Assembly (NCBI GenBank): GCA_028869385.1
Contig: JAGWSR010000010.1
Location: forward strand, 1 to 64,000
Reading direction: 5' to 3'
Origin: a bacterium
Lineage (GTDB): Bacteria > Vulcanimicrobiota > Vulcanimicrobiia > Vulcanimicrobiales > Vulcanimicrobiaceae
Length of the DNA: 64,000 bases
A model generated the notes under the pieces. That model saw only the letters and a list, made by a program, of their open reading frames with translations. It had not been told where the DNA came from and did no database searches. A program made the position numbers and the translations under genes. Of the stretch, positions 1-64,000 are shown one piece after another; the first letter of the stretch is position 1, and every line of letters begins with the position of its first letter.

Positions 1-480
1 CTCGCGGGATCGTACTACGTCGAGTCGCTGACGAACGAACTGATCGAACGCGCGTCGCGCCTGATTGCCGAGGTGGACGCGATGGGCGGCAGCATCGCCG
101 CGATCGAGAGCGGTTGGATGCAGACGCGCATCGCCGACTCCGCGTACGCCGCGCAACAGGCGATCGAGAGCGGACGCAGCGTCGTCGTCGGCGTCAACCG
201 ATTCGCCGAGTCCGACACCGAGGGCGCCCGCATTCCGCTGCAGCGTATCGACGAGCGCGTCGAGCGCGAGCAAGTCGAGCGCCTGCAGGCCTTCCGCGCG
301 GCACGCGACGCCGCGACGGTCGACGCGCGCCTCGCGGCGGTCCGCCTGGCCGCCGAGGGTACCGAGAATCTCATGCCGCACTTCGTCGAAGCCGTGGATG
401 CCGGCGCGACGCTCGGCGAAATCTGCAACGTCCTGCGGGACGCGTTCGGAACCTATCGCGCAAAGGACATCGTGGCATGA
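1..480 (+). CDS. Methylmalonyl-CoA mutase, catalytic barrel subunit (3' end only)
   Basis: The reading frame is open from base 1 and ends at TGA 478-480, so only the last 159 codons are here. The segment has the family's terminal barrel sequence (AGSYYVESLT near the left edge, then DAMGG and AAIESGW) and a helical tail. The chain stops without a cobalamin-binding domain (no DxHxxG), which is the pattern of split mutases whose B12 subunit is a separate gene, presumably upstream or elsewhere. The family interconverts methylmalonyl-CoA and succinyl-CoA in the cytoplasm. It overlaps the following epimerase by 4 bases (ATGA), which supports co-translation and the assignment. Other acyl-CoA mutases of the same fold (for example isobutyryl-CoA mutase) cannot be excluded from this fragment. 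Confidence 0.88.
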   Translation, partial: LAGSYYVESLTNELIERASRLIAEVDAMGGSIAAIESGWMQTRIADSAYAAQQAIESGRSVVVGVNRFAESDTEGARIPLQRIDERVEREQVERLQAFRAARDAATVDARLAAVRLAAEGTENLMPHFVEAVDAGATLGEICNVLRDAFGTYRAKDIVA

Positions 481-878
481 AAATCGACCACATCGCCATC
501 GTCGTCAAGAACCTCGACGCGACGCTCGCGCTCTACACCCGGACGCTCGGATTCCGTGAGGTCTATCGCGAGATCGTCGCCGATCAGGGCATCGAGGCGG
601 TCGGTTTGGAGGCGGGAGATTCCGTCATCGAACTGCTGCGCCCGCTCGACGAAGACTCCCCCGTCGCGCGCTTTCGCGGCGAGGCCGAGACCAAGCTGCA
701 CCACACCGCCTATCGCGTCGACGATATCGAAGCGAAGCTCGACGAGTATCGCGCGAAAGGCGTGCGGCTCATCGACGAACGCCCGCGAAAGGGCGCGCAC
801 GGTAATCTGATCGCCTTCTTGCATCCGAAATCCACGGGCGGCGTGCTGATCGAGCTCTGCCAAAAGTCGCACGACTGA
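477..878 (+). CDS. mce: Methylmalonyl-CoA epimerase
   Basis: 133 residues, the usual size of this vicinal-oxygen-chelate family. It begins MKIDHIAIVV, with the first metal-ligand His at residue 4, carries a central HTAYRVDDI segment with a second His, and ends in a GVLIELCQK strand bearing the last Glu ligand. The enzyme epimerises (2R)/(2S)-methylmalonyl-CoA so that the mutase can use it, in propionate metabolism or the reverse direction. The ATG overlaps the mutase stop codon. The pairing with a mutase makes this assignment stronger than the fold alone would. Confidence 0.92.
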   Translation: MKIDHIAIVVKNLDATLALYTRTLGFREVYREIVADQGIEAVGLEAGDSVIELLRPLDEDSPVARFRGEAETKLHHTAYRVDDIEAKLDEYRAKGVRLIDERPRKGAHGNLIAFLHPKSTGGVLIELCQKSHD

Positions 879-927
879 GGTCGCAGCGACGAACTCATTC
901 CCACAACCTTCACGGTTCCGTCATGAA

Positions 928-944
928 GCAAGCGTTACGCTTGC
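928..944. promoter_or_regulatory. Perfect inverted repeat just upstream of the radical SAM gene
   Basis: GCAAGCG-TTA-CGCTTGC: 7-base arms around a 3-base loop, ending three bases before the ATG at 948. It sits where a Shine-Dalgarno sequence would normally be and no SD is visible. It could be a hairpin limiting translation or an operator for a dimeric regulator. Function is inferred only from position. Confidence 0.4.
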
Positions 945-947
945 CGC

Positions 948-1991
948 ATGAGCGCTATCAACGATCCGTACTTCGATCGAGCGCCGCGCATCGTCATTTG
1001 GGAAATGACCCGCGCCTGCGCACTCGCCTGCAAACACTGCCGCGCGGAGGCCGTCCCGCGTCGCCACCTCGGCGAACTCACCACCGGCGAGGCCTTTCAC
1101 CTCGTTGACGAGATCGCGCGCCTCGGAGCGCCGCTGCTCGTTTTGAGCGGAGGCGACCCGCTGATGCGCGACGACATCTACAAGATCGTCGAGTACGCGC
1201 GCTTTCGCGGGCTCACCGTCGCCGTGACGCCGAGCGCCACCGGGCGCCTCACCTCCGACGCCCTCGAACGGCTCTACACCGCGGGGGCGCACCGCGTCGC
1301 GCTCAGCCTCGACGCGCCGGACGCGCAGGCGCACGATGCGTTTCGCGGCGTGCGCGGCTCCTACGCACGCACGCTCGCCGCGGTACGCTCCGCGCGCGAG
1401 ATCGGACTCGAGGTCCAGATCAACACGACCATCTCGCGGCGCAACAACGAGCGGGTCGACGAGTTTGTGGATCTGCTCTCGACGCTCGACATCGCGCTCT
1501 GGAGCGTCTTCTTCCTCATTCCGGTCGGGCGCGCGTCACTCGACATGATGCTCGACGCGGCGGAGACCGATCGCGCGTTCGAAGCGATCTATGCCGCATC
1601 CAAACGCGCGCCGTTCGGCGTCAAAACCACCGAAGCACCCGCGTATCGCCGCTTTCTCGCTCAGCGCGACCCGTCGCTCGTGCGCACGGCCGGCATCGGC
1701 GACGGCCGCGGTTTCGTCTTCGTCTCGCACGTCGGCGAGGTCTATCCGAGCGGCTTTCTCCCCGAATCGGCGGGGAACGTGCGCAGCACTCCGCTCGGGA
1801 CGATCTACCGCGAACACCCGCTCTTCGTGCGGCTACGACGCCCATCGACCTTTACCGGCAAGTGCGGCGTCTGTTCCTACAATACGATCTGCGGCGGCTC
1901 GCGCGCGCGTGCCTACGCGACGAGCGGCGATCCGTTCGGCAGCGATCCTTCGTGCTCGTACGTCCCCGAGCGGAGCGCGGCGCATGTTTAA
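948..1991 (+). CDS. Radical SAM/SPASM protein, TIGR04053-like (AhbD-related)
   Basis: 347 residues. The radical SAM cluster motif CxxxCxxC lies at Cys24, Cys28 and Cys31, followed by an SGGDP segment for SAM binding. The C-terminal SPASM/twitch region has CGVCSYNTICGG plus a last Cys near the end, binding an auxiliary Fe-S cluster. The LWSVFFLIPVGR and FGVKTTEAP stretches resemble what I remember of TIGR04053 proteins, which are relatives of AhbD, the enzyme that oxidatively decarboxylates Fe-coproporphyrin III to heme. It overlaps the following AhbC-like gene by 8 bases, so the two are probably one transcript and one pathway. A role at the AhbD step is inference; a peptide-modifying role is less likely because no precursor peptide is seen. 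Confidence 0.75.
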   Translation: MSAINDPYFDRAPRIVIWEMTRACALACKHCRAEAVPRRHLGELTTGEAFHLVDEIARLGAPLLVLSGGDPLMRDDIYKIVEYARFRGLTVAVTPSATGRLTSDALERLYTAGAHRVALSLDAPDAQAHDAFRGVRGSYARTLAAVRSAREIGLEVQINTTISRRNNERVDEFVDLLSTLDIALWSVFFLIPVGRASLDMMLDAAETDRAFEAIYAASKRAPFGVKTTEAPAYRRFLAQRDPSLVRTAGIGDGRGFVFVSHVGEVYPSGFLPESAGNVRSTPLGTIYREHPLFVRLRRPSTFTGKCGVCSYNTICGGSRARAYATSGDPFGSDPSCSYVPERSAAHV

Positions 1992-3153
1992 CGTCACCAA
2001 GATCATCTGCGGTCGCGAGCAGCCGATGGACGCGCTGCGCTACGGCGAAGGGCGCGAGGCTCCGGCATCGGCGGCCGCGCGTCGCCCCGTCGTCGTGTGG
2101 AACGTCACGCGAACGTGCAATCTGCGATGCACGCACTGCTACAGCGATTCGGCCCCGGAAAAGTACGACGAACTCTCGTTCGACGAAGGCCGAGCGCTGC
2201 TGGACGATCTCGCCGCCTTCGGCGTCCCGGCCGTCCTCCTCTCGGGCGGCGAACCGCTCGCCCGACGCGACACGCTCGAGCTCGCCGCGTACGCGCGCTC
2301 GCTCGGGCTGAAGTTGACGCTCTCGACCAACGGCACGCTCGTCGATGAAGCGACGGCACGCCGCATCAAAGATCTCGGCTTCACCTATGTCGGCATCTCG
2401 TTCGACGGCCTCGGCGCGACGAACGATCGCTTTCGCGGCGTCGCAGGCGCGTTCGAGCGCGCGCTACGCGCGATTCGCAATCTCAAAGCCGTCGGACAGA
2501 AGGTCGGTCTGCGCCTGACGCTCACGCCGAATACCGTGGCCGACCTCGACGGCATCTTCGACTTCATCGAGTCCGAGCAGATCCAGCGCGCCTGCTTTTA
2601 CCATCTCGTTCCGGCCGGACGCGGCAGTTCGCTCGTCGCGCTCTCTCACGACGATACGCGCGCGGCCTTGGACCGTATCTTCGAGCGCACGCAGGCGCTC
2701 GCGCGCAAGGGCGATCCCCGCGAGATCCTCACCGTGGACAATCATGCCGACGCCGCCTACGCGACGATGTGGCTCGAACGTACCGGAGCGCCGCACGCCG
2801 AAAGCGCGCGTGCGGCCCTCGCGTGGAACGGCGGCGCGAATCACTCGTCGGGCATCGGCATCGCCGATATCGATTGGCTCGGCAACGTGCATCCCGATCA
2901 ATTTCTCCAGAACATCACGCTCGGCAACGTGCGCGAGCGGCCGTTCAGCGAGATCTGGAGCGATCCCGAGCAACCGGTCCTCTCCAAACTTCGGCGACGG
3001 CGCGAGTTCGTGGGCGGGCGCTGCCGGTCGTGCAGCTTCTTCGCGACCTGCGGCGGAAATTTCCGCGCGCGCGCATTTGGGATGACCGGAGACCTTTGGG
3101 CCGAGGATCCCGGATGCTACTTGAGCGACGCCGAGATCGCGCAGACGGCTTAA
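1984..3153 (+). CDS. ahbC: AhbC/NirJ-type radical SAM protein (12,18-didecarboxysiroheme deacetylase-like)
   Basis: 389 residues. The N-terminus MFNVTKIICG...DALRYG matches the opening of AhbC proteins, followed by VVVWNVTRTCNLRCTHC with the CxxxCxxC triad at Cys45, Cys49 and Cys52, an LSGGEPL loop, and a SPASM-like C-terminus with CRSCSFFATCGGN and a final Cys in EDPGCYL. AhbC removes acetate side chains from 12,18-didecarboxysiroheme in the siroheme-dependent heme route; NirJ does related chemistry for heme d1. The DALRYG start favours AhbC. No other ahb or nir gene lies in the window. The stop codon overlaps the stop of the convergent gene by 4 bases. Confidence 0.8.
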   Translation: MFNVTKIICGREQPMDALRYGEGREAPASAAARRPVVVWNVTRTCNLRCTHCYSDSAPEKYDELSFDEGRALLDDLAAFGVPAVLLSGGEPLARRDTLELAAYARSLGLKLTLSTNGTLVDEATARRIKDLGFTYVGISFDGLGATNDRFRGVAGAFERALRAIRNLKAVGQKVGLRLTLTPNTVADLDGIFDFIESEQIQRACFYHLVPAGRGSSLVALSHDDTRAALDRIFERTQALARKGDPREILTVDNHADAAYATMWLERTGAPHAESARAALAWNGGANHSSGIGIADIDWLGNVHPDQFLQNITLGNVRERPFSEIWSDPEQPVLSKLRRRREFVGGRCRSCSFFATCGGNFRARAFGMTGDLWAEDPGCYLSDAEIAQTA

Positions 3154-5369
3154 GGCGAGAGGGTCGGCGCGAGGCGCGCCTCGATGCGCGTCTCGAACGT
3201 GCGCTGCCACGGAAGCGTGATCCGCAGCGCCGCGACGTGCAGGTTCGGATAGAGCTGCGCGAGGGTCCGCTGCGCGGCGTACCAGAGCAGCGCGCGATTT
3301 CGCGCGTCGGTCTCGTCGGCGATCGGGGCCACGAGCAGCGTGTGATCGGTGACGCCGCGCGCGTCGAGCCAGGCGTTGAGCGCCGGGCGCACGGCAACGT
3401 GGAAGTCGACATCGTCGGCGAAGCGCATGAAGGTAAACGTGGCGTGCGCGAGCGCGTCGTATCGCCCGACGCGCCGTCCGCTGCCCGCCGCGATCGCCTC
3501 GGCGAGCGCCGTTCCGACGGTGTTCGCATCGGTATTCCACGACGCGTAGGCGTCGAGCCGCGAGGCGACGCCGTCGTCGAGCAGACGCTGCGCGAAGGCG
3601 CCTTGATCCTCGTACGAACCCTCGAACGAAAGATCGGCGAGCGCGACGGGCACGTCTGCCGCGATGCTAGAGCGCATCGCCTGCACGAATGCGCGGTCGA
3701 GCACCGCGCCGGTGTGCGGCACGCGCACGAAGAGCGTGAGATCGGGGTGGAGATCGTCGCGCACACCGCCGCAGCGCGCGATGAGCCGCGCGATCGTGTC
3801 GCCGATCGACGCAAACTCGAGCGGATCCTGATAGGCCGCACCATCCGGTGTCGAGTAGCGAATCGCGACGCGCGGCCGCCAGCGGGCGCCCCGCGCGAGC
3901 GCACGCGCGACGTAGGCCATCCCGAGTTCGTCGGCGCCCGGCTCGATCGCGACGCGATCGCCGAGTCCGAGCGCATCGGCGTATGCCGCGAGCGCACGAT
4001 ACTCCGGCACGTGGAGCCCGTACGGCTTGGCGTCGTCCTGTCCGAGCACCACCTCGTCGAAGCTCCCGGCGCGCACGCGCTCGATGAGGAGACGATCCAA
4101 GCCATAGTCGCGCGTTCGTGCATCGAGGTACGCGCGCAACAGCGGTTCGCCGATCAGCGCCCGCAGCCGAGCCGCGTCGGCGCGTTCCGAGGGGAGCGGC
4201 GGATCGTGCAGATTCGCGTAGGCCTGCAGATACGTCCATGCCGGATAGGCCGCGAAGAACGAGGCGCCATCGCCGATCGGCGGAACGCCGGTCGGCGCGA
4301 GACGCATGATCGTACCGAAGACGCCGATCCATGCGCGCGGCGCTCGCGCGCGCAAGCGGTCGAGCGCGCGCAGGCGCAGCACGGCGGTCGCATACGGCGT
4401 CGCCGGCACGCGCGACGCCACGAGTCCACCGTAGAGCAGCATGTCGCTCGAGAGCACGTACGCATCGCTCGCGGGCGCACGACCGTAGAGCCACGCGACG
4501 ATCGCATCGGGATCGCCGAAGCGCAGATAGTGTCCGAGCAACGCGCGCGGCGGCTCGACGACGCGCCGTCCGGCGATCTCGCCCAGCAGCTCCGGCAATT
4601 GCTGCGTCACCGGGCGATCGTCGAGCGGCACGTACACGATCGGCGGTTGCGCGGCGCGCGCGCTCGACGTCGCGAAGAGGGCGATCAATGCGAGCGGGAG
4701 CAGCCATCGCGCGACGAGTGGCAGCACGATGGCGGTAAGAACCGCGTTGAGACCCATGGCGAGCCCGGAAAATGCCGACGCCGAGCGATCGAGCGCGAAG
4801 AGGCGCGCGGTTCCGACGCCGTGCGACGCGGTGCCGATCGCCACGCCCGCGATGCGATGCGGCGCGCGTGAGAGCACGGCGCGCGCGACGAGTGCGCCGA
4901 CGACACCGCTCAGCACCGCGAAGACGCCCGCGAGCGCCGGTATGCCGCCGATCTGCGCGCTCACCGCCATCGCGACCGGCGTCGTCACCGCCTTCGAGGC
5001 GAACGAACGCACGATCGCATCGCTGCAGCCGAAGGCGCGAGCGAGCCACACCGCCGAGAGCACGATCGCGGCCGAACCGCAGACGAGCGCGCTCACGATC
5101 GCCGCCGCGTCGCGCGCGATCGCGCGGAGTTCGCGAAAGAGCGGCACGGCGAGCGCGATGGTGGCCGGAATGAGGAGAAACGAGAGGCCCGACGTCGCGC
5201 GAGCGTAGCGCGCGTAGGGCGTATGCGTGAGCGCGAGCGCGGCGATGAGCGCGAGCGTGCTCGTGACGACCGGATGCAGCAGCGGCGTATCGCCGCAGGC
5301 ACGCGCCAAGCGCTGCGCCACGAGATAGACCCCGATCGTCGCGCTCGTCCAAAGCACCACGCTCAGCAT
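3150..5369 (-). CDS. LrgB-like membrane protein fused in frame to a DUF4127 protein
   Basis: 739 residues with no stop between two parts. Residues 1 to about 230 are a multi-helix LrgB/YohK-like membrane domain (for example TPVAMAVSAQIGGIPALAG). The rest begins QPPIVYVPLDDRPVTQQLP and has DAYVLSSDMLLYGG, both typical of DUF4127 proteins. The join, LPLALIALFATSSARA, reads like a signal peptide of a formerly separate DUF4127 protein, so the junction helix may be that signal. An internal Met a little upstream of the junction could still start a free DUF4127 protein. The ATG overlaps the LrgA stop codon. It is the last gene of the muropeptide-recycling run, suggesting a part in handling cell-wall fragments, but neither domain's biochemical role is firmly known to me. 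Confidence 0.78.
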   Translation of the reverse strand: MLSVVLWTSATIGVYLVAQRLARACGDTPLLHPVVTSTLALIAALALTHTPYARYARATSGLSFLLIPATIALAVPLFRELRAIARDAAAIVSALVCGSAAIVLSAVWLARAFGCSDAIVRSFASKAVTTPVAMAVSAQIGGIPALAGVFAVLSGVVGALVARAVLSRAPHRIAGVAIGTASHGVGTARLFALDRSASAFSGLAMGLNAVLTAIVLPLVARWLLPLALIALFATSSARAAQPPIVYVPLDDRPVTQQLPELLGEIAGRRVVEPPRALLGHYLRFGDPDAIVAWLYGRAPASDAYVLSSDMLLYGGLVASRVPATPYATAVLRLRALDRLRARAPRAWIGVFGTIMRLAPTGVPPIGDGASFFAAYPAWTYLQAYANLHDPPLPSERADAARLRALIGEPLLRAYLDARTRDYGLDRLLIERVRAGSFDEVVLGQDDAKPYGLHVPEYRALAAYADALGLGDRVAIEPGADELGMAYVARALARGARWRPRVAIRYSTPDGAAYQDPLEFASIGDTIARLIARCGGVRDDLHPDLTLFVRVPHTGAVLDRAFVQAMRSSIAADVPVALADLSFEGSYEDQGAFAQRLLDDGVASRLDAYASWNTDANTVGTALAEAIAAGSGRRVGRYDALAHATFTFMRFADDVDFHVAVRPALNAWLDARGVTDHTLLVAPIADETDARNRALLWYAAQRTLAQLYPNLHVAALRITLPWQRTFETRIEARLAPTLSP

Positions 5370-5733
5370 CGCCGCACCCGTCGATGCACGAGCGTGCCGA
5401 CTCCGGCCGCGACCGCAACCCCGATCAACGTGGAGAGCACGAGCGTCACCGTCACGCCGAGCCACGAGCGCGCGAGCAGCGTTCCGTACTGCATCGCACC
5501 GACGCACGCGGGCACGAAGAGGAGCGCGAACCAGCGCAGCAACGCGTGCGCCGCGCGATCGATCGGCGCATCCACCTTGCGGCGCAACGCAAAGATCCCG
5601 AGCAGCACGAGCATCCCGAAGACGGCGCTCGAAAAACGCACGTGGAGCGCGGCGAGCGCCCCATCGCAGAGCGCGGCATACGCGACGAAGCCCGCGAGGG
5701 CGAGCGCGATCTTGCGCGTGCGCACGGCGTCTC

Positions 5734-5737
<4 letters not shown>
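5363..5737 (-). CDS. lrgA: LrgA/CidA family membrane protein
   Basis: 124 residues with four hydrophobic segments and the LrgA-like stretch FSSAVFGMLVLLGIFAL. The GTG start at 5737 overlaps the MurQ stop (GTGA), and the stop overlaps the LrgB start, giving the usual lrgA-lrgB order. LrgA/CidA proteins form inner-membrane holin-like or transport complexes with LrgB; some LrgAB pairs move small organic acids. Here the setting in a cell-wall recycling run suggests a link to lactate or pyruvate released by MurQ or to wall turnover, which is inference. Confidence 0.82.
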
Positions 5738-6611
<874 letters not shown>

Positions 6612-6615
<4 letters not shown>

Positions 6616-7523
6616 GCGTCCTCCGCGACGAGCAGCGCGCGCGCGAGCGCGAGCGCGCCGTACTCCGGCCGCGGCGGCGCCTTGAGCGGCTGCACGAACG
6701 GCATCTCGTTCGAGATGCGCGTCTCCAGCAAAAAGCTCAGGAGCGAATTCGACGCGAGCAAGCCGCCGGCGAGGACGAGCGGCAGCTCGCGATTGCGCAC
6801 GTCCGCCGCTCGAACGAGGGCCTTCAGCAATTCGTAGAGATCGAGTGCCGCCGCTTGCACGATTTTGGTCGCGCTGCGTTCGCCCGCGGTCGCGGCGTCG
6901 AGCACGAAGGGAGCGATGGCCGCGATCTCGCGCACCGGTGCGGGTGCCTCGTAAATGCGCGCGAGCACGTCCTGCGCCTGCGATGCGTGCAGATGCGCAG
7001 CGATGCGCGCGAGCATCGCATCGTGCGGGGCGCGGCCGTCGTACATTTTGAGGAGCAGGCGCAGCGCGGCCGCGCCGATCGCGTAGCCCGAGCCTTCGTC
7101 GCCGAGCAGATGCCCGTATCCACCGCAGCGCACGAAGCGCTCGCCGACGACCGCACACGCGATCGTTCCGGTTCCCGCGACGAGCGCGAGCGCGTCGCCT
7201 TCGGGGACTCCGGCGCGCAGCGCGATGCGCGCATCGTCGCTCACGCCGATCCGGGTACCGCGCAGGTGCTCCGCGAGTGCGTCGCGCAGCGCGTGCGCCA
7301 CGTCGTCGCGCCCCGCACCGGCGGCGCCGACGAAGACGGCGTCCGGGCGCATCGCGCCGAGCGCCGCGCCCACCGCCTGCGCGATGCACGCGGCCGAGGC
7401 GGCGATCCCGGCGACGCGCACGTTCGCCGGATCGCCCGCGTAGGTTCCGAGCGGCAGTTCGTCGCGCATCGCGACGACGTTCGTGGAACTCCCACCCGCG
7501 TCCACACCCACGATCACCGACAC
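6612..7523 (-). CDS. BadF/BadG/BcrA-type amino-sugar kinase (GlcNAc kinase-like)
   Basis: 303 residues of the ASKHA kinase fold: phosphate-1 loop GVDAGGSSTN at the N-terminus, LVAGTGTIA, LLGDEGSGYAIG and LAGGLLAS. Such kinases phosphorylate N-acetylglucosamine or N-acetylmuramic acid. Placed between AnmK and MurQ, its likely substrate is the GlcNAc released by NagZ. Two GTG starts are possible, 7523 and 7517. I chose 7523 because a GGAGG lies about 10 bases upstream; 7517 would give the same 4-base overlap used elsewhere in the operon. Confidence 0.85.
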
Positions 7524-8659
7524 GATTTGGCTACCTCCATCACGAGACGCGCGAGTCCATAGGGAGCGATCCCGCCGAGCGTAACCGCGCGCGCGGCACC
7601 CGTGACCCGCGGAACGTTCGCCGCGCGCTCGCGCAGCGTCTCGAACCCGAGGATCGCGAACGCGATCGCTTCGCGCGCATCGCTCGGCACGCCCATCGCA
7701 TCGGTCGGTTCGATGGCGCAATGCGGAAGTCGTGCCTGCAATCGCTGCATGAGCGCGAGATTTCGGACGCCGCCGCCGCCGACGACGATGCGCGGCGCTC
7801 GCAGGCCGAGATCGGCGATCGCGTCGCCGAGCGTCGCCGCGGTGAGCTCGGTGAGCGTCGCGCAGCCGTCCTCCAACGAGAGCGGGCCGAGCAACGCGCG
7901 ATGCATGCGGAGGAAGTGCTCGCCGAAACGTTCGCGGCCGGTCGTCTTCGGCGGCTCAGCGGCAAAATACGGATCCGCCAGCATCGCGGCGAGCGCGCGT
8001 TCGTCGCAACGGCCGAGGCTCGCGAACGCTCCGTCGGCATCCAGCGCGAGTGCGCCATCGGTACGTTCGAGCACGAAGGCATCGAGGAGCATGTTCCCCG
8101 GTCCCGTGTCGAAGGCGAGCACGTCGTACGGGGTCGATCCGCGCGGCAGCGCCGTGAGGTTGGCGATGCCGCCGATGTTGACGGCGACGCGATCCTCGCT
8201 CGCGCTCGCGAAGAGCATCGCATCGACGTAGGGAACGAGCGGCGCACCGTGCCCGCCGACGGCGCAGTCGGCGCTGCGAAAATCGAAACAGACGGTCGTC
8301 GCAAGCGCTTCGCGCACCACGAACGGATCGCCGATCTGCATGGTGACGTGCCGCGCGCCGTCGTGATAGATCGTCAAGCCGTGCATCGCGACGTAATCCA
8401 CCTGCATCGCACCGGCAACGGCCCGTGCCGCCTGCGCGAAGGCGATGCCGAGGTCGCGATGGAGCTCCGCGATCCGCGCGGCCGAGCCATCGCACGGCGG
8501 CAACGTCGCGCGCAAACGCTCGAGGAGCGGCGGTTCGAAGGGCTGCGTCACGAACGCGAGCACTTCGAACGCATACCCGTCACCGTGCGGCTCGAGGCGA
8601 AGCAGCGCGGCATCGATACCGTCGAGCGAGGTCCCGCTCATCAATCCGATTGCGATCAT
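7514..8659 (-). CDS. anmK: Anhydro-N-acetylmuramic acid kinase AnmK
   Basis: 381 residues. Signatures GLMSGTSLDGIDAAL at the N-terminus (ATP-binding), VNIGGIANLT, DTGPGNMLLDAF and VVGGGGVRN are diagnostic. AnmK opens the 1,6-anhydro ring of anhMurNAc and phosphorylates it to MurNAc-6-phosphate, the substrate of MurQ two genes downstream. The ATG overlaps the stop of the upstream hydrolase by 4 bases. Confidence 0.95.
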   Translation of the reverse strand: MIAIGLMSGTSLDGIDAALLRLEPHGDGYAFEVLAFVTQPFEPPLLERLRATLPPCDGSAARIAELHRDLGIAFAQAARAVAGAMQVDYVAMHGLTIYHDGARHVTMQIGDPFVVREALATTVCFDFRSADCAVGGHGAPLVPYVDAMLFASASEDRVAVNIGGIANLTALPRGSTPYDVLAFDTGPGNMLLDAFVLERTDGALALDADGAFASLGRCDERALAAMLADPYFAAEPPKTTGRERFGEHFLRMHRALLGPLSLEDGCATLTELTAATLGDAIADLGLRAPRIVVGGGGVRNLALMQRLQARLPHCAIEPTDAMGVPSDAREAIAFAILGFETLRERAANVPRVTGAARAVTLGGIAPYGLARLVMEVAKSCR

Positions 8660-9693
8660 GGCTGCGTCGCTTCGATCACCGCGTCGTAGAAGGCCGCTCG
8701 CAGCGGACGGGAATCCGAGCGACCGAAATAGACGGTGTTGGTGAGCAGTACGCCCTGCACGTCTCGCTCCGGATCGGCCCAGACGCAGGTCCCGGTGAAG
8801 CCCGTGTGCCCGAAGGTCGAAGGCGAAAAGCGCGCGCCGCACGAGTTCTCGTCGTTGGTCTTGAGCGCCCATCCGAGCCCGCGGCGCAGCACGGGATCGT
8901 AGGCTTGTTCCGTAACCGCCGCGGCCGCGAGCGCGTGCGGAAGACGCGCGCTCGCGCGGCCGCGAAGCGCGCCGAGATAGCTCTCGGTGAGCCGCGCGAC
9001 GTCGGCGGCGCAGCCGAAGAGGCCGGCGTGCCCCGCGACGCCGTTGCAAAGATGGGCCTTCTCGTCGTGCACGGTGCCCTGCACTCGTCCGCGCCACGCA
9101 TCGTCTTCGGTCGCGGGGATCGCCGCGCGCTCGCGCGCATCCGGCCGAAACCCCAACGTGCGCGTGGCGAAGCGGCGCGCGAGCAACGCGGGGAGCGAGC
9201 GTCCCGTGACCCGCGCGAGCACGACGCCGAGCGCGATCATGCCGAGGTCGCTGTAGATGACGCGCTCGCCCGGGCGCGCGACGAGCGGCCGATGCAACGC
9301 GAAGCGCTCGACGTCTTCGTCCAAGAGCGTGCGATAGTCCGCGCCCGAGTTCATCCCCGATGTATGCGCGAGCAGCATGCGCGGCGTGATCGACGCATGG
9401 TCGGTACCGCGCCACGATTCCACGACCGACGCGAGCGGTTCGTCGAGATCGATGCGCCCCTGCGACGCGAGCGCGAGCGCCGCATCCGAGACGAAGAGCT
9501 TGGTGAGCGACGCGAGATCGAAGCGCGTGTCGCAAAAGACGGGTCGCGCCGCGTCGTCCGCGCGCGTGACGCCGTACGCGCGTTCGAACTGCAGCACGCC
9601 GCCCGACTCGACGCGCGCGACCGCCCCGGTGAAGAGGCGCCCCGTCGCCTCGCGCACGATGCGATCGAGCGCGGCGAAGCGTTCAGAGCGCAA
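8656..9693 (-). CDS. Serine hydrolase of the beta-lactamase/penicillin-binding fold
   Basis: 345 residues. The catalytic SLTK (SxxK) tetrad is in DLASLTKLF, the second motif appears as YSD in VIYSDLGMIALG (YxN variant) and the third as HTG in GHTGFTG. No signal peptide is evident, so it probably acts in the cytoplasm. Enzymes of this type are often next to, or fused with, NagZ, and may trim the peptide or ester part of muropeptides; substrate unknown. The only early start I see is TTG at 9693, overlapping the NagZ stop by 11 bases, so the exact N-terminus is uncertain. Confidence 0.82.
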   Translation of the reverse strand: MRSERFAALDRIVREATGRLFTGAVARVESGGVLQFERAYGVTRADDAARPVFCDTRFDLASLTKLFVSDAALALASQGRIDLDEPLASVVESWRGTDHASITPRMLLAHTSGMNSGADYRTLLDEDVERFALHRPLVARPGERVIYSDLGMIALGVVLARVTGRSLPALLARRFATRTLGFRPDARERAAIPATEDDAWRGRVQGTVHDEKAHLCNGVAGHAGLFGCAADVARLTESYLGALRGRASARLPHALAAAAVTEQAYDPVLRRGLGWALKTNDENSCGARFSPSTFGHTGFTGTCVWADPERDVQGVLLTNTVYFGRSDSRPLRAAFYDAVIEATQP

Positions 9694-11185
9694 CGGGCAT
9701 CACCCCCGAAGGCGCGCATCCGCCGAAGAGTACGTCGGCGAGTCCCGCGACGCTCGGCGCTTCGTCGCCGTAGGTTGCGAGCACGTGACGCGCCCGCTCG
9801 AAGCACGCCACGTCGAACGGTTCCTGCATCGACACGACGACGGCATCGGGCTCGCGCTCCACGATGCGCGCGATGGCCGCGGCTTGCGCGGGATGCAGAT
9901 GCGCCCGCCGCGCGAGCAGCAGCGCGCGCCGTCCCGACGCGGCGAGTTCGTCGAGCGCGCGCGCGACCTCGCCTTCGCTCGGATCGAGCGACAGACGCAG
10001 CATCGCGAGCGCCGGGGCCTGCACCGCGAGCGATGCGGCGTCGCGCGCGTCGGTCGCGACGCCGTCGGCGCGCGCACCCTCGAACGAGATCGCAAGCGCG
10101 GTCGTCGGATCGGCATGTGCGATGCCGCGCACGAGCGTCGTCGCACGGCGCGCGATCTCGCGCCCGATACCCGGATGCGGCGGCGACGCATCGAGTGGGA
10201 GCGGCGGCGCCGCGCCGCGCCGCAGGTGCATGACGCGCGCGTTCGCCTCCCGTAAACGCGCGAGCGGCAGGCGCCCGCGCTCGACCGCTTCGGCCAAGCG
10301 ATCGGCGGCGGCGAAGGCAAGATCGATATCCGAACTGATCGTCGCGCAGTCGGCGCCCGCGGCGATCGCGGCGAGCACGCCCTCGACTGTTCCGATGCCG
10401 CGCGCGATCGCGTCCATCTGCATGCAGTCGGTGAAGCAGCATCCGCGAAAACCCCACTCGTCGCGAAAGAGCTCGGTGAGGATGCGTGGTGAGAGCGTCG
10501 CCGGATGCTCGGCGTCGAGCGCCCGCACGATCACGTGCGCGGTCATGAACGCCGACGCGTCGGCCGCGCACGCCGCGAACGGAGCGAAGTCTCGCGCGCG
10601 CAACGTCGCGGCGTCGGCATCGACCACCGGGAGTCCCACGTGCGAATCGAGCGCGGTCGAACCGTGGCCGGGAGCGTGCTTGAAGGTGGGAACCACGCCA
10701 AAGGCGCGCATGCCGTCCGCGAGCGCGCTCGCGAGGCGCGTCGTCTCGCGCGAATCGGAGCCGAACGCGCGCATGCCGATCACCGTGCTCTCGGGCTCGA
10801 GCGCGAGATCCAGCACCGGCGCGAAATCGAGCGTGACCCCGGCGCGCCGAAGGTCGAAGCCGAGTTGTTCGCCCGCGCGCCGGGCGAGCTCCGCGCTGCG
10901 CGTCGCGCCGAGCGCCATCATGGAGGGCAGCGCTTCGACACCATCGTGCAAGCGCGCGACGCGTCCGCCTTCTTGATCGATCGCGACGAGCGCGGGAGGA
11001 TCGTCGAGCGCGCGCAGATCGTCCGCAAGCGCGCGCACCTGGGCAAGATTCTCCACGTTGCGCCCAAAGAGCACGTACGCGCCGAATCCGCCGTCGCGCA
11101 GGCGCGCACGCAACGTCGTATCGAGACGCGCACCGTGCACGCCGGTGGCGATCGCGCCACGCGCGAGGCGCACGAGCTCGCTCAT
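9683..11185 (-). CDS. nagZ: Beta-N-acetylhexosaminidase NagZ (GH3) with a C-terminal domain
   Basis: 500 residues. The GH3 barrel shows AIDQEGGRVARL, the KHAPGHGSTALDSHVGLP segment with the catalytic His-Asp dyad loop, and FTDCMQMDAI with the nucleophile Asp. It removes GlcNAc from GlcNAc-anhydroMurNAc fragments, feeding AnmK and the amino-sugar kinase in the same operon. About 150 residues after the barrel form an extra domain like that of long NagZ proteins. No signal peptide, so cytoplasmic. The start ATG overlaps the ABC ATPase stop by 3 bases. Confidence 0.93.
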   Translation of the reverse strand: MSELVRLARGAIATGVHGARLDTTLRARLRDGGFGAYVLFGRNVENLAQVRALADDLRALDDPPALVAIDQEGGRVARLHDGVEALPSMMALGATRSAELARRAGEQLGFDLRRAGVTLDFAPVLDLALEPESTVIGMRAFGSDSRETTRLASALADGMRAFGVVPTFKHAPGHGSTALDSHVGLPVVDADAATLRARDFAPFAACAADASAFMTAHVIVRALDAEHPATLSPRILTELFRDEWGFRGCCFTDCMQMDAIARGIGTVEGVLAAIAAGADCATISSDIDLAFAAADRLAEAVERGRLPLARLREANARVMHLRRGAAPPLPLDASPPHPGIGREIARRATTLVRGIAHADPTTALAISFEGARADGVATDARDAASLAVQAPALAMLRLSLDPSEGEVARALDELAASGRRALLLARRAHLHPAQAAAIARIVEREPDAVVVSMQEPFDVACFERARHVLATYGDEAPSVAGLADVLFGGCAPSGVMPVAL

Positions 11186-12165
11186 CGCGCCGCCCCGCTC
11201 GCCGCGTCGAAGCGCTTGAGGTCGCGCTCGTCGTATGCGAAGCGTATCGCCGCGCCCACGCTCGGCAGATCGCGTGCGTCCACGCGCGCGACGAGCGCGT
11301 GTCCGTCGAGATCCACGTGCAGGTAGCCGTCGGCTCCCGTGCGCTCGATGCGCCGCACCGTCGCGACGCGCTCGCCCGCGCCGACGCGCACGCGCTCCGG
11401 GCGCAGTCCCACGAGCACGTCGGGGCGCTCGCCGAAGAGCGGCCCCGGCAGGACGTTCATCGGGCGCGCGCCGAGGAGCGCGGCGGCACGAGCGGTAGCC
11501 GGCGCATCGTACACGCGCTGCGGATCTCCGCAATCTTCGATGCGGCCGTCGAGCAGGACCGCGAGCTCGTCGGCGACGGCCATCGCATCGGTGTGGTCGT
11601 GCGTCACCAGCACGATCGGTCCGGCGAAGCGCTCGCGCACGTGCAGCAACTCTTCGCGCACCCGTCCGCGCAGCGCGGGATCGAGTGTCGCGAGCGGCTC
11701 GTCGAGCAACAGCACGTCGGGATCGGAGAGCAACGCGCGCGCGATCGCGACGCGCTGTCGTTCGCCGGTCGAGAGCGCCGAAGGACGATGCTCCAGGTGC
11801 CGCGCGATGTCGAGATACGCGGCCGTCTCTTCGATGCGCTCGCGCGCGTGCGAGCGCGAGCGCACGACGAGCGCGAGGTTCGCGCGGACGGTCAGATGTT
11901 CGGGAAGCGCGGGTTCGGCGAAGACGAGCGCGATGCGGCGCGCCTGCGGCGGCAGTCCTTCGAGCGCACGACCGGCGACCTCGATGCGCCCGCTCGACGT
12001 TCGCACGAGGCCCGCGAGCGCGCGCAGCAGCGTACTCTTGCCCGCGCCCGAGGGGCCGACGACCGCGAGCGTACGCGCCGGCGCGACCTCGAGTCCTACC
12101 CCGGCGAGTGCGGGCAACGAGCGTCCGTCATACGTGACGCGAAGATCGTGCGCGCGCAGGGTCAT
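11182..12165 (-). CDS. ABC transporter ATP-binding protein (sugar/MalK-like)
   Basis: 327 residues: Walker A GPSGAGKST, signature LSTGERQRVAIARAL, Walker B VLLLDEP with the catalytic Glu, switch His in LVTHDH, then a C-terminal OB-type (TOBE) domain from about residue 235. This layout belongs to importers of sugars and similar solutes. It is the first gene of the recycling operon, but no permease or binding protein is near, so it either energises permeases encoded elsewhere or is an orphan. A role in taking up wall fragments is inferred from context. Confidence 0.85.
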   Translation of the reverse strand: MTLRAHDLRVTYDGRSLPALAGVGLEVAPARTLAVVGPSGAGKSTLLRALAGLVRTSSGRIEVAGRALEGLPPQARRIALVFAEPALPEHLTVRANLALVVRSRSHARERIEETAAYLDIARHLEHRPSALSTGERQRVAIARALLSDPDVLLLDEPLATLDPALRGRVREELLHVRERFAGPIVLVTHDHTDAMAVADELAVLLDGRIEDCGDPQRVYDAPATARAAALLGARPMNVLPGPLFGERPDVLVGLRPERVRVGAGERVATVRRIERTGADGYLHVDLDGHALVARVDARDLPSVGAAIRFAYDERDLKRFDAASGAAR

Positions 12166-12196
12166 CGCGCCGGCGACCACTCGCGCACGCGTGCGG

Positions 12197-12556
12197 TCAG
12201 GGACGGACGCGGATGAGTTGAGCGACGAGGCGGCCGCCGACTTCGTACACCGCGAGGTGGACGTTCTGCCCCGCCCGCAGGTCGCCGAGCGTGGCGTAGT
12301 CGTTGCCGCGATAGATCGCCGTATTCGGCACGACGGCCACGTGCATCTCGCCGCGATTGGTCTGTACCACGAGCGTACCGCCCGCATAGTCCACCGCGAC
12401 GATCCGGCCGTTCATCTGCCCCGCGTTGCGCGCGGGCTTGCCGGCCTCGAGCGAGCGGTACACGTTCTGCGGCACCGGATCGGCGAGCGCCGGTCCCGCC
12501 GCAAAGGCGCACCAGCACGTGATCAGCAAGGCCAAAATCGAGAGTCGCATCGTCAT
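12197..12556 (-). CDS. Small secreted protein with a DUF5666-like beta domain
   Basis: 119 residues from the chosen ATG at 12556. A signal peptide (LSILALLITCWCAF, cleavage near ALA-DP) precedes a domain with GRIVAVDYAGGTLVVQTNRG and LRAGQNVHLAVYEVGG, the strand pattern seen in DUF5666-like proteins. Its role is unknown. It lies 31 bases upstream of the ABC ATPase and may or may not share that transcript. Confidence 0.6.
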   Translation of the reverse strand: MTMRLSILALLITCWCAFAAGPALADPVPQNVYRSLEAGKPARNAGQMNGRIVAVDYAGGTLVVQTNRGEMHVAVVPNTAIYRGNDYATLGDLRAGQNVHLAVYEVGGRLVAQLIRVRP

Positions 12557-12596
12557 GATCAGAACGTCGTAGGGGCAACTTCCGTTCCCACCCGCG

Positions 12597-12905
12597 TTAC
12601 TCCCCGTCGCGGAGCGCCGCGCGGTACTCCCCTCGGGCACGCTCGCCGTCCTCCCCGCCGCGCCGCGCGCGTTCCACGATGCCGCGCAGCGCGACGACGC
12701 GGTCGTCGGCGGCGGGCTTGCCCGCTAAGACGAGCCGCAGGGCGATCAGGGTGAGGTCCGGCGTGCGGGGGCCGAGCATCCGCATGCCCTCGACGAAGGC
12801 ACGCGCGGCTGCCGGAGGCTGCGGCGCCGCGAGCAGCGAGCGAATCAGTTCACCCTTCTCGGGGGCGCCGTCGAGAAGATAGCGGTCGAGCGACTCGAAA
12901 TCCAT
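12597..12905 (-). CDS. Hypothetical helical protein
   Basis: 102 residues from ATG 12905 (MDFESLDRYLL). Predicted to be helical, ending with a charged Arg/Glu-rich tail. I recognise no family. Its start codon is only 3 bases from the start chosen for the divergent protease-like gene, leaving no room for a promoter, so one of the two starts may be wrong or the transcripts may overlap. Confidence 0.4.
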   Translation of the reverse strand: MDFESLDRYLLDGAPEKGELIRSLLAAPQPPAAARAFVEGMRMLGPRTPDLTLIALRLVLAGKPAADDRVVALRGIVERARRGGEDGERARGEYRAALRDGE

Positions 12906-12908
12906 GGG

Positions 12909-14375
12909 GTGCACTTCGCCGCACGTGTCGCATTGCTCTGCGCGCTCGCCGCCTCGACCATCGCCGCGGCCGCGCCCGACGACCTCTCCTCGCTGCTCGC
13001 GCGCATGCGCGCGCGGAGCGGTCCGGTATGGAGCGCGCACCTCACGTCGAGTTCGCACGTCACGATCGGCGGCGAGAGCGCGGACCTTCGCAGCGAGTCC
13101 TCCGGCGTACGGTTTGCGAGCTATCAGTGCTCGGGCGACCTCTGCACCGGCTCCTACTTCGACGGCGAGCGCGTCTTCGCGATCAACATCAACGGGACGG
13201 CGCTGCCCACGTCCGACGGCGGCGATCCCTTTCTGCGCGGCGAGCGTACCATCGCCTCACTCGCGTTCCTCGATCCCGAATTCACCGCCGATGGCGGCAT
13301 CATCTCGGATCTCGGTTCGGTCGAGATCGGCGGTACGCGCTACCGCGAGTTGCTCGTCGAGAACGGCGATGCCACGGCGATGGACGTTTTTGTGGATCCC
13401 AACAGTTCGACCGTACGATACCTACGCGACGTCAACGGCGATTCGAGCTTCGAATACCTCGACTATCGACCGGTCGGCAACGGCCTCTACCTGCCCTTCG
13501 AGGTGATGCGCAACGGCGCGCTCCTCGAACGCTACGATACGCGCGGCGAGACGAGCGACGCCTTCACCGCGCCGCACGGCCTCGTGCCGCGCTTCTCCAC
13601 GGGCTCCGCGAGCGTCGCGACCGATCCCACGCAGACGATTCCGATCTTTCCCTGCACCGTGCAGAACGTGCCGACGACCTGCATGCTCGACTCCGGCAAT
13701 TCGAGCCTGGCCATCAGCGTCGAGCTCGCGCAGCGCCTCCAGGCGCCGAAGGTCGGCAGCATCCTCGTGAGCGGGCTCGGAGACTACGCGACCGACGTCG
13801 TGCGCGTCGGTGCGCTCGGCGTCGGCAACGCAACCTTCCCACCGGCGAACTACATGGTGCTGCACGACATCCATCGGTACGGCTACGACGTGGTGCTCGG
13901 CGCCGACGTGCTCGCGGCGACCACGATCTCGCTCGATCCGCTCGCGCACCGCATCGGGTTTGCGGCGCAACTCCCAAGCGGCGGCGTCTCGCTCCCGCTC
14001 GAATTTCAAAACTTTGTGCCGACCGTGCTCGTGCAACTCGGCAACCTCGGGACGCAGTTGGCGCTCGACACCGGCGACGAGAGCAACATCAACCTCGACT
14101 ACGATTTCTACCGCGAACATCGCGCGCTCTTCGAAGCGCAGGACTCGCGCCCGGTCAGCGGCGTGGGCGGCGCGAGCGTCGAGATTTTCGGCACGATTCC
14201 GCGCGTGAGCATCGGATCGCTCGCCCTACGCGAGCAGAGCATCGGCGCGACGCGGCGCCTCCACGCGACCGCCTACGGCCACCTCGGCGCGCAGTTTCTC
14301 TCGCACTTCGACGTGGTGCTCGACTATGCGGCCGGCCTCGTGCACCTCGTGCCGACGCCGTCGCCGCACCCGTAA
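12909..14375 (+). CDS. Secreted aspartic-protease-like protein
   Basis: 488 residues from a GTG start. An N-terminal signal peptide (LLCALAASTIAAAA) is followed by a region of about 220 residues with no family I know, then two retropepsin-like halves: MLDSGNSS near residue 260 and LALDTGDES near residue 385, each a D-[ST]-G motif. Bacterial proteins with paired D[ST]G motifs adopt pepsin/retropepsin folds and act outside the cytoplasm. The duplicated motif suggests a two-lobed single-chain protease; substrate unknown. Confidence 0.72.
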   Translation: MHFAARVALLCALAASTIAAAAPDDLSSLLARMRARSGPVWSAHLTSSSHVTIGGESADLRSESSGVRFASYQCSGDLCTGSYFDGERVFAININGTALPTSDGGDPFLRGERTIASLAFLDPEFTADGGIISDLGSVEIGGTRYRELLVENGDATAMDVFVDPNSSTVRYLRDVNGDSSFEYLDYRPVGNGLYLPFEVMRNGALLERYDTRGETSDAFTAPHGLVPRFSTGSASVATDPTQTIPIFPCTVQNVPTTCMLDSGNSSLAISVELAQRLQAPKVGSILVSGLGDYATDVVRVGALGVGNATFPPANYMVLHDIHRYGYDVVLGADVLAATTISLDPLAHRIGFAAQLPSGGVSLPLEFQNFVPTVLVQLGNLGTQLALDTGDESNINLDYDFYREHRALFEAQDSRPVSGVGGASVEIFGTIPRVSIGSLALREQSIGATRRLHATAYGHLGAQFLSHFDVVLDYAAGLVHLVPTPSPHP

Positions 14376-14388
14376 GCGCGACCGGCCG

Positions 14389-16473
14389 TCAGGAGCGCAC
14401 GCGGCGCTTCGCCTGCAGATCGCTGAGCAAGTCGAGGGCTTCGTCGGGCGGACTCGGCTCGCCTAAGAAGTAGCCTTGCACCTCGTGCGCGCCGATCGAG
14501 CGAATCTGTTCGAGCGTGAGTCGCGACTCGATCCCTTCGGCGATCGAACTCAAGCCGAGATTCTCGGCAAGCGTGACGATCGCTTTGACGATCGCCTCGT
14601 CCTGCGATCCCGGCAGCATGTCGCGCAAGAAGCTCTTGTCGATCTTCAGCACGTCGATCGGAAAGCGCCGCAGGTAGCTCAAGCTCGTATAGCCGGTTCC
14701 GAAATCGTCCACCGAGAGGCGCACGCCGAGGTTCTTGAGCTCGTGGAGTTGCGCGATCCCTCCGGAGATATCGCTCATGATCGAGCTCTCGGTGAGCTCG
14801 AGTTCGATCCGCGACGGATCGATCTGCCACTCGCGCAGCACCATCGCGATCGAGTCGCGCAGACCCGCGCGTTCGAACTGCCGCGCCGAGACGTTCACGC
14901 AGATGCGCGGAACGACGATGCCGTCGCGATCCCACTCGGTGAGTTGACGGCAGACTTCGCGCAGCACGAAGAGGCTCAGTTCCTCGATGGCACCCGACTC
15001 CTCGGCGAGCGGGATGAAGTGGTCCGGCGGCAGCAGGCCGAGCTCCGGATGCTGCCAACGCACCAGCGCCTCGAAACCGCCGAACCCAAGATCCGCCGAG
15101 CGAAAGATCGGCTGATAGTGCAAGCGATACTGCCCGCTCGCCGCCGCGCCCCGCAGATCGCGCTTGAGGGCGAGGCGTTCCGAGGACGACGCGAGCATGC
15201 TCGGCACGAACGCGCGCCAGACGTGCCCTCCGGCCTGTTTGGCCGCCTGCATCGCGGCAGCCGACGAACGCAGGAGCGCCTGCGGATCGGCGCCGTCTTC
15301 GGGAAAGACGCTGAGCCCGGAGCTCGCGCTCACGTACACGTCGGTCTCGCCGACGATGTAGGGCGCCTCGAAGATCTCGTGCATGCGCTCCGCGAAGGCG
15401 CTCGCGTCGGCGGCGTCGGCGACGTCGATCAGCAGCAGGACGAACTGATCCTCACCGACGCGCGAGACGGTCGAGCCGCCATCCACCAACCGGCGCAGTC
15501 GGGCGCCGACCATACGCAGCACCTCGTCGCCGGTCGCGGTGCCGTAGAGATCGTTGACCTCTTTGAACGCGTCGAGATCGAGCGTCACGACCGCGAGCGC
15601 GCTGCGATGGCGCTGCGCGACGGCAATCGCCTGCATGAGACGATCTTCGAGCAGCGCGCGGTTGGGAAGGTCGGTCAGCGGGTCGTACTGCGCGAAGTAC
15701 GCGATACGCTGCTCGGCGATCTTGCGCTCGGTGATATCGAACGCGACCGCGATCGTGCCGACGATGCGCGCGTCCACGTCGCGCAGCGGCTCGACGTGCC
15801 CGCGGAAGGTTTTTCCGCCCCAGATCATCTCGTACTCGGCGGAGCCGCCCTGCAGCGCCTGCAGGTGCGCGTGCCGGATCGGAAAGCGCGATTCGTCGGC
15901 GAGCAGGGCCGAACTCGCGACGTGCATGCCGATGAGCGATTGCGGATCGTCGGGAACCTGCGCGAGTTGCGCGCCTTCGACCGACGTCACGGTGAGATTC
16001 GTATCGCATGAAATCACGAGCGCCGGAAGCTGCTCGAAGAGCAGGCGCAGCCGCGTCTCGCGCTCGCGCAGCTGCACTTCCATCAGCGCGCGCGCTCGGC
16101 GCAGCTCCGCATCGCGCAGCGCCCGCTCGGCCGCGGTACCGAGACGCTTGAGGTTGTTCTTGAAGATGTAGTCGTACGCGCCGAGGCGGATCGTCTCGAC
16201 CGCGGCCTCTTCACCGATCGCTCCGGAGACGATCAAGCACGGCGTCTCCGCGCCGAGTTCGCGCAGCACTTGCAGCATATCGGGTGCGCTGAAGCTCGGC
16301 ATGGAGTAGTCGCAGAGCACGAGATCCCACGCCTGCCCGGTCAATGCGGCGAGCGCGTCGTCGCGACGATCCACGCGAATCGTCTCCGTCGCGAAGCCGT
16401 GGCGCTGGAGCGCGAGGATGTTCAGGTCTGCATCGTCCTGCGAGTCGTCGACGCAGAGGACGCGTAATTTCAC
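14389..16473 (-). CDS. Response regulator - PAS - degenerate GGDEF - EAL protein
   Basis: 694 residues. Receiver domain 1-120 (VLCVDDSQDD with acidic pocket, LCDYSMP with the phospho-acceptor Asp, invariant Lys in IFKNNL), a PAS domain around 145-255, a GGDEF domain whose active site reads GEDQF near residue 340, and an EAL domain with EALVRW, NVSARQ, ELTESS, DDFGTGY, KIDKSF and EGIES all intact. The expected activity is c-di-GMP hydrolysis, with the GGDEF part regulatory or inactive. It follows a response regulator and histidine kinase in a three-gene minus-strand run and overlaps the regulator stop by 4 bases. A PilZ receptor lies 5 kb away. Confidence 0.92.
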   Translation of the reverse strand: MKLRVLCVDDSQDDADLNILALQRHGFATETIRVDRRDDALAALTGQAWDLVLCDYSMPSFSAPDMLQVLRELGAETPCLIVSGAIGEEAAVETIRLGAYDYIFKNNLKRLGTAAERALRDAELRRARALMEVQLRERETRLRLLFEQLPALVISCDTNLTVTSVEGAQLAQVPDDPQSLIGMHVASSALLADESRFPIRHAHLQALQGGSAEYEMIWGGKTFRGHVEPLRDVDARIVGTIAVAFDITERKIAEQRIAYFAQYDPLTDLPNRALLEDRLMQAIAVAQRHRSALAVVTLDLDAFKEVNDLYGTATGDEVLRMVGARLRRLVDGGSTVSRVGEDQFVLLLIDVADAADASAFAERMHEIFEAPYIVGETDVYVSASSGLSVFPEDGADPQALLRSSAAAMQAAKQAGGHVWRAFVPSMLASSSERLALKRDLRGAAASGQYRLHYQPIFRSADLGFGGFEALVRWQHPELGLLPPDHFIPLAEESGAIEELSLFVLREVCRQLTEWDRDGIVVPRICVNVSARQFERAGLRDSIAMVLREWQIDPSRIELELTESSIMSDISGGIAQLHELKNLGVRLSVDDFGTGYTSLSYLRRFPIDVLKIDKSFLRDMLPGSQDEAIVKAIVTLAENLGLSSIAEGIESRLTLEQIRSIGAHEVQGYFLGEPSPPDEALDLLSDLQAKRRVRS

Positions 16474-16922
16474 GACATCACACCGCCGGTACCCGCAGCG
16501 GGCGGCGCCTCGTTCAAGACGAGCCAGTAGAGTCCGACCTGACGAACCGCCTCGACGAACTCGTTGAAATCGACCGGCTTACGGACGTAACTGTTGACGC
16601 CCAAGCGGTATCCGGCGAGCAGATCCTCATCTTGCTTGCTGGAGGTCAGGATCACGGTCGGGATGAGACAGGTCGCGCGGTCGGCGCGGATGTGCTCGAG
16701 GACCTCGAGGCCCGAGACCTTCGGCAACTTGAGATCGAGCAGAATCACCTGCGGAAGCGCGCGTCCCTCGCGCACCGCGCCGCTCAGAAACTCGACCGCC
16801 TGCGCTCCGTCGTTGAGGACCATAACCTCGTTCGCGATGTGATTCTTCGCGAAGGCGCGACGCGTGAGCTCGACGTCGTCGGGGTTGTCCTCGACCAAAA
16901 GAATATAGGGTTTGGTGCTCAT
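16470..16922 (-). CDS. Single-domain response regulator (Rcp1-like)
   Basis: 150 residues, a stand-alone receiver: ILLVEDNPDDVELTRRAF (acidic pocket), ILLDLKLP (phospho-acceptor Asp), ILTSSKQDED (switch Thr/Ser) and VRKPVDFNEF (invariant Lys). There is no output domain. It lies 10 bases downstream of the histidine kinase gene and overlaps the PDE gene, so it probably relays phosphate or docks with the kinase. The start at 16922 was chosen because homologues begin a few residues before the first strand. Confidence 0.9.
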   Translation of the reverse strand: MSTKPYILLVEDNPDDVELTRRAFAKNHIANEVMVLNDGAQAVEFLSGAVREGRALPQVILLDLKLPKVSGLEVLEHIRADRATCLIPTVILTSSKQDEDLLAGYRLGVNSYVRKPVDFNEFVEAVRQVGLYWLVLNEAPPAAGTGGVMS

Positions 16923-16932
16923 CGCGTCGCTC

Positions 16933-18858
16933 TCACTCCTCCGTCCTGGATCCCGGCAAGGTAAAATAGAACGTCGCGCCCGCTCCGGGCGCCCCATCGG
17001 CGCGAATCGCTCCGCCGTGGCGATGGACGATGCGCGCCACGGTCGCGAGGCCGATTCCCGTCCCTTCATATTCATCGGCCGCATGCAGCCGTTGGAACGC
17101 TCCAAAGAGCTTATTGCTGTAGGCCATATCGAAACCCGCTCCGTTGTCGGCCACGAAGAACTCCCCCGAAGGCAAACGCCCGACGCGGATGAGCGGATGG
17201 GGACTCTTGCGGGTGAACTTCCACGCGTTGCCCATCAGGTTCGCAAACACCGCATGGATCAGGCCGGATTCGCCATGGGCTTCGAGCCCCGCTTCGATCT
17301 CGATCTCGACCTCGCGCTCCGGCTCGCCGTCGCGTAGATCCCCCGCCACGTCGGCGGCGATGGCGCTCAGGTCGAGCGGCTGCATCGAGATGTGCGCGCG
17401 CGCGACCTTTGAGAGGCCGAGGAGCGCGTCGATGAGGTCGGCCATGCGCTGCGCCGCTTTGCGCACGCGCTCGAGATAGTTTCGCCCTTGATCGTCGAGC
17501 CGTTCGCGATAATCCTCGACGAGCGCTTGCGAGAAGCCGTCGATGGCGCGCAGCGGAGCGCGCAAGTCGTGCGAGACGGAGTACGAGAACGACTCGAGCT
17601 CCTTATTCGCGAGCTCGAGTTGCTTCGTGCGCTCGGCGACGCGTCGCTCGAGATCGAGGTTGAGCGCGACGATGCGCTGCTGCTCCGTCTTGCGCCGCGT
17701 GATGTCCCGGACGTACGCCGCGACGCCGTCGGAGAACGGATAGAGGCGCACTTCCAACCAGCGCTCTGTGAAATTGAGCTCGAAGGTCACCGCGCGATCC
17801 CCTTCGAGCGCCTCGCGAAAATGGCGATGCGAGATGCCGTCATCCGCGAACTGATCGGTGAAATGCGCGAGCGGACGCCCGATCATGTCGAGCGGCGACT
17901 CGCTCCAAAACGAGGCCATTCGCGCGTTCACGTAGGTGACGCGCAACTCGCGATCGACGGCCACGAAGGCGTCGCGAATGCTCTCGAGCACTTGCGCCAT
18001 GCGTCGGTTGGACTCGAGCGCTCGCGCCGATTCGGCCAGCGTCTGCGCGAGCGCTTCGACGAAGCGGACGTCCACCGCGGAGACGGTGCGCGGCTTGGGA
18101 TGATAGGCGACGAGCGCGCCGAGCGGATCGCGCACCGAACCGATCGGCACGCAGACGCAACTGAGGATGCCCACCTTCGCGAGCGCCGCGAGCGAGCGAG
18201 CCCGCGCCTCGATGCGCACGTCCGACGAGACGAATGGTTCGCCGTTCTCGATCGCGCGGCGCACGTGCTCGAGCGGTGCGTCGGCCAAATCGAGCGCGGA
18301 GCCGCGCTCCCACCCGAGCGCCTGACGAACGCGGAAGGTTCCCGACGGGCGCACGTATTCGTAGAGTTCGATCACGTTCGCGTCGAGCACGTCGCGCACG
18401 AGCTCCATCGCGTCGGTGACGAGCGATTCGTAGCTGCCGCCGGAGAGCGCCGCTCGCCCGAAATCGATCAGCGCCTGTTGGCGCCTCGCGGTGCGCTCGA
18501 CTTCCTGTTGGGCCTCGATGCGTGCGGTGACGTCGCGAAAATAGACCGAAAGGCCGTCGGGCGACGGATACGCCTTGACCTCGAACCAGCGGTTCGCGGT
18601 CTGCGAGTACTCGACGAACTGCACCGGGCGCTGATCGCGCATAGCGCGGCGATACTCGCGCTCGAAGAGCCGTCCACGCGCCTTCGGAAATGCATCGAGC
18701 CAAAAGACGCCGAGAAAATCCTCGCGCGCATGCAGCAGCTTGCGCGCTTCGGCGTTCATGTACGCGAATCGCCACTCCGCGTCCAATGCGAAGAACCCAT
18801 CGGTTATGCGCTCGAGCACGAGCGACAGGTCGGGACGGAGGACCGAACCGTCGGCCAT
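16933..18858 (-). CDS. PAS-GAF-PAS sensor histidine kinase
   Basis: 641 residues without clear membrane helices, so cytoplasmic. PAS domain about 10-115, GAF about 125-275 (CVCVPIG), second PAS about 285-395, then HisKA with the phospho-acceptor His in YSVSHDLRAPLRAI and a HATPase_c domain with N box NLMGNAWKF, G1 VADNGAGFD and G2 EGTGIGLATV. This layout resembles bacteriophytochrome-type kinases but lacks a PHY domain, and no chromophore Cys is obvious. It probably phosphorylates the two receiver proteins encoded directly downstream. Confidence 0.9.
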   Translation of the reverse strand: MADGSVLRPDLSLVLERITDGFFALDAEWRFAYMNAEARKLLHAREDFLGVFWLDAFPKARGRLFEREYRRAMRDQRPVQFVEYSQTANRWFEVKAYPSPDGLSVYFRDVTARIEAQQEVERTARRQQALIDFGRAALSGGSYESLVTDAMELVRDVLDANVIELYEYVRPSGTFRVRQALGWERGSALDLADAPLEHVRRAIENGEPFVSSDVRIEARARSLAALAKVGILSCVCVPIGSVRDPLGALVAYHPKPRTVSAVDVRFVEALAQTLAESARALESNRRMAQVLESIRDAFVAVDRELRVTYVNARMASFWSESPLDMIGRPLAHFTDQFADDGISHRHFREALEGDRAVTFELNFTERWLEVRLYPFSDGVAAYVRDITRRKTEQQRIVALNLDLERRVAERTKQLELANKELESFSYSVSHDLRAPLRAIDGFSQALVEDYRERLDDQGRNYLERVRKAAQRMADLIDALLGLSKVARAHISMQPLDLSAIAADVAGDLRDGEPEREVEIEIEAGLEAHGESGLIHAVFANLMGNAWKFTRKSPHPLIRVGRLPSGEFFVADNGAGFDMAYSNKLFGAFQRLHAADEYEGTGIGLATVARIVHRHGGAIRADGAPGAGATFYFTLPGSRTEE

Positions 18859-18875
18859 GCGAGGGAGGTTCTACC

Positions 18876-19451
18876 ATGCCGAGAAAAAGCCCCGTCGTCA
18901 TGCGGGTATCCTCACTCATCCTCGCGCTGCTCTTCGCCGCGGCCCTCTGCGTTCGCGCGAGTGCGACGACGCTCGACGTCAACCCCTGCACGGTCGTCGG
19001 CGTGGAGATGCTCGACGACGTGGACTCATCCTCGGCACTCCCGGGTGACTTCTTCCGCTTTCAGACGATCAACGCCGTCACGCGCGGCAACACGATCGTG
19101 ATTCCGGCGCGCACGCTTGGGTACGGTGTCGTCGCTATCGCCTCGCCCGCCGGGCGCGGCGGCCGTGCCGGCACGCTCGTGCTCGAACCGCGCTACTTCG
19201 TGATGCCGGACGGCTCGCACGTGGGCGTCGTGCTCAATCACAACACCTCGTCGCTCGTGCGCAGCGGACGAACGGACAACGTGCCGGGCTATCTCGGCGC
19301 GATTCCCGTCCCCGGCGTCGGCGCCGCCGTCGGCATCTTCAACTTCTTCCACAACGGGAAGAACATCGAGGTCAAGCGCGGTACCGTCTTCACGGTCTTT
19401 CCGAGCGACGATCCGAAGACCGAACGCTGCCAACAGCACCCCGAGTACTAG
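18876..19451 (+). CDS. Small secreted protein of unknown function
   Basis: 191 residues. A GGAGG lies about 7 bases before the ATG. An N-terminal signal peptide (LILALLFAAALCVRASA) precedes a soluble domain with NTIVIPARTLGYGVVAIASP, IPVPGVGAAVGIFNFFHNG and GTVFTVFPSDD. The pattern of a strand-rich domain with a short Gly/Val hydrophobic loop resembles conjugal-transfer TrbI-like surface folds, but I do not assign it. The stop overlaps the convergent hydrolase stop by 4 bases. Confidence 0.65.
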   Translation: MPRKSPVVMRVSSLILALLFAAALCVRASATTLDVNPCTVVGVEMLDDVDSSSALPGDFFRFQTINAVTRGNTIVIPARTLGYGVVAIASPAGRGGRAGTLVLEPRYFVMPDGSHVGVVLNHNTSSLVRSGRTDNVPGYLGAIPVPGVGAAVGIFNFFHNGKNIEVKRGTVFTVFPSDDPKTERCQQHPEY

Positions 19452-20230
19452 GCAACGTTGCCGCGCAGCCACGCGGCGATCAATTCGAGCGCGTCGGGGC
19501 GGTCGCGGTGCGGCGCGTGACCGCACCCTTCGAGCAGCACGCGATCGACGCGCCCGGCGCAGCCGCGCGCGATCGCGTCGAGTTGCGCGGGAGTGCCGTA
19601 CTCGTCCTCGACGCCCTGCACCACGAGCACCGGCACGGCGATCGCGGGTAACGACGCCTCGATGCTCCACGACCGAAACGCTTCGGAGAGCCACACGTCG
19701 TTCCAACCGAAGAACGTCCCGTCCACGTCGCGATGGTGGCGTGCCATCTTCTCGCGCAGGTCGCTCGTGCGATAGCGTTCGCCGATCGCGGCGATGCTCG
19801 CCACCGAAAGCTCCTCAACGAAGACGTGCGGTGCTTCGAGGACGAGCGCGCGCACGCGCTCGGGATATGCGCCCGCGGCGATCAACGCGATCGACGCGCC
19901 GTCGCTGTGACCGAAGAGCACCGGCCGCTCGAGCTGCGCCGCGTCGAGCAGCGCGGGGAGCACGTCGAGCGCCTCCGCGTGCATGTACTCGACGCCGCGC
20001 GGCGCATCGAGCGTCTGCGAGAAGCCGTTCCCGCGCCGCGAGTAGACGAACGCGCCGAATCCGGTGGCCGCGCGTATCCGTGACGGCACGTCGCGCCACA
20101 GCCGTACCGAGCCCAAGCCTTCGTGCAGAAAGACGATCGTTGGCGCGCCGGATCGCAGCGCGGGGAGATGCATCACCTCGAGTTCGACGCCTGCGACGCG
20201 CATCGCGACGATCGCTTCCGCCCCCTCCAT
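19448..20230 (-). CDS. Alpha/beta hydrolase
   Basis: 260 residues. Core motifs: FLHEGLGS (oxyanion region), nucleophile elbow GHSDGAS, acid in VQGVEDEYG and catalytic His in GCGHAPHRD. This looks like a cytoplasmic esterase or C-C hydrolase of the MhpC/pimeloyl-type group; substrate unknown. The ATG follows directly on the stop codon of the FkbM methyltransferase gene, so the two are co-transcribed. Confidence 0.88.
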   Translation of the reverse strand: MEGAEAIVAMRVAGVELEVMHLPALRSGAPTIVFLHEGLGSVRLWRDVPSRIRAATGFGAFVYSRRGNGFSQTLDAPRGVEYMHAEALDVLPALLDAAQLERPVLFGHSDGASIALIAAGAYPERVRALVLEAPHVFVEELSVASIAAIGERYRTSDLREKMARHHRDVDGTFFGWNDVWLSEAFRSWSIEASLPAIAVPVLVVQGVEDEYGTPAQLDAIARGCAGRVDRVLLEGCGHAPHRDRPDALELIAAWLRGNVA

Positions 20231-21067
20231 TCAGATCGTCCCGCGCACGAAGGCTGCGAAACGCGGCATCCAGGTCGGCGAGATCGCGACGAAGTTCGAG
20301 TATTCGTAATACTCTTCGTAGCGCGCGTAGTCGAGCACGTAGAGACCGTCGCGTTTGAGGAGAAAGACGCGATACCCCGCGTCTTCGAAGAAGCGATAGG
20401 TGCCGTAGAGCGTCTGCGCGGCGAGTTGCCAGCCGCGATTGTATTCGAACTGCACCACGCCCAAGTGCCGTTCGCGCACGAGCGCCTCGCCGCCCAAGAT
20501 CACGCGCCCGTCGAAGCCCTCGGCGTCGATCTTGACCATCTCGGCGCCGTCCCAGCCCGCGCGTTCGAGCACCGCGGCGAGCGTCGTCACCGCGACCGAA
20601 CGCGCCGCACCGTCGAGACGCCCGAGTCCCGGAACGAGGGTGCTGCCGCGGCCGGCCTCGGGCTCCTCGACGAACGCCATCTCGCCCGCACGATCTCCGA
20701 GCGCCGCCTCGACGATGTGTACGCGGGCGTCGTCGACGAAGCGCGCGCGCAGGCGAGCGAGCGCGCTCGCGGAGGGCTCGCACGCGATCGCCGAGATCGA
20801 GCCGCGGGCGCTCGCGAGCGCACCGGCGAGCCAGTCGCCGACGTTCGCGCCGACATCCACGAGCCGCGCATCCTGCGCCACGACGATCGCGCGGACCCAT
20901 CCTTCGCCGGTCTCGCCGACGTCGGGACTCTCGGCGAGATGATACTTGATCACGCAACGCGCCTGATTGCGAACGAGGACCGCCAGGCTGACCATGAGGC
21001 GCGAACGAGCAACGAGCCGCTGCATGCGATCCGCCAGCCGCCTCAGCGGCTTGAAAAGAATTGGCAT
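20231..21067 (-). CDS. FkbM-family methyltransferase
   Basis: 278 residues. SAM-binding motif I is LVDVGANVGDW, with an acidic end of strand 2 in AIACEPSASAL and the FkbM-typical KIDAEGFDGRVILGG. An N-terminal basic hydrophobic segment may sit at the membrane. FkbM enzymes O-methylate sugars or polyketides, often on surface glycans; the substrate here cannot be told. It is the first of a two-gene operon with the hydrolase. Confidence 0.85.
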   Translation of the reverse strand: MPILFKPLRRLADRMQRLVARSRLMVSLAVLVRNQARCVIKYHLAESPDVGETGEGWVRAIVVAQDARLVDVGANVGDWLAGALASARGSISAIACEPSASALARLRARFVDDARVHIVEAALGDRAGEMAFVEEPEAGRGSTLVPGLGRLDGAARSVAVTTLAAVLERAGWDGAEMVKIDAEGFDGRVILGGEALVRERHLGVVQFEYNRGWQLAAQTLYGTYRFFEDAGYRVFLLKRDGLYVLDYARYEEYYEYSNFVAISPTWMPRFAAFVRGTI

Positions 21068-21138
21068 GGATTCCGCTCTAATACCGCTTCAGCCGGGAAA
21101 TTCCGCGCCCTCGCGTCGAAAACGAGGAGTAAGGAGTG

Positions 21139-21807
21139 ATGTTGAACGACCTCATAACGTTTTTCACCGGTGCCCCGCAGAACCGCCGCAAATACCCGCG
21201 GCGGCCCGGCCCCTTTCCGGCGTGGGCCGCGCTCGGCAACCAGTGGACGAATTGCGCCTGCCTCGACATCTCGGGCAGCGGTCTCGGCGTCGTCGCGCCG
21301 ACCGCCCTCCCCGAAGAGGTCAACTTTCGCGTGAAGCTCGAGGACCGCAACATCACGATTCGCGCCAAGCGCGTCTGGACGCAGCCCGGGCAGTCGCAGG
21401 GCAAGCCCGCGTGGCGCTATGGCCTCGCCTTCACGGGGATCAGCGCCGACGACTGGGACGCCGTGGTGCGCTTCTGCAGCAACGGCTCGATCACGGTCGA
21501 GAACAAGGCGCAGAAAGAGCTCGAACTCGTCAAGCTCAAGGCCGACGACGTCGCCCGCCTGATTCCCAAGAAGCTCCAGGATCAGCTCTTGGCGCTTCTC
21601 GTCGCGCGCGGCCGGCTCGCCCCGATCGGCGAGAAGACGCCGCTGGTTCAGTACGCCTACGGCGGCGTGGTCAAGCGCCAGGGGAAGGCGCTCCATCGCC
21701 TCTCGATTCACTCGCGCGTGATCGATCCCACCACCGGCGAGACGCGCGCGTTCGACACGCGCTTCTTCTTCGACGATGCCGGTACGAACGTCCAGGTCGA
21801 CGAGTAG
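21139..21807 (+). CDS. PilZ-domain c-di-GMP receptor protein
   Basis: 222 residues. The N-terminal half is a PilZ domain with the c-di-GMP binding signature RRKYPRR (RxxxR) and DISGSGLGV (D/NxSxxG), about residues 15-110. The C-terminal half (about 120-222) is a charged region of no known family. Several SD-like sequences (GAGGAG, AAGGAG) precede the ATG at 21139; a GTG three bases earlier is an alternative. It would respond to the c-di-GMP level set by proteins such as the nearby EAL protein. Confidence 0.85.
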   Translation: MLNDLITFFTGAPQNRRKYPRRPGPFPAWAALGNQWTNCACLDISGSGLGVVAPTALPEEVNFRVKLEDRNITIRAKRVWTQPGQSQGKPAWRYGLAFTGISADDWDAVVRFCSNGSITVENKAQKELELVKLKADDVARLIPKKLQDQLLALLVARGRLAPIGEKTPLVQYAYGGVVKRQGKALHRLSIHSRVIDPTTGETRAFDTRFFFDDAGTNVQVDE

Positions 21808-21819
21808 TCGCGCCGCGCG

Positions 21820-22866
21820 CTAGTCGGAGCGCAGCGCGGCCACGCGCGGATTCATCACCGCAAACCAGAGCGGCGGCACGAGCGCGAGCAGATACATCGC
21901 GGCATATCCGGAGGGAAGTTGCGGCGCTTCGCGCGCGTCGTACGTGCGCAGAATCTGCCAGCGACGACTCGCGACCGCGTGGTGATCCGAGTGACGCCCG
22001 AGATTGATGAGAAACCAGTTGGTCACGCGATGCGCGGAGTTCCAAGAGTGTCGCGGCTGCACGCGTTCGTACGAACCGTCGTCGCGTGCCGCTCGCTGCA
22101 GGCCGTAGTGTTCGAGATAGTTCGTGATTTCGAGCGAGACGATCGCGACCGCGCTCTGAAACGCGAAGAGCAAGGCGCCGACCGCGCCGAATGCGAGCCA
22201 GATCGCCGCATAGATCGCGAGCGTCGCGCACGCATAGCCGAGCATGCGATTGCGCGGCGTCCACGTTCCCTCGCCCGCGCGCGCGAGACGCTCGGCCTCC
22301 AAGTGCCACGCCGAGACGACCTGCCCCACGACCGAGCGCGCGCAGAATGCATAGAAGTTCTCACCCAGGCGCGCGGTCGCCGGATCGCGCGACGTGCCGA
22401 CGAAGCGATGATGGCCGAAGACGTGCTCGACGCGAAAGTGCGTGTAGGTGACGAGCGCGAGCAGCGTCTCGCCGAGCCATTGCTCGAAGCGATGCGCGCG
22501 ATGCACGAGTTCGTGCGCGTACACGATGCCGACCACGCTGTTCATGAGCCCGAGGCCGAACGCGAGCGCGAGGCGCTCGGGCCACGTCCAGGAGGGGCCG
22601 CACGCCGCGGCGATCGCGACGATCGTCATCCCGACGCCGATCGGGACCCAAAGCCAGGTCAGCGCGGCGAAGATCGGATGGCGCTGCAGCGCGGCCTCGG
22701 CGTCGGGCGAGGGGTTCCAACGAAGGATCCCGACCGCCGCGTCGAGCGCGGGAAGCAGCACGAACGAGAGCACCGCGGGGGCGAGCAGCCACGGGCCGCG
22801 CCACGCGACGGCGGCCGCCGTGACGAGGGCGTACACGTAACCAAAACCATACGGCAGCCAACGCAT
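21820..22866 (-). CDS. alkB: AlkB-type alkane 1-monooxygenase
   Basis: 348 residues, integral membrane. The di-iron histidine boxes of AlkB are all visible: HELVHR, EHVFGHHRFVG, the NYLEHYGLQ signature and LGRHSDHH, separated by long hydrophobic helices. AlkB hydroxylates medium-chain n-alkanes at the terminal carbon, using rubredoxin and rubredoxin reductase. No rubredoxin gene is near, so electrons must come from proteins encoded elsewhere. Length is a little short of the usual 380-400 residues. The ATG lies within the promoter region of the divergent helicase gene. Confidence 0.92.
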   Translation of the reverse strand: MRWLPYGFGYVYALVTAAAVAWRGPWLLAPAVLSFVLLPALDAAVGILRWNPSPDAEAALQRHPIFAALTWLWVPIGVGMTIVAIAAACGPSWTWPERLALAFGLGLMNSVVGIVYAHELVHRAHRFEQWLGETLLALVTYTHFRVEHVFGHHRFVGTSRDPATARLGENFYAFCARSVVGQVVSAWHLEAERLARAGEGTWTPRNRMLGYACATLAIYAAIWLAFGAVGALLFAFQSAVAIVSLEITNYLEHYGLQRAARDDGSYERVQPRHSWNSAHRVTNWFLINLGRHSDHHAVASRRWQILRTYDAREAPQLPSGYAAMYLLALVPPLWFAVMNPRVAALRSD

Positions 22867-22882
22867 GCCACGAGGTTCGTCC

Positions 22883-22912
22883 TTGACGGGGCGCGCACCC
22901 GCGTGTCATAGT
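22883..22912 (+). promoter_or_regulatory. Candidate sigma-70-type promoter for the DEAD-box helicase
   Basis: TTGACG, an 18-base spacer, then CATAGT. It starts 17 bases beyond the alkB start codon on the opposite strand. If used, transcription begins near 22,919, so the ATG at 22865 cannot be the helicase start. Confidence 0.45.
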
Positions 22913-22957
22913 GGCACGAATTCCCCCCTGCGCGATCTTTCGACAGTTGCGATCGCA

Positions 22958-24172
22958 TTGCGCGCACTCGAAAGAACGAACACCATTTCAACGACATTCG
23001 AACAGCTCGGCCTCCAGCCGGAGCTTCTCCGCGCGCTCGCGGACATGAACTTCACCGAACCCACCCCGATTCAGGCGCAAGCGATCCCGCACGCCCTCGC
23101 CGGCAACGACATCCTTGCAAGCGCGCAGACCGGCAGCGGTAAATCCGCGGCCTTCGGCCTTCCGATCATCTCCGCGCTGCTCGACCGCCCGCGCGGCACG
23201 ACCCACGCGCTGATCCTCGCGCCGACGCGCGAACTCGCCGAACAGATCACCGTGCACCTGACCGCACTCGCCAAACACACGACGATTCGCGTGGCGGCGA
23301 TCTACGGCGGCGTCGCCTTCGGCAAACAGATCACCGCGCTCAAGCGCGGCACCGAGATCATCGTCGCGACGCCCGGACGTCTGCTCGACCACATGCGCGA
23401 AGGCAACGCCCGCCTACGCGACGTCTCGATCCTCGTGCTCGACGAAGCCGACCGCATGCTCGACATGGGCTTCTTGCCTTCGGTCCGCAAGATTCTCTCG
23501 CTGCTCCCCAAGGAGCGACAGACGCTCTTCTTCTCGGCGACGCTCCCGCCCGCGATCTCCGCGCTCGTGCGCGAGATGTTGAACGAACCGGTGCGCATCG
23601 AACTCGCCCTGCAGAGCGCGCACATCGAGACGCTCACCCAGCGCCTCTACGCGGTTCCTCAAGAGAAAAAGACCGAACTGCTCATCGAGCTGCTCAAAGA
23701 CAACAACATCTTCACCGCGATCGCGTTCACGCGCACCAAGGCGCGTGCCAACCGTCTCGCGGCGGCGCTCTCCAAGCACGACGTGCCGACCGAATTGATC
23801 CACGGCGATCGCTCGCAGGCGCAGCGTACCCGCGCGCTCGACAGCTTGAAGAAGGGCAAAGTTCGCATCCTCGTCGCGACCGACATCGCCGCTCGCGGCA
23901 TCGACGTCGCCGAACTCGGCCACGTGATCAACTACGACGTGCCGCTCGCGGCCGAGGATTACGTGCACCGCGTGGGCCGCACGGCGCGCGCGAAGGCCTC
24001 GGGCGACGCGATCACGTTCGTCGCGAGCGACGAAGAGCCGTTGATCCACAAGATCGAGTACGTGCTCGGCCGCAAGCTCGAGCGCGAAGTCAATCCGCTC
24101 TTCCCCGAGGTGCCCGCCGTGGCGCCGAAGCCGCGGCGCGTCTTCAGCTCGCGTTCGCGCCGCCGCCGCTAA
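22958..24172 (+). CDS. DEAD-box ATP-dependent RNA helicase
   Basis: About 404 residues from the start used here. Helicase motifs in order: Q motif FTEPTPIQAQAIP, I AQTGSGKS, Ia PTRELAEQ, II VLDEADRM, III FSATLP, V ATDIAARGIDV, VI HRVGRTAR. It ends in a short basic tail (SSRSRRRR). RhlE-type enzymes of this length work in ribosome assembly and RNA decay, often in the cold. The start is unclear: an ATG at 22865 lies upstream of the likely promoter; TTG 22958 is used here; CTG 22928 or an ATT start just before STTFEQLGL would fit family alignments. Confidence 0.93.
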   Translation: MRALERTNTISTTFEQLGLQPELLRALADMNFTEPTPIQAQAIPHALAGNDILASAQTGSGKSAAFGLPIISALLDRPRGTTHALILAPTRELAEQITVHLTALAKHTTIRVAAIYGGVAFGKQITALKRGTEIIVATPGRLLDHMREGNARLRDVSILVLDEADRMLDMGFLPSVRKILSLLPKERQTLFFSATLPPAISALVREMLNEPVRIELALQSAHIETLTQRLYAVPQEKKTELLIELLKDNNIFTAIAFTRTKARANRLAAALSKHDVPTELIHGDRSQAQRTRALDSLKKGKVRILVATDIAARGIDVAELGHVINYDVPLAAEDYVHRVGRTARAKASGDAITFVASDEEPLIHKIEYVLGRKLEREVNPLFPEVPAVAPKPRRVFSSRSRRRR

Positions 24173-24215
24173 CCGCGGCTCCGGCGCTACAGGTCAGCCC
24201 TCGGCAGGTCGCCAA

Positions 24216-25727
24216 GTGGCCGACATGCGTTTGCTAACCACCGCTCTGACCGCGGCATTCTTGGCATGCTCGATCGCGCTCCCGGCCGGCCCGGCGAGCG
24301 CGCGAGAGACCGAGCTCGTCTCCTATAGCGAGACGCCCGCCGCCGACGGCAGCGTGCAGTTGGTACTCGACTTCGATGGGTTCGCGCCTTCGTCGCAGGT
24401 GGTTCACGCCAAGCGCAACGACGTCAAAGTACTGATGTTCGGTGTCGAGCGCGGGCCGAAACTCCCCGGGGTCTTCGCCCCGGCGGGTGAGATTCGCGCC
24501 GCGCGCATCGCCCCGTTCGCCGGCGTCGGCCTGCTCGTCGATCTCACGTTGAAGAACGACGTCGTCCCGCGCGTCGAGACGGTCGGCTCACGCATCGTCG
24601 TGCACATCCCCGCCTATCGCAGCGATGAAGAGGCCCATCTTCCCGGGCCGGTTCCCGCGCAGGCCGAGGGTGTCAAGGTCGTTCCGCTCTCGTATGCCGA
24701 CGTGAGCGAGGTCGCGGGCCTGATCAAGAGCGGCATCGCCGTGCCGTCGGTTGACAACTTCAGCGCGCAGTCGCCGTTCGCTCAGCCGACGCCGGGTTCG
24801 TCGTCCATGTCGTCGTCGTACAACGGCGCGCAGGGCACCGCGACGACCCCAAGCTATGTGACGCTCCCCACCTACGCACTGATCCCGAAAGACACGCCGC
24901 AAGGCGTCTTCATCAACGACCACGTGAGCGTCGACCGGCGTCTGAACGCCGTCATCCTACGCGGCACGCCGAGTGAGATCGAACCCTACGAACGCCTGAT
25001 CTCGCTCGTGGACACCCCGCAGCGCAGCGTGCTGCTCGAGACGCAGATCGTCGAACTCACCGAGACCGGGGAGTACGATCTCGGCATCAACTACTCGCCG
25101 AACGGCCAACTCGCGACCGCGACGTTCGGCGCGGGCACGGTCGCCGGCGCGCTGACGGGCAACGGCAGACCCTCGAGCAACGTCTCGCTCTCCGCGCAGT
25201 TGGATGCGCTGCAGACGAAGGGGCAGGCAAAGATCCTCGCCCAACCGCGCATCCTTGCGATCGACAACCGGATGGCGGCGATTCTCTCGGGTGAGGCGGT
25301 GCCGATCTTCACCTCGGTCGTGGTGCCGTCGGGCGGCACGACGATTCTGCAGCAGCAACTGCAGTACATCAACGTGGGCGTAAGCCTCGAGATCCTTCCA
25401 CGCATCTCGACCGACGGACACGTCACGGCCGACATCTTCTCCGAGGTGTCGAGCATTCTGAGTTACGTGCAGACCGCGCCGCGGATCGCCGTGCGTCAGG
25501 AACTGACCGCGGCGACCGTCAAAGACGGACAATCGGTCATCATCGGCGGCCTGCTGCAAGATCAAGAGATCAAGTCGATGAGTAAGATTCCGGGCCTCGG
25601 CGACATTCCGATCCTCGGCGAGTTCTTCCGTCAGACCACGAGCACGAGCCAGAAGACGAATCTCTATCTGGTGATCACGCCGCACGTGCTCTCGAAGAGT
25701 TACCACGGGGCCGACGCCCCGAAGTAA
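24216..25727 (+). CDS. Secretin (PilQ/GspD family) with N-terminal AMIN-like domain
   Basis: 503 residues. Signal peptide at the start (TAAFLACSIALPAG), an AMIN-like strand domain (VQLVLDFDG...LMFGVERG) at about 40-130, an N0/N1 type region with RRLNAVILRGTPSEI, then the secretin core with LLETQIVEL, AKILAQPRILAIDN, VGVSLEILPRI and the terminal VIIGGLLQDQEI...IPGLGDIPILGEFF. Such proteins form outer-membrane gates for type IV pili or type II secretion. The other pilus genes are not nearby, so it may serve a system encoded elsewhere. Start: GTG 24216 or ATG 24225. Confidence 0.9.
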   Translation: MADMRLLTTALTAAFLACSIALPAGPASARETELVSYSETPAADGSVQLVLDFDGFAPSSQVVHAKRNDVKVLMFGVERGPKLPGVFAPAGEIRAARIAPFAGVGLLVDLTLKNDVVPRVETVGSRIVVHIPAYRSDEEAHLPGPVPAQAEGVKVVPLSYADVSEVAGLIKSGIAVPSVDNFSAQSPFAQPTPGSSSMSSSYNGAQGTATTPSYVTLPTYALIPKDTPQGVFINDHVSVDRRLNAVILRGTPSEIEPYERLISLVDTPQRSVLLETQIVELTETGEYDLGINYSPNGQLATATFGAGTVAGALTGNGRPSSNVSLSAQLDALQTKGQAKILAQPRILAIDNRMAAILSGEAVPIFTSVVVPSGGTTILQQQLQYINVGVSLEILPRISTDGHVTADIFSEVSSILSYVQTAPRIAVRQELTAATVKDGQSVIIGGLLQDQEIKSMSKIPGLGDIPILGEFFRQTTSTSQKTNLYLVITPHVLSKSYHGADAPK

Positions 25728-25733
25728 TCCCGG

Positions 25734-27701
25734 TCAGCGCCGTCGACGCCCCGGCGGCGCGCGACGGGTGCGCGGCTTGCCGCGCCGCGCGGGCTCGCCG
25801 AACTTCGCGCCCGCCTTCTTGCGCGCGCCGCGCGCGAGCAAGGCTGCATGGATATCGTCGTCGATGCTGTCGCGAATCTGCGCGACGTCGGCCTGATTGC
25901 GATAGACCTCGGGAAAGCGTTGCGCGAGCCAGAGATAGAGCGTCGCGAGGCGCGAGCGATCTTCGTAGGCGAGCAGACGATCGCGCGCGCCACCCTCGAG
26001 CATCAGTTCGGTTCCGTCCACGATGCCTTCGCGCGCGTGCTGCACGCCCCACTGCGCGAGCACCGCGAGACCGGGCCCACGCGTGCTCACCGGCGCGCGA
26101 CTGTAGGTACAGCGCACGTCGAGCGGTAGATCGAGAAAGCCGTCGGTGAATTCGAGCGTGTTCGCCACTTCGATCGTATCGGTGAGATCGGCGATCTTGA
26201 GCCCGACGTCTCCCTCGCGCAACACGCGCTCTTGGAAGAACTGCAACAGGCGGCCGACGCGCGCGGTGCCGAGGATCGTCGAGAGGCGTCGCAGATGCTC
26301 GTCGGTCGGGGAGATCCAGATCGGTCCATCGATCGTCGCGACGTCGTGACGCTCGATACTGCGTTTGAGCAGCCCGAGGTGACGCCGATCGAGCGAGGTT
26401 ACAAGCCCCTCTTCGTGAATGCCGTAACGTCCAGCACGGCCGGCGATCTGACGGATCTCCTGCGGCGTGAGCACGCGCTCTTCGATGCCGTCGTACTTTT
26501 CGAGCGTCGCGAAGACGATGCGTCGGATCGGCAGGTTGAGCCCGAGTCCGATCGCGTCGGTCGCCACCAGCACGTCGGCCGCGCCGGTACGAAAGCGCTC
26601 GGCCTCGCGCCGACGCACGAGCGGCGAGAGCGAACCGTAAATTGCCGCCGAGGTAAAGCCGCGACGTCCCACTTCACCCTGCAGCTCGACGACCGCGTTG
26701 CGCGAGAATCCGACGAGCGCGTCGCCGCGTCGAAGGTCGGCCAGCCCGATCGGGGGCACGACGCGTAACGGGTTCTTGCGTTCGAAACGCCGCACCTCGA
26801 GCGTGCGTCCGAAGCGTTGCACCAACCGCCGCGCGGCGCGCAAGCCCTCTTCGGATCCGCACATCACCACACGCGCGGCACGCACGGCCGTGATCGCGAG
26901 CGTCCAGGCCCACCCGCGCTGCGCATCGCCGAGCATCTGCGCTTCGTCGATCACCGCGACGTCGTACGCGCGATTGAGTTCCAACATCTCGACCGTCGCG
27001 CTCACGTGCCGCGCGTGCGGGTGGAGATTACGCTCCTCGCCCGTCACGAGCGACGTCGGCGTACCGAGTTCGTTCATGCGCTCGTACACTTCGAGCGCGA
27101 GCAAGCGTAACGGCGCGAGATAGACGCCGCGTTCGGCCTGGCGCAGCACCTCGAGCGCCGCGTGCGTCTTGCCCGAATTCGTCGGACCGACGAAGTACTC
27201 GAAGGTCCGCTCGTCGGTCGTGTAGCCTTCGAGGTAGAACGCCAGGCCGAGTTCGGCTTCGACGCGGTCGTCGAGACGACGATTTTCGAGCGCCTGATAC
27301 GTTTGCGTGAGCGCACGCCGCGCATCTTCGAGCGCCGTGAAGAACGAACCGCGCTCGAAGACGTGCGCCTGCTCGACGTCGTCGGGAACGCTCAGAATCT
27401 TCTTGGCCGTATGCTCCATCGTGTGCGCGAAGAGCTCCATCGTGGGATCCACGATGGCGTCGGCCGCGGCGCGCCCCGCCGCTTCGTCGAGCGGCTCCGG
27501 AATCGTGATCGAGACGCCGCCGCGCACGGTCAACGTGCGCGCACCGAGGAGCAGTTCGCGCTCGCACGGCACGGCGACCGTCTCGCGATTCACCCACTTC
27601 CAGCCGAGCTTCTCGACCCCACGGCGGAGCTTCGCGCGTACGGCCTTCTCGCTCGGCGCGGGCTGCTCGGCGTTCGGTTCGATCGGCTCTTGCGGGTTCA
27701 C
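25734..27701 (-). CDS. SUV3-like superfamily 2 RNA helicase
   Basis: About 655 residues. Motif I GPTNSGKTHAAL, motif II VIDEAQML (DEAQ rather than DEAD), motif V ATDAIGLGLNLPI and motif VI QIAGRAGRYG match the mitochondrial SUV3/SUPV3L1 group, as do the DLPLDVR and LEFTDGFL helical C-terminal region. The basic tail is Arg/Pro-rich. SUV3 helicases unwind RNA for decay, with an exoribonuclease partner in mitochondria. In bacteria the group is scattered. The N-terminus is uncertain: GTG 27701 was taken because no SD supports GTG 27743. Confidence 0.85.
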   Translation of the reverse strand: MNPQEPIEPNAEQPAPSEKAVRAKLRRGVEKLGWKWVNRETVAVPCERELLLGARTLTVRGGVSITIPEPLDEAAGRAAADAIVDPTMELFAHTMEHTAKKILSVPDDVEQAHVFERGSFFTALEDARRALTQTYQALENRRLDDRVEAELGLAFYLEGYTTDERTFEYFVGPTNSGKTHAALEVLRQAERGVYLAPLRLLALEVYERMNELGTPTSLVTGEERNLHPHARHVSATVEMLELNRAYDVAVIDEAQMLGDAQRGWAWTLAITAVRAARVVMCGSEEGLRAARRLVQRFGRTLEVRRFERKNPLRVVPPIGLADLRRGDALVGFSRNAVVELQGEVGRRGFTSAAIYGSLSPLVRRREAERFRTGAADVLVATDAIGLGLNLPIRRIVFATLEKYDGIEERVLTPQEIRQIAGRAGRYGIHEEGLVTSLDRRHLGLLKRSIERHDVATIDGPIWISPTDEHLRRLSTILGTARVGRLLQFFQERVLREGDVGLKIADLTDTIEVANTLEFTDGFLDLPLDVRCTYSRAPVSTRGPGLAVLAQWGVQHAREGIVDGTELMLEGGARDRLLAYEDRSRLATLYLWLAQRFPEVYRNQADVAQIRDSIDDDIHAALLARGARKKAGAKFGEPARRGKPRTRRAPPGRRRR

Positions 27702-27789
27702 GAGGGCGCTATTCGTGCGGCGGCCGTGGGCCCCCTCACGCACGTGCGCGCGCGGAGGCGCACGTGGGATGCGGAGGGAACGAGACGCC

Positions 27790-28377
27790 ATGCTGACACG
27801 ATTCGGATGCACGCTCGTGCTCGCGTTCGCCATCATCTTTCCGACCGCAAGCGCGCCGGCCGGCGCGCAAATGACGTTCGGCGTGAACCCCGCCTTTCTC
27901 GGCACCTGGTGCGCGGAAGGCGATCCCACGCGGCAAACCTCGATCGCGGCGACGATCACCGGCGTGCAGCTGACGAACGAGCAAGGCTCCACCTCGATCG
28001 GCGAGCCCTCCGGCCCGACCGGATCGCAGATCACCGCGCTGCAATGGAATCTCGTTCAGGGCACCCTGAGCCCGGATGGGCGACGAATTTCGTGGAGCAA
28101 CAATACCTACTGGGCACGCTGCGCGCGGCCCGCGCGCGACACGCTTGACGGCACGTGGTATGCGAGCGGCGATCCGTCGCGCGTCTGTTCGATCCGTCAG
28201 CGCTACGGCGAATTGCGCTTCGAAAACGAAACCGGCATGACCGCCGTCGGGAGCTTCACCGGTCGCCGTTCGTTCACGGCGACGTGGTCGGGCGTGCCGA
28301 TCGCCGGCACGGTGCGTGACGACGGCAATCGGATCGATTGGGGCAACGGAACCTACTGGACACGCGTCCCGCAATAG
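27790..28377 (+). CDS. Secreted protein with two internal repeats
   Basis: 195 residues. GGAGGG lies 11-12 bases before the ATG and a signal peptide (LVLAFAIIFPTASAPAGA) follows. The mature part has two related units: LGTWCAEGDPTR...RRISWSNNTYWAR and DGTWYASGDPSR...NRIDWGNGTYWTR, each about 75 residues. Repeated W-x-N/G-x-T-Y-W motifs suggest two small beta-sandwich or lipocalin-like units, perhaps sugar-binding. I know no family. It is followed 9 bases later by the TMEM175-like gene. Confidence 0.68.
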   Translation: MLTRFGCTLVLAFAIIFPTASAPAGAQMTFGVNPAFLGTWCAEGDPTRQTSIAATITGVQLTNEQGSTSIGEPSGPTGSQITALQWNLVQGTLSPDGRRISWSNNTYWARCARPARDTLDGTWYASGDPSRVCSIRQRYGELRFENETGMTAVGSFTGRRSFTATWSGVPIAGTVRDDGNRIDWGNGTYWTRVPQ

Positions 28378-28386
28378 AAGACCCGC

Positions 28387-28989
28387 ATGCGCTTCTCGAC
28401 CGAGACCGAACGCCTCGAAGCCTTTAGCGACGGCGTCCTCGCGGTGATCATCACGATCATGGTCTTGGAGATCCGCCCGCCCGGCGCGGTGACCTTCGCG
28501 GCGCTGCACGACGCGCTGCCGAGCATCGCGCTCTACGCGCTGAGCTTCGTCTTCATCGGAATCTATTGGAACAATCACCATCACATGCTGCGCGCGAGCG
28601 AGGGCATCGACGGCGCCGCGATGTGGGCAAATCTCCATCTGCTCTTCTGGCTCTCGCTCGTACCGTTCGCAACCGAATGGCTCGGCAAGAACCCGACCGC
28701 CGTCGCACCGACGGTCGTGTACGGCGCGGTCTTGCTGATGGATGCGATCGCCTGGACGATCCTGCAACGCACGCTGCTGCGAGTCAACGGCGCCGATACG
28801 CCGTTTGCAAAGGCGGTAGCCGTTGACGGGAAAGGCACGGCATCCATCGTGCTCTACGTGCTCGCCGTGGCCATCGCGTTCGTCGCGCCCGCGCTCGCGG
28901 ATGCCGTGCTCGTCGCCGTCGCCATCCTGTGGCTCGTGCCGGACCGGCGCTTCGAAGCGATGATCTGGAGATCGAAAAGCCCCGAATAA
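28387..28989 (+). CDS. TMEM175-like (DUF1211) potassium channel protein
   Basis: 200 residues with about six hydrophobic helices, the size of bacterial TMEM175 subunits. The first helix carries the family signature RLEAFSDGVLAVIITIMVLE (with the FSD motif), followed by NNHHHMLR and WANLHLLFWLSLVPF. These form tetrameric K+-selective leak channels in the inner membrane. It sits 9 bases downstream of the secreted repeat protein and may share its transcript. Confidence 0.88.
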   Translation: MRFSTETERLEAFSDGVLAVIITIMVLEIRPPGAVTFAALHDALPSIALYALSFVFIGIYWNNHHHMLRASEGIDGAAMWANLHLLFWLSLVPFATEWLGKNPTAVAPTVVYGAVLLMDAIAWTILQRTLLRVNGADTPFAKAVAVDGKGTASIVLYVLAVAIAFVAPALADAVLVAVAILWLVPDRRFEAMIWRSKSPE

Positions 28990-29076
28990 TCCGAGCCGAA
29001 AGCGCCGGGTTCACCAGATGTTCCCACGAGCTTCCGCAGCCGGGCGCATCCTTGAAGGCGTAAGGAGGCCATTACC

Positions 29077-29793
29077 ATGCGTCTGCCACTTTTCTTGACG
29101 CTCGTCGCCTCGTCCGTGCTCGCCGCAAGTTGCGGCGGAGGCGGCACGAGCACCCCGCCGACGACGCAGCCGACCACGACGACGACGTCGACGCCGACGA
29201 CCAATCCGAGCTCGACGCCGACGACCAATCCCACCGGCAGCCCGAGCACCAGCCCGAGCGCGAGCCCGAGCGCGAGCCCCAGCGCATCGCCCGCGGCGTT
29301 CACCGGGGGAACGCAGACGATCTCCGTGACCTCGAGCGGCGGGACGTTCACGATCTCGCCGGCCGACAACACCTACTCCGGAACCGTTGCGTGGGGTGCG
29401 AACAACGCGGCGAGTGCGTTCAACTTCACGCTATCGTGGGCCACGCTCGCACAGATTAATGGAACGTTCGCGCCGGGCGCGCTCACGCCGTCCATCGGCA
29501 CGGCGCTGCTCTACCTCGACCTCAACAGCGCCGCGACCGTCACATTCACGCAGACGCCGGCGATGACGGTCAACACGACCGGGAGCTTCCCGGGAACGGC
29601 GTGCGGATTCGCGGTGTACAGTTCGCCGAACGGCAGCAACACGAAGGCGTGGACGAGCATGACCTCGCTCGGCATCTCCGAGGTCGCTCCGTCGGGCGGC
29701 TCGTTCGCGGTTCCGGCGGTGACGCTCATCGCGCCGAATAGCGTGGACTTCACGGCATCGACCGACACCTACATCGCGCTCTACTGCCGCTAA
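29077..29793 (+). CDS. Lipoprotein with a Thr/Pro/Ser low-complexity linker
   Basis: 238 residues. AAGGAGG lies nine bases before the ATG. A lipobox-like sequence (VLAASC, Cys at about 19) ends the signal peptide. Residues 24-75 are a low-complexity linker of TPTTNPSS and SPSASPSA units. The remaining 160 residues are a strand-rich domain with ISVTSSGGTFTISPADN and end in a Cys. It is probably anchored on the outer surface with the linker as spacer. No family recognised. Confidence 0.72.
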   Translation: MRLPLFLTLVASSVLAASCGGGGTSTPPTTQPTTTTTSTPTTNPSSTPTTNPTGSPSTSPSASPSASPSASPAAFTGGTQTISVTSSGGTFTISPADNTYSGTVAWGANNAASAFNFTLSWATLAQINGTFAPGALTPSIGTALLYLDLNSAATVTFTQTPAMTVNTTGSFPGTACGFAVYSSPNGSNTKAWTSMTSLGISEVAPSGGSFAVPAVTLIAPNSVDFTASTDTYIALYCR

Positions 29794-29806
29794 CGTAACG
29801 CGGCGC

Positions 29807-29842
29807 GCTTCCGGCGGCAAGCGATTGAATGCCGCCGGAAGC
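29807..29842. terminator. 13-bp stem-loop between lipoprotein and MscS genes
   Basis: GCTTCCGGCGGCA and its exact complement TGCCGCCGGAAGC flank a 10-base loop, 14 bases after the lipoprotein stop. No U-tract follows, so it may be a weak or factor-dependent terminator, or an mRNA 3'-end stabiliser. Confidence 0.5.
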
Positions 29843-29857
29843 GGGTAGAGCTTAGGC

Positions 29858-30952
29858 ATGCACCTGGGCAGCCTTCAAGCGATCGCGATCGATCTGTTCG
29901 CGATGAATTCTGTATTGCAGCTCTCGCTCGCCGCGTGCACGCTCCTCGTCGGCACCGTCGCCGCGCTCTTGCTCGTGCGCGGACCGTTCGTCACTTGGCT
30001 CGACGCGCGCATCGAAAGCCGCGGCGAGGCGGCGCGACTCGAGCGCGTCGTAGCCGCGCACGCTCGGCCCACGATCGTGCCGCTCCTCGCGGTACTCGCG
30101 CTCTCCGCATCGCTGCGTCTCCTCGATCTTCCCTCACCGCTCGAGCACGTGATCGGCGCGATCGTCGAGACGGCGATCCTCTTCGCGATCGTTCGCATCG
30201 TCTCGTCGCTGGTCTCCGCCGCTGCGGGGCGCCTGCACGCGCTCGTACCGATCGTGCAGGTGACGATCTGGCTGATCGCTTGCGTGGTCTTGCTCGAAAA
30301 CTTCGGGGTGCGTATCTCGACGCTCGTCGCCGGGCTCGGGATCGGCGGCGTCGCCGTCGCACTCGGCGCGCAAGCCGTGCTCAAGGATGCTTTCGCCTAC
30401 GTGGCGATCGTCGTGGACCGCCCGTTCGAGATCGGGGATTTCATCTTGTCGGGCACCGTGCTCGGATCAATCGAACAGGTCGGCATCAAAACGACGCGCA
30501 TCCGTAGCCTCTCGGGCGAACAGCTCGTCTTAGCGAACGCCACGCTGACCGATCAACTCGTGCATAACTTCAAGCGCATGCACGAACGTCGAGTACAGTT
30601 TCGGTTCGGCGTGATCTACGATACGCCGAACGAAATCCTGCGCGCGATTCCCGGTCGCATTCGCGAGGCGATCGAAACACTGGCCGATACCCGCTTCGAG
30701 CGAGCCCACTTCGTCGAGTTCGGCGCGTCGAGCCTCGATTTCGAAGTCGCCTATTACGTGCTCTCGCCGGACTACGCGCTCTACATGGACATTCAGCAAG
30801 AGATCAACCTGCGTATCAAGGAGATCGTGGTGTCGGCGGGATCGGACTTCGCGTTCCCCTCACTCACGCTCTATCCGAACGGCAACGGCGCGCAATCGAT
30901 TCGCGCGTCGGATCAGGGGCTCACGCTCTCCCACGCGCCCGCGCCGACGTAA
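29858..30952 (+). CDS. Small-conductance mechanosensitive channel (MscS family)
   Basis: 364 residues. N-terminal helices at about 20-45, 75-95 and 100-120, then the pore-lining helix and beta domain: LVAGLGIGGVAVALGAQAVLKD, VVDRPFEIGDFI, TTRIRSLSGEQLVLANA. It acts in the inner membrane as an osmotic release valve. It is longer than E. coli MscS (286) because of an extra N-terminal helix and a 30-residue tail. Its 3' end overlaps the convergent dabA gene by 40 bases. Confidence 0.9.
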   Translation: MHLGSLQAIAIDLFAMNSVLQLSLAACTLLVGTVAALLLVRGPFVTWLDARIESRGEAARLERVVAAHARPTIVPLLAVLALSASLRLLDLPSPLEHVIGAIVETAILFAIVRIVSSLVSAAAGRLHALVPIVQVTIWLIACVVLLENFGVRISTLVAGLGIGGVAVALGAQAVLKDAFAYVAIVVDRPFEIGDFILSGTVLGSIEQVGIKTTRIRSLSGEQLVLANATLTDQLVHNFKRMHERRVQFRFGVIYDTPNEILRAIPGRIREAIETLADTRFERAHFVEFGASSLDFEVAYYVLSPDYALYMDIQQEINLRIKEIVVSAGSDFAFPSLTLYPNGNGAQSIRASDQGLTLSHAPAPT

Positions 30953-33366
30953 CGATGCGTAACGCCCTCGGGCCCGAGGCGAAAGAGATGAACCCAGCGA
31001 TTGTCGAGCAGGTCGCGCACCGCGGCGTGCGCGGAGATCGCACGCGAGAGCGCATCGAGCGGAGCCTCCACGAACGCATTGAGGCGCAGCGGCTCGTGCA
31101 CGAATTCCGCGCCGTCGTGCAGCGATTGCATCGGTAGCCCCGTCCGCAGATCTCCCCCGTTGCCTTCGAGCACGCCGAAGGCGCCGACGACGTTGTGCAG
31201 CACCTTGTTTCCGCTGCCGAAGACGCGATTGTTTACGGTGGAGCCGAAGTACTGCAGGTTGATCCAACTCGCGACGACGAGCGGCGCGGTGAGAATCGCT
31301 TCGAGCACGCGTCCGTCGGCATCGTTCGCGCTGTCGTACTCGTGAAGAAACGCGCGCCCCTCCAGGTCGAGTCCGCGCGTTCGAGCGCGCGGCGCGACGA
31401 CGAGCGCGGCATTGCCCGCAAGACCCCATTCCGGGCGCACCTGCGACCAATCGCGCGCACGCTGTGAGAGTTCGCTCGCGGCACGCGCGCCGAGTTTTGC
31501 CGCGCGCTCGGCGCGCGCTGCCGCGCCCGCTTCGCGCAAGGCACGGCGTAGGTCGTCGAGGGTCTCGTCGCTCTCCGCCGTGTCGAAGAGACGCACCTCG
31601 TCGGTCGTGGTATCGTGCAGCGCTGCGACGAAGCGCGTGTAATCGGGAATCGCGATCCCGCGCTCGCGCAATTCGGCACGCACGCCCGGATCGTTGAGCA
31701 CCATCGCCGCCACGCGTGCGTTGGCTTCGCCGCTATGCCCGCCGCACGCGCCGCAGTCGAGGCCGGAGGCGTACGGGTTATTCACGCTCCTGCTGCCGTG
31801 ACCGACGAAGAGCACGGTCGGCGCGAAGCCGTCGACGAGCGACATGCCGCGAAGCGCCGATTCGGCGAGATCGACGAACGCCGCGGGATCGATCGCCGGA
31901 GCGAGGTGATCGCGAACGGCCGGATCGAGCCCGTCGGATGCCCCATCGCGAACCGGTCGCGTGAGCGCGAGCGCATCGCTCGCGAGTTTGAGTCCCGAGA
32001 GGAGCCCAGCGGTTTCGACGAAGACGAACGACGAGACCGCGGCGCTGCGAAACGCCTTCCACGCCTTGGCGGCGCGGCGACGCAGGCGCCGCAGCGAGAG
32101 CACGCGCTCGTTCTCCTCGGGTGAAGCTCCCGCCACGGCTTCGTGCACCACGTGCGACGGCAGGATCAACGCCGGACACTGCGCACCGCCGCGATGCTGG
32201 CCGATCCGCACGTACTCGATCGGAAAGCCGAAGAACCCGGCAAAGCCGAGCGTCTGCACGTTGGGATCCGCCGCTTCGAGCGCGCGCCGAAAGATCTCCG
32301 ACCGGACGTCGATGCAGAACACGGCCTGCACGCGCGGCGCCGACGGCGTCGGTGTCGGCGCGGCTCCGAGGCGCCCGATAAAGCGCCGCGCAAAGGCTCG
32401 TTCGTAGGCTTCGTGCGCGACGATGTCGAGCGCGAGATCCGGATCGCCGCCGAGCCGGTCGTCGCGCGGTTCGAGCGCCGCGCGCTGCATCGCGCGGTTC
32501 CATTCGAGCGCGAACGCGTCGTCGCGGTGCTGCGCGAAGAGCGCGTAGCCGAAGCTCAGGCGAATCGCGAGCAGATCGACGATCGCGTCGTCGCTCTCGC
32601 CCTGCAATTCGCGCTCCCACTGTAGATAGCGCGCGTGCGACGCCCAACCGCCGATGCTCGCGAGCGCTTGATGCAGGTAGTCCGCGAGGGCGCGTTCGGG
32701 AACGCCCTGCGCGTCGGCGATGGCGGCGATCGCGTCGTACGGATCGTCGGGAAGCGCACCCACGATCGCGCGAAAATCGGGAACGCCGTGTACCTCGGGA
32801 TTCCGGTCGTAGCGCATCGCCTCGCGCCACGCCGCATAGGGTCGCAGCCCTCGCCACGGCAGGCGCCACGCCGACTGCCCGTCGTCGAAATACGCCGCGA
32901 GAAACTTCGAGATATCGTCCACCATGAAGGCCGTGCCCGAGCGAATGCGATCGCCCGAGGCGAGCGAGTCGAGCACCTCGCTGACCGTCGGTACGCGCGC
33001 CGCGAGCGCACCCGCGTCGGAGCGCTCCTCGTGAAGCGCCGCCCGAACGTCATCGACCGTCGTCGGCGCGTTCCAGCGCCACGAGGCCGCGAGCGCGAGC
33101 GCATCTTCGACGTCGCGCGTCTCGACCGCACCGCTCGCGATCGCCTCGCGGTAGAACGCGCGCGGCATCAGCATCTCGACGCGCGCGACGCGTCGCAGCA
33201 GCGCGCACGTGGCATGAAACGAACGATCGGTGAACCCGAGAAACGGATTGACCGCGACGAAGTGCTTGAGCGGCCAGAGCGGTGCGATGCGCCGCGACGC
33301 CTCGGCGATCGCCGCTTCGAGTGCGACGCCCCGCCGCGCGTGCGGTTCGCCTGCGTGCACCGCCAT
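30913..33366 (-). CDS. dabA: DabA, inorganic carbon pump subunit (DUF2309)
   Basis: 817 residues. It has the zinc-site residues of DabA: VFCIDVRSE (Cys and Asp near residues 350-352) and VGHGSRSVNNPYASGLDCGACGG (His near 522 and a Cys in the cluster), at positions close to those known for Halothiobacillus DabA. The N-terminus has PLKHFVAVNPFLGF typical of the family. DabA, with DabB, takes up CO2 and traps it as bicarbonate, driven by ion flow. The start ATG shares one base with the dabB stop. Confidence 0.93.
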   Translation of the reverse strand: MAVHAGEPHARRGVALEAAIAEASRRIAPLWPLKHFVAVNPFLGFTDRSFHATCALLRRVARVEMLMPRAFYREAIASGAVETRDVEDALALAASWRWNAPTTVDDVRAALHEERSDAGALAARVPTVSEVLDSLASGDRIRSGTAFMVDDISKFLAAYFDDGQSAWRLPWRGLRPYAAWREAMRYDRNPEVHGVPDFRAIVGALPDDPYDAIAAIADAQGVPERALADYLHQALASIGGWASHARYLQWERELQGESDDAIVDLLAIRLSFGYALFAQHRDDAFALEWNRAMQRAALEPRDDRLGGDPDLALDIVAHEAYERAFARRFIGRLGAAPTPTPSAPRVQAVFCIDVRSEIFRRALEAADPNVQTLGFAGFFGFPIEYVRIGQHRGGAQCPALILPSHVVHEAVAGASPEENERVLSLRRLRRRAAKAWKAFRSAAVSSFVFVETAGLLSGLKLASDALALTRPVRDGASDGLDPAVRDHLAPAIDPAAFVDLAESALRGMSLVDGFAPTVLFVGHGSRSVNNPYASGLDCGACGGHSGEANARVAAMVLNDPGVRAELRERGIAIPDYTRFVAALHDTTTDEVRLFDTAESDETLDDLRRALREAGAAARAERAAKLGARAASELSQRARDWSQVRPEWGLAGNAALVVAPRARTRGLDLEGRAFLHEYDSANDADGRVLEAILTAPLVVASWINLQYFGSTVNNRVFGSGNKVLHNVVGAFGVLEGNGGDLRTGLPMQSLHDGAEFVHEPLRLNAFVEAPLDALSRAISAHAAVRDLLDNRWVHLFRLGPEGVTHRYVGAGAWESVSP

Positions 33367-34937
33367 CAACGCTCCTCCGTGAGCGTGCGTCCGGCGTCGG
33401 GCCATGCGCGCAAGAGCAGACGATTTGCAAGGGTGTTGACGTAGAGGCCGTTCGCGATCCAGACGTACGCGCGCCGCCAACGCAAGGTTCCGCCGTTGCC
33501 CGGAAGTAGGCTCTGCACGTAGGTCACGACGGCGAAGCACGCGACGACGCCGACCGCGATCCATGCGGCGAGCGGCCCGTGCAGCAGCGCGTCGTGCGGC
33601 AGCGAGCCCGCGAAGATGCGCTGCGAACCGACCTGGAGGGCGACGTAGGCGAGCGCGACGAGCGCCGACCAACCCAGCGTCGTCGCGAGCACGTATGGAT
33701 TCGGGCGCTCGTCGAGACCGCTTGCGATGAGGGTGATCACGCCGAGCGAGGCGACGATGCCGAGCGCGAAGAGCCCCGGTTGCGCGAAGGGTGAGACGCG
33801 GAACACGAAGGCAAGCGAAGCCAGCACCGCGCCCACACCCGAAGCGACGACGAGACGGCGCGCGCGATTCGGCGCGCCGGCCGGTCCCGGCGTCCATGCG
33901 GTGCGCGTGATGTCGATGACGCTGCCGGAGCTCAAGAACGCGTGCGCTTTGTAGAACGAGTGCGCGACGATGTGCAGCAACGCGGCCGGGAATGCGCCGA
34001 GGCCGCATTCGAGCATCATGAAGCCCATCTGCGCGATCGTCGAGTACGCGAGCGCGACCTTGATCGACGTTTGGGTGAGCATGACGACCGATCCGAAGAG
34101 CGCGGTGCACGCGCCGACGATCGCGAGCACTTCGAGTGCGGCAAACGCATGCATCTCGAGCGTCGCGAAGCGCAGCACGAGAAAGCCGCCGGCGTTCACG
34201 ATGCCGGCGTGCAGTAATGCGGAGACCGGCGTAGGCGCCTCCATCACCTCGGTGAGCCACCCGTGCAGCGGAAACTGCGCCGACTGCAGCATCGCCGCGA
34301 CGACGATGCAGAGCGCGACGACATGGAACGACGGTGAGAGCGCGCCGTCGCGCACGGCGGCGAAGATCGCCGAGTAATCGAGCGTGTGCAACTGCGCGTA
34401 GATCAGGAGCGCGGCGACCAGCAAGAACGCTTCGCCGATGCGCGCGATCACGAAGCGCTTCCGCGCGGCGAGCACCGCGAACGGACGCTCGGCGTAAAAG
34501 CGCAGCAAGCCGTCGAGCGCGAGGCTCATGGCGATCCAGCTGAGGACGAGGACGGCGACGTTGCCGGAGAGGACGATCACCAAGACCGACGCCACGGTCG
34601 CGGCGAGCAGGCGCATGAAGCGAAGGCGCCCCGCATCGCCCTCGAGGTACGTGATGCTGAACGCGATGACGATCAAGCCGATGAAGGCGACCAGCGCGTC
34701 CATGGTGACCGAGAGCGGATCGAGGTAGACCGAGAGTCCGATGCCCGCCATGCCGAGCGTGCCGCTTTGAATCGGCCCAAGACATGCGACCGCGACCGCG
34801 GCGGCGAGGGCGGTCGCGAGCGCGAGCGCGCCGGCTGCCCGAAAGCGCCCGAGCGATCCCGAAGGCGAGGCGCTCGCGGCTGCGAGCGCGGCGGGACCAA
34901 GGAGCGCGAGCCAGGCGGGCAAGTGCGTCACCATCAT
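33366..34937 (-). CDS. dabB: DabB, NuoL-like membrane subunit of the inorganic carbon pump
   Basis: 523 residues with about 14 hydrophobic helices. NuoL/MrpA-type features: QSAQFPLHGWLTEVMEAPTPVSALLHAGIVNAGG and AYSTIAQMGFMMLECG, with the conserved Lys/His/Glu of ion-translocating antiporter subunits. In this setting next to dabA it is the proton- or sodium-coupling subunit rather than part of complex I. Two ATGs lie side by side at the start (34937 and 34934). Confidence 0.9.
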   Translation of the reverse strand: MMVTHLPAWLALLGPAALAAASASPSGSLGRFRAAGALALATALAAAVAVACLGPIQSGTLGMAGIGLSVYLDPLSVTMDALVAFIGLIVIAFSITYLEGDAGRLRFMRLLAATVASVLVIVLSGNVAVLVLSWIAMSLALDGLLRFYAERPFAVLAARKRFVIARIGEAFLLVAALLIYAQLHTLDYSAIFAAVRDGALSPSFHVVALCIVVAAMLQSAQFPLHGWLTEVMEAPTPVSALLHAGIVNAGGFLVLRFATLEMHAFAALEVLAIVGACTALFGSVVMLTQTSIKVALAYSTIAQMGFMMLECGLGAFPAALLHIVAHSFYKAHAFLSSGSVIDITRTAWTPGPAGAPNRARRLVVASGVGAVLASLAFVFRVSPFAQPGLFALGIVASLGVITLIASGLDERPNPYVLATTLGWSALVALAYVALQVGSQRIFAGSLPHDALLHGPLAAWIAVGVVACFAVVTYVQSLLPGNGGTLRWRRAYVWIANGLYVNTLANRLLLRAWPDAGRTLTEER

Positions 34938-35070
34938 CGGCTAGCGCACGTCGACCCTGGAATACATGATTTCCATTTCATGCATTGTAAAGCATAGTTC
35001 CTGATCTGTCGAGCCCCGGGTCACCGCCCTCTGCAGCCGGGAACGAGCTTCGCGCAGCGAACGCAGCGGC

Positions 35071-35601
35071 ATGAACAAGTATGCCGGGTTCTTCAAGAGC
35101 TTTGCCTTTGCTTCGGCGCTCGTCGCGATGACGGCCACCGCCGGCGTCGCGAGCGAATCGGAGCGCGGCGTTACGCACCTGACCCTCATCCAATCGAAGC
35201 CCGAGATGCACAGCAACGCCGCGAATGTGAGCCATCCGCGAGACGGCGATAGTACGACCTTCTACGGCACGCTGAGCGAAAACGGCAAACCGGTCGGGTA
35301 CATCGCGCTCGTCAAAGTGCAAGTTCGCAATCCCAGCGATCCCGGCGCAAGCACGATGCTCACGAAGGGCGAGGTATTGCGCATGGCTACGATCACGTAC
35401 GAGCTGGGCGGCAACAATACGATCGTCGCCAGCGGCGTTACGGTCGACGCACTCGATGGCATGGTGCCGCGGATGCCGGAAGTTCGAGCCATCGTCGGCG
35501 GTACCGGCAAATATGAATTTGCAACCGGCCAGGTCATCACGACGCGCGAGCCCGACGGCACCTACCGTCACGAGCTCGAATTCCGCATCGCCAAACCGTA
35601 G
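35071..35601 (+). CDS. Secreted allene-oxide-cyclase-like barrel protein
   Basis: 176 residues. A signal peptide (FAFASALVAMTATAGVAS) is followed by a strand-rich domain with FYGTLSENGKPVGYIALV and a closing AIVGGTGKYEFATGQVITT...TYRHELEFRI, which is the recurrent end of allene oxide cyclase/dirigent-like eight-stranded barrels. In bacteria such barrels are secreted and mostly uncharacterised; binding of a small hydrophobic ligand is plausible. It is the last ordinary chromosomal gene before the tRNA-remnant region. Confidence 0.7.
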   Translation: MNKYAGFFKSFAFASALVAMTATAGVASESERGVTHLTLIQSKPEMHSNAANVSHPRDGDSTTFYGTLSENGKPVGYIALVKVQVRNPSDPGASTMLTKGEVLRMATITYELGGNNTIVASGVTVDALDGMVPRMPEVRAIVGGTGKYEFATGQVITTREPDGTYRHELEFRIAKP

Positions 35602-35605
35602 CCGC

Positions 35606-35628
35606 CCTTCGACAGGCTCAGGGTGACA
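35606..35628. repeat. REP-like intergenic palindrome, copy 1
   Basis: CCCTTCGACAGGCTCAGGGT with GAC after it: the outer bases CCCT and AGGG pair. Elements of this kind are common dispersed intergenic repeats in GC-rich genomes. A longer relative with a bigger loop lies at 35725-35762. Confidence 0.55.
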
Positions 35629-35656
35629 GGTCGAGTCCGCGTGCTATTCGATGTGA

Positions 35657-35702
35657 TGAAAAAAGGAGAGGCGCCCCGTTCGGGACGCCTCTCCTTTTTT
35701 CA
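35657..35702. terminator. Bidirectional terminator after tRNA-Asn remnant 1
   Basis: A 17-bp perfect stem (TGAAAAAAGGAGAGGCG paired with its complement) is extended by CCC/GGG around a GTTC loop, with A and T runs at either foot. It can stop transcription in both directions. On the minus strand it stands directly downstream of the tRNA 3' fragment, where a tRNA terminator belongs. Confidence 0.8.
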
Positions 35703-35723
35703 TGGCTCCGGATGCTGGACTCG
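35701..35723 (-). pseudogene. tRNA-Asn 3' end remnant 1 (acceptor and part of T-arm)
   Basis: Read on the minus strand this is CGAGTCCAGCATCCGGAGCC plus A, that is part of the T-loop, the T-stem 3' strand, the acceptor 3' strand and encoded CCA. Identity with the other copies stops inside the T-loop. There is no 5' half. It is one of four such fragments in the window. Confidence 0.75.
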
Positions 35724-35724
35724 C

Positions 35725-35762
35725 CCTTCGACTGCGCGCCTTCGGCGCTTCGCTCAGGGTGA
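35725..35762. repeat. REP-like intergenic palindrome, copy 2
   Basis: Starts CCCTTCGACTGCGCGCC and ends GCTTCGCTCAGGGTGAC; same outer ends as copy 1 but with a longer internal stem (GCGCC-TTC-GGCGC). It lies between tRNA remnants 1 and 2. Confidence 0.5.
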
Positions 35763-35793
35763 CGGTTCTCGTCCCAGGCGTTACTCGAAAGCG

Positions 35794-35838
35794 ATAAAAT
35801 GAAAGAGCCACCCTGTTCGGGCGGCTCTCTCATTTTAT
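35794..35838. terminator. Terminator after tRNA-Asn remnant 2
   Basis: Stem-loop with ATAAAATGA and AGAGCC on the left and GGCTCT and TCATTTTAT on the right, around ACCCTGTTCGGGC, with one mismatched base in the stem. It abuts remnant 2 on its 3' side (minus strand). The sequence differs from the other tRNA-linked terminators. Confidence 0.75.
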
Positions 35839-35860
35839 GGCTCCGGATGCTGGACTCGAA
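35837..35860 (-). pseudogene. tRNA-Asn 3' end remnant 2
   Basis: The same acceptor/T-arm 3' strand as remnant 1, one or two bases longer into the T-loop (minus strand TTCGAGTCCAGCATCCGGAG then CCA). Further upstream on the minus strand the sequence does not fold into a T-stem partner, D-arm or 5' acceptor. Confidence 0.75.
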
Positions 35861-35933
35861 TGGGTTCACTGCGTGAACCCCCACCCTACGGGTGCCAGCT
35901 CCCGCTGGTTCTCTAAACCTGATATGCGAAACC

Positions 35934-35978
35934 ATGAAATAAAGAAGCCACCCCGTTGGGGCGGCTTCTTTATTTCAT
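35934..35978. terminator. Terminator after tRNA-Asn remnant 3
   Basis: ATGAAATAAAGAAGCC pairs perfectly with GGCTTCTTTATTTCAT (16 bp), with CCCC/GGGG above. The stem runs up to the CCA-coding end of remnant 3 on the minus strand. Confidence 0.8.
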
Positions 35979-36022
35979 GGCTCCGGATGCTGGACTCGAA
36001 CCAGCGACCCGCTGATTAACAG
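35976..36022 (-). repeat. Left attachment site: tRNA-Asn(GUU) 3' half, remnant 3
   Basis: 47 bases identical to 59058-59104. On the minus strand it reads from the anticodon loop CTGTTAA (anticodon GTT, Asn) through TCAGC, the T-arm GCTGG-TTCGAGT-CCAGC, the acceptor ATCCGGA, G and CCA. Four or five bases before the block can still pair as an anticodon stem (GCTGG with TCAGC), but there is no D-arm or 5' acceptor. Identity that begins at the anticodon loop is typical of tyrosine integrases that recombine in tRNA genes. I take it as the left end of the island. Confidence 0.82.
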
Positions 36023-36554
36023 CCAGCCGACAAGCGTACCGCCACGTACGCTCCATTGCTTCCCTATCACGTGATATCTGCTTAGATCGGAGGTCAGCGT
36101 AGCGTCCAATACCGCGAAAACACGTCTCGTTATCTGCGGAACGTGACACTTCCGTGACATCGCCCGATGTACGACATGTGACCAGTCCGTGTCGGCAGGG
36201 AATCGCTCCCCACCGCCTTCATGCCGAGCCCCCCACTGCATGGGAGCCGGCCTCGACTCGATCGTGAAGGTCCGCACCTGCATGCTCGCATCCAGGAAGG
36301 CCGCGCGGGCCGGAAGCCAGCGGGTGCGACGACCGCCAGATAGGCAAAACGGCCGTCGGCGCGGTCAACGCTAATTTGGGCGAACGAGCCAAGCGGCTTT
36401 CGTCGCCAAAGTAAAGTCCTCGACCTCCACCTGATCAAAGCGGACCTCGAGGCTCTCGCAGATTAGCGCGTAGAGCTCGATATCAAATGTCTCCATACGC
36501 GCAGCAGTGCCCAGGAAGAAGCCTGGATGGACACGCGAGGGCAAGGTTCCCAGC
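36023..36554. other. Left end of island, no convincing gene
   Basis: About 530 bases. The most credible fragment is a minus-strand frame ending at 36371, METFDIELYALICESLEVRF and onward (about 41 residues from 36496), which could be the tail of a decayed gene. Nothing else stands out on either strand. Confidence 0.3.
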
Positions 36555-37409
36555 TCACGCCCCCGGCGAGGTTTCTGATACACCCACGTCACCCTCATCA
36601 TCACGCTGATCAGGATGAAATTCGATCTTCAGCGGTAGATCCGTCATCGCATAATGTACAAACTGACGCCCGAGTTCTGAAAGCTCATATTCGTCATTTT
36701 CGTCAAAGGCAGATTCCATGATCTTGGCGCCCGAGACTCCGCTTGTGCTTCTTCTACCAGACGGCTTGGTCAGGAAATTCCCATCCGCATCTTTCGCACG
36801 ATGCTGCCTGATTATTCCGCCCATCGCGAGATCACGGATCAACAGGCGATACAACCCAGCTTCAGGTGAATCTTCTCGTACGGGCTCCTTGCCGATCTTC
36901 TTCCAGATGCCACCCCTCGTAATTCCAGCCGCGTTGTACACTGCGGCGATCACCTGGAAGTGCATTTCTGAGTAGCGTTTAAGCCAGTCGATAAACAAGC
37001 GAATTACATCATCGCTCGTAATGTTCGATGCGGCGGCGTTCGATAGAATATTTCGGATAAAGATTCGCTTGGACTCGCTTTCGGCGCCTGCCCACTCGCG
37101 AAAGGTCTTCTTTAGGAGCGATTGATATTCAGGACTCTCGATGCGCTCGTTTACTTTTTCATCGTGCATGTCGATGCGCGCCATGATCTCAAGAATGGTC
37201 TGCTCTTTCTCGCGCATTTCATCCTGGAGCATCTTGAGCCAGTGCTTGAAGAAGGCATTTACGCGCTCTTGTTCGTGTTCAGACCACGCGCCAGCCGCCG
37301 CGGAAAACAAACCACCAGCGAACGGAATCAGCCCCCCAATCGCCTGGAGAGCGCCGCGCGTGAACTTCGGCCCTTTTCCTTCCTCGGGCGGCTCTGGGTC
37401 TATTGACAC
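36555..37409 (-). CDS. Hypothetical protein, glycine-rich hydrophobic N-terminus plus helical region
   Basis: 284 residues. Near the start is a short hydrophobic Gly/Ala segment (GGLIPFAGGLFSAAAGAW) that could insert into a membrane, then a long charged helical region (HEQERVNAFFKHWLKMLQDE, KEQTILEIMARIDMHDEKVN) likely to form a coiled coil, then a globular C-terminal half ending acidic. I do not recognise the family. The position in a defence-rich island and a possible membrane segment make an effector role conceivable, but this is only a guess. Confidence 0.65.
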   Translation of the reverse strand: MSIDPEPPEEGKGPKFTRGALQAIGGLIPFAGGLFSAAAGAWSEHEQERVNAFFKHWLKMLQDEMREKEQTILEIMARIDMHDEKVNERIESPEYQSLLKKTFREWAGAESESKRIFIRNILSNAAASNITSDDVIRLFIDWLKRYSEMHFQVIAAVYNAAGITRGGIWKKIGKEPVREDSPEAGLYRLLIRDLAMGGIIRQHRAKDADGNFLTKPSGRRSTSGVSGAKIMESAFDENDEYELSELGRQFVHYAMTDLPLKIEFHPDQRDDEGDVGVSETSPGA

Positions 37410-37424
37410 GAGGTCATTCTGCCG

Positions 37425-37676
37425 TTAGAAAATTCCGCTCTCATCTCGTTTGATCGTTCGTCGGCGTACTTGTGCCCCCGTAAATTCGATCGATTCGCCT
37501 TGCTCGTTGCGAACGGTGAACACTTTCCCCGTTTTACGATCGGGGTCCGTGGTGAAATCTGATATGGCGTTCTCTGCGCTTTCACGAGAGGAGAATGATA
37601 GGCGCTCCGCGACCTCTTTCTTGCCGGTCGCGTCCAGAAAGTACATGGTCAAGACCCATTTCTCTGCTGACTCCAT
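37425..37676 (-). CDS. Small hypothetical protein
   Basis: 83 residues from ATG 37676 (MESAEKWVLTMYFLD). It has strand-like hydrophobic stretches and KVFTVRNEQGESIEFTGAQV, compatible with a small alpha/beta or SH3-like fold. It lies 15 bases upstream of the 284-residue gene on the same strand and may be co-transcribed. No family recognised. Confidence 0.55.
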   Translation of the reverse strand: MESAEKWVLTMYFLDATGKKEVAERLSFSSRESAENAISDFTTDPDRKTGKVFTVRNEQGESIEFTGAQVRRRTIKRDESGIF

Positions 37677-37803
37677 GAAGCGTGGGTTCGCTCTGCGGCG
37701 ATGTCTACCCGCACCACGTAATGGCCCAAAAGTCCCAAGTACTCCGCCTCGCAGCGGTCCCGACAGCCGGTCACGATGGTTATGATCCGAGACACATCGG
37801 GAG

Positions 37804-38460
37804 CTAGATACGAGCGATCTTAAAGTAGCCGTGCACGTAATCAATAACAATTGGCCGATTGATGGGATCGAATACGTCGTCGCAGGTGCTTGCGTTTACG
37901 AAAAGGCGGCCATCTTGTCGCGTGATGCCGTAGGCGAAATGAACATGCCCGAAAATGTGTAACCGAAGATCGGTCAACATATGCAGGCGGTCTCGAAGCG
38001 CCCGCGATCCCACGTGCTCCCCGCGCGATGTACCATCCTGAATTCCATAAGGTGGCCCGTGCGTCACCAGTATCGAGATGTCTGTCGGGACTTGGGAATA
38101 GCGTGAACTGTCGCTTTGGGGCTGACCCTGGATGGCTCCCTCATCCCCCCGTTGCTGCCACGAGGACCCGTAGATAGGTAAGCCGTTAAGAATGGTTCCC
38201 TCGTTGACGAGCGTCGTGATGCGCGGGAATTTGAATTCAAGTGAGCGCCGGAACTGCGGATTTTCAAGGGCGTCATCGTGGTTGCCCGGCGTGACGATGA
38301 TTCTCCGGTGCGGCAGCCGCGAGAGCACCGAATACTCGCCGAGCAGTTCGTCGGCAGTGCCTTCGTCGGTCAAATCACCCGCATGGATCAATACGTCGCC
38401 GTCGGGGACGGCGATGTCGGTGAGCGAAAGGTGCGTATCTGAGATGCAGACGATTCTCAC
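37804..38460 (-). CDS. Calcineurin-like metallophosphoesterase
   Basis: 218 residues with all dimetal motifs: CISDTHL (D-x-H), HAGDLTDEG (GD), TPGNHDD (GNHD), LVTHGPP (H) and FGHVHFAYG (GHxH). Proteins of this compact class (MPPED-like) hydrolyse phosphodiesters such as cyclic nucleotides or nucleic-acid ends. In an island with defence-like genes, nuclease or cyclic-nucleotide phosphodiesterase activity is possible. It stands alone between the small ORFs and the integrase, all on the minus strand. Confidence 0.9.
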   Translation of the reverse strand: MRIVCISDTHLSLTDIAVPDGDVLIHAGDLTDEGTADELLGEYSVLSRLPHRRIIVTPGNHDDALENPQFRRSLEFKFPRITTLVNEGTILNGLPIYGSSWQQRGDEGAIQGQPQSDSSRYSQVPTDISILVTHGPPYGIQDGTSRGEHVGSRALRDRLHMLTDLRLHIFGHVHFAYGITRQDGRLFVNASTCDDVFDPINRPIVIDYVHGYFKIARI

Positions 38461-38508
38461 GGGTAAGCTCGTTCCGAGATAGGCTAAACCGAGCTCGGCC
38501 AGCCAATT

Positions 38509-39666
38509 CTACTCTTGAGAGCCATTCCGTAACCGCCGCTCGAGTTCTTCTGATACCCTTATCGCCGCATCACGCTTCGCTTCGAAGCTCGCGCGCCCGT
38601 ATTTGGAGGTTGTTGATAAGCTTTCGTGCCCCATCATCTCCTTCACGACCAGCGGGTCGACGTGACCGCGAGTGATCGAGGCGAAGCCGTGGCGCGAACC
38701 GCCAAGCCGCAAAGGCGTAAGGCCAGCCTTGCGAACCGCTTTACTGTAGGCCTTTCCGAACGCGTCAGGGTGCCAGTGCACGCCCATGCCATTGTCAAAG
38801 AGCGGGGTCTGCCCGTCAGCGACAATGCCGAACAGCCTTAGGCGAGCCGTCTGCTCCACCAAGTATGCTTGCAGCAAGTTCAACAGGTACGGTGAGAGCG
38901 GGATCGTTCTTTGTCCGAGGTTCGTTTTCGGGGCTTTGACATCGCGTCGCCCGTCCCGAAACATCAATGCTTCGCGAACTCGAAAGCAGCCGTTCTTCAG
39001 ATCGAGATCGCGACGTCGTAGCGCGAGCAATTCGCCACGCCTGAATCCACAATTGAACGCCGTCCAAATCGCTTCAAATAGACTGGTGCCCTGTAATGCT
39101 CCCAAAACTGTTGCAGCGTGATCCGCATCGGCTTCAGGTGGCTCCGGAGTACGGTTTGGAAGGCGATCGACCAACTCGACGGGATTGCTGTTGCATAAAC
39201 CTTTCGCTCGCGCATAACGCATCGCCATCGAAAGGATCGTCAGGGGAGCATTGAGCGTTTTGTTTCTCCGTCCGCCGACTTTCGAGTCGAAGCGCTCTCC
39301 ACGCTTCCACGTATCAAGCGCGTCTTGAATGTGCGGCGTCGTGAGCTTCGATACGAGAAGGTGGCCGATCGATGGTTTCAGATAGTGGTGTATCTTCGAG
39401 CGATAGTCCGCGAAGGTGCGGTACTCGATGCGGGCTCTGCGATCCTCGAGCCACAGATCGAGCAACTCGGTCACGGTGATCTTATTCGGATCTAGGTTCG
39501 TACCGCGCATGATTTCAGTGATGGTCGCCGCAACGAGCGCATCTATCTCTTTTCGAGTTTGCGCTTTGAGGCGAATCTGGCGCCGGCGCCCATCGGGCCG
39601 CCTTCCCGCATCGACGCGAGCGTAGAATGTGCCGGACTTGAGATTACGCCGGACAGACCCTTTCAC
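38509..39666 (-). CDS. Tyrosine integrase of the island
   Basis: 385 residues. An N-terminal arm-binding region (GTFYARVDAGRRPDGRRRQI), a core-binding domain (TVTELLDLWLEDR...KLTTPHIQDAL) and a catalytic domain with the first Arg in NCGFRRGELLALRRRDL, Lys in APKTNLGQRTI, the Arg-His of GGSRHGFAS, the GH of MMGHESL and the Tyr nucleophile in SKYGRAS. The usual first His of H-x-x-R is Gly here. It starts at GTG 39666 with AAAGGAG eight bases upstream. It lies 2.5 kb from the left attachment site and probably catalysed insertion into tRNA-Asn. Confidence 0.92.
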   Translation of the reverse strand: MKGSVRRNLKSGTFYARVDAGRRPDGRRRQIRLKAQTRKEIDALVAATITEIMRGTNLDPNKITVTELLDLWLEDRRARIEYRTFADYRSKIHHYLKPSIGHLLVSKLTTPHIQDALDTWKRGERFDSKVGGRRNKTLNAPLTILSMAMRYARAKGLCNSNPVELVDRLPNRTPEPPEADADHAATVLGALQGTSLFEAIWTAFNCGFRRGELLALRRRDLDLKNGCFRVREALMFRDGRRDVKAPKTNLGQRTIPLSPYLLNLLQAYLVEQTARLRLFGIVADGQTPLFDNGMGVHWHPDAFGKAYSKAVRKAGLTPLRLGGSRHGFASITRGHVDPLVVKEMMGHESLSTTSKYGRASFEAKRDAAIRVSEELERRLRNGSQE

Positions 39667-39715
39667 CGAAGTCTCCTTTCGCGACGACGCGACGCTCTAG
39701 CGCCAAAAAATATCG

Positions 39716-39746
39716 TATTGGATACTATTCAATATAACATATTGTC
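39716..39746. promoter_or_regulatory. Divergent promoter region with overlapping palindromes
   Basis: CAATAT-AAC-ATATTG (39730-39744) is a perfect inverted repeat, and TATTG at 39716 pairs with CAATA at 39730. Promoter-like boxes occur both ways: TTGGAT-N16-TATTGT rightwards toward the HTH gene, and TTGTGA-N17-TAGTAT leftwards toward the integrase. It is a likely operator for the adjacent HTH protein. Confidence 0.5.
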
Positions 39747-39770
39747 ACAAGGTGGAACCGGACGCCACGG

Positions 39771-40181
39771 TTGATTGCACCACCAGTGAGCGCTGCACGA
39801 CAGGGCCTTTCCTCGGCAATACGCGCGGCACGTGAGCGGGCCGGATTGACTCAATCCCAGCTGGCTGATCGGGTCGGGTTAGCTCCGAGCCATATCGCCC
39901 GCCTGGAAACAGGCGACCGGGCAAACCCTCGTTTCGAGACGATTGCCCGGATCGCGCACGCGCTCGGGGCCTCATTGGATGAGATCGCCTCTGCGGCCGG
40001 TCTCGCTACGGTGGCTCCTGAGAGCAACTCGCGATACCGCGCAGGGGCCGTTCGCTCAGCGCAGGCGCTCCGAGACCTGCTCGAATCGCACGATCAGGAG
40101 CGCAGCGTCCTCAAGGATGCCGTCGACGTGCTCGAGGCCATCAGCGGCGATCGTGGCCGGCGCAGCCACCCGCGTCGATAA
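39771..40181 (+). CDS. XRE-family HTH regulator, divergent from the integrase
   Basis: 136 residues from TTG 39771; GTG 39786 is an equally good start. The N-terminal HTH is ARERAGLTQSQLADRVGLAPSHIARLETG, a classic Cro/CI-type fold, followed by a Ser/Arg-rich tail without a clear domain. Placed head-to-head with the integrase over an operator-like region, it is a candidate repressor of integrase expression. The 3' end overlaps the convergent excisionase-like gene. Confidence 0.85.
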   Translation: MIAPPVSAARQGLSSAIRAARERAGLTQSQLADRVGLAPSHIARLETGDRANPRFETIARIAHALGASLDEIASAAGLATVAPESNSRYRAGAVRSAQALRDLLESHDQERSVLKDAVDVLEAISGDRGRRSHPRR

Positions 40182-40371
40182 ACGTCAGCAGCGCCTCTCG
40201 CGAAATCCGCCATTCGCGGCGAACGCGTGTACCTCGAAGCTGATTTTCGGCGATCATTTCGCGCACGGTCGACTTCGCGCACCGGAGGATCTGCGCCACT
40301 TCTTCAATCGTGTGGAATTCTGGCGTTTGCGAGGATCCCTCGTCTTTCTTTGCTCCCATGACCTCAAGCAT
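40141..40371 (-). CDS. Excisionase-like MerR/HTH_17 DNA-binding protein
   Basis: 76 residues from ATG 40371 (ATG 40359 also possible). It has the excisionase-family winged HTH: EFHTIEEVAQILRCAKSTVREMIAENQL followed by the wing REWRISREALLTFID. Such proteins bend DNA and steer integrases toward excision. It lies 1 kb from the integrase within the same end of the island, consistent with a recombination directionality factor. Confidence 0.78.
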   Translation of the reverse strand: MLEVMGAKKDEGSSQTPEFHTIEEVAQILRCAKSTVREMIAENQLRGTRVRREWRISREALLTFIDAGGCAGHDRR

Positions 40372-40678
40372 ACAGACCTGTACCCCGGACCCGAAACAGA
40401 GAGCATGAAATAATGCGCCAAGATATCCAGGGATACCGCGAGGCATATGAAGGGAGATTCCGGCGCCAATACTGCCATCCGTCTGGCATAGACCGAGGCT
40501 AGACTGGAGTTAGCCCGTGACAACGGAGGCCCCGATGCCGCACATCCTTTTTCTCGCCGACGCTTTATGCGCAAGTTCCGTGGTCACTCACCAGACATCT
40601 ACCAAAGCCTCCACGCCGACTGCACTATCTGGTGCATGAACGAGTATAGAGCGCCTTATCGTTGGTTCGCAGAATGCG

Positions 40679-41188
40679 TCAGCTAGCGCGTCTGCGTCGA
40701 TCAGTTCTTTGTAGCTCCCGTTGATGAGACGATGCTGATGGCTTACTCGGCATATATCCGACAAGTATCTTGCGTGGATCGCAGCCGATAATTTCCGCCG
40801 CGGGAAGAACTCGCATGAATCGAATTGCACTCCTGCCTTTTTCGAGCTGTGAAAGCGCGGCCGTGGACACACCGAGTGCTTGACACAAGTCTTTCGCCTT
40901 TATGTTCTTTGAGTCTCGGAGCTCCGCGAGCCGCATCCCGTTAATCTTCGGCCGCGAAGAAAGATCGATCTCGTAGGCAGTAACGTAGTCACGCAGATGT
41001 GAGATCGCGCTCAGCGGATCGCCTTCGCGCATAGCGCGGAACGCAGCGGCGAGTGCTGATTCGCCATCAACGCCTCTTGCAAGTGCAAGCTCGCGGCATG
41101 CACCATACAGCACCAGCGACTCGTCATCGAGATCCGCTGGATCAAAGGCTTGGCTCCCATTGTCGCCGGCCACGCCCCATCGCTTCAA
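40679..41188 (-). CDS. HTH protein (XRE domain at the C-terminal half)
   Basis: 169 residues from TTG 41188. The first half is helical (ADLDDESLVLYGACRELALA...AAFRAMREGDP), the second has MRLAELRDSKNIKAKDLCQALGVSTAALSQLEKG, an XRE-type HTH. It is divergent from 41243 over a strong inverted repeat (41208-41232) and is the natural candidate to bind it. An overlapping minus-strand frame at 40588-40872 is treated as a shadow. Confidence 0.65.
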   Translation of the reverse strand: MKRWGVAGDNGSQAFDPADLDDESLVLYGACRELALARGVDGESALAAAFRAMREGDPLSAISHLRDYVTAYEIDLSSRPKINGMRLAELRDSKNIKAKDLCQALGVSTAALSQLEKGRSAIRFMRVLPAAEIIGCDPRKILVGYMPSKPSASSHQRELQRTDRRRRAS

Positions 41189-41206
41189 AACATTCGCTCT
41201 AGTTCC

Positions 41207-41235
41207 TTTACTTAATTCACTAATTTAAGTAATCT
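41207..41235 (+). promoter_or_regulatory. Promoter with overlapping operator palindrome
   Basis: TTACTTAA (41208-41215) and TTAAGTAA (41225-41232) form a perfect inverted repeat with a 9-base spacer. Boxes TTTACT (41207) and TAATCT (41230) with a 17-base spacer fit a promoter, whose start point would lie at or next to ATG 41243. The TAAGTA half-site recurs just downstream. Confidence 0.5.
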
Positions 41236-41242
41236 AAGTACG

Positions 41243-41575
41243 ATGACTTGGGTCGAGTGGATTGAGCGATCGGAGTTCTTTGCGCCACGGGGCTTGGAAG
41301 CGTCGGTTCCAGCGCTTGCCGCCCTCCGCCGAGAGATCTGGGACAAGTTACCCGAAGCGGTCCAAATGGCGCTGCACCTCGCCGATTACATCTCGCTGGA
41401 GAAAGCGGTTTGCCTAGAGCGGGCGGAGCTTGAGGTTCTCGAACTCCGCATTCCCGGGCCAATCGTCGAAAAATGCCGCGGGCTCCCCGTCCAGAGTGAT
41501 CATCGCCTGTTTGGGCTGAGCGAAGTGGAGGTTATCGGCGCCCTGAATGAGGCGCTTGCCGGCATGACCATGTAA
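41243..41575 (+). CDS. Hypothetical helical protein
   Basis: 110 residues (MTWVEWIERSEFFAPRG...). It is mainly helical, with KLPEAVQMALHLADYISLEKAVCLERAELEVLEL. No family recognised. It faces the HTH gene across the palindrome; if its promoter boxes are right the mRNA is leaderless or nearly so. The HTH-plus-small-protein arrangement resembles a toxin-antitoxin or regulatory pair, which is inference. Confidence 0.55.
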   Translation: MTWVEWIERSEFFAPRGLEASVPALAALRREIWDKLPEAVQMALHLADYISLEKAVCLERAELEVLELRIPGPIVEKCRGLPVQSDHRLFGLSEVEVIGALNEALAGMTM

Positions 41576-41606
41576 AGTCCATCGCGCCGGAAGTCACGCC
41601 TCTTTC

Positions 41607-41635
41607 TTGACAATGTAATCGGCGGCCGCTAGGAT
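41607..41635 (+). promoter_or_regulatory. Strong promoter for the QueC-like/PIN operon
   Basis: TTGACA, a 17-base spacer, TAGGAT. The expected start point, about seven bases after the -10 box, falls on ATG 41642, so the first gene of the operon would be translated from a leaderless mRNA. No SD is present. Confidence 0.6.
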
Positions 41636-41641
41636 GGCGGT

Positions 41642-42181
41642 ATGACCGATCGTGACCGCTATGCGAAAGTCGTCGACCGCCGGCTGCTCAAGCGCGTGTA
41701 CCGGCTCGTAAATCGCGCGCCCGACGCTCACATCGCGATCTGCGACTACATCGAACTCCGCGAACGGGAGGCAGCCCGCGACGCTCTTGCGCAGACGTTC
41801 GTGACGGCCGACCGACTGCTGCAACGACAAGCGCTGCTGCTCTTAGCGGATCACGATCCACAGATCGCGCAGTTGGAGCAGCGCGGACGTTCGTCGTTTC
41901 CCGAGACGAGGATCGTCGAAGCCTTCCGTGATGCGGAGCAAACCGGTGGAGATCTCGCCGAGGCCTATGCGGCGCGCGAGCTTCGTTGGCTGATTAGCGC
42001 GTCCGTCGCCAATGATGAAGTCGCGCACATCGTTCCGTATCTCGACGAAATTGCGACGAAGATCGTCGCCGAGCTCGCAGACCGGCATCGCGAGAAATTC
42101 CTCGGTATACCACGTGCGACACGGCCGATCAAAAAAGCCGCAAGCGACGTTACCTACGAACAGATTCCGTTTTCTCAATGA
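41642..42181 (+). CDS. Hypothetical helical protein, first gene of the QueC-like/PIN operon
   Basis: 179 residues, predicted almost all helical (RYAKVVDRRLLKRVYRLV, AARDALAQTFVTADRLLQRQ, DEVAHIVPYLDEIATKIVAE), with a loose basic tail. I recognise no domain. The stop TGA overlaps the ATG of the QueC-like gene (ATGA), so the two proteins are made together and may form a complex. It lies behind a good promoter and is probably leaderless. Confidence 0.68.
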   Translation: MTDRDRYAKVVDRRLLKRVYRLVNRAPDAHIAICDYIELREREAARDALAQTFVTADRLLQRQALLLLADHDPQIAQLEQRGRSSFPETRIVEAFRDAEQTGGDLAEAYAARELRWLISASVANDEVAHIVPYLDEIATKIVAELADRHREKFLGIPRATRPIKKAASDVTYEQIPFSQ

Positions 42182-43482
42182 TTTGCCCGATTATAGCACG
42201 CGTTCGTTTCTACGACGGAAGCATCGTGATTCAACGCGACGAATTCGGCGCGGAGGAAATTATCGCGCGAATCAACGCGTCGTCACTACACCCATTTTCG
42301 AGCCGCGCAAACCAGCCGTGGCTTTTCGATTTCGTCGATCTTATGGCCTCGTATTATGCCCTTGATCGATTCGCGCTTCGAGGTGCTGATCGATGGGCAC
42401 GCCATTTCATCATTAAGTATCCGGTTCGCCAACACCGAGCCGAGGCTTGGCACTACGCCGCACCAATTCTCCGAGACCTCCTCCTTCGTATCACAGGTGA
42501 TGTTGTAGAAATCGTTGCCGTGCCGTGGGAAGGAACGGCTGACCGCATTTCGCACCCGGTGCTTCCGCTGAACCAAGAGGGCTCATCGGTCGGGCTCTTC
42601 AGCGACGGGCTGGACTCGCTGTGCGGACTCGATGTCGCCATTGCCGACAAGCGCGATATCGTTTGGGCCTCGATAACCACTGGGCACAAAGGGAAACGCA
42701 TCCGAGAAACGCTCGACCGCAGCGCCGTGCCCGCGGAGCGCCGTTACTCCATGTCGCTCATGCTCGGTAAAGGGCAGAACGATAAGGAGCATACGCAAAG
42801 GTCGCGTACGGCGGTTGCGATCGCGATGGGGATGACGCTTGCATACGCGCTAGACGGCGCGGCCGTCGAATGTTACGAAAATGGGCACGGAATCCTCAAC
42901 TTGCCGATACCGGACTTACAATACGGCTCCATGTCTTCCCAAGCCTTGAATCCGTCGGCGCTACCGTTGTGGGATACGCTTACGCGTATATTGTTTGGGC
43001 AAACCATTGAACTTCGCTTTCCAAATCGATTTCGGACTAAAGGTGAAATGATGCGCATCCTCTCGCCAACAGGCCGGGCGCTCATCGCCGCAACATCCTC
43101 TTGTGACAGTGAACGTCGTCTGCCGGGTGGAGAGCAGCAGTGTGGTTCATGCGGGTCGTGCGTGATTCGTAAGATTTCCATGCGCGTCGCCGGCATCGGC
43201 GATCCAACACGCTACGCGAACGTACCACCTCTCGTGAATGTGCCTCGACTTCTCGACTATCATGCCACGCTGCTTCAGCACAGCCTCACTTCGAAGGATC
43301 CATGGGCTTCGCTTAATCTTCTCCACCACGAGCTTGCTGGCGTAGATCGTTCAGATGACGAACGACTACGCCGCAGTACGAGTAGTCAAACACCGCAGGC
43401 GTTGCGAGATGCAACAGTAAACCTGCTGATGCGATACGTGAACGAGATCAAGGAATGGCTACGGGCGGACTATGCCGCTTGA
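42178..43482 (+). CDS. QueC-like PP-loop ATPase protein (QatC-related?)
   Basis: 434 residues, about twice the length of QueC. After an N-terminal region of about 135 residues comes a PP-loop LFSDGLDSLCGLD (variant of SGGxDS), then ENGHGILNLPIPDLQYGSMSSQA and the QueC-type zinc Cys cluster CDSERRLPGGEQQCGSCGSC. QueC makes 7-cyano-7-deazaguanine from a carboxy precursor with ATP and ammonia; long QueC-like proteins occur in the Qat anti-phage system (QatC) and in type IV CBASS. Neither QatA, QatD nor a CBASS cyclase is here. It overlaps the genes on both sides, so it is part of one operon. Likely chemistry: ATP-dependent activation of a carboxylate, on a base or a protein; substrate unknown. 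Confidence 0.78.
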   Translation: MICPIIARVRFYDGSIVIQRDEFGAEEIIARINASSLHPFSSRANQPWLFDFVDLMASYYALDRFALRGADRWARHFIIKYPVRQHRAEAWHYAAPILRDLLLRITGDVVEIVAVPWEGTADRISHPVLPLNQEGSSVGLFSDGLDSLCGLDVAIADKRDIVWASITTGHKGKRIRETLDRSAVPAERRYSMSLMLGKGQNDKEHTQRSRTAVAIAMGMTLAYALDGAAVECYENGHGILNLPIPDLQYGSMSSQALNPSALPLWDTLTRILFGQTIELRFPNRFRTKGEMMRILSPTGRALIAATSSCDSERRLPGGEQQCGSCGSCVIRKISMRVAGIGDPTRYANVPPLVNVPRLLDYHATLLQHSLTSKDPWASLNLLHHELAGVDRSDDERLRRSTSSQTPQALRDATVNLLMRYVNEIKEWLRADYAA

Positions 43483-44656
43483 TGGCCTCGAGCTTAACCC
43501 AAGCCTTATCGGGCAAAATATAGCCGCTGCCCGTCGCAGCTGCAATCTAAACCAAGCCGATCTCGCACGTGCGATCGGAGTTTCGCGTCCGACCCTCATT
43601 GCCATCGAATCCGGCCAACGTACGCCGTCGCCAATTGTGCTGGCGGCAATCGCCGCGGAACTGCGGGTTAACGTGCGTGACCTCGCTGTTTTGCCCCCTC
43701 CCGATGTCCAGTCAGCGGTGCGCTTTCGGGACCCGCTACGCAACAATGAGCCCGCGGAGCCTGCATACCGTGCGCTGGTAGCGTTTGGGCGGACGTATCG
43801 CTTTCTCGAAGAGAAGGCCAATATCAGATTTCGCCCGCGATCGGTTCCGCCGGTACTCGTCGACGAGGTGGAAGACGTCGATCTTGCAGCGGAGACGCTC
43901 GCCGCAAGTGAACGTGCGCGACTTTCCCTCGGCGACGGACCTATCGTTGACCTTCGGGGCGTCCTCGAGCAGGACGCCGGCATTCTGGTCTTTGCACTCC
44001 CGCAGCTAGCGGAGACGAAGGGTATTCTGGGGCTCTTTGTATTCTCAAATGAGCTCCCTCTCGTCGGCTTCAATCCGCGACAGCCCGATTACCGTCGGCA
44101 GCAGTGGACTTTAGCCCACGAATATGCGCACTTTTTAACAAATAGATTCGATCTAGAGATTACGTCTGAGGTGGATGCCAGAAAGAGTCGCCGGAAGCAC
44201 GAACAATTTGCTGAAGCATTCGCTGCGAATTTCCTCTTACCAACCTCCGGGGTATCGCGTCGCGTTGCGGAGCTGCTTAGTGGCGCCAAATCTGCGACGG
44301 TAGCGCAGATACTTCTTCTCGCGGATCAGTTTCGGGTCTCGTTCCAGGCGATGTGCAAACGCCTGGAAAGCCTAGGGCGCATACCTAAGGGCACATACGA
44401 ATACGTCATAGATCGTGGCTTTCGGCCGATTGAGGCAGAGCGCAGTCTTGGAATTGAACGACGCACCGAAGCGCTAGAGCCCTATCCTGTCCGCTTTATT
44501 TATATGCTAGCCAGCCTTCGGCGATCAGGCTCAATATCCGAAGGCGACGTTGTAAATTTTCTTCAGACGGATCGGCTAACAGCACGCAGTATCCTCGATG
44601 CGTTTGAAATCGGTTCTGCGTTTCCACTTGACGCTCCGCTGGAGGGTAAATTCTGA
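43472..44656 (+). CDS. XRE HTH fused to ImmA/IrrE metallopeptidase
   Basis: 394 residues. HTH at about 12-70 (IAAARRSCNLNQADLARAIGVSRPTLIAIESG). The ImmA/IrrE (COG2856) zinc peptidase carries HEYAHFL (HExxH) with the third ligand in EQFAEAFAANFLLP. The tail is a helical domain of about 150 residues. ImmA cleaves repressors, and IrrE/DdrO-type pairs switch stress genes; here HTH and protease are in one chain, as in many toxin-antitoxin-like pairs with a following toxin gene. It overlaps the QueC-like stop by 11 bases and the PIN gene by 4, which suggests it controls or neutralises the PIN protein. Confidence 0.88.
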   Translation: MPLDGLELNPSLIGQNIAAARRSCNLNQADLARAIGVSRPTLIAIESGQRTPSPIVLAAIAAELRVNVRDLAVLPPPDVQSAVRFRDPLRNNEPAEPAYRALVAFGRTYRFLEEKANIRFRPRSVPPVLVDEVEDVDLAAETLAASERARLSLGDGPIVDLRGVLEQDAGILVFALPQLAETKGILGLFVFSNELPLVGFNPRQPDYRRQQWTLAHEYAHFLTNRFDLEITSEVDARKSRRKHEQFAEAFAANFLLPTSGVSRRVAELLSGAKSATVAQILLLADQFRVSFQAMCKRLESLGRIPKGTYEYVIDRGFRPIEAERSLGIERRTEALEPYPVRFIYMLASLRRSGSISEGDVVNFLQTDRLTARSILDAFEIGSAFPLDAPLEGKF

Positions 44657-45162
44657 ATCTCAGCGCGGATGCATCGGCGATCATGAATATCATGGCGCTC
44701 ACGGACTGCAAGGGTTTCGGACATCGGCTCACGATAACTGCGAGTCCGCTCTTAGAGCGCGAAACTCTTACCATCTTCGCCAACGATCTGCAGATGCGTA
44801 TACCGCTAACGTTGGCGCTGCTGTCATCTGCAGATATCGCCATTGACTATACGCCCCTTACCGAGAGCGAGCTCGACGATGCAGCACTTTACGCAACACG
44901 CGTCGATGATGCTCTGGCCCAAGCGATTTCCATCGCGCAACATCGCGGCTTGGTCATGTTGACGGACGACAATGCTGGAATCGATTTAGCGCTGACGCTC
45001 GGGCTTCCAATTCGAACGACCCTCGATCTCGCCCAGTCGTGGTGTGCAAGTCATGAACCGGAGTTTGCACGTTCGGCGTGCCTTCGCCTGAAGCTGCGTT
45101 CACGCTTCCTCGTCCCGCATCGCCCTGCGGCACCGGCCGAATGGTATCGATCCCATGCATGA
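44653..45162 (+). CDS. PIN-domain ribonuclease-like protein with a CTG start
   Basis: 170 residues from CTG 44653, which overlaps the previous stop (CTGA) and has GGAGGG six bases upstream. Starting at the first ATG (44683) would remove the PIN first strand and its Asp (NLSADASAIMNI). Other PIN features: acidic residues in LLERETL, the DDALAQAISIAQ helix and HRGLVMLTDDNAG with the last Asp pair. PIN proteins are Mg-dependent RNases, the toxins of VapBC and related pairs. Directly behind an HTH-ImmA gene, it fits the toxin role. A loop insertion around 20-30 and a C-terminal extension after 125 are unusual. Confidence 0.75.
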   Translation: MNLSADASAIMNIMALTDCKGFGHRLTITASPLLERETLTIFANDLQMRIPLTLALLSSADIAIDYTPLTESELDDAALYATRVDDALAQAISIAQHRGLVMLTDDNAGIDLALTLGLPIRTTLDLAQSWCASHEPEFARSACLRLKLRSRFLVPHRPAAPAEWYRSHA

Positions 45163-45216
45163 TCTGAGCCCATTAGATGCCATGAACCACTCGTCCGCTT
45201 TCCTCAAGGCAATCAT

Positions 45217-47163
45217 ATGAGCAACGAAAGTGAAAAAGCTAGCGATCTAAACCCCGGGTCGTTAGTAACAATTGCCTTCCTAAAGGCTCGACTTGACAGC
45301 GGCGATGATCATCTAGACCTATTCATGCCGATTATGCTCGATGCCATTGGTGGCATGACTGCAATCCACTTTGGCCTCAGCGATATACAAAACGCAATTA
45401 GCTTAGCTCACGGCGTGTTGATACCTCAGCAGGCCCTGTCTATGCTGCTAAAACGAGCCGAAAAGAAACAGCTTATACGGCATGAGGCAGGGCGCTACGA
45501 CCGCGGTCCGCGCTTCCCAACGAACCCCGGGGTTGACGGTCAGAAGGCGTTTATTCGGAATGCACAGGATCGACTCGCCACCGCGTTGAGCGATTATGCG
45601 ACGTCTCGCGGCGTAGTAATTCAGCTTTCGGCTGCCGCAGAGCTGATCTTACGGTTTCTCCAGAAAACACATTTGCCGGTTTTGCGCCAGGACACCGAGT
45701 CGTTGCTAACGGACGCGCGATCCGTCGGTTTTCAGGAACTCCTGGTAGCAGAATTTATTTACAGCGTTGCTAATAGCAATCCCGACTTGAGGGAAACGCT
45801 CCGAGCCATGGCTGAGGGCATGGTGCTTTACTATGCGATCTTTCGACCTGCGTTTCACGAGACAACTGGGCGCAGCCTTCGTGGCCTCAAAGTCTTCTTC
45901 GACTCACGATTGGTAATACAGGCTCTAGGATGGGAGGGTGCAGCCGCTGAGGCACTAATGCGTGACACGCTCACGCTGCTTCAAGGAGAAGGCGTTTCGT
46001 GCCTCGTGTTTGACGCGACCGTAGACGAGCTGCATCGTATTTTGCGTCGCATTCGCTCAGCGTGGGCAACCGCCAGTGGCCGTGAACAGCTTAGGCCTAC
46101 CGATATGACGCGTTTCTTACATCTCAGCCAGGCTTCTGTGGCGGATTTAGTGGAAATGGATTCGATTCTTGAGAGTAAGATGCGCAGCATCGGTCTCGTC
46201 ATGAGGCCTACGCCGCCGAGAATCCCTCGCTATACACTGGATGAAGCGAAACTTGCAGATAGACTTGCAAGCTCAGAAACCCATGATACTAGCGAGCCAC
46301 GCGTCGTTCATGACGTTAATTGTATCGCCGGTATTTTGACGATCCGGCACGGTGAGAACAGCGCGCACCTGGAGAACTGTACGGCAATTTTTGCTACAGA
46401 GAACATCAAAGTGATTCGTAATGGGTCAGAGTGGTATGTAGAAGAAACAAACGACGACGTCGGCCTCAGCCCGGTCGGGCATATACGCGGAGTCGCTACG
46501 ACGGCCTGGCTGAAAAAGCCAGAACTTTGTCGAGATATCGCGCTGGAAGATCTCTTGGTTCTCTGCTCATCGGCTCTTCGTCCCAGGCAAGAGACCTGGA
46601 CACGATTTTATTCATATTTGGACAAGCAGAGAGAGCACGACAATTTATCGAGTGACGAGATTGCTAGTCTTTTATCTAGCACGATTGTTGATCGCCTTCT
46701 TAAGGAAGCGGAGACGTCCTCGAATGACGGCGTTGATTCGGCGACGTTAAGTGAGATCGTTGCTCAAGTCAAGGAAGCCCATGGAGCGGATCTTCGTTCG
46801 CAGCTCGAGGCGGAGCGCACCGCCTCATCCGCGGCGCTATTGCGCGCTAGCGAAACAGAGCGCTTGGCCCAGGAGAAAATAATGGTGAGAAACGCAAAGC
46901 TTCGAAACCAGAATGCGAAGGTCGCTCGAATCGTTTCCGACTCAGTCTTCGGCGCGATCGCAATCGCTCTCTTCCTCGGCAGCGTCGTAATTTTTATAAC
47001 ACAGCCGTTCCCGCGAAATCTGAACCTGGCAGCGAGCCTCGCGACCATCGGCGTCGCTATAGCACAGGTTCTATTCTTGATCAAAGATGTCTGGGGCGTA
47101 CGGCAAAGGGCGGAGAATTGGCTCTTCGATCGATTCGCTGCCTGGACAGCAATCGAGGAGTGA
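45217..47163 (+). CDS. Large PIN-like protein with coiled coil and two C-terminal membrane helices
   Basis: 648 residues, with no family I know. About 45-100 looks like a winged helix (FGLSDIQNAISLAHGV...KKQLIRHEAGRY). About 225-400 has PIN-like spacing of acidic residues: FFDSRLVIQALG (Asp229), VFDATVDELHRIL (Asp266, Glu271), VVHDVNCIAGIL (Asp366) and CTAIFATENIKVI. About 510-575 is a charged coiled coil, then two membrane helices (GAIAIALFLGSVVIFI and SLATIGVAIAQVLFLI). It would be a membrane-tethered nuclease with cytoplasmic N-terminal domains. It lies 54 bases after the small PIN gene on the same strand, so it is probably in the same transcript. Codon use is more AT-rich than the genes before it. 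Confidence 0.7.
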   Translation: MSNESEKASDLNPGSLVTIAFLKARLDSGDDHLDLFMPIMLDAIGGMTAIHFGLSDIQNAISLAHGVLIPQQALSMLLKRAEKKQLIRHEAGRYDRGPRFPTNPGVDGQKAFIRNAQDRLATALSDYATSRGVVIQLSAAAELILRFLQKTHLPVLRQDTESLLTDARSVGFQELLVAEFIYSVANSNPDLRETLRAMAEGMVLYYAIFRPAFHETTGRSLRGLKVFFDSRLVIQALGWEGAAAEALMRDTLTLLQGEGVSCLVFDATVDELHRILRRIRSAWATASGREQLRPTDMTRFLHLSQASVADLVEMDSILESKMRSIGLVMRPTPPRIPRYTLDEAKLADRLASSETHDTSEPRVVHDVNCIAGILTIRHGENSAHLENCTAIFATENIKVIRNGSEWYVEETNDDVGLSPVGHIRGVATTAWLKKPELCRDIALEDLLVLCSSALRPRQETWTRFYSYLDKQREHDNLSSDEIASLLSSTIVDRLLKEAETSSNDGVDSATLSEIVAQVKEAHGADLRSQLEAERTASSAALLRASETERLAQEKIMVRNAKLRNQNAKVARIVSDSVFGAIAIALFLGSVVIFITQPFPRNLNLAASLATIGVAIAQVLFLIKDVWGVRQRAENWLFDRFAAWTAIEE

Positions 47164-47711
47164 GTTCGAGAAGACTAGGCGACGCGCGTTGCACGCTTCG
47201 CGGGTTGCGTAGCTACCAGGCCGAGCGACGCATGGCGTGTCAGGTACCCGAGTATGCGGCGTGAGTAGTCCGCCCGATCGGGAGAGCCCTCGGCGAAAAC
47301 GGACAGGGTTACAAGGCGGATCGTCGCAGGCACGGGACGCGTCTCGCTAGGACCAAGGAGCATGACCTCCTGTCGGCGGTCAACGCAATCGGTACGGCAT
47401 CTACCGCGTACTAGAGATAGTCGCCGACACGATCAATGCGGATGATGCCTGCGTTGCGTCGGCCGAGCAGGGCCCGGCGACGAGTTCCCTGATCGTCTCG
47501 ATCGTCTCGATGGGAAGCGAGATTGGGGCCTCGCCGAGCAATGGCGTTGGACGCGACGATCGCGCGCGCCGTCTCTGAAGATTTTTCGGGCCCTCAGACC
47601 TCCGTGCCCGCATGTTTGCGCGGATGCGCAGTGACGCGCTCGACACTTATCCAGCGAAAGTATCGGCGCCCGGCGATCGTCCTGCTTCGGATCGCCGGGC
47701 GTACCGCCGCA
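47164..47711. other. Spacer with no convincing gene, possible decayed minus-strand ORFs
   Basis: Two short minus-strand frames (47175-47363 and 47401-47646) in different phases are next to each other and could be pieces of one broken gene, but neither has a recognisable domain or good start. Nothing is seen on the plus strand. Confidence 0.3.
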
Positions 47712-48611
47712 TTACGACGCTTGCGTCGTTTTGGCGCGCTCGCGCGTTGTACGGTTGATCACACGCAGTTCGCGCACGAAGACTGGTGCCTGGGCTCCGC
47801 CGCTGCGCAACATCCGGGCGAAGAGGCGCGGGTGCGTATCTTCAGCAAGCTCCGCGAGGCGCGTGGCAGCCGCCGGATCGCGCATCTCCCAGGCAATCGT
47901 CGCCTGGTGTACGAGAAGGTACAGGTCAATCGGAGCAGAGTGCGCGAGGATGCTCGGCGTGGTGACGAGTCGTTCCCGTTCCGCGATTGCCTCATTAGTG
48001 GCGCCGACGCGGTCGAGGCAGTCGGCGTAGTCTTGGTGCAAGGCTTTGCCGTAGATGCCGGCGGGGTCGCTTTGCTCGGCGATCGCGCCGTAACGCGCGA
48101 GCCATCCACTGCATTGCGAGACGCTAGGCGGAGGCGTGAGGTCGCCATGGCTGTCGCCGATGCGAAGAGCAACGCCCGCACGGATCGCGCCGATGCGCGC
48201 GCGATAGAGGAGCGGATTCGTGAAGAACGCGGCGACGTCGTAGTCGATCGCAGCAAGCTGCGGCTGATGGTGGAGCACGTGGTAGTCGCCCTCCATACGC
48301 ACCGTGATAATCGTGCCGCCGAGAAGGGCAAAGATGACGCCTGCGACGACGACGAGGCCTTTCACTGCATCGGCGGCCGCGCGTGCGGCCCGCGTGATGA
48401 TCGGCGGCTTCTCGTCAACGTAGGTGAAGACGTCAGTTACATCCGCGCCCAGCGCGGCCGCGATGCGCCACATGACGTCGGGGACGGGGGTATGGCGCTG
48501 CGCTTCGATGCGAGCGATCGTGGTCCGATCGCTGCCGACCTGGCGGGCGAGTTGATCTTGGGTGAGCCCGGCGTTGATGCGACGGTCGCGGACAGAGTTC
48601 GTGAATGGCAT
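47712..48611 (-). CDS. XRE HTH protein with one membrane helix
   Basis: 299 residues from ATG 48611. The N-terminal HTH (RRINAGLTQDQLARQVGSDRTTIARIEAQ) is followed by a linker, a single membrane helix (VKGLVVVAGVIFALLGGTII) near residue 90 and a C-terminal domain of about 190 residues on the other side, with two Cys and helical repeats that may be TPR-like. The layout is that of a membrane-bound one-component regulator. Two GTGGC-N6-GCCAC palindromes upstream are likely its own operators. Confidence 0.8.
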   Translation of the reverse strand: MPFTNSVRDRRINAGLTQDQLARQVGSDRTTIARIEAQRHTPVPDVMWRIAAALGADVTDVFTYVDEKPPIITRAARAAADAVKGLVVVAGVIFALLGGTIITVRMEGDYHVLHHQPQLAAIDYDVAAFFTNPLLYRARIGAIRAGVALRIGDSHGDLTPPPSVSQCSGWLARYGAIAEQSDPAGIYGKALHQDYADCLDRVGATNEAIAERERLVTTPSILAHSAPIDLYLLVHQATIAWEMRDPAAATRLAELAEDTHPRLFARMLRSGGAQAPVFVRELRVINRTTRERAKTTQAS

Positions 48612-48636
48612 AGCTGCGTGATCCCTCGTTCGACAC

Positions 48637-48689
48637 GTGGCAAGCGTGCCACATTGCGTCCAGTCTACACCATGTGGCACGAGCGCCAC
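48637..48689. promoter_or_regulatory. Tandem operators GTGGC-N6-GCCAC
   Basis: Two 16-base palindromes of the same type, GTGGCAAGCGTGCCAC (48637-48652) and GTGGCACGAGCGCCAC (48674-48689), 37 bases apart centre to centre, lying between the divergent HTH-membrane gene (start 48611) and the winged-helix gene (start 48767). The shared outer half-sites with variable centres argue for a dimeric regulator. Confidence 0.6.
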
Positions 48690-48766
48690 AATACCCTGGC
48701 GGCCTTAAGGGCACGAATCGAAACAACTATGTGGTGATATGGAAACATTTCTGTTAGTATCGGAGC

Positions 48767-49096
48767 ATGCTCCAAACGTCAAAAATCTTCGGCAGCGTGC
48801 CGCGGACCGAGGTGCTCCTGGCCATTAGCCTCTTGGGGGATACGTACCCAAGCGAGCTAGCACGGGGGCTCGGCTTCCCGGCTCCATCGGTGCAGCGCAT
48901 CCTCAGAGACCTCGAAACCGAGGGAATCCTCGTCTCACGCGAGCGCGGGCGGACGCGACTCTACGCCTTGAACCCACGGCTCTACGGCGTTTCCGCGCTC
49001 ACAGAGTTTCTGCGAAAGTACGTGCAGCAGACTGAAGTCGACGCGAAGCTGCAGCGCCTCCGGACGCGGCCGCGGCGTCCCGCCAAGGAGCTCTAG
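48767..49096 (+). CDS. Winged-helix DNA-binding protein
   Basis: 109 residues. ArsR/MarR-like winged helix: TEVLLAISLLGDTYPSELARGLGFPAPSVQRILRDLETEGILVSRERGRTRLY. The stop is one base before the next start codon, so it forms a pair with the nucleotidyltransferase. In AbiE-type and MenAT-type pairs a winged-helix antitoxin precedes a nucleotidyltransferase toxin, which is the model I favour here. Confidence 0.82.
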   Translation: MLQTSKIFGSVPRTEVLLAISLLGDTYPSELARGLGFPAPSVQRILRDLETEGILVSRERGRTRLYALNPRLYGVSALTEFLRKYVQQTEVDAKLQRLRTRPRRPAKEL

Positions 49097-49097
49097 C

Positions 49098-49685
49098 GTG
49101 ACCATCTCCAGGGACTCCACCCTTATTGACGTCTGCTACGCGGTGTGCACCGCTCTCGATAACATCGGGACGACGGTTGTACTCACGGGCGGAAGCGCGG
49201 CGACTTTCTACGCACCGGCGGCATACCAATCGCGAGACGCAGATTTCGTCATTACGATGCGTGGTGATGCCTCGCGCGGGATCGAGGCCATGGCAAGGCT
49301 CGGTTATTCTCAGGAGGGCAGTGTTTACGTGCACGAGAGCAATCGGTATACTGTCGATTTTCCCCGCGGGCCGCTCGCGATCGGCGAGGAGATCCTGCAG
49401 AGCTGGGCGACCTACGAGCGCCGTGGCGAGCACCTGCACGTGCTCTCACGAGCGGACTCGGTACGGGATCGCCTGTCGTGGTTTTACTGGTACCGTGATC
49501 AGAGTGCTCTTGCAGCGGCCATAGCAGTCGCCACAAGTGGAGACCTCGATCTTTCAGCAATTCGCGAATGGAGCTTGCGGGTAGGTGAAGCCGCGGCCTT
49601 TGAGGAGTTCGCAGACCGTGTTACCGTTCGCAGCAAGTCACACGAGGACGGCGTCACAGACGAGGAGCTTCGCGACCTGCCGTAA
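49098..49685 (+). CDS. Nucleotidyltransferase of the pol-beta fold (AbiEii/MenT-like)
   Basis: 195 residues from GTG 49098. The NTase core motif is LTGGSAATFYAPAAYQSRDADF: GGS followed by D-x-D (about Asp47 and Asp49). A third strand, YTVDFPRGPLAIG, may supply the last Asp. Proteins of this group transfer nucleotides to tRNA or protein and act as toxins paired with a winged-helix antitoxin. Position directly after the winged-helix gene supports that. A UTP- or CTP-using enzyme with another role remains possible. Confidence 0.78.
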   Translation: MTISRDSTLIDVCYAVCTALDNIGTTVVLTGGSAATFYAPAAYQSRDADFVITMRGDASRGIEAMARLGYSQEGSVYVHESNRYTVDFPRGPLAIGEEILQSWATYERRGEHLHVLSRADSVRDRLSWFYWYRDQSALAAAIAVATSGDLDLSAIREWSLRVGEAAAFEEFADRVTVRSKSHEDGVTDEELRDLP

Positions 49686-49713
49686 TGACATTTGTTTGCG
49701 TGGATGCTAGACC

Positions 49714-50859
49714 GTGAACATCTACGATCTTCGTCACCTATCTCTTACTGATGCACGAGCGCTTGTGTATCAGACGCTCGATCAGCATCCTATTCTGCGT
49801 CGAATCTTTTCCGAACAATACATCGACGCCTTGATCCGCCGCCGCAACCACGAAAACTACCTTTTGCTACAGCTCGTGCGGCCATCGGATGAACATACGC
49901 AGCGTATGTGGGCGATGATCGAAGAAGACCTCACATTGCTCGCACCCGAAGGTTCGTTCGAACACTTTGCGGCAAAACTGCGGGAGCGTGAACGCGACCC
50001 CGCGCGAAGTGGCCGCAATGAACTCGCACTGGCGGCGCGGATGAAGCGCCTGGGCTATGCCATATCGCTCGAGGACGAGACGCGCAACCATCGCCTCTGC
50101 GAGTTCCGCGTCGGCACGTCACCGGAGACGTTTTGGGAGATCAAAACGGTATCCGATATCGCGACTGTTCGGGATCGCGAGCGAGTGAACCGCGAAATAG
50201 CCTCGCAACTCCGGCGCCTGCCGGTTCCCTACGTCGTGCACCTTGAGCCGAGCAGTGTCGCGATGCGGGATGTGCACCTCGCGATCGCCGAGATTATTCA
50301 AGAGATGGTACGCCACCATGCCGCCGGCGGCGCACTTCCCGCTCGCTTTACATCACACGGCCTGACGCTCGCGGTCCATGAGATTACGCACCGCGCGACT
50401 GGTGGCTATCTCGGGGTTACGAACTTCGGGCTGCACGTCTTTGCAGATGAGCAAGGCGGGAAGATCGCAGATCGGATCAAGAGCGCGACCGCGCAGTTGC
50501 CGGACGACGCCGCAGGCATCGTTGTAATCGACACGAGCACAGCGGATTGGGCCGACCGTGAGGACGTCCTTACGGCGTGTTTCGGGCAAGAGGCCTACTG
50601 CTACAGCCCCTCAACGGGCGCGGACTGGTTACAGCGCAACGGTGGGCTCTTCGTCCCCGATCGGTACACGCGAATCTCGGCGGTTGTACACTACGAGCGC
50701 CACCCATTCGAGCGCGAGCAGTCCCTTTACGTAATGCATAACCCGTTCGCGCGGATCCCGCTCGGCGATGACGTGCTTGCAGCTCCCGATGTCACGCAGC
50801 TCCGTGTTAACGCAGATGGGCGCTTTGCCGAGAGCCCGCCCGCTGCGCCGCAACGCTAG
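49714..50859 (+). CDS. Putative PD-(D/E)XK nuclease-like protein
   Basis: 381 residues from GTG 49714. After a helical region comes RNELALAARMKRLGY with a Glu in a helix, then LCEFRVG...TFWEIKTVSD, whose E-x-K (WEIK) after an acidic strand is the layout of a PD-(D/E)XK active site. No closer family is evident. It lies 28 bases after the nucleotidyltransferase and is probably co-transcribed with it, giving a three-gene cassette: winged helix, NTase, nuclease-like protein. Confidence 0.6.
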   Translation: MNIYDLRHLSLTDARALVYQTLDQHPILRRIFSEQYIDALIRRRNHENYLLLQLVRPSDEHTQRMWAMIEEDLTLLAPEGSFEHFAAKLRERERDPARSGRNELALAARMKRLGYAISLEDETRNHRLCEFRVGTSPETFWEIKTVSDIATVRDRERVNREIASQLRRLPVPYVVHLEPSSVAMRDVHLAIAEIIQEMVRHHAAGGALPARFTSHGLTLAVHEITHRATGGYLGVTNFGLHVFADEQGGKIADRIKSATAQLPDDAAGIVVIDTSTADWADREDVLTACFGQEAYCYSPSTGADWLQRNGGLFVPDRYTRISAVVHYERHPFEREQSLYVMHNPFARIPLGDDVLAAPDVTQLRVNADGRFAESPPAAPQR

Positions 50860-51228
50860 CAGAGCCCGAGCCCCATCCCCTGCTTCCCCGCTGACGTCTC
50901 ATAAATGCCCCGGGGACGTCGTGCGCCTGGAAGTGGCGCAGGGCTTGCTGCGAGTGTCACTGGACAAATCCATCTGACCTGACCTTGGTGAGCGAAGCTC
51001 GCCCGCTTCCGGCCATACCCTGTCGCGAAGAACGTCACCGACGTCCGCAGCCGACCAAAATAGAACCTCCTCGTGCCCCCGCCCTGTCAGGCAAGGCGTG
51101 CAAGCGCCGTCCGTGCTAGCAGCACGTTTCGCGTCGGCGTAAGCCGGCGCGATCTTACCCGATCCCCATGGTTGCTCAATGCCGCGACTGGCATATGCGC
51201 CAAAGCGCGAGTACCGTATTATTTTCCT
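50860..51228. other. Intergenic, nothing recognisable
   Basis: About 370 GC-rich bases without a convincing frame, hairpin with U-tract or repeat. The frame running into 51229 from 51073 has no coding character before the ATG chosen for the next gene. Confidence 0.3.
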
Positions 51229-51531
51229 ATGGAGCCGAGCGAATCCGATCGCTTTGCATTTCGCTTAGCAGAGTGCGCCGTCAGGCGCATCGATGCTGAG
51301 CCGGAGGTGCTCGTCTCTCAGTTCATCAACGAACTGAGGAGGCTAAGAAGCCTGAACGGGCCTAAGGAGCCCTACGATGCTATGGAGCTTGCTGCGCGTG
51401 ATAGCTGGGGTGCACTCCGGGCCCTGCTGTTAGCTCGAGACGAACATGGCGACCTGGTTCGAAGCATGGCACCACTGTACGTGGCGGTGACGCAAGACGA
51501 GCGCATCAGGATCATCCAGGAGCTAACTTAG
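51229..51531 (+). CDS. Small hypothetical helical protein
   Basis: 100 residues from ATG 51229 (MEPSESDRFAFRLAECAVRR). It is all helical and charged, with no domain I know. An AT-rich stretch (TATTATTTTCC) just before the start could be a promoter. Confidence 0.5.
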   Translation: MEPSESDRFAFRLAECAVRRIDAEPEVLVSQFINELRRLRSLNGPKEPYDAMELAARDSWGALRALLLARDEHGDLVRSMAPLYVAVTQDERIRIIQELT

Positions 51532-51720
51532 CTCGGATGAACCTCGAACTCACCGCCAAAATGGTACCTACCTGCGAAAGCAACAACGCCAGCCGCCGGC
51601 GGCGAGCGCCCCTGATACGGCGATGGTGAGTTGCCGAAAGGTTGGGTCTGGTGTTGCCCCCGATTTCATCCGTACAATCACCTCAACAGATGAACGCTAT
51701 TCACTGCAAGGGGTTAGACC

Positions 51721-52479
51721 ATGGAAGAACTTTTCGGAAAGCGGCTTCGGGCAATGCGCAAGCGCCTTAGCCTAACACAATCGGCAATCGCAGATAAAGC
51801 TAGCGTTGACAAGTTCACAATCTCAAAGTGGGAAACGAGCGCAAACGAGCCTTCTGTAGAGATGATTGATCGACTCGGAATGGCCTTGGCGATATCGGGT
51901 TTCGATCTGGTTGATGGGACTACGCTGTGTGGGAAATATGTTTCTCAGCGGCTCAACGTCGCGGAAGTGAAGGCACTTGAATTACGAGAGACGCAGAGAC
52001 GCAGCGCAAACATCATAGCCATCCGCGAGATATACCGGCTCTTGGCTGCATATCATCGCTGTTTCCTCGAAGGGCACGTGCTGAATTCTCCCGACGCTCG
52101 TAGCTCGGCATACTTCGACCTGCTAAAGGAAGCTCTGGATTCAGCCTGCGAGACCCTTGGTCGCCTTCCGGAAATAGAAAACCTGCGAGAGCGGCTGTTT
52201 ACCGCGGAATCCATAAATGCCGCAAGATATCTTTATGACGGCTTTCTCTTTGAAGACTACGTTCAACAGTGGGAAAGTGATTCGTTGGCAGCATCCGAAG
52301 CTCTCATAGAGGGTCTCGCGATCAAATTCGATGACGTAAGCGACGAACTGGCGATCCGCGAAGCGCGCGAGCGATACGGTCTCGATCGCTATCTGGTGCA
52401 TCTACACAACCACCGACAAGTGCAAGAAGAAACATTCAGCTCACTACTTGAGCAGCTTGAACGTGGCGGCATGACATAA
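51721..52479 (+). CDS. XRE-family HTH protein with helical C-terminal domain
   Basis: 252 residues. HTH at about 5-60: KRLRAMRKRLSLTQSAIADKASVDKFTISKWETS. The remaining 190 residues are helical (AAYHRCFLEGHVLNSP, SAYFDLLKEALDSACETL) without a known domain; a peptide- or ligand-sensing part is possible. AAGGGG about 10 bases upstream serves as an SD. It is flanked by non-coding stretches and appears monocistronic. Confidence 0.8.
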   Translation: MEELFGKRLRAMRKRLSLTQSAIADKASVDKFTISKWETSANEPSVEMIDRLGMALAISGFDLVDGTTLCGKYVSQRLNVAEVKALELRETQRRSANIIAIREIYRLLAAYHRCFLEGHVLNSPDARSSAYFDLLKEALDSACETLGRLPEIENLRERLFTAESINAARYLYDGFLFEDYVQQWESDSLAASEALIEGLAIKFDDVSDELAIREARERYGLDRYLVHLHNHRQVQEETFSSLLEQLERGGMT

Positions 52480-52802
52480 ACGTGCAGCTAATTGCGCAGG
52501 TTAACCAACTATTGGAGAACGCGTTCAGTCGGAGACTGATCTGTATATGAACCGCGGCATTCGCTGATACATGAAAGACGAAAGGGTGCTACCAGGGCGC
52601 CTTCAGACATCAATGATGCTTGCCGGCTGACTCGTGCTAGCTTTCCCGTCAAAGAAACTTGGCGAAGGGCAAGTCGACGAGACCATCGAGTGGTGGCTTA
52701 TCGATCGCCTCGACTACAACTGACGCAGACTCCGCGATGCATTAGGCCCTGGCACCCAGGTTCCTCATCGTAACAGCGATGCCAATTTAGAGCGCAGGCT
52801 CG
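52480..52802. other. Intergenic, nothing recognisable
   Basis: About 320 bases. Short plus-strand frames near 52571 have no domain or SD. No strong hairpin or repeat noticed. Confidence 0.3.
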
Positions 52803-53057
52803 TCATCGCTCCCATCCGAGGCGCGCCTTCTCCAGCAGCATTTCGTCGAGTAGCGGCTTCACGACCAAGACTCGCCCGCGGATGCGCACGATCGGCAGTC
52901 GGCCAGCTTTCGCTTCGGCGTACGCGACTTGCGCGGACACGCCAATATAGGCAGCCGCATCTCGGATATGCATTGTGATCCGCTCCACCTTCGGGCCTGC
53001 GGGCTTACGTCGCGTGGGGGCCTTCTGCTTCGGTTTGGTGGCCTTCGTCATCGGCAT
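52803..53057 (-). CDS. Excisionase-type HTH DNA-binding protein
   Basis: 84 residues. A basic Lys/Pro tail at the N-terminus (KATKPKQKAPTRRKPAGPK) precedes HIRDAAAYIGVSAQVAYAEAKAGRLPIVRIRGRVLVVKPLLDEML, an HTH_17/excisionase fold. It is divergent from the recombinase pair and may serve as its directionality factor or repressor, which would make a compact second recombination module. Confidence 0.75.
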   Translation of the reverse strand: MPMTKATKPKQKAPTRRKPAGPKVERITMHIRDAAAYIGVSAQVAYAEAKAGRLPIVRIRGRVLVVKPLLDEMLLEKARLGWER

Positions 53058-53144
53058 TTGCTTCTTACTCCTCCGAAGCTTGATGCTGTCACACGCGATC
53101 TTACATCGTAACGAACGTACAGGAACGTCACGCGCGCGTCGCGG

Positions 53145-53172
53145 TTGACTATTTCGCTTCTTCTCGTATTGT
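53145..53172 (+). promoter_or_regulatory. Candidate promoter of the recombinase pair
   Basis: TTGACT, a 16-base spacer and TATTGT, about 59 bases before ATG 53231, in an AT-rich stretch. Confidence 0.5.
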
Positions 53173-53230
53173 AAATCTCGATGTTATCGTTTCTAAAATC
53201 TCTTACCGTCCTGTATGGTTATTACGAGCA

Positions 53231-54502
53231 ATGTCCGTGAAGCCCTTAGTCCGGACAGCTCGGCGCCTCGTCGACGAGCGCCTTCTACGCTTGCTCAACT
53301 GCGCGGACGTCGGCGCCTTTACCGCCGTCGCGCAAGCGGCGCTCGCGCGCCACGGCGCAACGCGTTTCTCGATCGTCGCGCTCGTCGCATCAGTCGATGT
53401 AAACGCACGGGTGCGTCAACCGCTCAATGCGCTCGCGCACGCGATTGACCGCGCCGAGGACGCTTGCTTGCGCCGACCGCATCCGAATGGATACAATCCA
53501 ACGTACCCATTCGACCATCACCACGAGGCGCCGATGCTTGCACTGCCTCCCGCGGTCGTCGACCACCTCGCCATCTTCGATGTATCGCGAGACGACTCGC
53601 TCCGAATCGCGAAGTACACGAGCCGCTTTCGAGCTCCCAACACGCTCAAACGTTGGGGCTCGACGTGGCGAACAGTCCAATTGTATTGCGAATCTCGCGG
53701 CTATCAAGCCTTTCCAATGACCTGGGAAGTCGCGGCTGCCTTCGCCACCGCGCAGGCCGATAGCGGCTATGCATATGCGACCATCGCGGGCAACTGCTAC
53801 GGGATTAGCGCTCTCCACCGCATAGCGGAGCTCCCCGATCCCATCGCCGACCGGCGATTCCAGCGCGTCCTTCAAGGAATCGCGCGTACCCTCGGAACTG
53901 ATCCAACTCGCCAAAAAGTAGCGCTTGAACTTGAGCAATTGAGCGCGATGTACGACCTGACGCACGTCTCGCCCTCGCTCCAGCACACGCAGGATTGGAC
54001 GGTCCTCGCCGTATCGTTTTTCGGCGCGATGCGTCGAAGCGAGACGGTCGCGCTCGACGTCGCGGATGTGGCGATTCGAGGCGACGTCTGCACACTCAAC
54101 ATCTTCCGCTCCAAAACCGACCAGACGCGATCGCGTGAGGTCCTTCTTCCGCGACGCGGCGACCGTCTGTGCCCTGTTTCCGCTTTGGAGGCGTGGGTGA
54201 AGACGCTATCTGGACCTGGGCCACTATTCCGGACCATCTATTGCGACCATCTCCGCAATCAACGGATGGCTGATCGCACGGTGTGCCGCATCGTGCAGCG
54301 CTACTGCGCGGCGTTGGGCTTAGACCCCAAGGAATACGGCGGTCATTCCTTGCGCGCCGGTTACGTCACCGATGCGATCGACAGCGGAGTCCCCGATTTA
54401 GCGGTAGCGCTCCACACGCGCCATCGTCAGTTCAACTCACTCTTGCGCTACTACCGCCCCAAGCGCTTGCAGCGCAACCTCACCGAGGCCTTCATGAAAT
54501 GA
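53231..54502 (+). CDS. Tyrosine recombinase (first of a pair)
   Basis: 423 residues. A core-binding domain (APNTLKRWGSTWRTVQLYCE) and a catalytic domain with Arg in FGAMRRSETVALDVADV, Lys in IFRSKTDQTRS, the HSLRAGYVT box (HxxR), His/Arg of HTRHRQFNSL and the Tyr nucleophile in LRYYRPKR. All catalytic residues appear intact. It differs from the island integrase at 38,509. Its stop overlaps the start of the second, degenerate recombinase (ATGA). Confidence 0.9.
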   Translation: MSVKPLVRTARRLVDERLLRLLNCADVGAFTAVAQAALARHGATRFSIVALVASVDVNARVRQPLNALAHAIDRAEDACLRRPHPNGYNPTYPFDHHHEAPMLALPPAVVDHLAIFDVSRDDSLRIAKYTSRFRAPNTLKRWGSTWRTVQLYCESRGYQAFPMTWEVAAAFATAQADSGYAYATIAGNCYGISALHRIAELPDPIADRRFQRVLQGIARTLGTDPTRQKVALELEQLSAMYDLTHVSPSLQHTQDWTVLAVSFFGAMRRSETVALDVADVAIRGDVCTLNIFRSKTDQTRSREVLLPRRGDRLCPVSALEAWVKTLSGPGPLFRTIYCDHLRNQRMADRTVCRIVQRYCAALGLDPKEYGGHSLRAGYVTDAIDSGVPDLAVALHTRHRQFNSLLRYYRPKRLQRNLTEAFMK

Positions 54503-55671
54503 GCCACTCCGAAGCATCCCGAGAACAGCGACGTCAGCGCTTCGCCATGACGCGTTATTTCATGCGGACGGCGTCAGAGGGCATCGATCCAGCCCATCCA
54601 CCTCTGGACTGGCTACGCTCGTACGTAGAGTGGGTCGCAATGGTTGAGTCTCACGACATGGCACGTGGACTCGTCGGAGCGTTAGAGTCTTACTTCACGG
54701 CGTTCCGCTTGGAAAACCCACTCGCATCTTGCGATGAGGCAATCCTCTGCGTGCCGTCCTCACATACCAATATCGACGAGGCAACGGCTGCGTTCGGCCC
54801 ACATGGCCAGCGTCGGAACCCCCGCATCTACGCCAAAGATTATCGCCTCTACACGCAGTCATGGGAGCAGTACGCGTTCACGCGCCGATTTGACCCCCAC
54901 GCACCGCGACCAGAGGATATCGCCGGCTTCGTCAGCCTCCGCGCCGAGCACAATCGCTATTGCACCATAGTGACGATACGTGGGTACCTTCGCTCCTATT
55001 TCTACACACTCGGAAATAGCGCTATCGATTCGCCCATCGTCGACATGACGATGACGGGCATTCGACACGCCGAAGTGCGCTACGCGCAGCCCGTCTATTC
55101 GGCGGTTGAGCTTCGATCTGCGTTCGCGAACCTGCAGGCGTCCAGGCTCGATGTGCGTGACAGATTGATCGCGCTTCTTGCATCCCTGAGCGGTTTTCAC
55201 ATCACGGATTTTGCAAAGCTACGAAAGCTCGATGTTGCGTTCCGCGAGGACGGAACTGGAATGGACATCATTGTGAACGGACAGCCGCGCTTCGTCGGTG
55301 CTGCGAGCGACCAAGACCTCGACCCCGTCCACTGGATGCGGATCTGGCTCGCGATGAGCCCCTCACCGACGGGGCCGCTCTTTCCAAGGATGATCAGGGG
55401 CGCCGAGAGCGATCTTCCCGTGACCTTCACTGGCTACCGCGCGGCGATAAAGCGCCTATTGAAGTCGGCGCGCGAGCACAGCGCTCCTTCGATTCGCAAG
55501 GCCTTCATCGTGGCGAGCACGCGCCGGAATGGTGCGATCGCAACGGCCCACTACCTGAGATATAAGAGCATTACTTCGTTGGCGCGGCACGTTCCCGAGG
55601 TCAACGCATTGAACGAGTACCTACGGCAGATATCGAAAGGCGCTCGCCGTCCAGGAATCCGCTTCAAATGA
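54499..55671 (+). CDS. Degenerate tyrosine-recombinase-like partner
   Basis: 390 residues. It has a phage-integrase-like fold (KDYRLYTQSWEQYAFTRRFD; then DRLIALLASLSGFHITDFAKLRKLDV) but the first catalytic Arg is His (GFHITDF), the HxxR box reads SIRKAF and no clear Tyr nucleophile box is present. It is made together with the active recombinase through the ATGA overlap. A catalytically inactive partner in a hetero-complex, as in multi-recombinase elements, is the likely role. Confidence 0.7.
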   Translation: MSHSEASREQRRQRFAMTRYFMRTASEGIDPAHPPLDWLRSYVEWVAMVESHDMARGLVGALESYFTAFRLENPLASCDEAILCVPSSHTNIDEATAAFGPHGQRRNPRIYAKDYRLYTQSWEQYAFTRRFDPHAPRPEDIAGFVSLRAEHNRYCTIVTIRGYLRSYFYTLGNSAIDSPIVDMTMTGIRHAEVRYAQPVYSAVELRSAFANLQASRLDVRDRLIALLASLSGFHITDFAKLRKLDVAFREDGTGMDIIVNGQPRFVGAASDQDLDPVHWMRIWLAMSPSPTGPLFPRMIRGAESDLPVTFTGYRAAIKRLLKSAREHSAPSIRKAFIVASTRRNGAIATAHYLRYKSITSLARHVPEVNALNEYLRQISKGARRPGIRFK

Positions 55672-55810
55672 ATTGTCCAGGCACGCTGTCCGGCGCTGCC
55701 GCTCGCATCCAGTCGCGAACACAGCCAAGCCGATGCTTCGCATAGGTCTGGTACTCGACCGGATCCTTCTTAGACCAATAGCATAAAGGCCGAGACGAGT
55801 CGAAGACTAC

Positions 55811-56824
55811 TCAGTTTACATCGAGCGTTCTGTGCATGCGACCAACCTGCGCGTGTAAGCGTTTCTCGATCTCATCAAGCTTTACGAGCTGGGGCAGGAT
55901 GGAGACCCCGACAAACGTACCCGATAGCGGATAATGAATCTTTCTCGGCCTGCAATCCGGAGTTACCTCGACTAATGCCCCTGCATCTTCATCGTTATTG
56001 GTCGCAATGTACATAGAGCCGCCGAGGCCGGCCGCTTCGCGAAGTAGCGCAAGACCAAACCCGCGGTCATTGCCCTGGGTAGATGACACCCCAGGAGTTA
56101 CGGCCATTTCAATTGCGGATTCGTGGTCATTGACGCCTGGACTATCCAACAGCGTATCCAACAGACCTACGCCGTCATCGGCGATCGCTATCTCGAGCTT
56201 CAGCTCGGCCTCAAAGCCCTTGATGAAAAGACCTTCTTGTTCAGGTGCCGACAGTGGTCGCAACTGCGACATCACGAAGCAGCGCGCGGCCGGTCCAGCA
56301 TACCAGACGACGTTCTCAACGAGCTCGGCCAGGCAGCGCCTGAACTTTTGAACATCTTTCGACTTTCCAAAAGCCTGCGTGCCCAAGCTATCCGCGAAAT
56401 TTCGCACGCTGAGGCGCGCCGCGCCATCGTCGCCATCCTCGCGCAGCTGCCGAAACTCGTCGAGCTTGATTTCTTGATACTTTACGTAGCGACCAGCAGT
56501 TTTAGGATTCTCTTCAAATGGGGCGACGTAGCCGGTCTCCAGTGCGCTCCGAAATCCCGATGTGCCGTTGTAGAACATCCATCGTGAATGTTCGTCGAGA
56601 TCATCGACGCGCTTACCCTCCTTGAACGAGCCCCAGTGTGGCGTCACTTTAACGCCTAACGCCCTTGCGGCATCAACCCATCGGATGACAAAAAGACTCG
56701 CAATGGGATCTGAGAACGTCGTTTTAGAGAAGTCGAGAGTGAGATTATCGCTCTCAATTTCGTTTAATCGGCCGAGTTTTTCATGCACCTTCGTTAACGA
56801 AAGGGTCTTTGGCAAAGGTATCAT
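55811..56824 (-). CDS. STAS-like domain fused to a GHKL (HATPase) domain
   Basis: 337 residues. The N-terminal part (NLTLDFSKTTFSDPIASLFVI) resembles a STAS/anti-sigma-antagonist strand-helix unit; the C-terminal part is a GHKL ATPase with N box AELVENVVWY, G1 AIADDGVGLLD and G2 NDRGFGLALLREAAG. No HisKA or phospho-acceptor His is seen, so it is not a classical kinase; anti-sigma-type protein kinases and MORC/Hsp90-like ATPases use the same fold. It overlaps the upstream membrane protein gene by 4 bases. Confidence 0.78.
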   Translation of the reverse strand: MIPLPKTLSLTKVHEKLGRLNEIESDNLTLDFSKTTFSDPIASLFVIRWVDAARALGVKVTPHWGSFKEGKRVDDLDEHSRWMFYNGTSGFRSALETGYVAPFEENPKTAGRYVKYQEIKLDEFRQLREDGDDGAARLSVRNFADSLGTQAFGKSKDVQKFRRCLAELVENVVWYAGPAARCFVMSQLRPLSAPEQEGLFIKGFEAELKLEIAIADDGVGLLDTLLDSPGVNDHESAIEMAVTPGVSSTQGNDRGFGLALLREAAGLGGSMYIATNNDEDAGALVEVTPDCRPRKIHYPLSGTFVGVSILPQLVKLDEIEKRLHAQVGRMHRTLDVN

Positions 56825-57372
56825 TGCTGAACCTTGATGCGAAATGTCTGAGCCATGTCTTTATGACTTGGAACGCCGTCGTTCCAATAGGTCCGTACAA
56901 CGGCATCAGAATCGCAGTTTTCAGGGTGTATTTGCATATCGAGCCAATAACGAATTTCTTGCTTCGGATAAATTGGATGCTCAAAGATGATCTGCCAGAC
57001 GGCATAATCAGGCGTTGAATAGGTCAGGAACGGCGCTGACGTCGAGATCGCGATGAACGTTTTTGGATCAAGGCGAAGCTCAACGACGACATCATTCGCC
57101 CATTGATCATCGTCGTTTATGATAATCAATGGCACCCTGGCAAGGCCATCAGAGACTCGAATACCTGCGAGATCGCCTTCTTTTTGTTGGTCAGCAAAGG
57201 ACAGAATTAAGTTCGCCTTGCCGCGGACGAGTGTATCCTGCTTAGCAACAAATGCATCTTGACGCTTCTGCATGTCGAGCTGCCTGGCGCCGACGACGAG
57301 TGCGACCACGACTCCTATGAGAGAGAACAAGGCGCTCGCCACAGCAATTAATAATGCGATCGCGTTACTCAC
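56821..57372 (-). CDS. Membrane-anchored hypothetical protein
   Basis: 183 residues from GTG 57372. A single N-terminal membrane helix (LLIAVASALFSLIGVVVALVVG) is followed by a short coiled coil and a strand-rich domain (RVPLIIINDDDQWANDVVVEL, IYPKQEIRYWLDMQIHPENC). No family recognised. It is co-transcribed with the STAS-GHKL ATPase and may anchor or sense for it. Confidence 0.7.
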   Translation of the reverse strand: MSNAIALLIAVASALFSLIGVVVALVVGARQLDMQKRQDAFVAKQDTLVRGKANLILSFADQQKEGDLAGIRVSDGLARVPLIIINDDDQWANDVVVELRLDPKTFIAISTSAPFLTYSTPDYAVWQIIFEHPIYPKQEIRYWLDMQIHPENCDSDAVVRTYWNDGVPSHKDMAQTFRIKVQQ

Positions 57373-57663
57373 AGCACAGCAAAGCCTCTGACCACCTCAG
57401 TAACGGGTAGCTTATAGCAACGGATCAAAATCGTCGCGACGTTAGAATTGCCCACACTCGGTTCCCATGTTGCACTTCGACGAACCGGGATATATCTTCC
57501 CTTCGGGACTTTCGAACTACACGACGTCGCCGACATTGCGCCCATGTCCGGCGGCACAGCCGCTTTGCGATCGTCGTCGACCAGGGCGGCTCGCGACGGC
57601 CGTTCTTGTGCAGCAGTAGGTCTGAGGCCAGCAATGCACAGCCACAGGGAGAATATCCCGGGC

Positions 57664-58563
57664 ATGGCCCCCTCTCCAGATTGCCCGCACACCGTAACCT
57701 ACAGCACCGAAGTACGGAGACTCGCCGTATATCAGGCTGACCCCGATCTTCGCGTGCTCATGGAGGTCGCGTCCTATTGCGTGCAGTGCTATCAGGTCGT
57801 GACACCAAGTTGGAGCGGCTTCCGTGTAACGGAAGAGCAAGCTCGCTTTGATCAGTCTTCTCGGGCTCGTGCTCTCATCGGGTCGCAGGGCGACTGGAAG
57901 TCGTTAGGGCTACATCACTGGCTAGCGCTGAAGCGCTACGGCTCTCCGCCCCTCAATATTCGTCGTGAAGTCGAGCGCTTCGACGAAGCTGCGAGACGCG
58001 ACTGGATGATTCGGAAATTACAGCTTGATTCATCGGCGTCACAATCGATCGTGAGTGTCTTCGGTACGAGCGCCACGGTAAACATGCGGATCGTCGAAAA
58101 GACCCTCAAGAATGCCCCACGTACACCGTGGGTTCGATATGCGATGATTCCGCTGTCTAAAGCGCTTGAGGTTTGGGCAAACGACGGCAACGAGAAGCGG
58201 GAACTGCGCCGGTACTATCTGACGCCCTTCACTGGCAACTCCGCTGAAAAAGCCGGCTTCGTCGCAGTTACAGCCCAGGATGATCAGACAGGCGAAGAAA
58301 TCATCTTCAACGTGATGCCGATCAACGCGGCATATGCAAACAACATCAGAAAGGGCCAGCTACTATTCCTTGCGTATCCGGAGGAGGCGCTTTGCCACCA
58401 CGGCTGCTGCGATCAAAATGTCGACGGGTTTGTAGCGCGCTCGCAGCTTGAGGCGAAACTTCGGGATAAGGATCTCCAGATTCAGCGACTTCGCACTGCA
58501 GTCAAAGGCTTGCAAGGAGATGTTGAGGCCTTGCGTGCGCAGCGCGAAAAACCCGCACCATAG
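57664..58563 (+). CDS. Hypothetical protein, divergent from the GHKL cassette
   Basis: 299 residues from ATG 57664 (MAPSPDCPHTVTYSTEVRRL), chosen because the frame upstream lacks coding character and AGGGAG precedes this ATG; starts at 57634 or 57448 are possible. It has a YCVQCY motif and later CHHGCCDQNVDGF, which could bind zinc, and ends in a coiled coil (KLRDKDLQIQRLRTAVKGLQ). No family recognised. It starts about 290 bases from the divergent membrane protein gene, close enough for shared control. Confidence 0.6.
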   Translation: MAPSPDCPHTVTYSTEVRRLAVYQADPDLRVLMEVASYCVQCYQVVTPSWSGFRVTEEQARFDQSSRARALIGSQGDWKSLGLHHWLALKRYGSPPLNIRREVERFDEAARRDWMIRKLQLDSSASQSIVSVFGTSATVNMRIVEKTLKNAPRTPWVRYAMIPLSKALEVWANDGNEKRELRRYYLTPFTGNSAEKAGFVAVTAQDDQTGEEIIFNVMPINAAYANNIRKGQLLFLAYPEEALCHHGCCDQNVDGFVARSQLEAKLRDKDLQIQRLRTAVKGLQGDVEALRAQREKPAP

Positions 58564-58570
58564 CGCCTAC

Positions 58571-58600
58571 AAAAAAAACGACCTCGCTTACAGCGAGGTC
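58571..58600 (-). terminator. Intrinsic terminator for minus-strand transcripts
   Basis: GACCTCGC-TTACA-GCGAGGTC (58580-58600). Read on the minus strand it is followed by G and eight T, the form of an intrinsic terminator for transcription coming from the right. On the plus strand no U-tract follows. It implies a minus-strand transcript from the 58.6-59.0 kb region. Confidence 0.7.
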
Positions 58601-58758
58601 AAATGGGGTCATCGGCGAGCTGGCGCTCCCTTTGTGCGGCACGCGGTTCGTCGACAGCCGTCCCTTGCGGGTCCCACGTCCGGTTGTCACGATTATACCC
58701 CCGGATCGCTTCCCGCCCCTGCGACAATGATTAAATTTTCCGAATAAATTCGACCACC

Positions 58759-58826
58759 ATCGCGAGGGCGAATCCGGCAGGCCTCTGGCCGCCCATCTTC
58801 GATGGGGCCGGATTCGCCCTCGCGAT
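58759..58826. repeat. 68-base palindrome with two internal hairpins
   Basis: Perfect 20-base arms ATCGCGAGGGCGAATCCGGC (58759-58778) and complement (58807-58826). Between them two more stems: GGCC-TCT-GGCC (58780-58790) and CCCATC-TTC-GATGGG (58792-58806). The folded form is a three-way junction. It lies 0.23 kb inside the right attachment site. Possible roles: structured ncRNA, recombination or replication site, or a small non-autonomous repeat. Confidence 0.7.
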
Positions 58827-59032
58827 AACGAACACCTGTTCGTTCGGCAAATAACCCAAGAATCCGACGGTTCGCCGAATAAAGCGCGCCTAGCCAGTTG
58901 CGCGCTCAGTAGCGCATATTACCATTCGGGTGCTGCCCCCGAACTAGCGTCATTGCCCCCTGACCCACAGCGTTCTTAAGACGTGACAAAAGCGTGACGA
59001 ATCGCGTCTCCGTCCACAGTGCCGGAATAGAA

Positions 59033-59056
59033 AGAACCCCGATTTCTCGGGGTTCT
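59033..59056. terminator. Terminator after tRNA-Asn remnant 4
   Basis: AGAACCCCGA pairs with TCGGGGTTCT around TTTC, next to the CCA end of remnant 4 on the minus strand, followed on that strand by TTCTATT. It would also end readthrough from the gajB side. Confidence 0.7.
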
Positions 59057-59057
59057 A

Positions 59058-59104
59058 CATGGCTCCGGATGCTGGACTCGAACCAGCGACCCGCTGATTA
59101 ACAG
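59058..59104 (-). repeat. Right attachment site: tRNA-Asn(GUU) 3' half, remnant 4
   Basis: Identical over 47 bases to 35976-36022, from the CCA end through the T-arm to the anticodon loop CTGTTAA. Identity stops exactly at the loop: the next bases cannot complete the anticodon stem. No tRNA 5' half follows, so this is again a displaced fragment, and the functional tRNA should lie further right. The 297 bases from here to gajB hold no gene I can support. Confidence 0.82.
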
Positions 59105-59401
59105 ATAGTCCTAGGCCATTCTCGCTGGTATCCCCACGGGGTACCAGATGACAATATTTCCCATATTTTTCAAGGGTTTTCCGCAACCATCGAATCACCA
59201 GCCGGTACCACCATTTTGCACAAATCCGCTCTCAACTGTGTGCGCAACTGTGTGCGAACATCTGCCCAGATAGCCCCCAAGCGACCGCCCAACCGGGCAA
59301 TGCAAACCAAGCGTCCCAATTTCGCCCTAGACGGCTCACCTACAGCGGTGGGCACATTGCGGAGGATCCCGACGTCCCCCGGAGCCATCCGAAATCGTGT
59401 A

Positions 59402-61267
59402 TCAGCCTGGCGGCAATGCCATCTCCGCAATGAAGCGGGAGGCCTGCTTTCTGTAGCCCATGTAGCTGGTCGGGTAGGTTACTGTCAAATCTGCCTTGCA
59501 TCGCGTAATCGCAACGAAGAAACTCCTTCGCTCTTCCTGAACTGCCTGCGACGAGTCGCCTTGCTTGACGGCCTGGAAGCTCGGAAACTGCCCCTCGCTC
59601 GCGCCCAATAGATAGACACGGTCGAATTCGAGTCCCTTCGCTCCATGCACGGTCAAAAGCCTCACTCTGCCGGTTGCTGGTGGCGCCTTGGATTCCAAAT
59701 CGAGGCGACGAAGGAATTCGCTTAGCGTTACCTGATCGCTTTGAAGTCCCTTGTGCGTCCTTTCGAGTGTCACCCATATTGGCTGTTCCTCATCAAAGTC
59801 CGCAGCGTACACGTCAGGCGATTGTGCCTGTTGTTCACTAATCCAGGCAAAATACAAGTCGGATAATCCCCAAAAGTCCTTACGCGCTAACAGCTTGCTC
59901 GTGATGTAGTTACACACGTCACTATATCGTTCCGATTCAATCGCACTACGGGAACGCTCGACAAAGATTTCCAGGACAGGCACGTCTGTCGCAGCCGCTT
60001 CCGCGATGATAGTGCTAGCGTCAAGAACCACTCCTGTCACCGTCGCCAGACTATCGCAAAGCGCGTCTAGGTGCCTTCGTTGGAAGCGCTGCGCTAGGCG
60101 TAAGATTGAGTGCAAGAGTACGAGCGGCGGCGAAACAAACTCGAATTGTGGGGTTGGAATCGTAGCCGGTATATCCAAGCCGTTGCATGTCACAAGCAAC
60201 GAATCCAATCGTTTTCGATTTCTAGCCAAGACTGCCGTCTCATCGTATTGTTCAGCCGAAAGAGTTTGTAACTGAGATGCAATCCAAGACTCCTCGGCGG
60301 TTTCAGATGAAAACGATTTTACCGTGATCGATCCTCTTCGATCAATCGCCGATTCAAAGACCGGTGTAACAAATCGTGAGGGATTATGCGCAATCAGGCA
60401 GCTAGCCGCGCGAATTATAGCGTCTGGGCAACGAAAGCTCGTCGGGAGAACCGTAGTCTGCGCGTTAAAGACTTTTGTTGCCTCAGCAAGGCGTCCAACT
60501 GATGCACCGTTCCATTGGTATATCACTTGATCCTGATCTGCCAGCAGTAGCAGGCCAGACGCCCGGTCTTTGCAGATCGCCTCAAGGAGCCGGAACTGCG
60601 CATCATTCGTGTCCTGAAACTCGTCTACACAAATATACTTGTACGTGCGCCGGATCTGTTTCGCTACACCCGGCGTTTCGGCTAAGAGTTTATTCGCAAG
60701 GTATACGAGGAGGGCAAAATCCAGTTCGCCCTTCGCAACCGAGGTGCATACGTACTGCTCAAGAATCTCCGCAACGGTCTCAGCGTCGATCGATGAGTCG
60801 ATGAAGTTAGAGACGGTGCCTTTAGTCGCGCCGCGCTCCAGGAGGCGACCGATCAGCGGCAAGTAGTCGACGTTCTCGTCAAGGGTACGGCCTGCCGCGG
60901 CTACCGCCTCGGAATAAATCTCTCTTCGGTCGGCACCTTCATTTGAAATATTGAAGTCCGGCTGCAACTCGAGATGAGTCCCGTGCTGCTGAAGAATACT
61001 GGCCGCAAATGAATGAAATGTTCCGATGCGGACGCGCTGCAAGTCATCGCGCGTAAGGTCTTCGAGTCGAGAACGAAGATTTGCGGCTGCCACGTTTGTG
61101 AATGTGATCGCGAGGACGCGATTGTAAGGAGATTCACTTAATACGCGCTCGATACGAGCACGCAATACCGTCGTCTTTCCGGCACCGGGTCCTGCCACGA
61201 CGAGGAGCGGCGTTTCATCGGCCTCGACGATCGCCTTCTGGCTGGCATTCAAGACATACTCGGTCAC
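59402..61267 (-). CDS. gajB: UvrD/PcrA-like helicase, Gabija GajB
   Basis: 621 residues from GTG 61267. SF1A helicase motifs: Walker A VVAGPGAGKTTVL, Ia and Ib region LAITFTNVAA, motif II CVDEFQDTND, motif III LLLADQDQVIYQWNGA, motif V LTVHGAKGLEFDRVYLLG and motif VI FFVAITRCKADL. GajB senses DNA ends or nucleotide loss and works with the GajA nuclease to stop phage. The start overlaps the gajA stop by 4 bases, the standard Gabija arrangement. It is longer than the B. cereus GajB (about 494 residues). Confidence 0.9.
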   Translation of the reverse strand: MTEYVLNASQKAIVEADETPLLVVAGPGAGKTTVLRARIERVLSESPYNRVLAITFTNVAAANLRSRLEDLTRDDLQRVRIGTFHSFAASILQQHGTHLELQPDFNISNEGADRREIYSEAVAAAGRTLDENVDYLPLIGRLLERGATKGTVSNFIDSSIDAETVAEILEQYVCTSVAKGELDFALLVYLANKLLAETPGVAKQIRRTYKYICVDEFQDTNDAQFRLLEAICKDRASGLLLLADQDQVIYQWNGASVGRLAEATKVFNAQTTVLPTSFRCPDAIIRAASCLIAHNPSRFVTPVFESAIDRRGSITVKSFSSETAEESWIASQLQTLSAEQYDETAVLARNRKRLDSLLVTCNGLDIPATIPTPQFEFVSPPLVLLHSILRLAQRFQRRHLDALCDSLATVTGVVLDASTIIAEAAATDVPVLEIFVERSRSAIESERYSDVCNYITSKLLARKDFWGLSDLYFAWISEQQAQSPDVYAADFDEEQPIWVTLERTHKGLQSDQVTLSEFLRRLDLESKAPPATGRVRLLTVHGAKGLEFDRVYLLGASEGQFPSFQAVKQGDSSQAVQEERRSFFVAITRCKADLTVTYPTSYMGYRKQASRFIAEMALPPG

Positions 61268-62943
61268 TTGCAGATTTCTTTGACGAAAGATAAAAGCTCA
61301 CCGGGCACCAGCAGCGGGTTGCTTTCGATTTCCGCAGCGACGGAAAGAGCTAACTCGGCTTTTCTTTTCTTACTCTTCTCGGCGACCTCCGCGTAATACG
61401 CCTCGGTTCCCGGCGTTGATGTCACGGGATTTTGAGCTGGGCACGCAGCAAGATAGGTCTGCAAGAAGCCGTTCTTGCAGAGGAACACCTCAAGGTTCTT
61501 GTCCGGAAGATTGTAAATGTGGTCCGCATCGGGTCGTCCGTTTAGCTGGGCCCGTGCGGCGCTCGCGTACTTTATCCCGTCACCGTCGCCATCGGCGAAA
61601 AGCTTCCACGAGATTCCAAGCTGGTCGGCAATCTTGATGCATCCGCCGGGACCGCCGTGCTGGGCGATTTCAACCAACCTCACGCCGGCGCCTAACAGAT
61701 CGCAGCCGACAATGCGTGCGATCTCTGGTAGAATCGCTATATCTGAACGTCCCTCCAGGAGAATCCATTTGCGCGCAAACAGCAGTTCGCCGCGTGTGGC
61801 GCGTATCTGATAATTTATGTTGCGCAATTCCTTGTCAGTAAAGGCATTTACGTCTACCTGACTACATTTCATGGCTTTACCGTCCCACCATAGCCTTCGC
61901 AGAGCGACTAGGGGAACCTCGCTGAGAAAATCTCCGGAATGGCTGGTCACAATGGTTTGCCCTGCGATGCCTCTCAGCCGCTCCCACAATGAGCGAACCG
62001 CCGTGGGATGTAGATGAACCTCGGGCTCCTCTACGGTAACGATAGGCCTGCTTAACGGATCGTTGCGGCTTTCAAGCTTCGCGGCGATGTAAGCGCGAAA
62101 AAGAGAGAGCACGGAAAGGCTTTGCGTTCCCGACCCGTGCTTATCGACTGGAAACGATACGCCGGACGGAGTCTGAAACGACACCTGTGTGTTAGCAAGT
62201 AGATCCGAAATGCGCGATGGTACCGCCTCGATGCTTGCGGACTCATCCATCGGTTGCACCACTCGGTTGCCCTCGTTTAGGCTCCGCTTAAGTACGTCGA
62301 ATGCGCCATGTGAGCCGAGAACCTGCTCATTAATATTGTCAAGGGATGCCGTTATTTCTTTTCTAACGTCTTCATCGAATGTCGGATCCGTGATAAATGG
62401 TCCAAAGAACGTCGATCTCTTACTGAACTCGCGGGAGACGTCTCGAAGCGCAGACAAGGCAAAGAAAGGGCGCAGTTTCTGGAAGGTCGTAAGCGCGGCA
62501 AAGTGCTTCTTGAGCGGTGCACCTCCAGCGTCGAGAAAATTCCAGTCGTATACTTCATCTCGCCCGGAGCCTGGCGCCGTGCTGGTCACTTGAAGCACCA
62601 CCGATTGGAGACTAGTACCTTTAACCTGGTTTATCACTTCACCCAGCTGCGAGACTATCTCCTCGGGCCATTCGTCCTCTTCGCGCTCTTGAAATGTTGC
62701 GGTAAGCTGAATCGGCCCCGCATCGCCAGCCATCGAGGTAGCGCCTGACAGATGGTAGTCGTTGAGATCGAATGCGCCCTGCCGAATGGTCCGATTAATT
62801 CGAAGCGCCGAATATAACGCATCGAGAACGTTGGTTTTCCCCGCATTGTTCTCGCCTATCAGAACGGTACATTCCGGCTCAAAAACAATCGTAACGTCAA
62901 CGTAGTTACGATAGGCGCAAATGCGAAGCGAATATAGGAGCAC
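61264..62943 (-). CDS. gajA: OLD-family ATPase-TOPRIM nuclease, Gabija GajA
   Basis: 559 residues, close to known GajA proteins. The N-terminal ABC-type ATPase has Walker A IGENNAGKTNVLDAL, signature-like region, Walker B-like IVTVEEPEVHLHP and SHSGDFLSE. The TOPRIM nuclease domain follows from about residue 395: WILLEGRSDIAILPEIARIVG (Glu) and LFADGDGDGIKYA (DxD). GajA is a sequence-specific nicking nuclease held off by nucleotides and released when phage drain them. The GajA-GajB order and overlap support assignment to Gabija rather than to a lone OLD nuclease. Confidence 0.92.
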   Translation of the reverse strand: MLLYSLRICAYRNYVDVTIVFEPECTVLIGENNAGKTNVLDALYSALRINRTIRQGAFDLNDYHLSGATSMAGDAGPIQLTATFQEREEDEWPEEIVSQLGEVINQVKGTSLQSVVLQVTSTAPGSGRDEVYDWNFLDAGGAPLKKHFAALTTFQKLRPFFALSALRDVSREFSKRSTFFGPFITDPTFDEDVRKEITASLDNINEQVLGSHGAFDVLKRSLNEGNRVVQPMDESASIEAVPSRISDLLANTQVSFQTPSGVSFPVDKHGSGTQSLSVLSLFRAYIAAKLESRNDPLSRPIVTVEEPEVHLHPTAVRSLWERLRGIAGQTIVTSHSGDFLSEVPLVALRRLWWDGKAMKCSQVDVNAFTDKELRNINYQIRATRGELLFARKWILLEGRSDIAILPEIARIVGCDLLGAGVRLVEIAQHGGPGGCIKIADQLGISWKLFADGDGDGIKYASAARAQLNGRPDADHIYNLPDKNLEVFLCKNGFLQTYLAACPAQNPVTSTPGTEAYYAEVAEKSKKRKAELALSVAAEIESNPLLVPGELLSFVKEICK

Positions 62944-63069
62944 TCCAATACCCCGTCTACGGCACCATTGTGGCTTCGTGACCGCTGCCGTCGAAGGGCC
63001 TGGGCGATCTGGTCATACGCTCTCGACCCAGTATCTTGCTCTTGAACAAACAGTCTTTCCCCTCGTTCT

Positions 63070-64000
63070 TCATTGATTGAACTCCGGGTCGGGGAATTGA
63101 TGCGCGGCGGCGTTCTTACGAAGACGGTCTTCGAGTTGGGCGTTGATTCCGTTCGAGATGTCTGCCTTAACCTCGATGTTGACTTCTACACTCGCCCCGC
63201 CGATCGACGCCAGATGCGCAACGATATCGTTCGCGAGCTGCGTGGCAACTCGCGGGAGTTTCGTCACATCGTCCGCTTTCACGCGAAGGAAGAAATGCTT
63301 GGGTGGGCCGCTCGCCTGCGGTTGCTCAACGGCGACGCAGATTGTTCCGGTGTCCCCGCCACCGGGGGCCCCATTGCCGCCAGAACCCATAACCAAAGCA
63401 GCCGTCGCAGCCTGCTCAGCTTCAAGCTGCGCGCTCGCGACATCCGCTCGTACGAGTAAGCCGTTCGTCATGTCGATAGCGACAAGCGCTGCATCCGGCC
63501 CGGCAACGAGACCCACAAAGCGCTTACGGGCGTCGTCGTAGTTCTCCGCGTACGCGAACGTATCGGTGTCCCAGGTGAGGCGCACGAGGCCACCCTGAAT
63601 GCCGTCGCGTAGCGCCCCCTCGTTCTTGAGCCGTCGCATATATGGGTACTGCGCGAACATATCAAAGAGACGACCGATTTGGATCGAACCGTTCTCTCCC
63701 CAGATGCCTCGCGAATCGAGATCACTGCGGAGATTCGTCCCGCCGAGCGTTGGATTTAGCAGGCCATCACGCCGGAGCTTCTCGGAGGTCGCGAGCGCGG
63801 GCGAATCTCCGCCATCGATCTTGTGCTCGTCTAGCTCGATCGGCGATCCCGGCGTCACGTTCTGTGTCGGAACCAGCGCGTGACACCAGCACTGATTCAG
63901 TGCCCGGACCGCATCGCCGTCGCACTGAGCAGCTTTCTGCCGCGCCATCTCCTGCTGAGACGGAGTCAGTTCATACTGCTGCTGATTGTCAGCAATCTTC
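63070..64000 (-). CDS. DUF499-like ATP-binding protein, C-terminal part
   Basis: The frame is open to the right edge, leaving about 310 C-terminal residues of what should be a protein of about 1,000. The segment FDMFAQYPYMRRLKNEGALRDGI, then FAYAENYDDARKRFVGLVAG and GLLVRADVASAQLEAEQ, matches what I remember of the C-terminal region of DUF499 proteins, followed by a Gly-rich linker and an alpha/beta end domain. DUF499 proteins are found with DUF1156 methyltransferases and helicases in anti-phage gene clusters. It is on the same strand as gajA, with 126 bases between. Confidence 0.65.
   Translation of the reverse strand, partial: KIADNQQQYELTPSQQEMARQKAAQCDGDAVRALNQCWCHALVPTQNVTPGSPIELDEHKIDGGDSPALATSEKLRRDGLLNPTLGGTNLRSDLDSRGIWGENGSIQIGRLFDMFAQYPYMRRLKNEGALRDGIQGGLVRLTWDTDTFAYAENYDDARKRFVGLVAGPDAALVAIDMTNGLLVRADVASAQLEAEQAATAALVMGSGGNGAPGGGDTGTICVAVEQPQASGPPKHFFLRVKADDVTKLPRVATQLANDIVAHLASIGGASVEVNIEVKADISNGINAQLEDRLRKNAAAHQFPDPEFNQ

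Follow-up and report, generated by a model that had tools for sequence, protein, structure and literature searches.

In the window, the whole 64,000-nucleotide stretch of DNA that was analysed, a single stop-free frame of 739 codons on the minus strand opens with the LrgB ATG (5369) and closes with the stop codon of DUF4127 (3150). This fused gene (3150..5369; 739 aa) was delineated from the open frame, Pfam matches and alignment with a congener. A complete LrgB domain (PF04172; 4704..5339, minus strand) was matched over profile positions 1–214 of 214 with 205 bits (cut-off 25, E 1e-60). A complete DUF4127 domain (PF13552; 3183..4640, minus strand) followed in the same frame over positions 1–488 of 489, with 337 bits (cut-off 27, E 3e-100). 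The original prediction of an in-frame LrgB–DUF4127 fusion lacking an intervening stop was thus confirmed. Its range of 3150–5737 needed trimming, as the part beyond 5369 belongs to LrgA, a separate gene on the minus strand (5363..5737; GTG at 5737, stop at 5363; profile match of 59 bits, cut-off 28), which overlaps the MurQ stop (GTGA) and the LrgB start (ATGCTGA). Against the NCBI CidB/LrgB equivalog TIGR00659, the LrgB part scored 156.5 bits, below the cut-off of 249.7, so that, judged by sequence, it is a family member and not an equivalog by the NCBI bar.

The genes upstream, all on the minus strand and assigned by profiles, comprise MurQ, the N-acetylmuramic acid 6-phosphate etherase (5734..6573 for the part searched, the true start being further upstream), a BadF-family and probably amino-sugar kinase (6612..7550), the anhydro-N-acetylmuramic acid kinase AnmK (7514..8695), a beta-lactamase-family (PF00144) protein (8656..9693) and a NagZ-type beta-N-acetylhexosaminidase of family GH3 (9683..11200). 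An ABC transporter ATPase (11182..12165), placed also by neighbourhood comparison, is next in the conserved run. AnmK matched its Pfam profile with 308 bits (cut-off 24) and its best equivalog with 386.8, just below 387. The shortened MurQ query scored 350.6 with NF003915, above 168, and 301.6 with TIGR00274, below 302. NagZ reached 223.8 with NCBIfam NF003740, above 207, and the NagK equivalog gave 85, below 370. NagZ, AnmK and MurQ are therefore present in one run, and gene order and profile matches place the fused gene where it had been predicted, at the end of this tightly overlapped murein-sugar recycling operon.

The fusion was also found in a congener (G097), with 736 residues against 739 in the window; the start is one residue shorter and a two-residue gap falls among the last six, with none between. 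The two proteins are 79% identical, and the frame is preserved across 336 differing codons of the 735 aligned. The dN/dS ratios (NG86) were 0.22 for LrgB, 0.47 for the 24-codon junction and 0.26 for DUF4127. As the frame was kept despite so many differing codons and dN/dS is low, chance is a poor account of it; in two species of one genus, a single chain under purifying selection comprises LrgB and DUF4127. The identical frame in another metagenome-assembled genome of the genus rules out a sequencing error hiding a stop, the doubt raised beforehand, and the fused congener likewise disposes of the other reservation, that all relatives might have two separate genes. A pseudogene or second copy was discarded given the purifying selection and the profile search of the window genome, in which the only DUF4127 match and the only LrgB match both lie in the fused gene.

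At the junction (4647..4718, minus strand), the end of the last LrgB helix was recognized by eye, together with hydrophobic residues that resemble a signal peptide and carry an A-x-A motif. The join reads as a signal peptide in the window, LLPLALIALFATSSARA/AQ, and in G097, LLPLLIVGLLVTRAASA/AE. By eye, the two fused proteins show a hydrophobic core and small residues at −3 and −1, as does the unfused DUF4127 of a third congener (G098), the motifs being A-R-A/AQ and A-S-A/AE in the former and A-G-A/AQ in the latter. Within the fusion this segment changes fastest, with 10 of 20 codons non-synonymous, and it retains hydrophobicity and motif. The in-frame GTG and TTG of the window near the junction are not conserved in G097; the single kept ATG lies in the LrgB motif GLAMGLNA, which resembles LAMGLNA of an unfused LrgB (L045), and no Shine–Dalgarno sequence was seen by eye. 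More widely, 47 of 50 DUF4127 rows of phylum-like loci have a hydrophobic start; many of these span just 9–10 residues ahead of strand 1, short for a signal peptide. The full-length model showed a continuous helix (195–237) across the junction at moderate confidence (block means of 62–80 over residues 201–240), and the LrgB part, whose alignment had only two rows, had low block means of 33–63 over residues 1–200. At this confidence, the location of DUF4127 outside the membrane directly behind the last LrgB helix, as originally predicted, is still a prediction.

Among 149 genomes of Ca. Eremiobacterota, DUF4127 was found in 127, LrgB in 7 and the fusion in 2. Among the loci compared, which included the best 80 of at least 546 relatives, the fusion outside the window occurred only at the G097 locus (L062). 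In 49 of the 53 loci with enough flank, the 4 kb upstream of DUF4127 hold MurQ in the same orientation. In the phylum, DUF4127 hence usually closes the NagZ/AnmK/MurQ operon, which bears out its proposed link to wall recycling. The corresponding link of LrgB to wall turnover was supported in three genomes, its reach being limited by the rarity of LrgB and of the fusion. As LrgB occurs in just 7 of 149 genomes, LrgAB is dispensable for the recycling pathway.

Relatives differ in arrangement: fused in G097, as separate LrgA, LrgB and DUF4127 genes in the distant genome G087, and with DUF4127 standing alone, with its own signal-like start, in G098, where a profile search gave no LrgB match. In the tree, the window genus forms a clade with L051 and L064 (support 1.0) that leaves G087 outside; LrgAB was not seen at either of these two loci. 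The position of LrgAB between MurQ and DUF4127 in G087, beyond that clade with its LrgAB-less loci, is taken as support for the explanation proposed below. Identity between the window and G087 is 55% for LrgB, and 55% and 60% for the operon neighbours NagZ and MurQ; this parity fits old vertical descent of lrgAB as well. The genes may have entered twice, or may be ancestral and have been lost frequently. Branching among the three congeners is weakly supported (0.749) and the node joining G087 with L055 and L073 has support 0.0, so that LrgAB loss in G098 and gain in the other two congeners are both possible; the tree holds some genomes twice (L050/L096 and L055/L073). The viral contigs searched yielded no relatives of DUF4127 or LrgB.

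The DUF4127 domain was modelled with a pLDDT of 96.7. Sequence searches of solved structures returned no credible match, and comparison of the model with them no convincing relative. In the VIA list, whose absences exclude nothing, no row spans the whole domain; the best, with Z 9.8, takes in 118 of the 502 residues. SGNH-type structures appear there within residues 3–258 (4tx1 with Z 8.3 across 169 residues and 4xvh with Z 7.1 across 162), and three of 50 members gave weak GDSL_2 matches, with E 0.0081 at best. The His of the SGNH/GDSL esterase Ser–His pair is absent from the invariant and near-invariant columns of alignments A1 and A2; invariant residues are Asp, Glu, Arg and Asn, with no invariant His, Lys or Cys. 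DD and WN motifs, which we take to suggest a glycosidase of the GH84/GH20/GH18 kind, led to a TIM barrel being considered; it found no support, as the Foldseek barrel matches (xylose isomerases and chitinases) gave query TM values of 0.15–0.21 and rmsd values of 12–22. IcmF, the only Foldseek match with E below 0.001, was taken as meaningless (query TM 0.17, rmsd 25.8). Beyond the phylum-like set, DUF4127 often has amino-sugar genes nearby: of 28 such loci, 22 carry a FAD_oxidored, NanE, NanE-like or ROK gene no more than 6 kb away. DUF4127 is not named in any paper of the full-text literature searched.

For LrgB, a sequence search of solved chains gave no credible relative to supply topology, and matches to aldehyde dehydrogenase (E 0.0041) and KauB (E 0.16) were taken as chance. 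Lactate_perm (PF02652) was found in none of the eight genomes searched. Genes of the FAD-oxidase_C family, which takes in D-lactate and glycolate oxidases, were found in all eight, so that internal D-lactate could be oxidised rather than exported. In older work, the chloroplast glycolate carrier reportedly accepts D-lactate. The literature search returned no report of D-lactate transport by bacterial LrgAB, and nothing usable on LrgB topology, D-lactate as a PLGG1 cargo or wall recycling in Eremiobacterota. According to the excerpts consulted, pyruvate is moved by the B. subtilis relative (PMC5626966) and by S. aureus LrgAB (PMC8805020), and glycolate/glycerate by the plant relatives (PMC5626966, PMC8805020). 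An S. aureus lrgA mutant showed wild-type-like growth on lactate (excerpt of PMC8805020), so that lactate is not a proven LrgAB cargo. MurNAc consists of GlcNAc and D-lactate, and MurQ is the only lactyl-etherase known (excerpt of PMC6572805).

Our preferred explanation, held tentatively and rated somewhat short of even, is that LrgAB passes the D-lactate of MurQ and that DUF4127 is an exported wall amino-sugar enzyme, tethered or cut free. From family knowledge, LrgA and the LrgB domain would form a channel or carrier for small organic acids; its most likely cargo here would be D-lactate, split off MurNAc-6-phosphate by MurQ, which is encoded directly ahead of LrgA. DUF4127 would process amino sugars in a glycosidase- or lyase-like manner, acting on wall-derived sugar. 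Without its stop codon, lrgB would read into the former hydrophobic start of DUF4127, which the membrane protein would take outside, either to stay tethered beside the LrgAB pore or to be cut at the retained signal-peptidase motif. In favour of this explanation are the conservation of the fusion in two species, the MurQ neighbourhood of DUF4127 and its hydrophobic starts in the phylum-like loci, the absence of Lactate_perm from the eight genomes searched and the amino-sugar genes near DUF4127 elsewhere. If the LrgB end lies outside and the added hydrophobic stretch leads back through the membrane, DUF4127 would come to lie inside, which counts against this explanation, as do the FAD-oxidase_C genes, the growth of the lrgA mutant, the scarcity of LrgB and the shortness of many hydrophobic starts. 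The fusion probably represents an older functional neighbourhood that has been packaged at genus level, and not a new machine.

It is also possible, if somewhat doubtful, that the chain is a polyprotein which signal peptidase I invariably cleaves at the retained A-x-A motif, giving an ordinary LrgB and an ordinary secreted DUF4127, with saved start and stop signals as the fusion's sole mechanistic meaning. The shared motifs and the retention of hydrophobicity at the fastest-changing segment point this way, whereas the modelled continuous helix, of moderate confidence, speaks against it, as the site may be inaccessible. An accidental read-through under neutral drift, in which the lrgB stop was lost, nothing depends on it and an internal DUF4127 start may also serve, is unlikely. 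Such an accident would be consistent with confinement to one genus so far, with the congener devoid of an LrgB match and with high GC, which lengthens stop-free frames; however, the fusion is common to two species at their present divergence under purifying selection, and neither the unkept GTG and TTG nor the kept ATG argues for an internal start. The CidA/LrgA family has reportedly been tied to the control of murein hydrolases. That LrgAB is a classical holin controlling wall hydrolases, with DUF4127 as such a hydrolase tethered to its regulator, would suit the recycling operon and the pore formation reported for CidA/LrgA (excerpt of PMC8805020), but is improbable, as small-molecule transport is favoured for LrgAB (excerpts of PMC5626966 and PMC8805020) and DUF4127 outside the phylum often adjoins sugar-metabolism genes.

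Like the window fusion, the plant plastid glycolate–glycerate transporter PLGG1/AtLrgB carries an LrgB domain inside a larger fused chain, and its transport of small 2-hydroxyacids is the job proposed here for LrgAB. PLGG1 is likely a fusion of lrgA and lrgB homologues (excerpt of PMC5626966), whereas LrgA is separate in the window and the partner is the soluble DUF4127. The pyruvate facilitator PftAB (YsbAB) of B. subtilis and S. aureus LrgAB share the adjacent lrgA–lrgB order and the LrgB family match, but their reported cargo is pyruvate, with no link to MurQ or DUF4127 mentioned in the excerpts consulted (PMC5626966, PMC8805020). Compared with other DUF4127 members, the window protein is a full-length match but is fused N-terminally to a multi-pass membrane protein. 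The NagZ–AnmK–MurQ pathway and MurNAc operons of the ybbC-H/murQ type presumably share NagZ, the beta-lactamase-family protein, AnmK and MurQ with the window operon, which we take to add the BadF-type kinase and DUF4127 as well as, in rare cases, LrgAB. The fusion of two known families is new and confined so far to one genus.

The bolder proposition, that DUF4127 constitutes a new class of exported wall amino-sugar enzymes with a two-lobed fold that as a whole resembles no solved structure, joined in this genus to a D-lactate exporter, is quite unlikely. If true, one and the same protein would release the waste of MurNAc breakdown and process the sugar coming in from the wall, and LrgAB would gain a wall-recycling cargo, explaining its old association with murein turnover. 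The MurQ–LrgA–LrgB–DUF4127 order and the fusion provide a concrete hypothesis for each family: LrgAB would be an outlet for the D-lactate of MurQ, and DUF4127 would act on amino sugars of the wall. The main value of the fusion lies in this hint at possible roles of the LrgB and DUF4127 families, and the phylum-wide presence of DUF4127 in the recycling operon, along with its frequent location in amino-sugar clusters elsewhere, will probably stay useful for longer than the fusion itself.

The fused gene lies on the minus strand of the window, where it runs stop-free from an ATG at 5369 to a TAA at 3150. A Pfam search found both the LrgB and the DUF4127 (PF13552) domain at full length within this single frame, downstream of LrgA and the recycling genes, which bears out the original observation of an in-frame fusion; a genome-wide search gave one match to each family in the window's genome. 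The range of 3150–5737 first assigned to it is correct when LrgA is counted in, the fused gene itself starting only at 5369. LrgA (minus strand, GTG at 5737, stop at 5363) overlaps its neighbours at both ends, at the stop codon of MurQ (GTGA) and the start codon of LrgB (ATGCTGA). MurQ and NagZ each scored above the cut-off of at least one NCBIfam model, and AnmK (386.8 versus 387) and NagK (85 versus 370) fell below theirs. A tandem radical SAM pair (948–3153), the second with SPASM, converges on the DUF4127 end, with which the second gene shares a 4-base overlap; a relative of the second protein is likewise located after DUF4127 in loci of a distant clade (L083, L084, L086–L088, L111). Elsewhere in the window, 36000–64000 probably represents an integrated element that carries defence genes. 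Its GC content drops from about 66–71% to 52–64%, and it encompasses a phage-type integrase (38509–39666), a QatC-like gene (42178–43482), an HTH/IrrE-domain gene (43472–44656) and a GajA–GajB (Gabija) pair (61264–62943 and 59402–61267, respectively). No tRNA was found in the 64,000-nt window.

The same fusion was found in G097, a genome of the same genus. The two proteins aligned without indels from window residue 3 to the last few residues, with 336 of 735 aligned codons different. Pairwise dN/dS was 0.22 for LrgB (216 codons), 0.47 for the junction (24 codons) and 0.26 for DUF4127 (496 codons). The 20 codons around the join carried 10 non-synonymous and four synonymous differences, and by eye both proteins retained there a hydrophobic core and small residues at −3/−1 of a signal-peptidase site. 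The fusion is one chain, encoded inside the operon and conserved. Among the 149 genomes of the phylum, DUF4127 was matched in 127 and LrgB in seven, of which three had LrgB directly upstream of DUF4127: the two fused genomes, and G087 (locus L044) with separate genes, where the gap holds a small secreted-looking reading frame starting MRYVFGIVLSTAVVLG. LrgB and DUF4127 were on different contigs in G061; the LrgB contigs of G076 and G095 (3.5 and 4.2 kb) contained neither MurQ nor DUF4127, and the LrgB copy of G095 was broken across two frames; and G128 had weak LrgB fragments only, distant from its DUF4127. G076 had no DUF4127 match; there (L047, 1893–3528), LrgB immediately precedes a secreted-looking protein, by eye like a TRAP-type solute-binding protein. 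The DUF4127 gene of G098, the third congener, has a signal-like start of its own, in ATGA overlap with MurQ. The comparison with relatives proposed at the outset thus returned a fused G097, separate genes in G087 and no LrgB match in G098; the LrgB–DUF4127 fusion is real and new, joins two known families and has so far been seen in a single genus. Within the best 80 of 546 relatives, a list that rare fusions elsewhere could escape, tblastn detected LrgB in one locus (L062, of G097); the 24 loci that fall outside the phylum-like set gave no match.

The same list comprised 56 phylum-like loci (L062–L117), mostly titled Eremiobacterota or unnamed bacterium, with L090 and L115 titled Rhodospirillales; three with too little flank were dropped, leaving 53 with at least 700 bases before DUF4127. 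In 49 of these, MurQ lay no more than 4 kb upstream in the same orientation (not so in L095, L098, L105 and L114); 45 of the 49 also had AnmK and 37 had NagZ, with loci truncated by contig ends counted in, so DUF4127 is a regular member of the recycling operon; LrgAB is an occasional one. Since the gap from the MurQ match to DUF4127 was 0.3–3.6 kb in 14 loci (L067, L079, L090, L093, L094, L096, L100–L104, L107, L110, L115), the slot between them may also be open to other genes. By eye, one slot gene of L107 (G061) resembles a secreted phosphoesterase. A five-gene tree of 53 loci placed the window's genus, L051 and L064 in one group (support 1.0) and G087 elsewhere; no LrgAB was seen at the locus in L051 or L064. 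Either lrgAB arrived in the same slot twice, or it was present early and then often lost. Sequence identities are compatible with both histories, and under both the order MurQ–LrgA–LrgB–DUF4127 recurs at some distance.

A start motif was found in 50 phylum-like DUF4127 rows (six of the 56 loci gave none). In 47 of the 50, including the fused G097 row, a start led into a stretch whose mean hydropathy over 10 residues was at least 1.77, in a survey that selects the most hydrophobic start and yields many stretches of just 9–10 residues; no start could be used in L071, L078 or L094. Judging from sequence, the family does not appear to be exported in every member, because the stretch is clearly missing in seven loci (L123, L124, L126, L128, L129, L132, L137) and L127 and L131 have only 3–5 residues ahead of the first strand. 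The fused-protein model contained a single continuous helix across the junction (195–237), with block-mean confidences of 62–80 at residues 201–240 and 33–63 in LrgB itself (1–200). As unfused relatives have export-like starts, the favoured location of DUF4127 in the fusion is outside the membrane, which could be achieved if LrgB ended inside and the signal stretch crossed the membrane, or if LrgB ended outside and the helix were merely extended. Placing DUF4127 inside, with LrgB ending outside and the stretch crossing back, is a possible scheme less in keeping with those starts.

LrgAB is a putative mover of a small organic acid: pyruvate is described as the cargo of PftAB in B. subtilis and of LrgAB in S. 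aureus, and glycolate/glycerate as that of the plant homologue (PMC5626966, PMC8805020). An economical guess for the putative cargo here would be D-lactate, because the neighbouring MurQ is a lactyl-etherase, the only one known according to PMC6572805, and MurNAc comprises GlcNAc and D-lactate (PMC6572805). Against this cargo, an S. aureus lrgA mutant is described as growing like wild type on lactate (PMC8805020), and FAD-oxidase_C genes, some maybe D-lactate oxidising, were present in all eight genomes searched. Lactate_perm was found in none of the eight.

The AlphaFold2 model of DUF4127 (50 rows; pLDDT 96.7, pTM 0.95) gave no credible whole-domain Foldseek match, and a sequence search found no relative among solved structures. 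In VIA, weak alignments linked residues 3–258 to SGNH carbohydrate esterases, with Z of 8.3 and 7.1. The region of residues about 259–420 aligned to folds of the Rossmann-like and receiver-like kinds, at best with Z 9.8 across 118 residues. These scores were mostly within the range the tool labels common arrangements. Invariant residues include Asp, Glu, Arg, Asn and Trp, among others, and no His, Lys or Cys, so a Ser–His esterase is unlikely.

Neighbours were further surveyed within 6 kb of DUF4127 in 28 loci that do not belong to the phylum-like set (24 from the best 80 of 546 relatives, plus four plasmid loci). A FAD_oxidored (PF12831) gene was found in 12, a "NanE-like" protein of ~235 residues in 12 (a label for an unnamed protein, of which two tested members matched no Pfam family and one matched no NCBIfam model), NanE in five, a ROK kinase in four and NagZ in one. 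At least one was present in 22 loci, and none in L120, L134, L138, L140, L141 and L143. The plasmid loci carried NagZ/GH20/sugar ABC genes in Deinococcus, NanE/PTS/MurR in Carnobacterium and ROK/PTS/NanE/MurR in Priestia, with no such sugar genes in Alkaliphilus. These neighbours support a place for DUF4127 in amino-sugar metabolism, without pointing to the exact reaction. In L131, L127, L122, L118 and others, FAD_oxidored and the ~235-residue protein both lie near DUF4127, a possible undescribed sugar pathway. The interest of the fusion is moderate, and lies chiefly in what its neighbourhood tells about DUF4127 and LrgAB.
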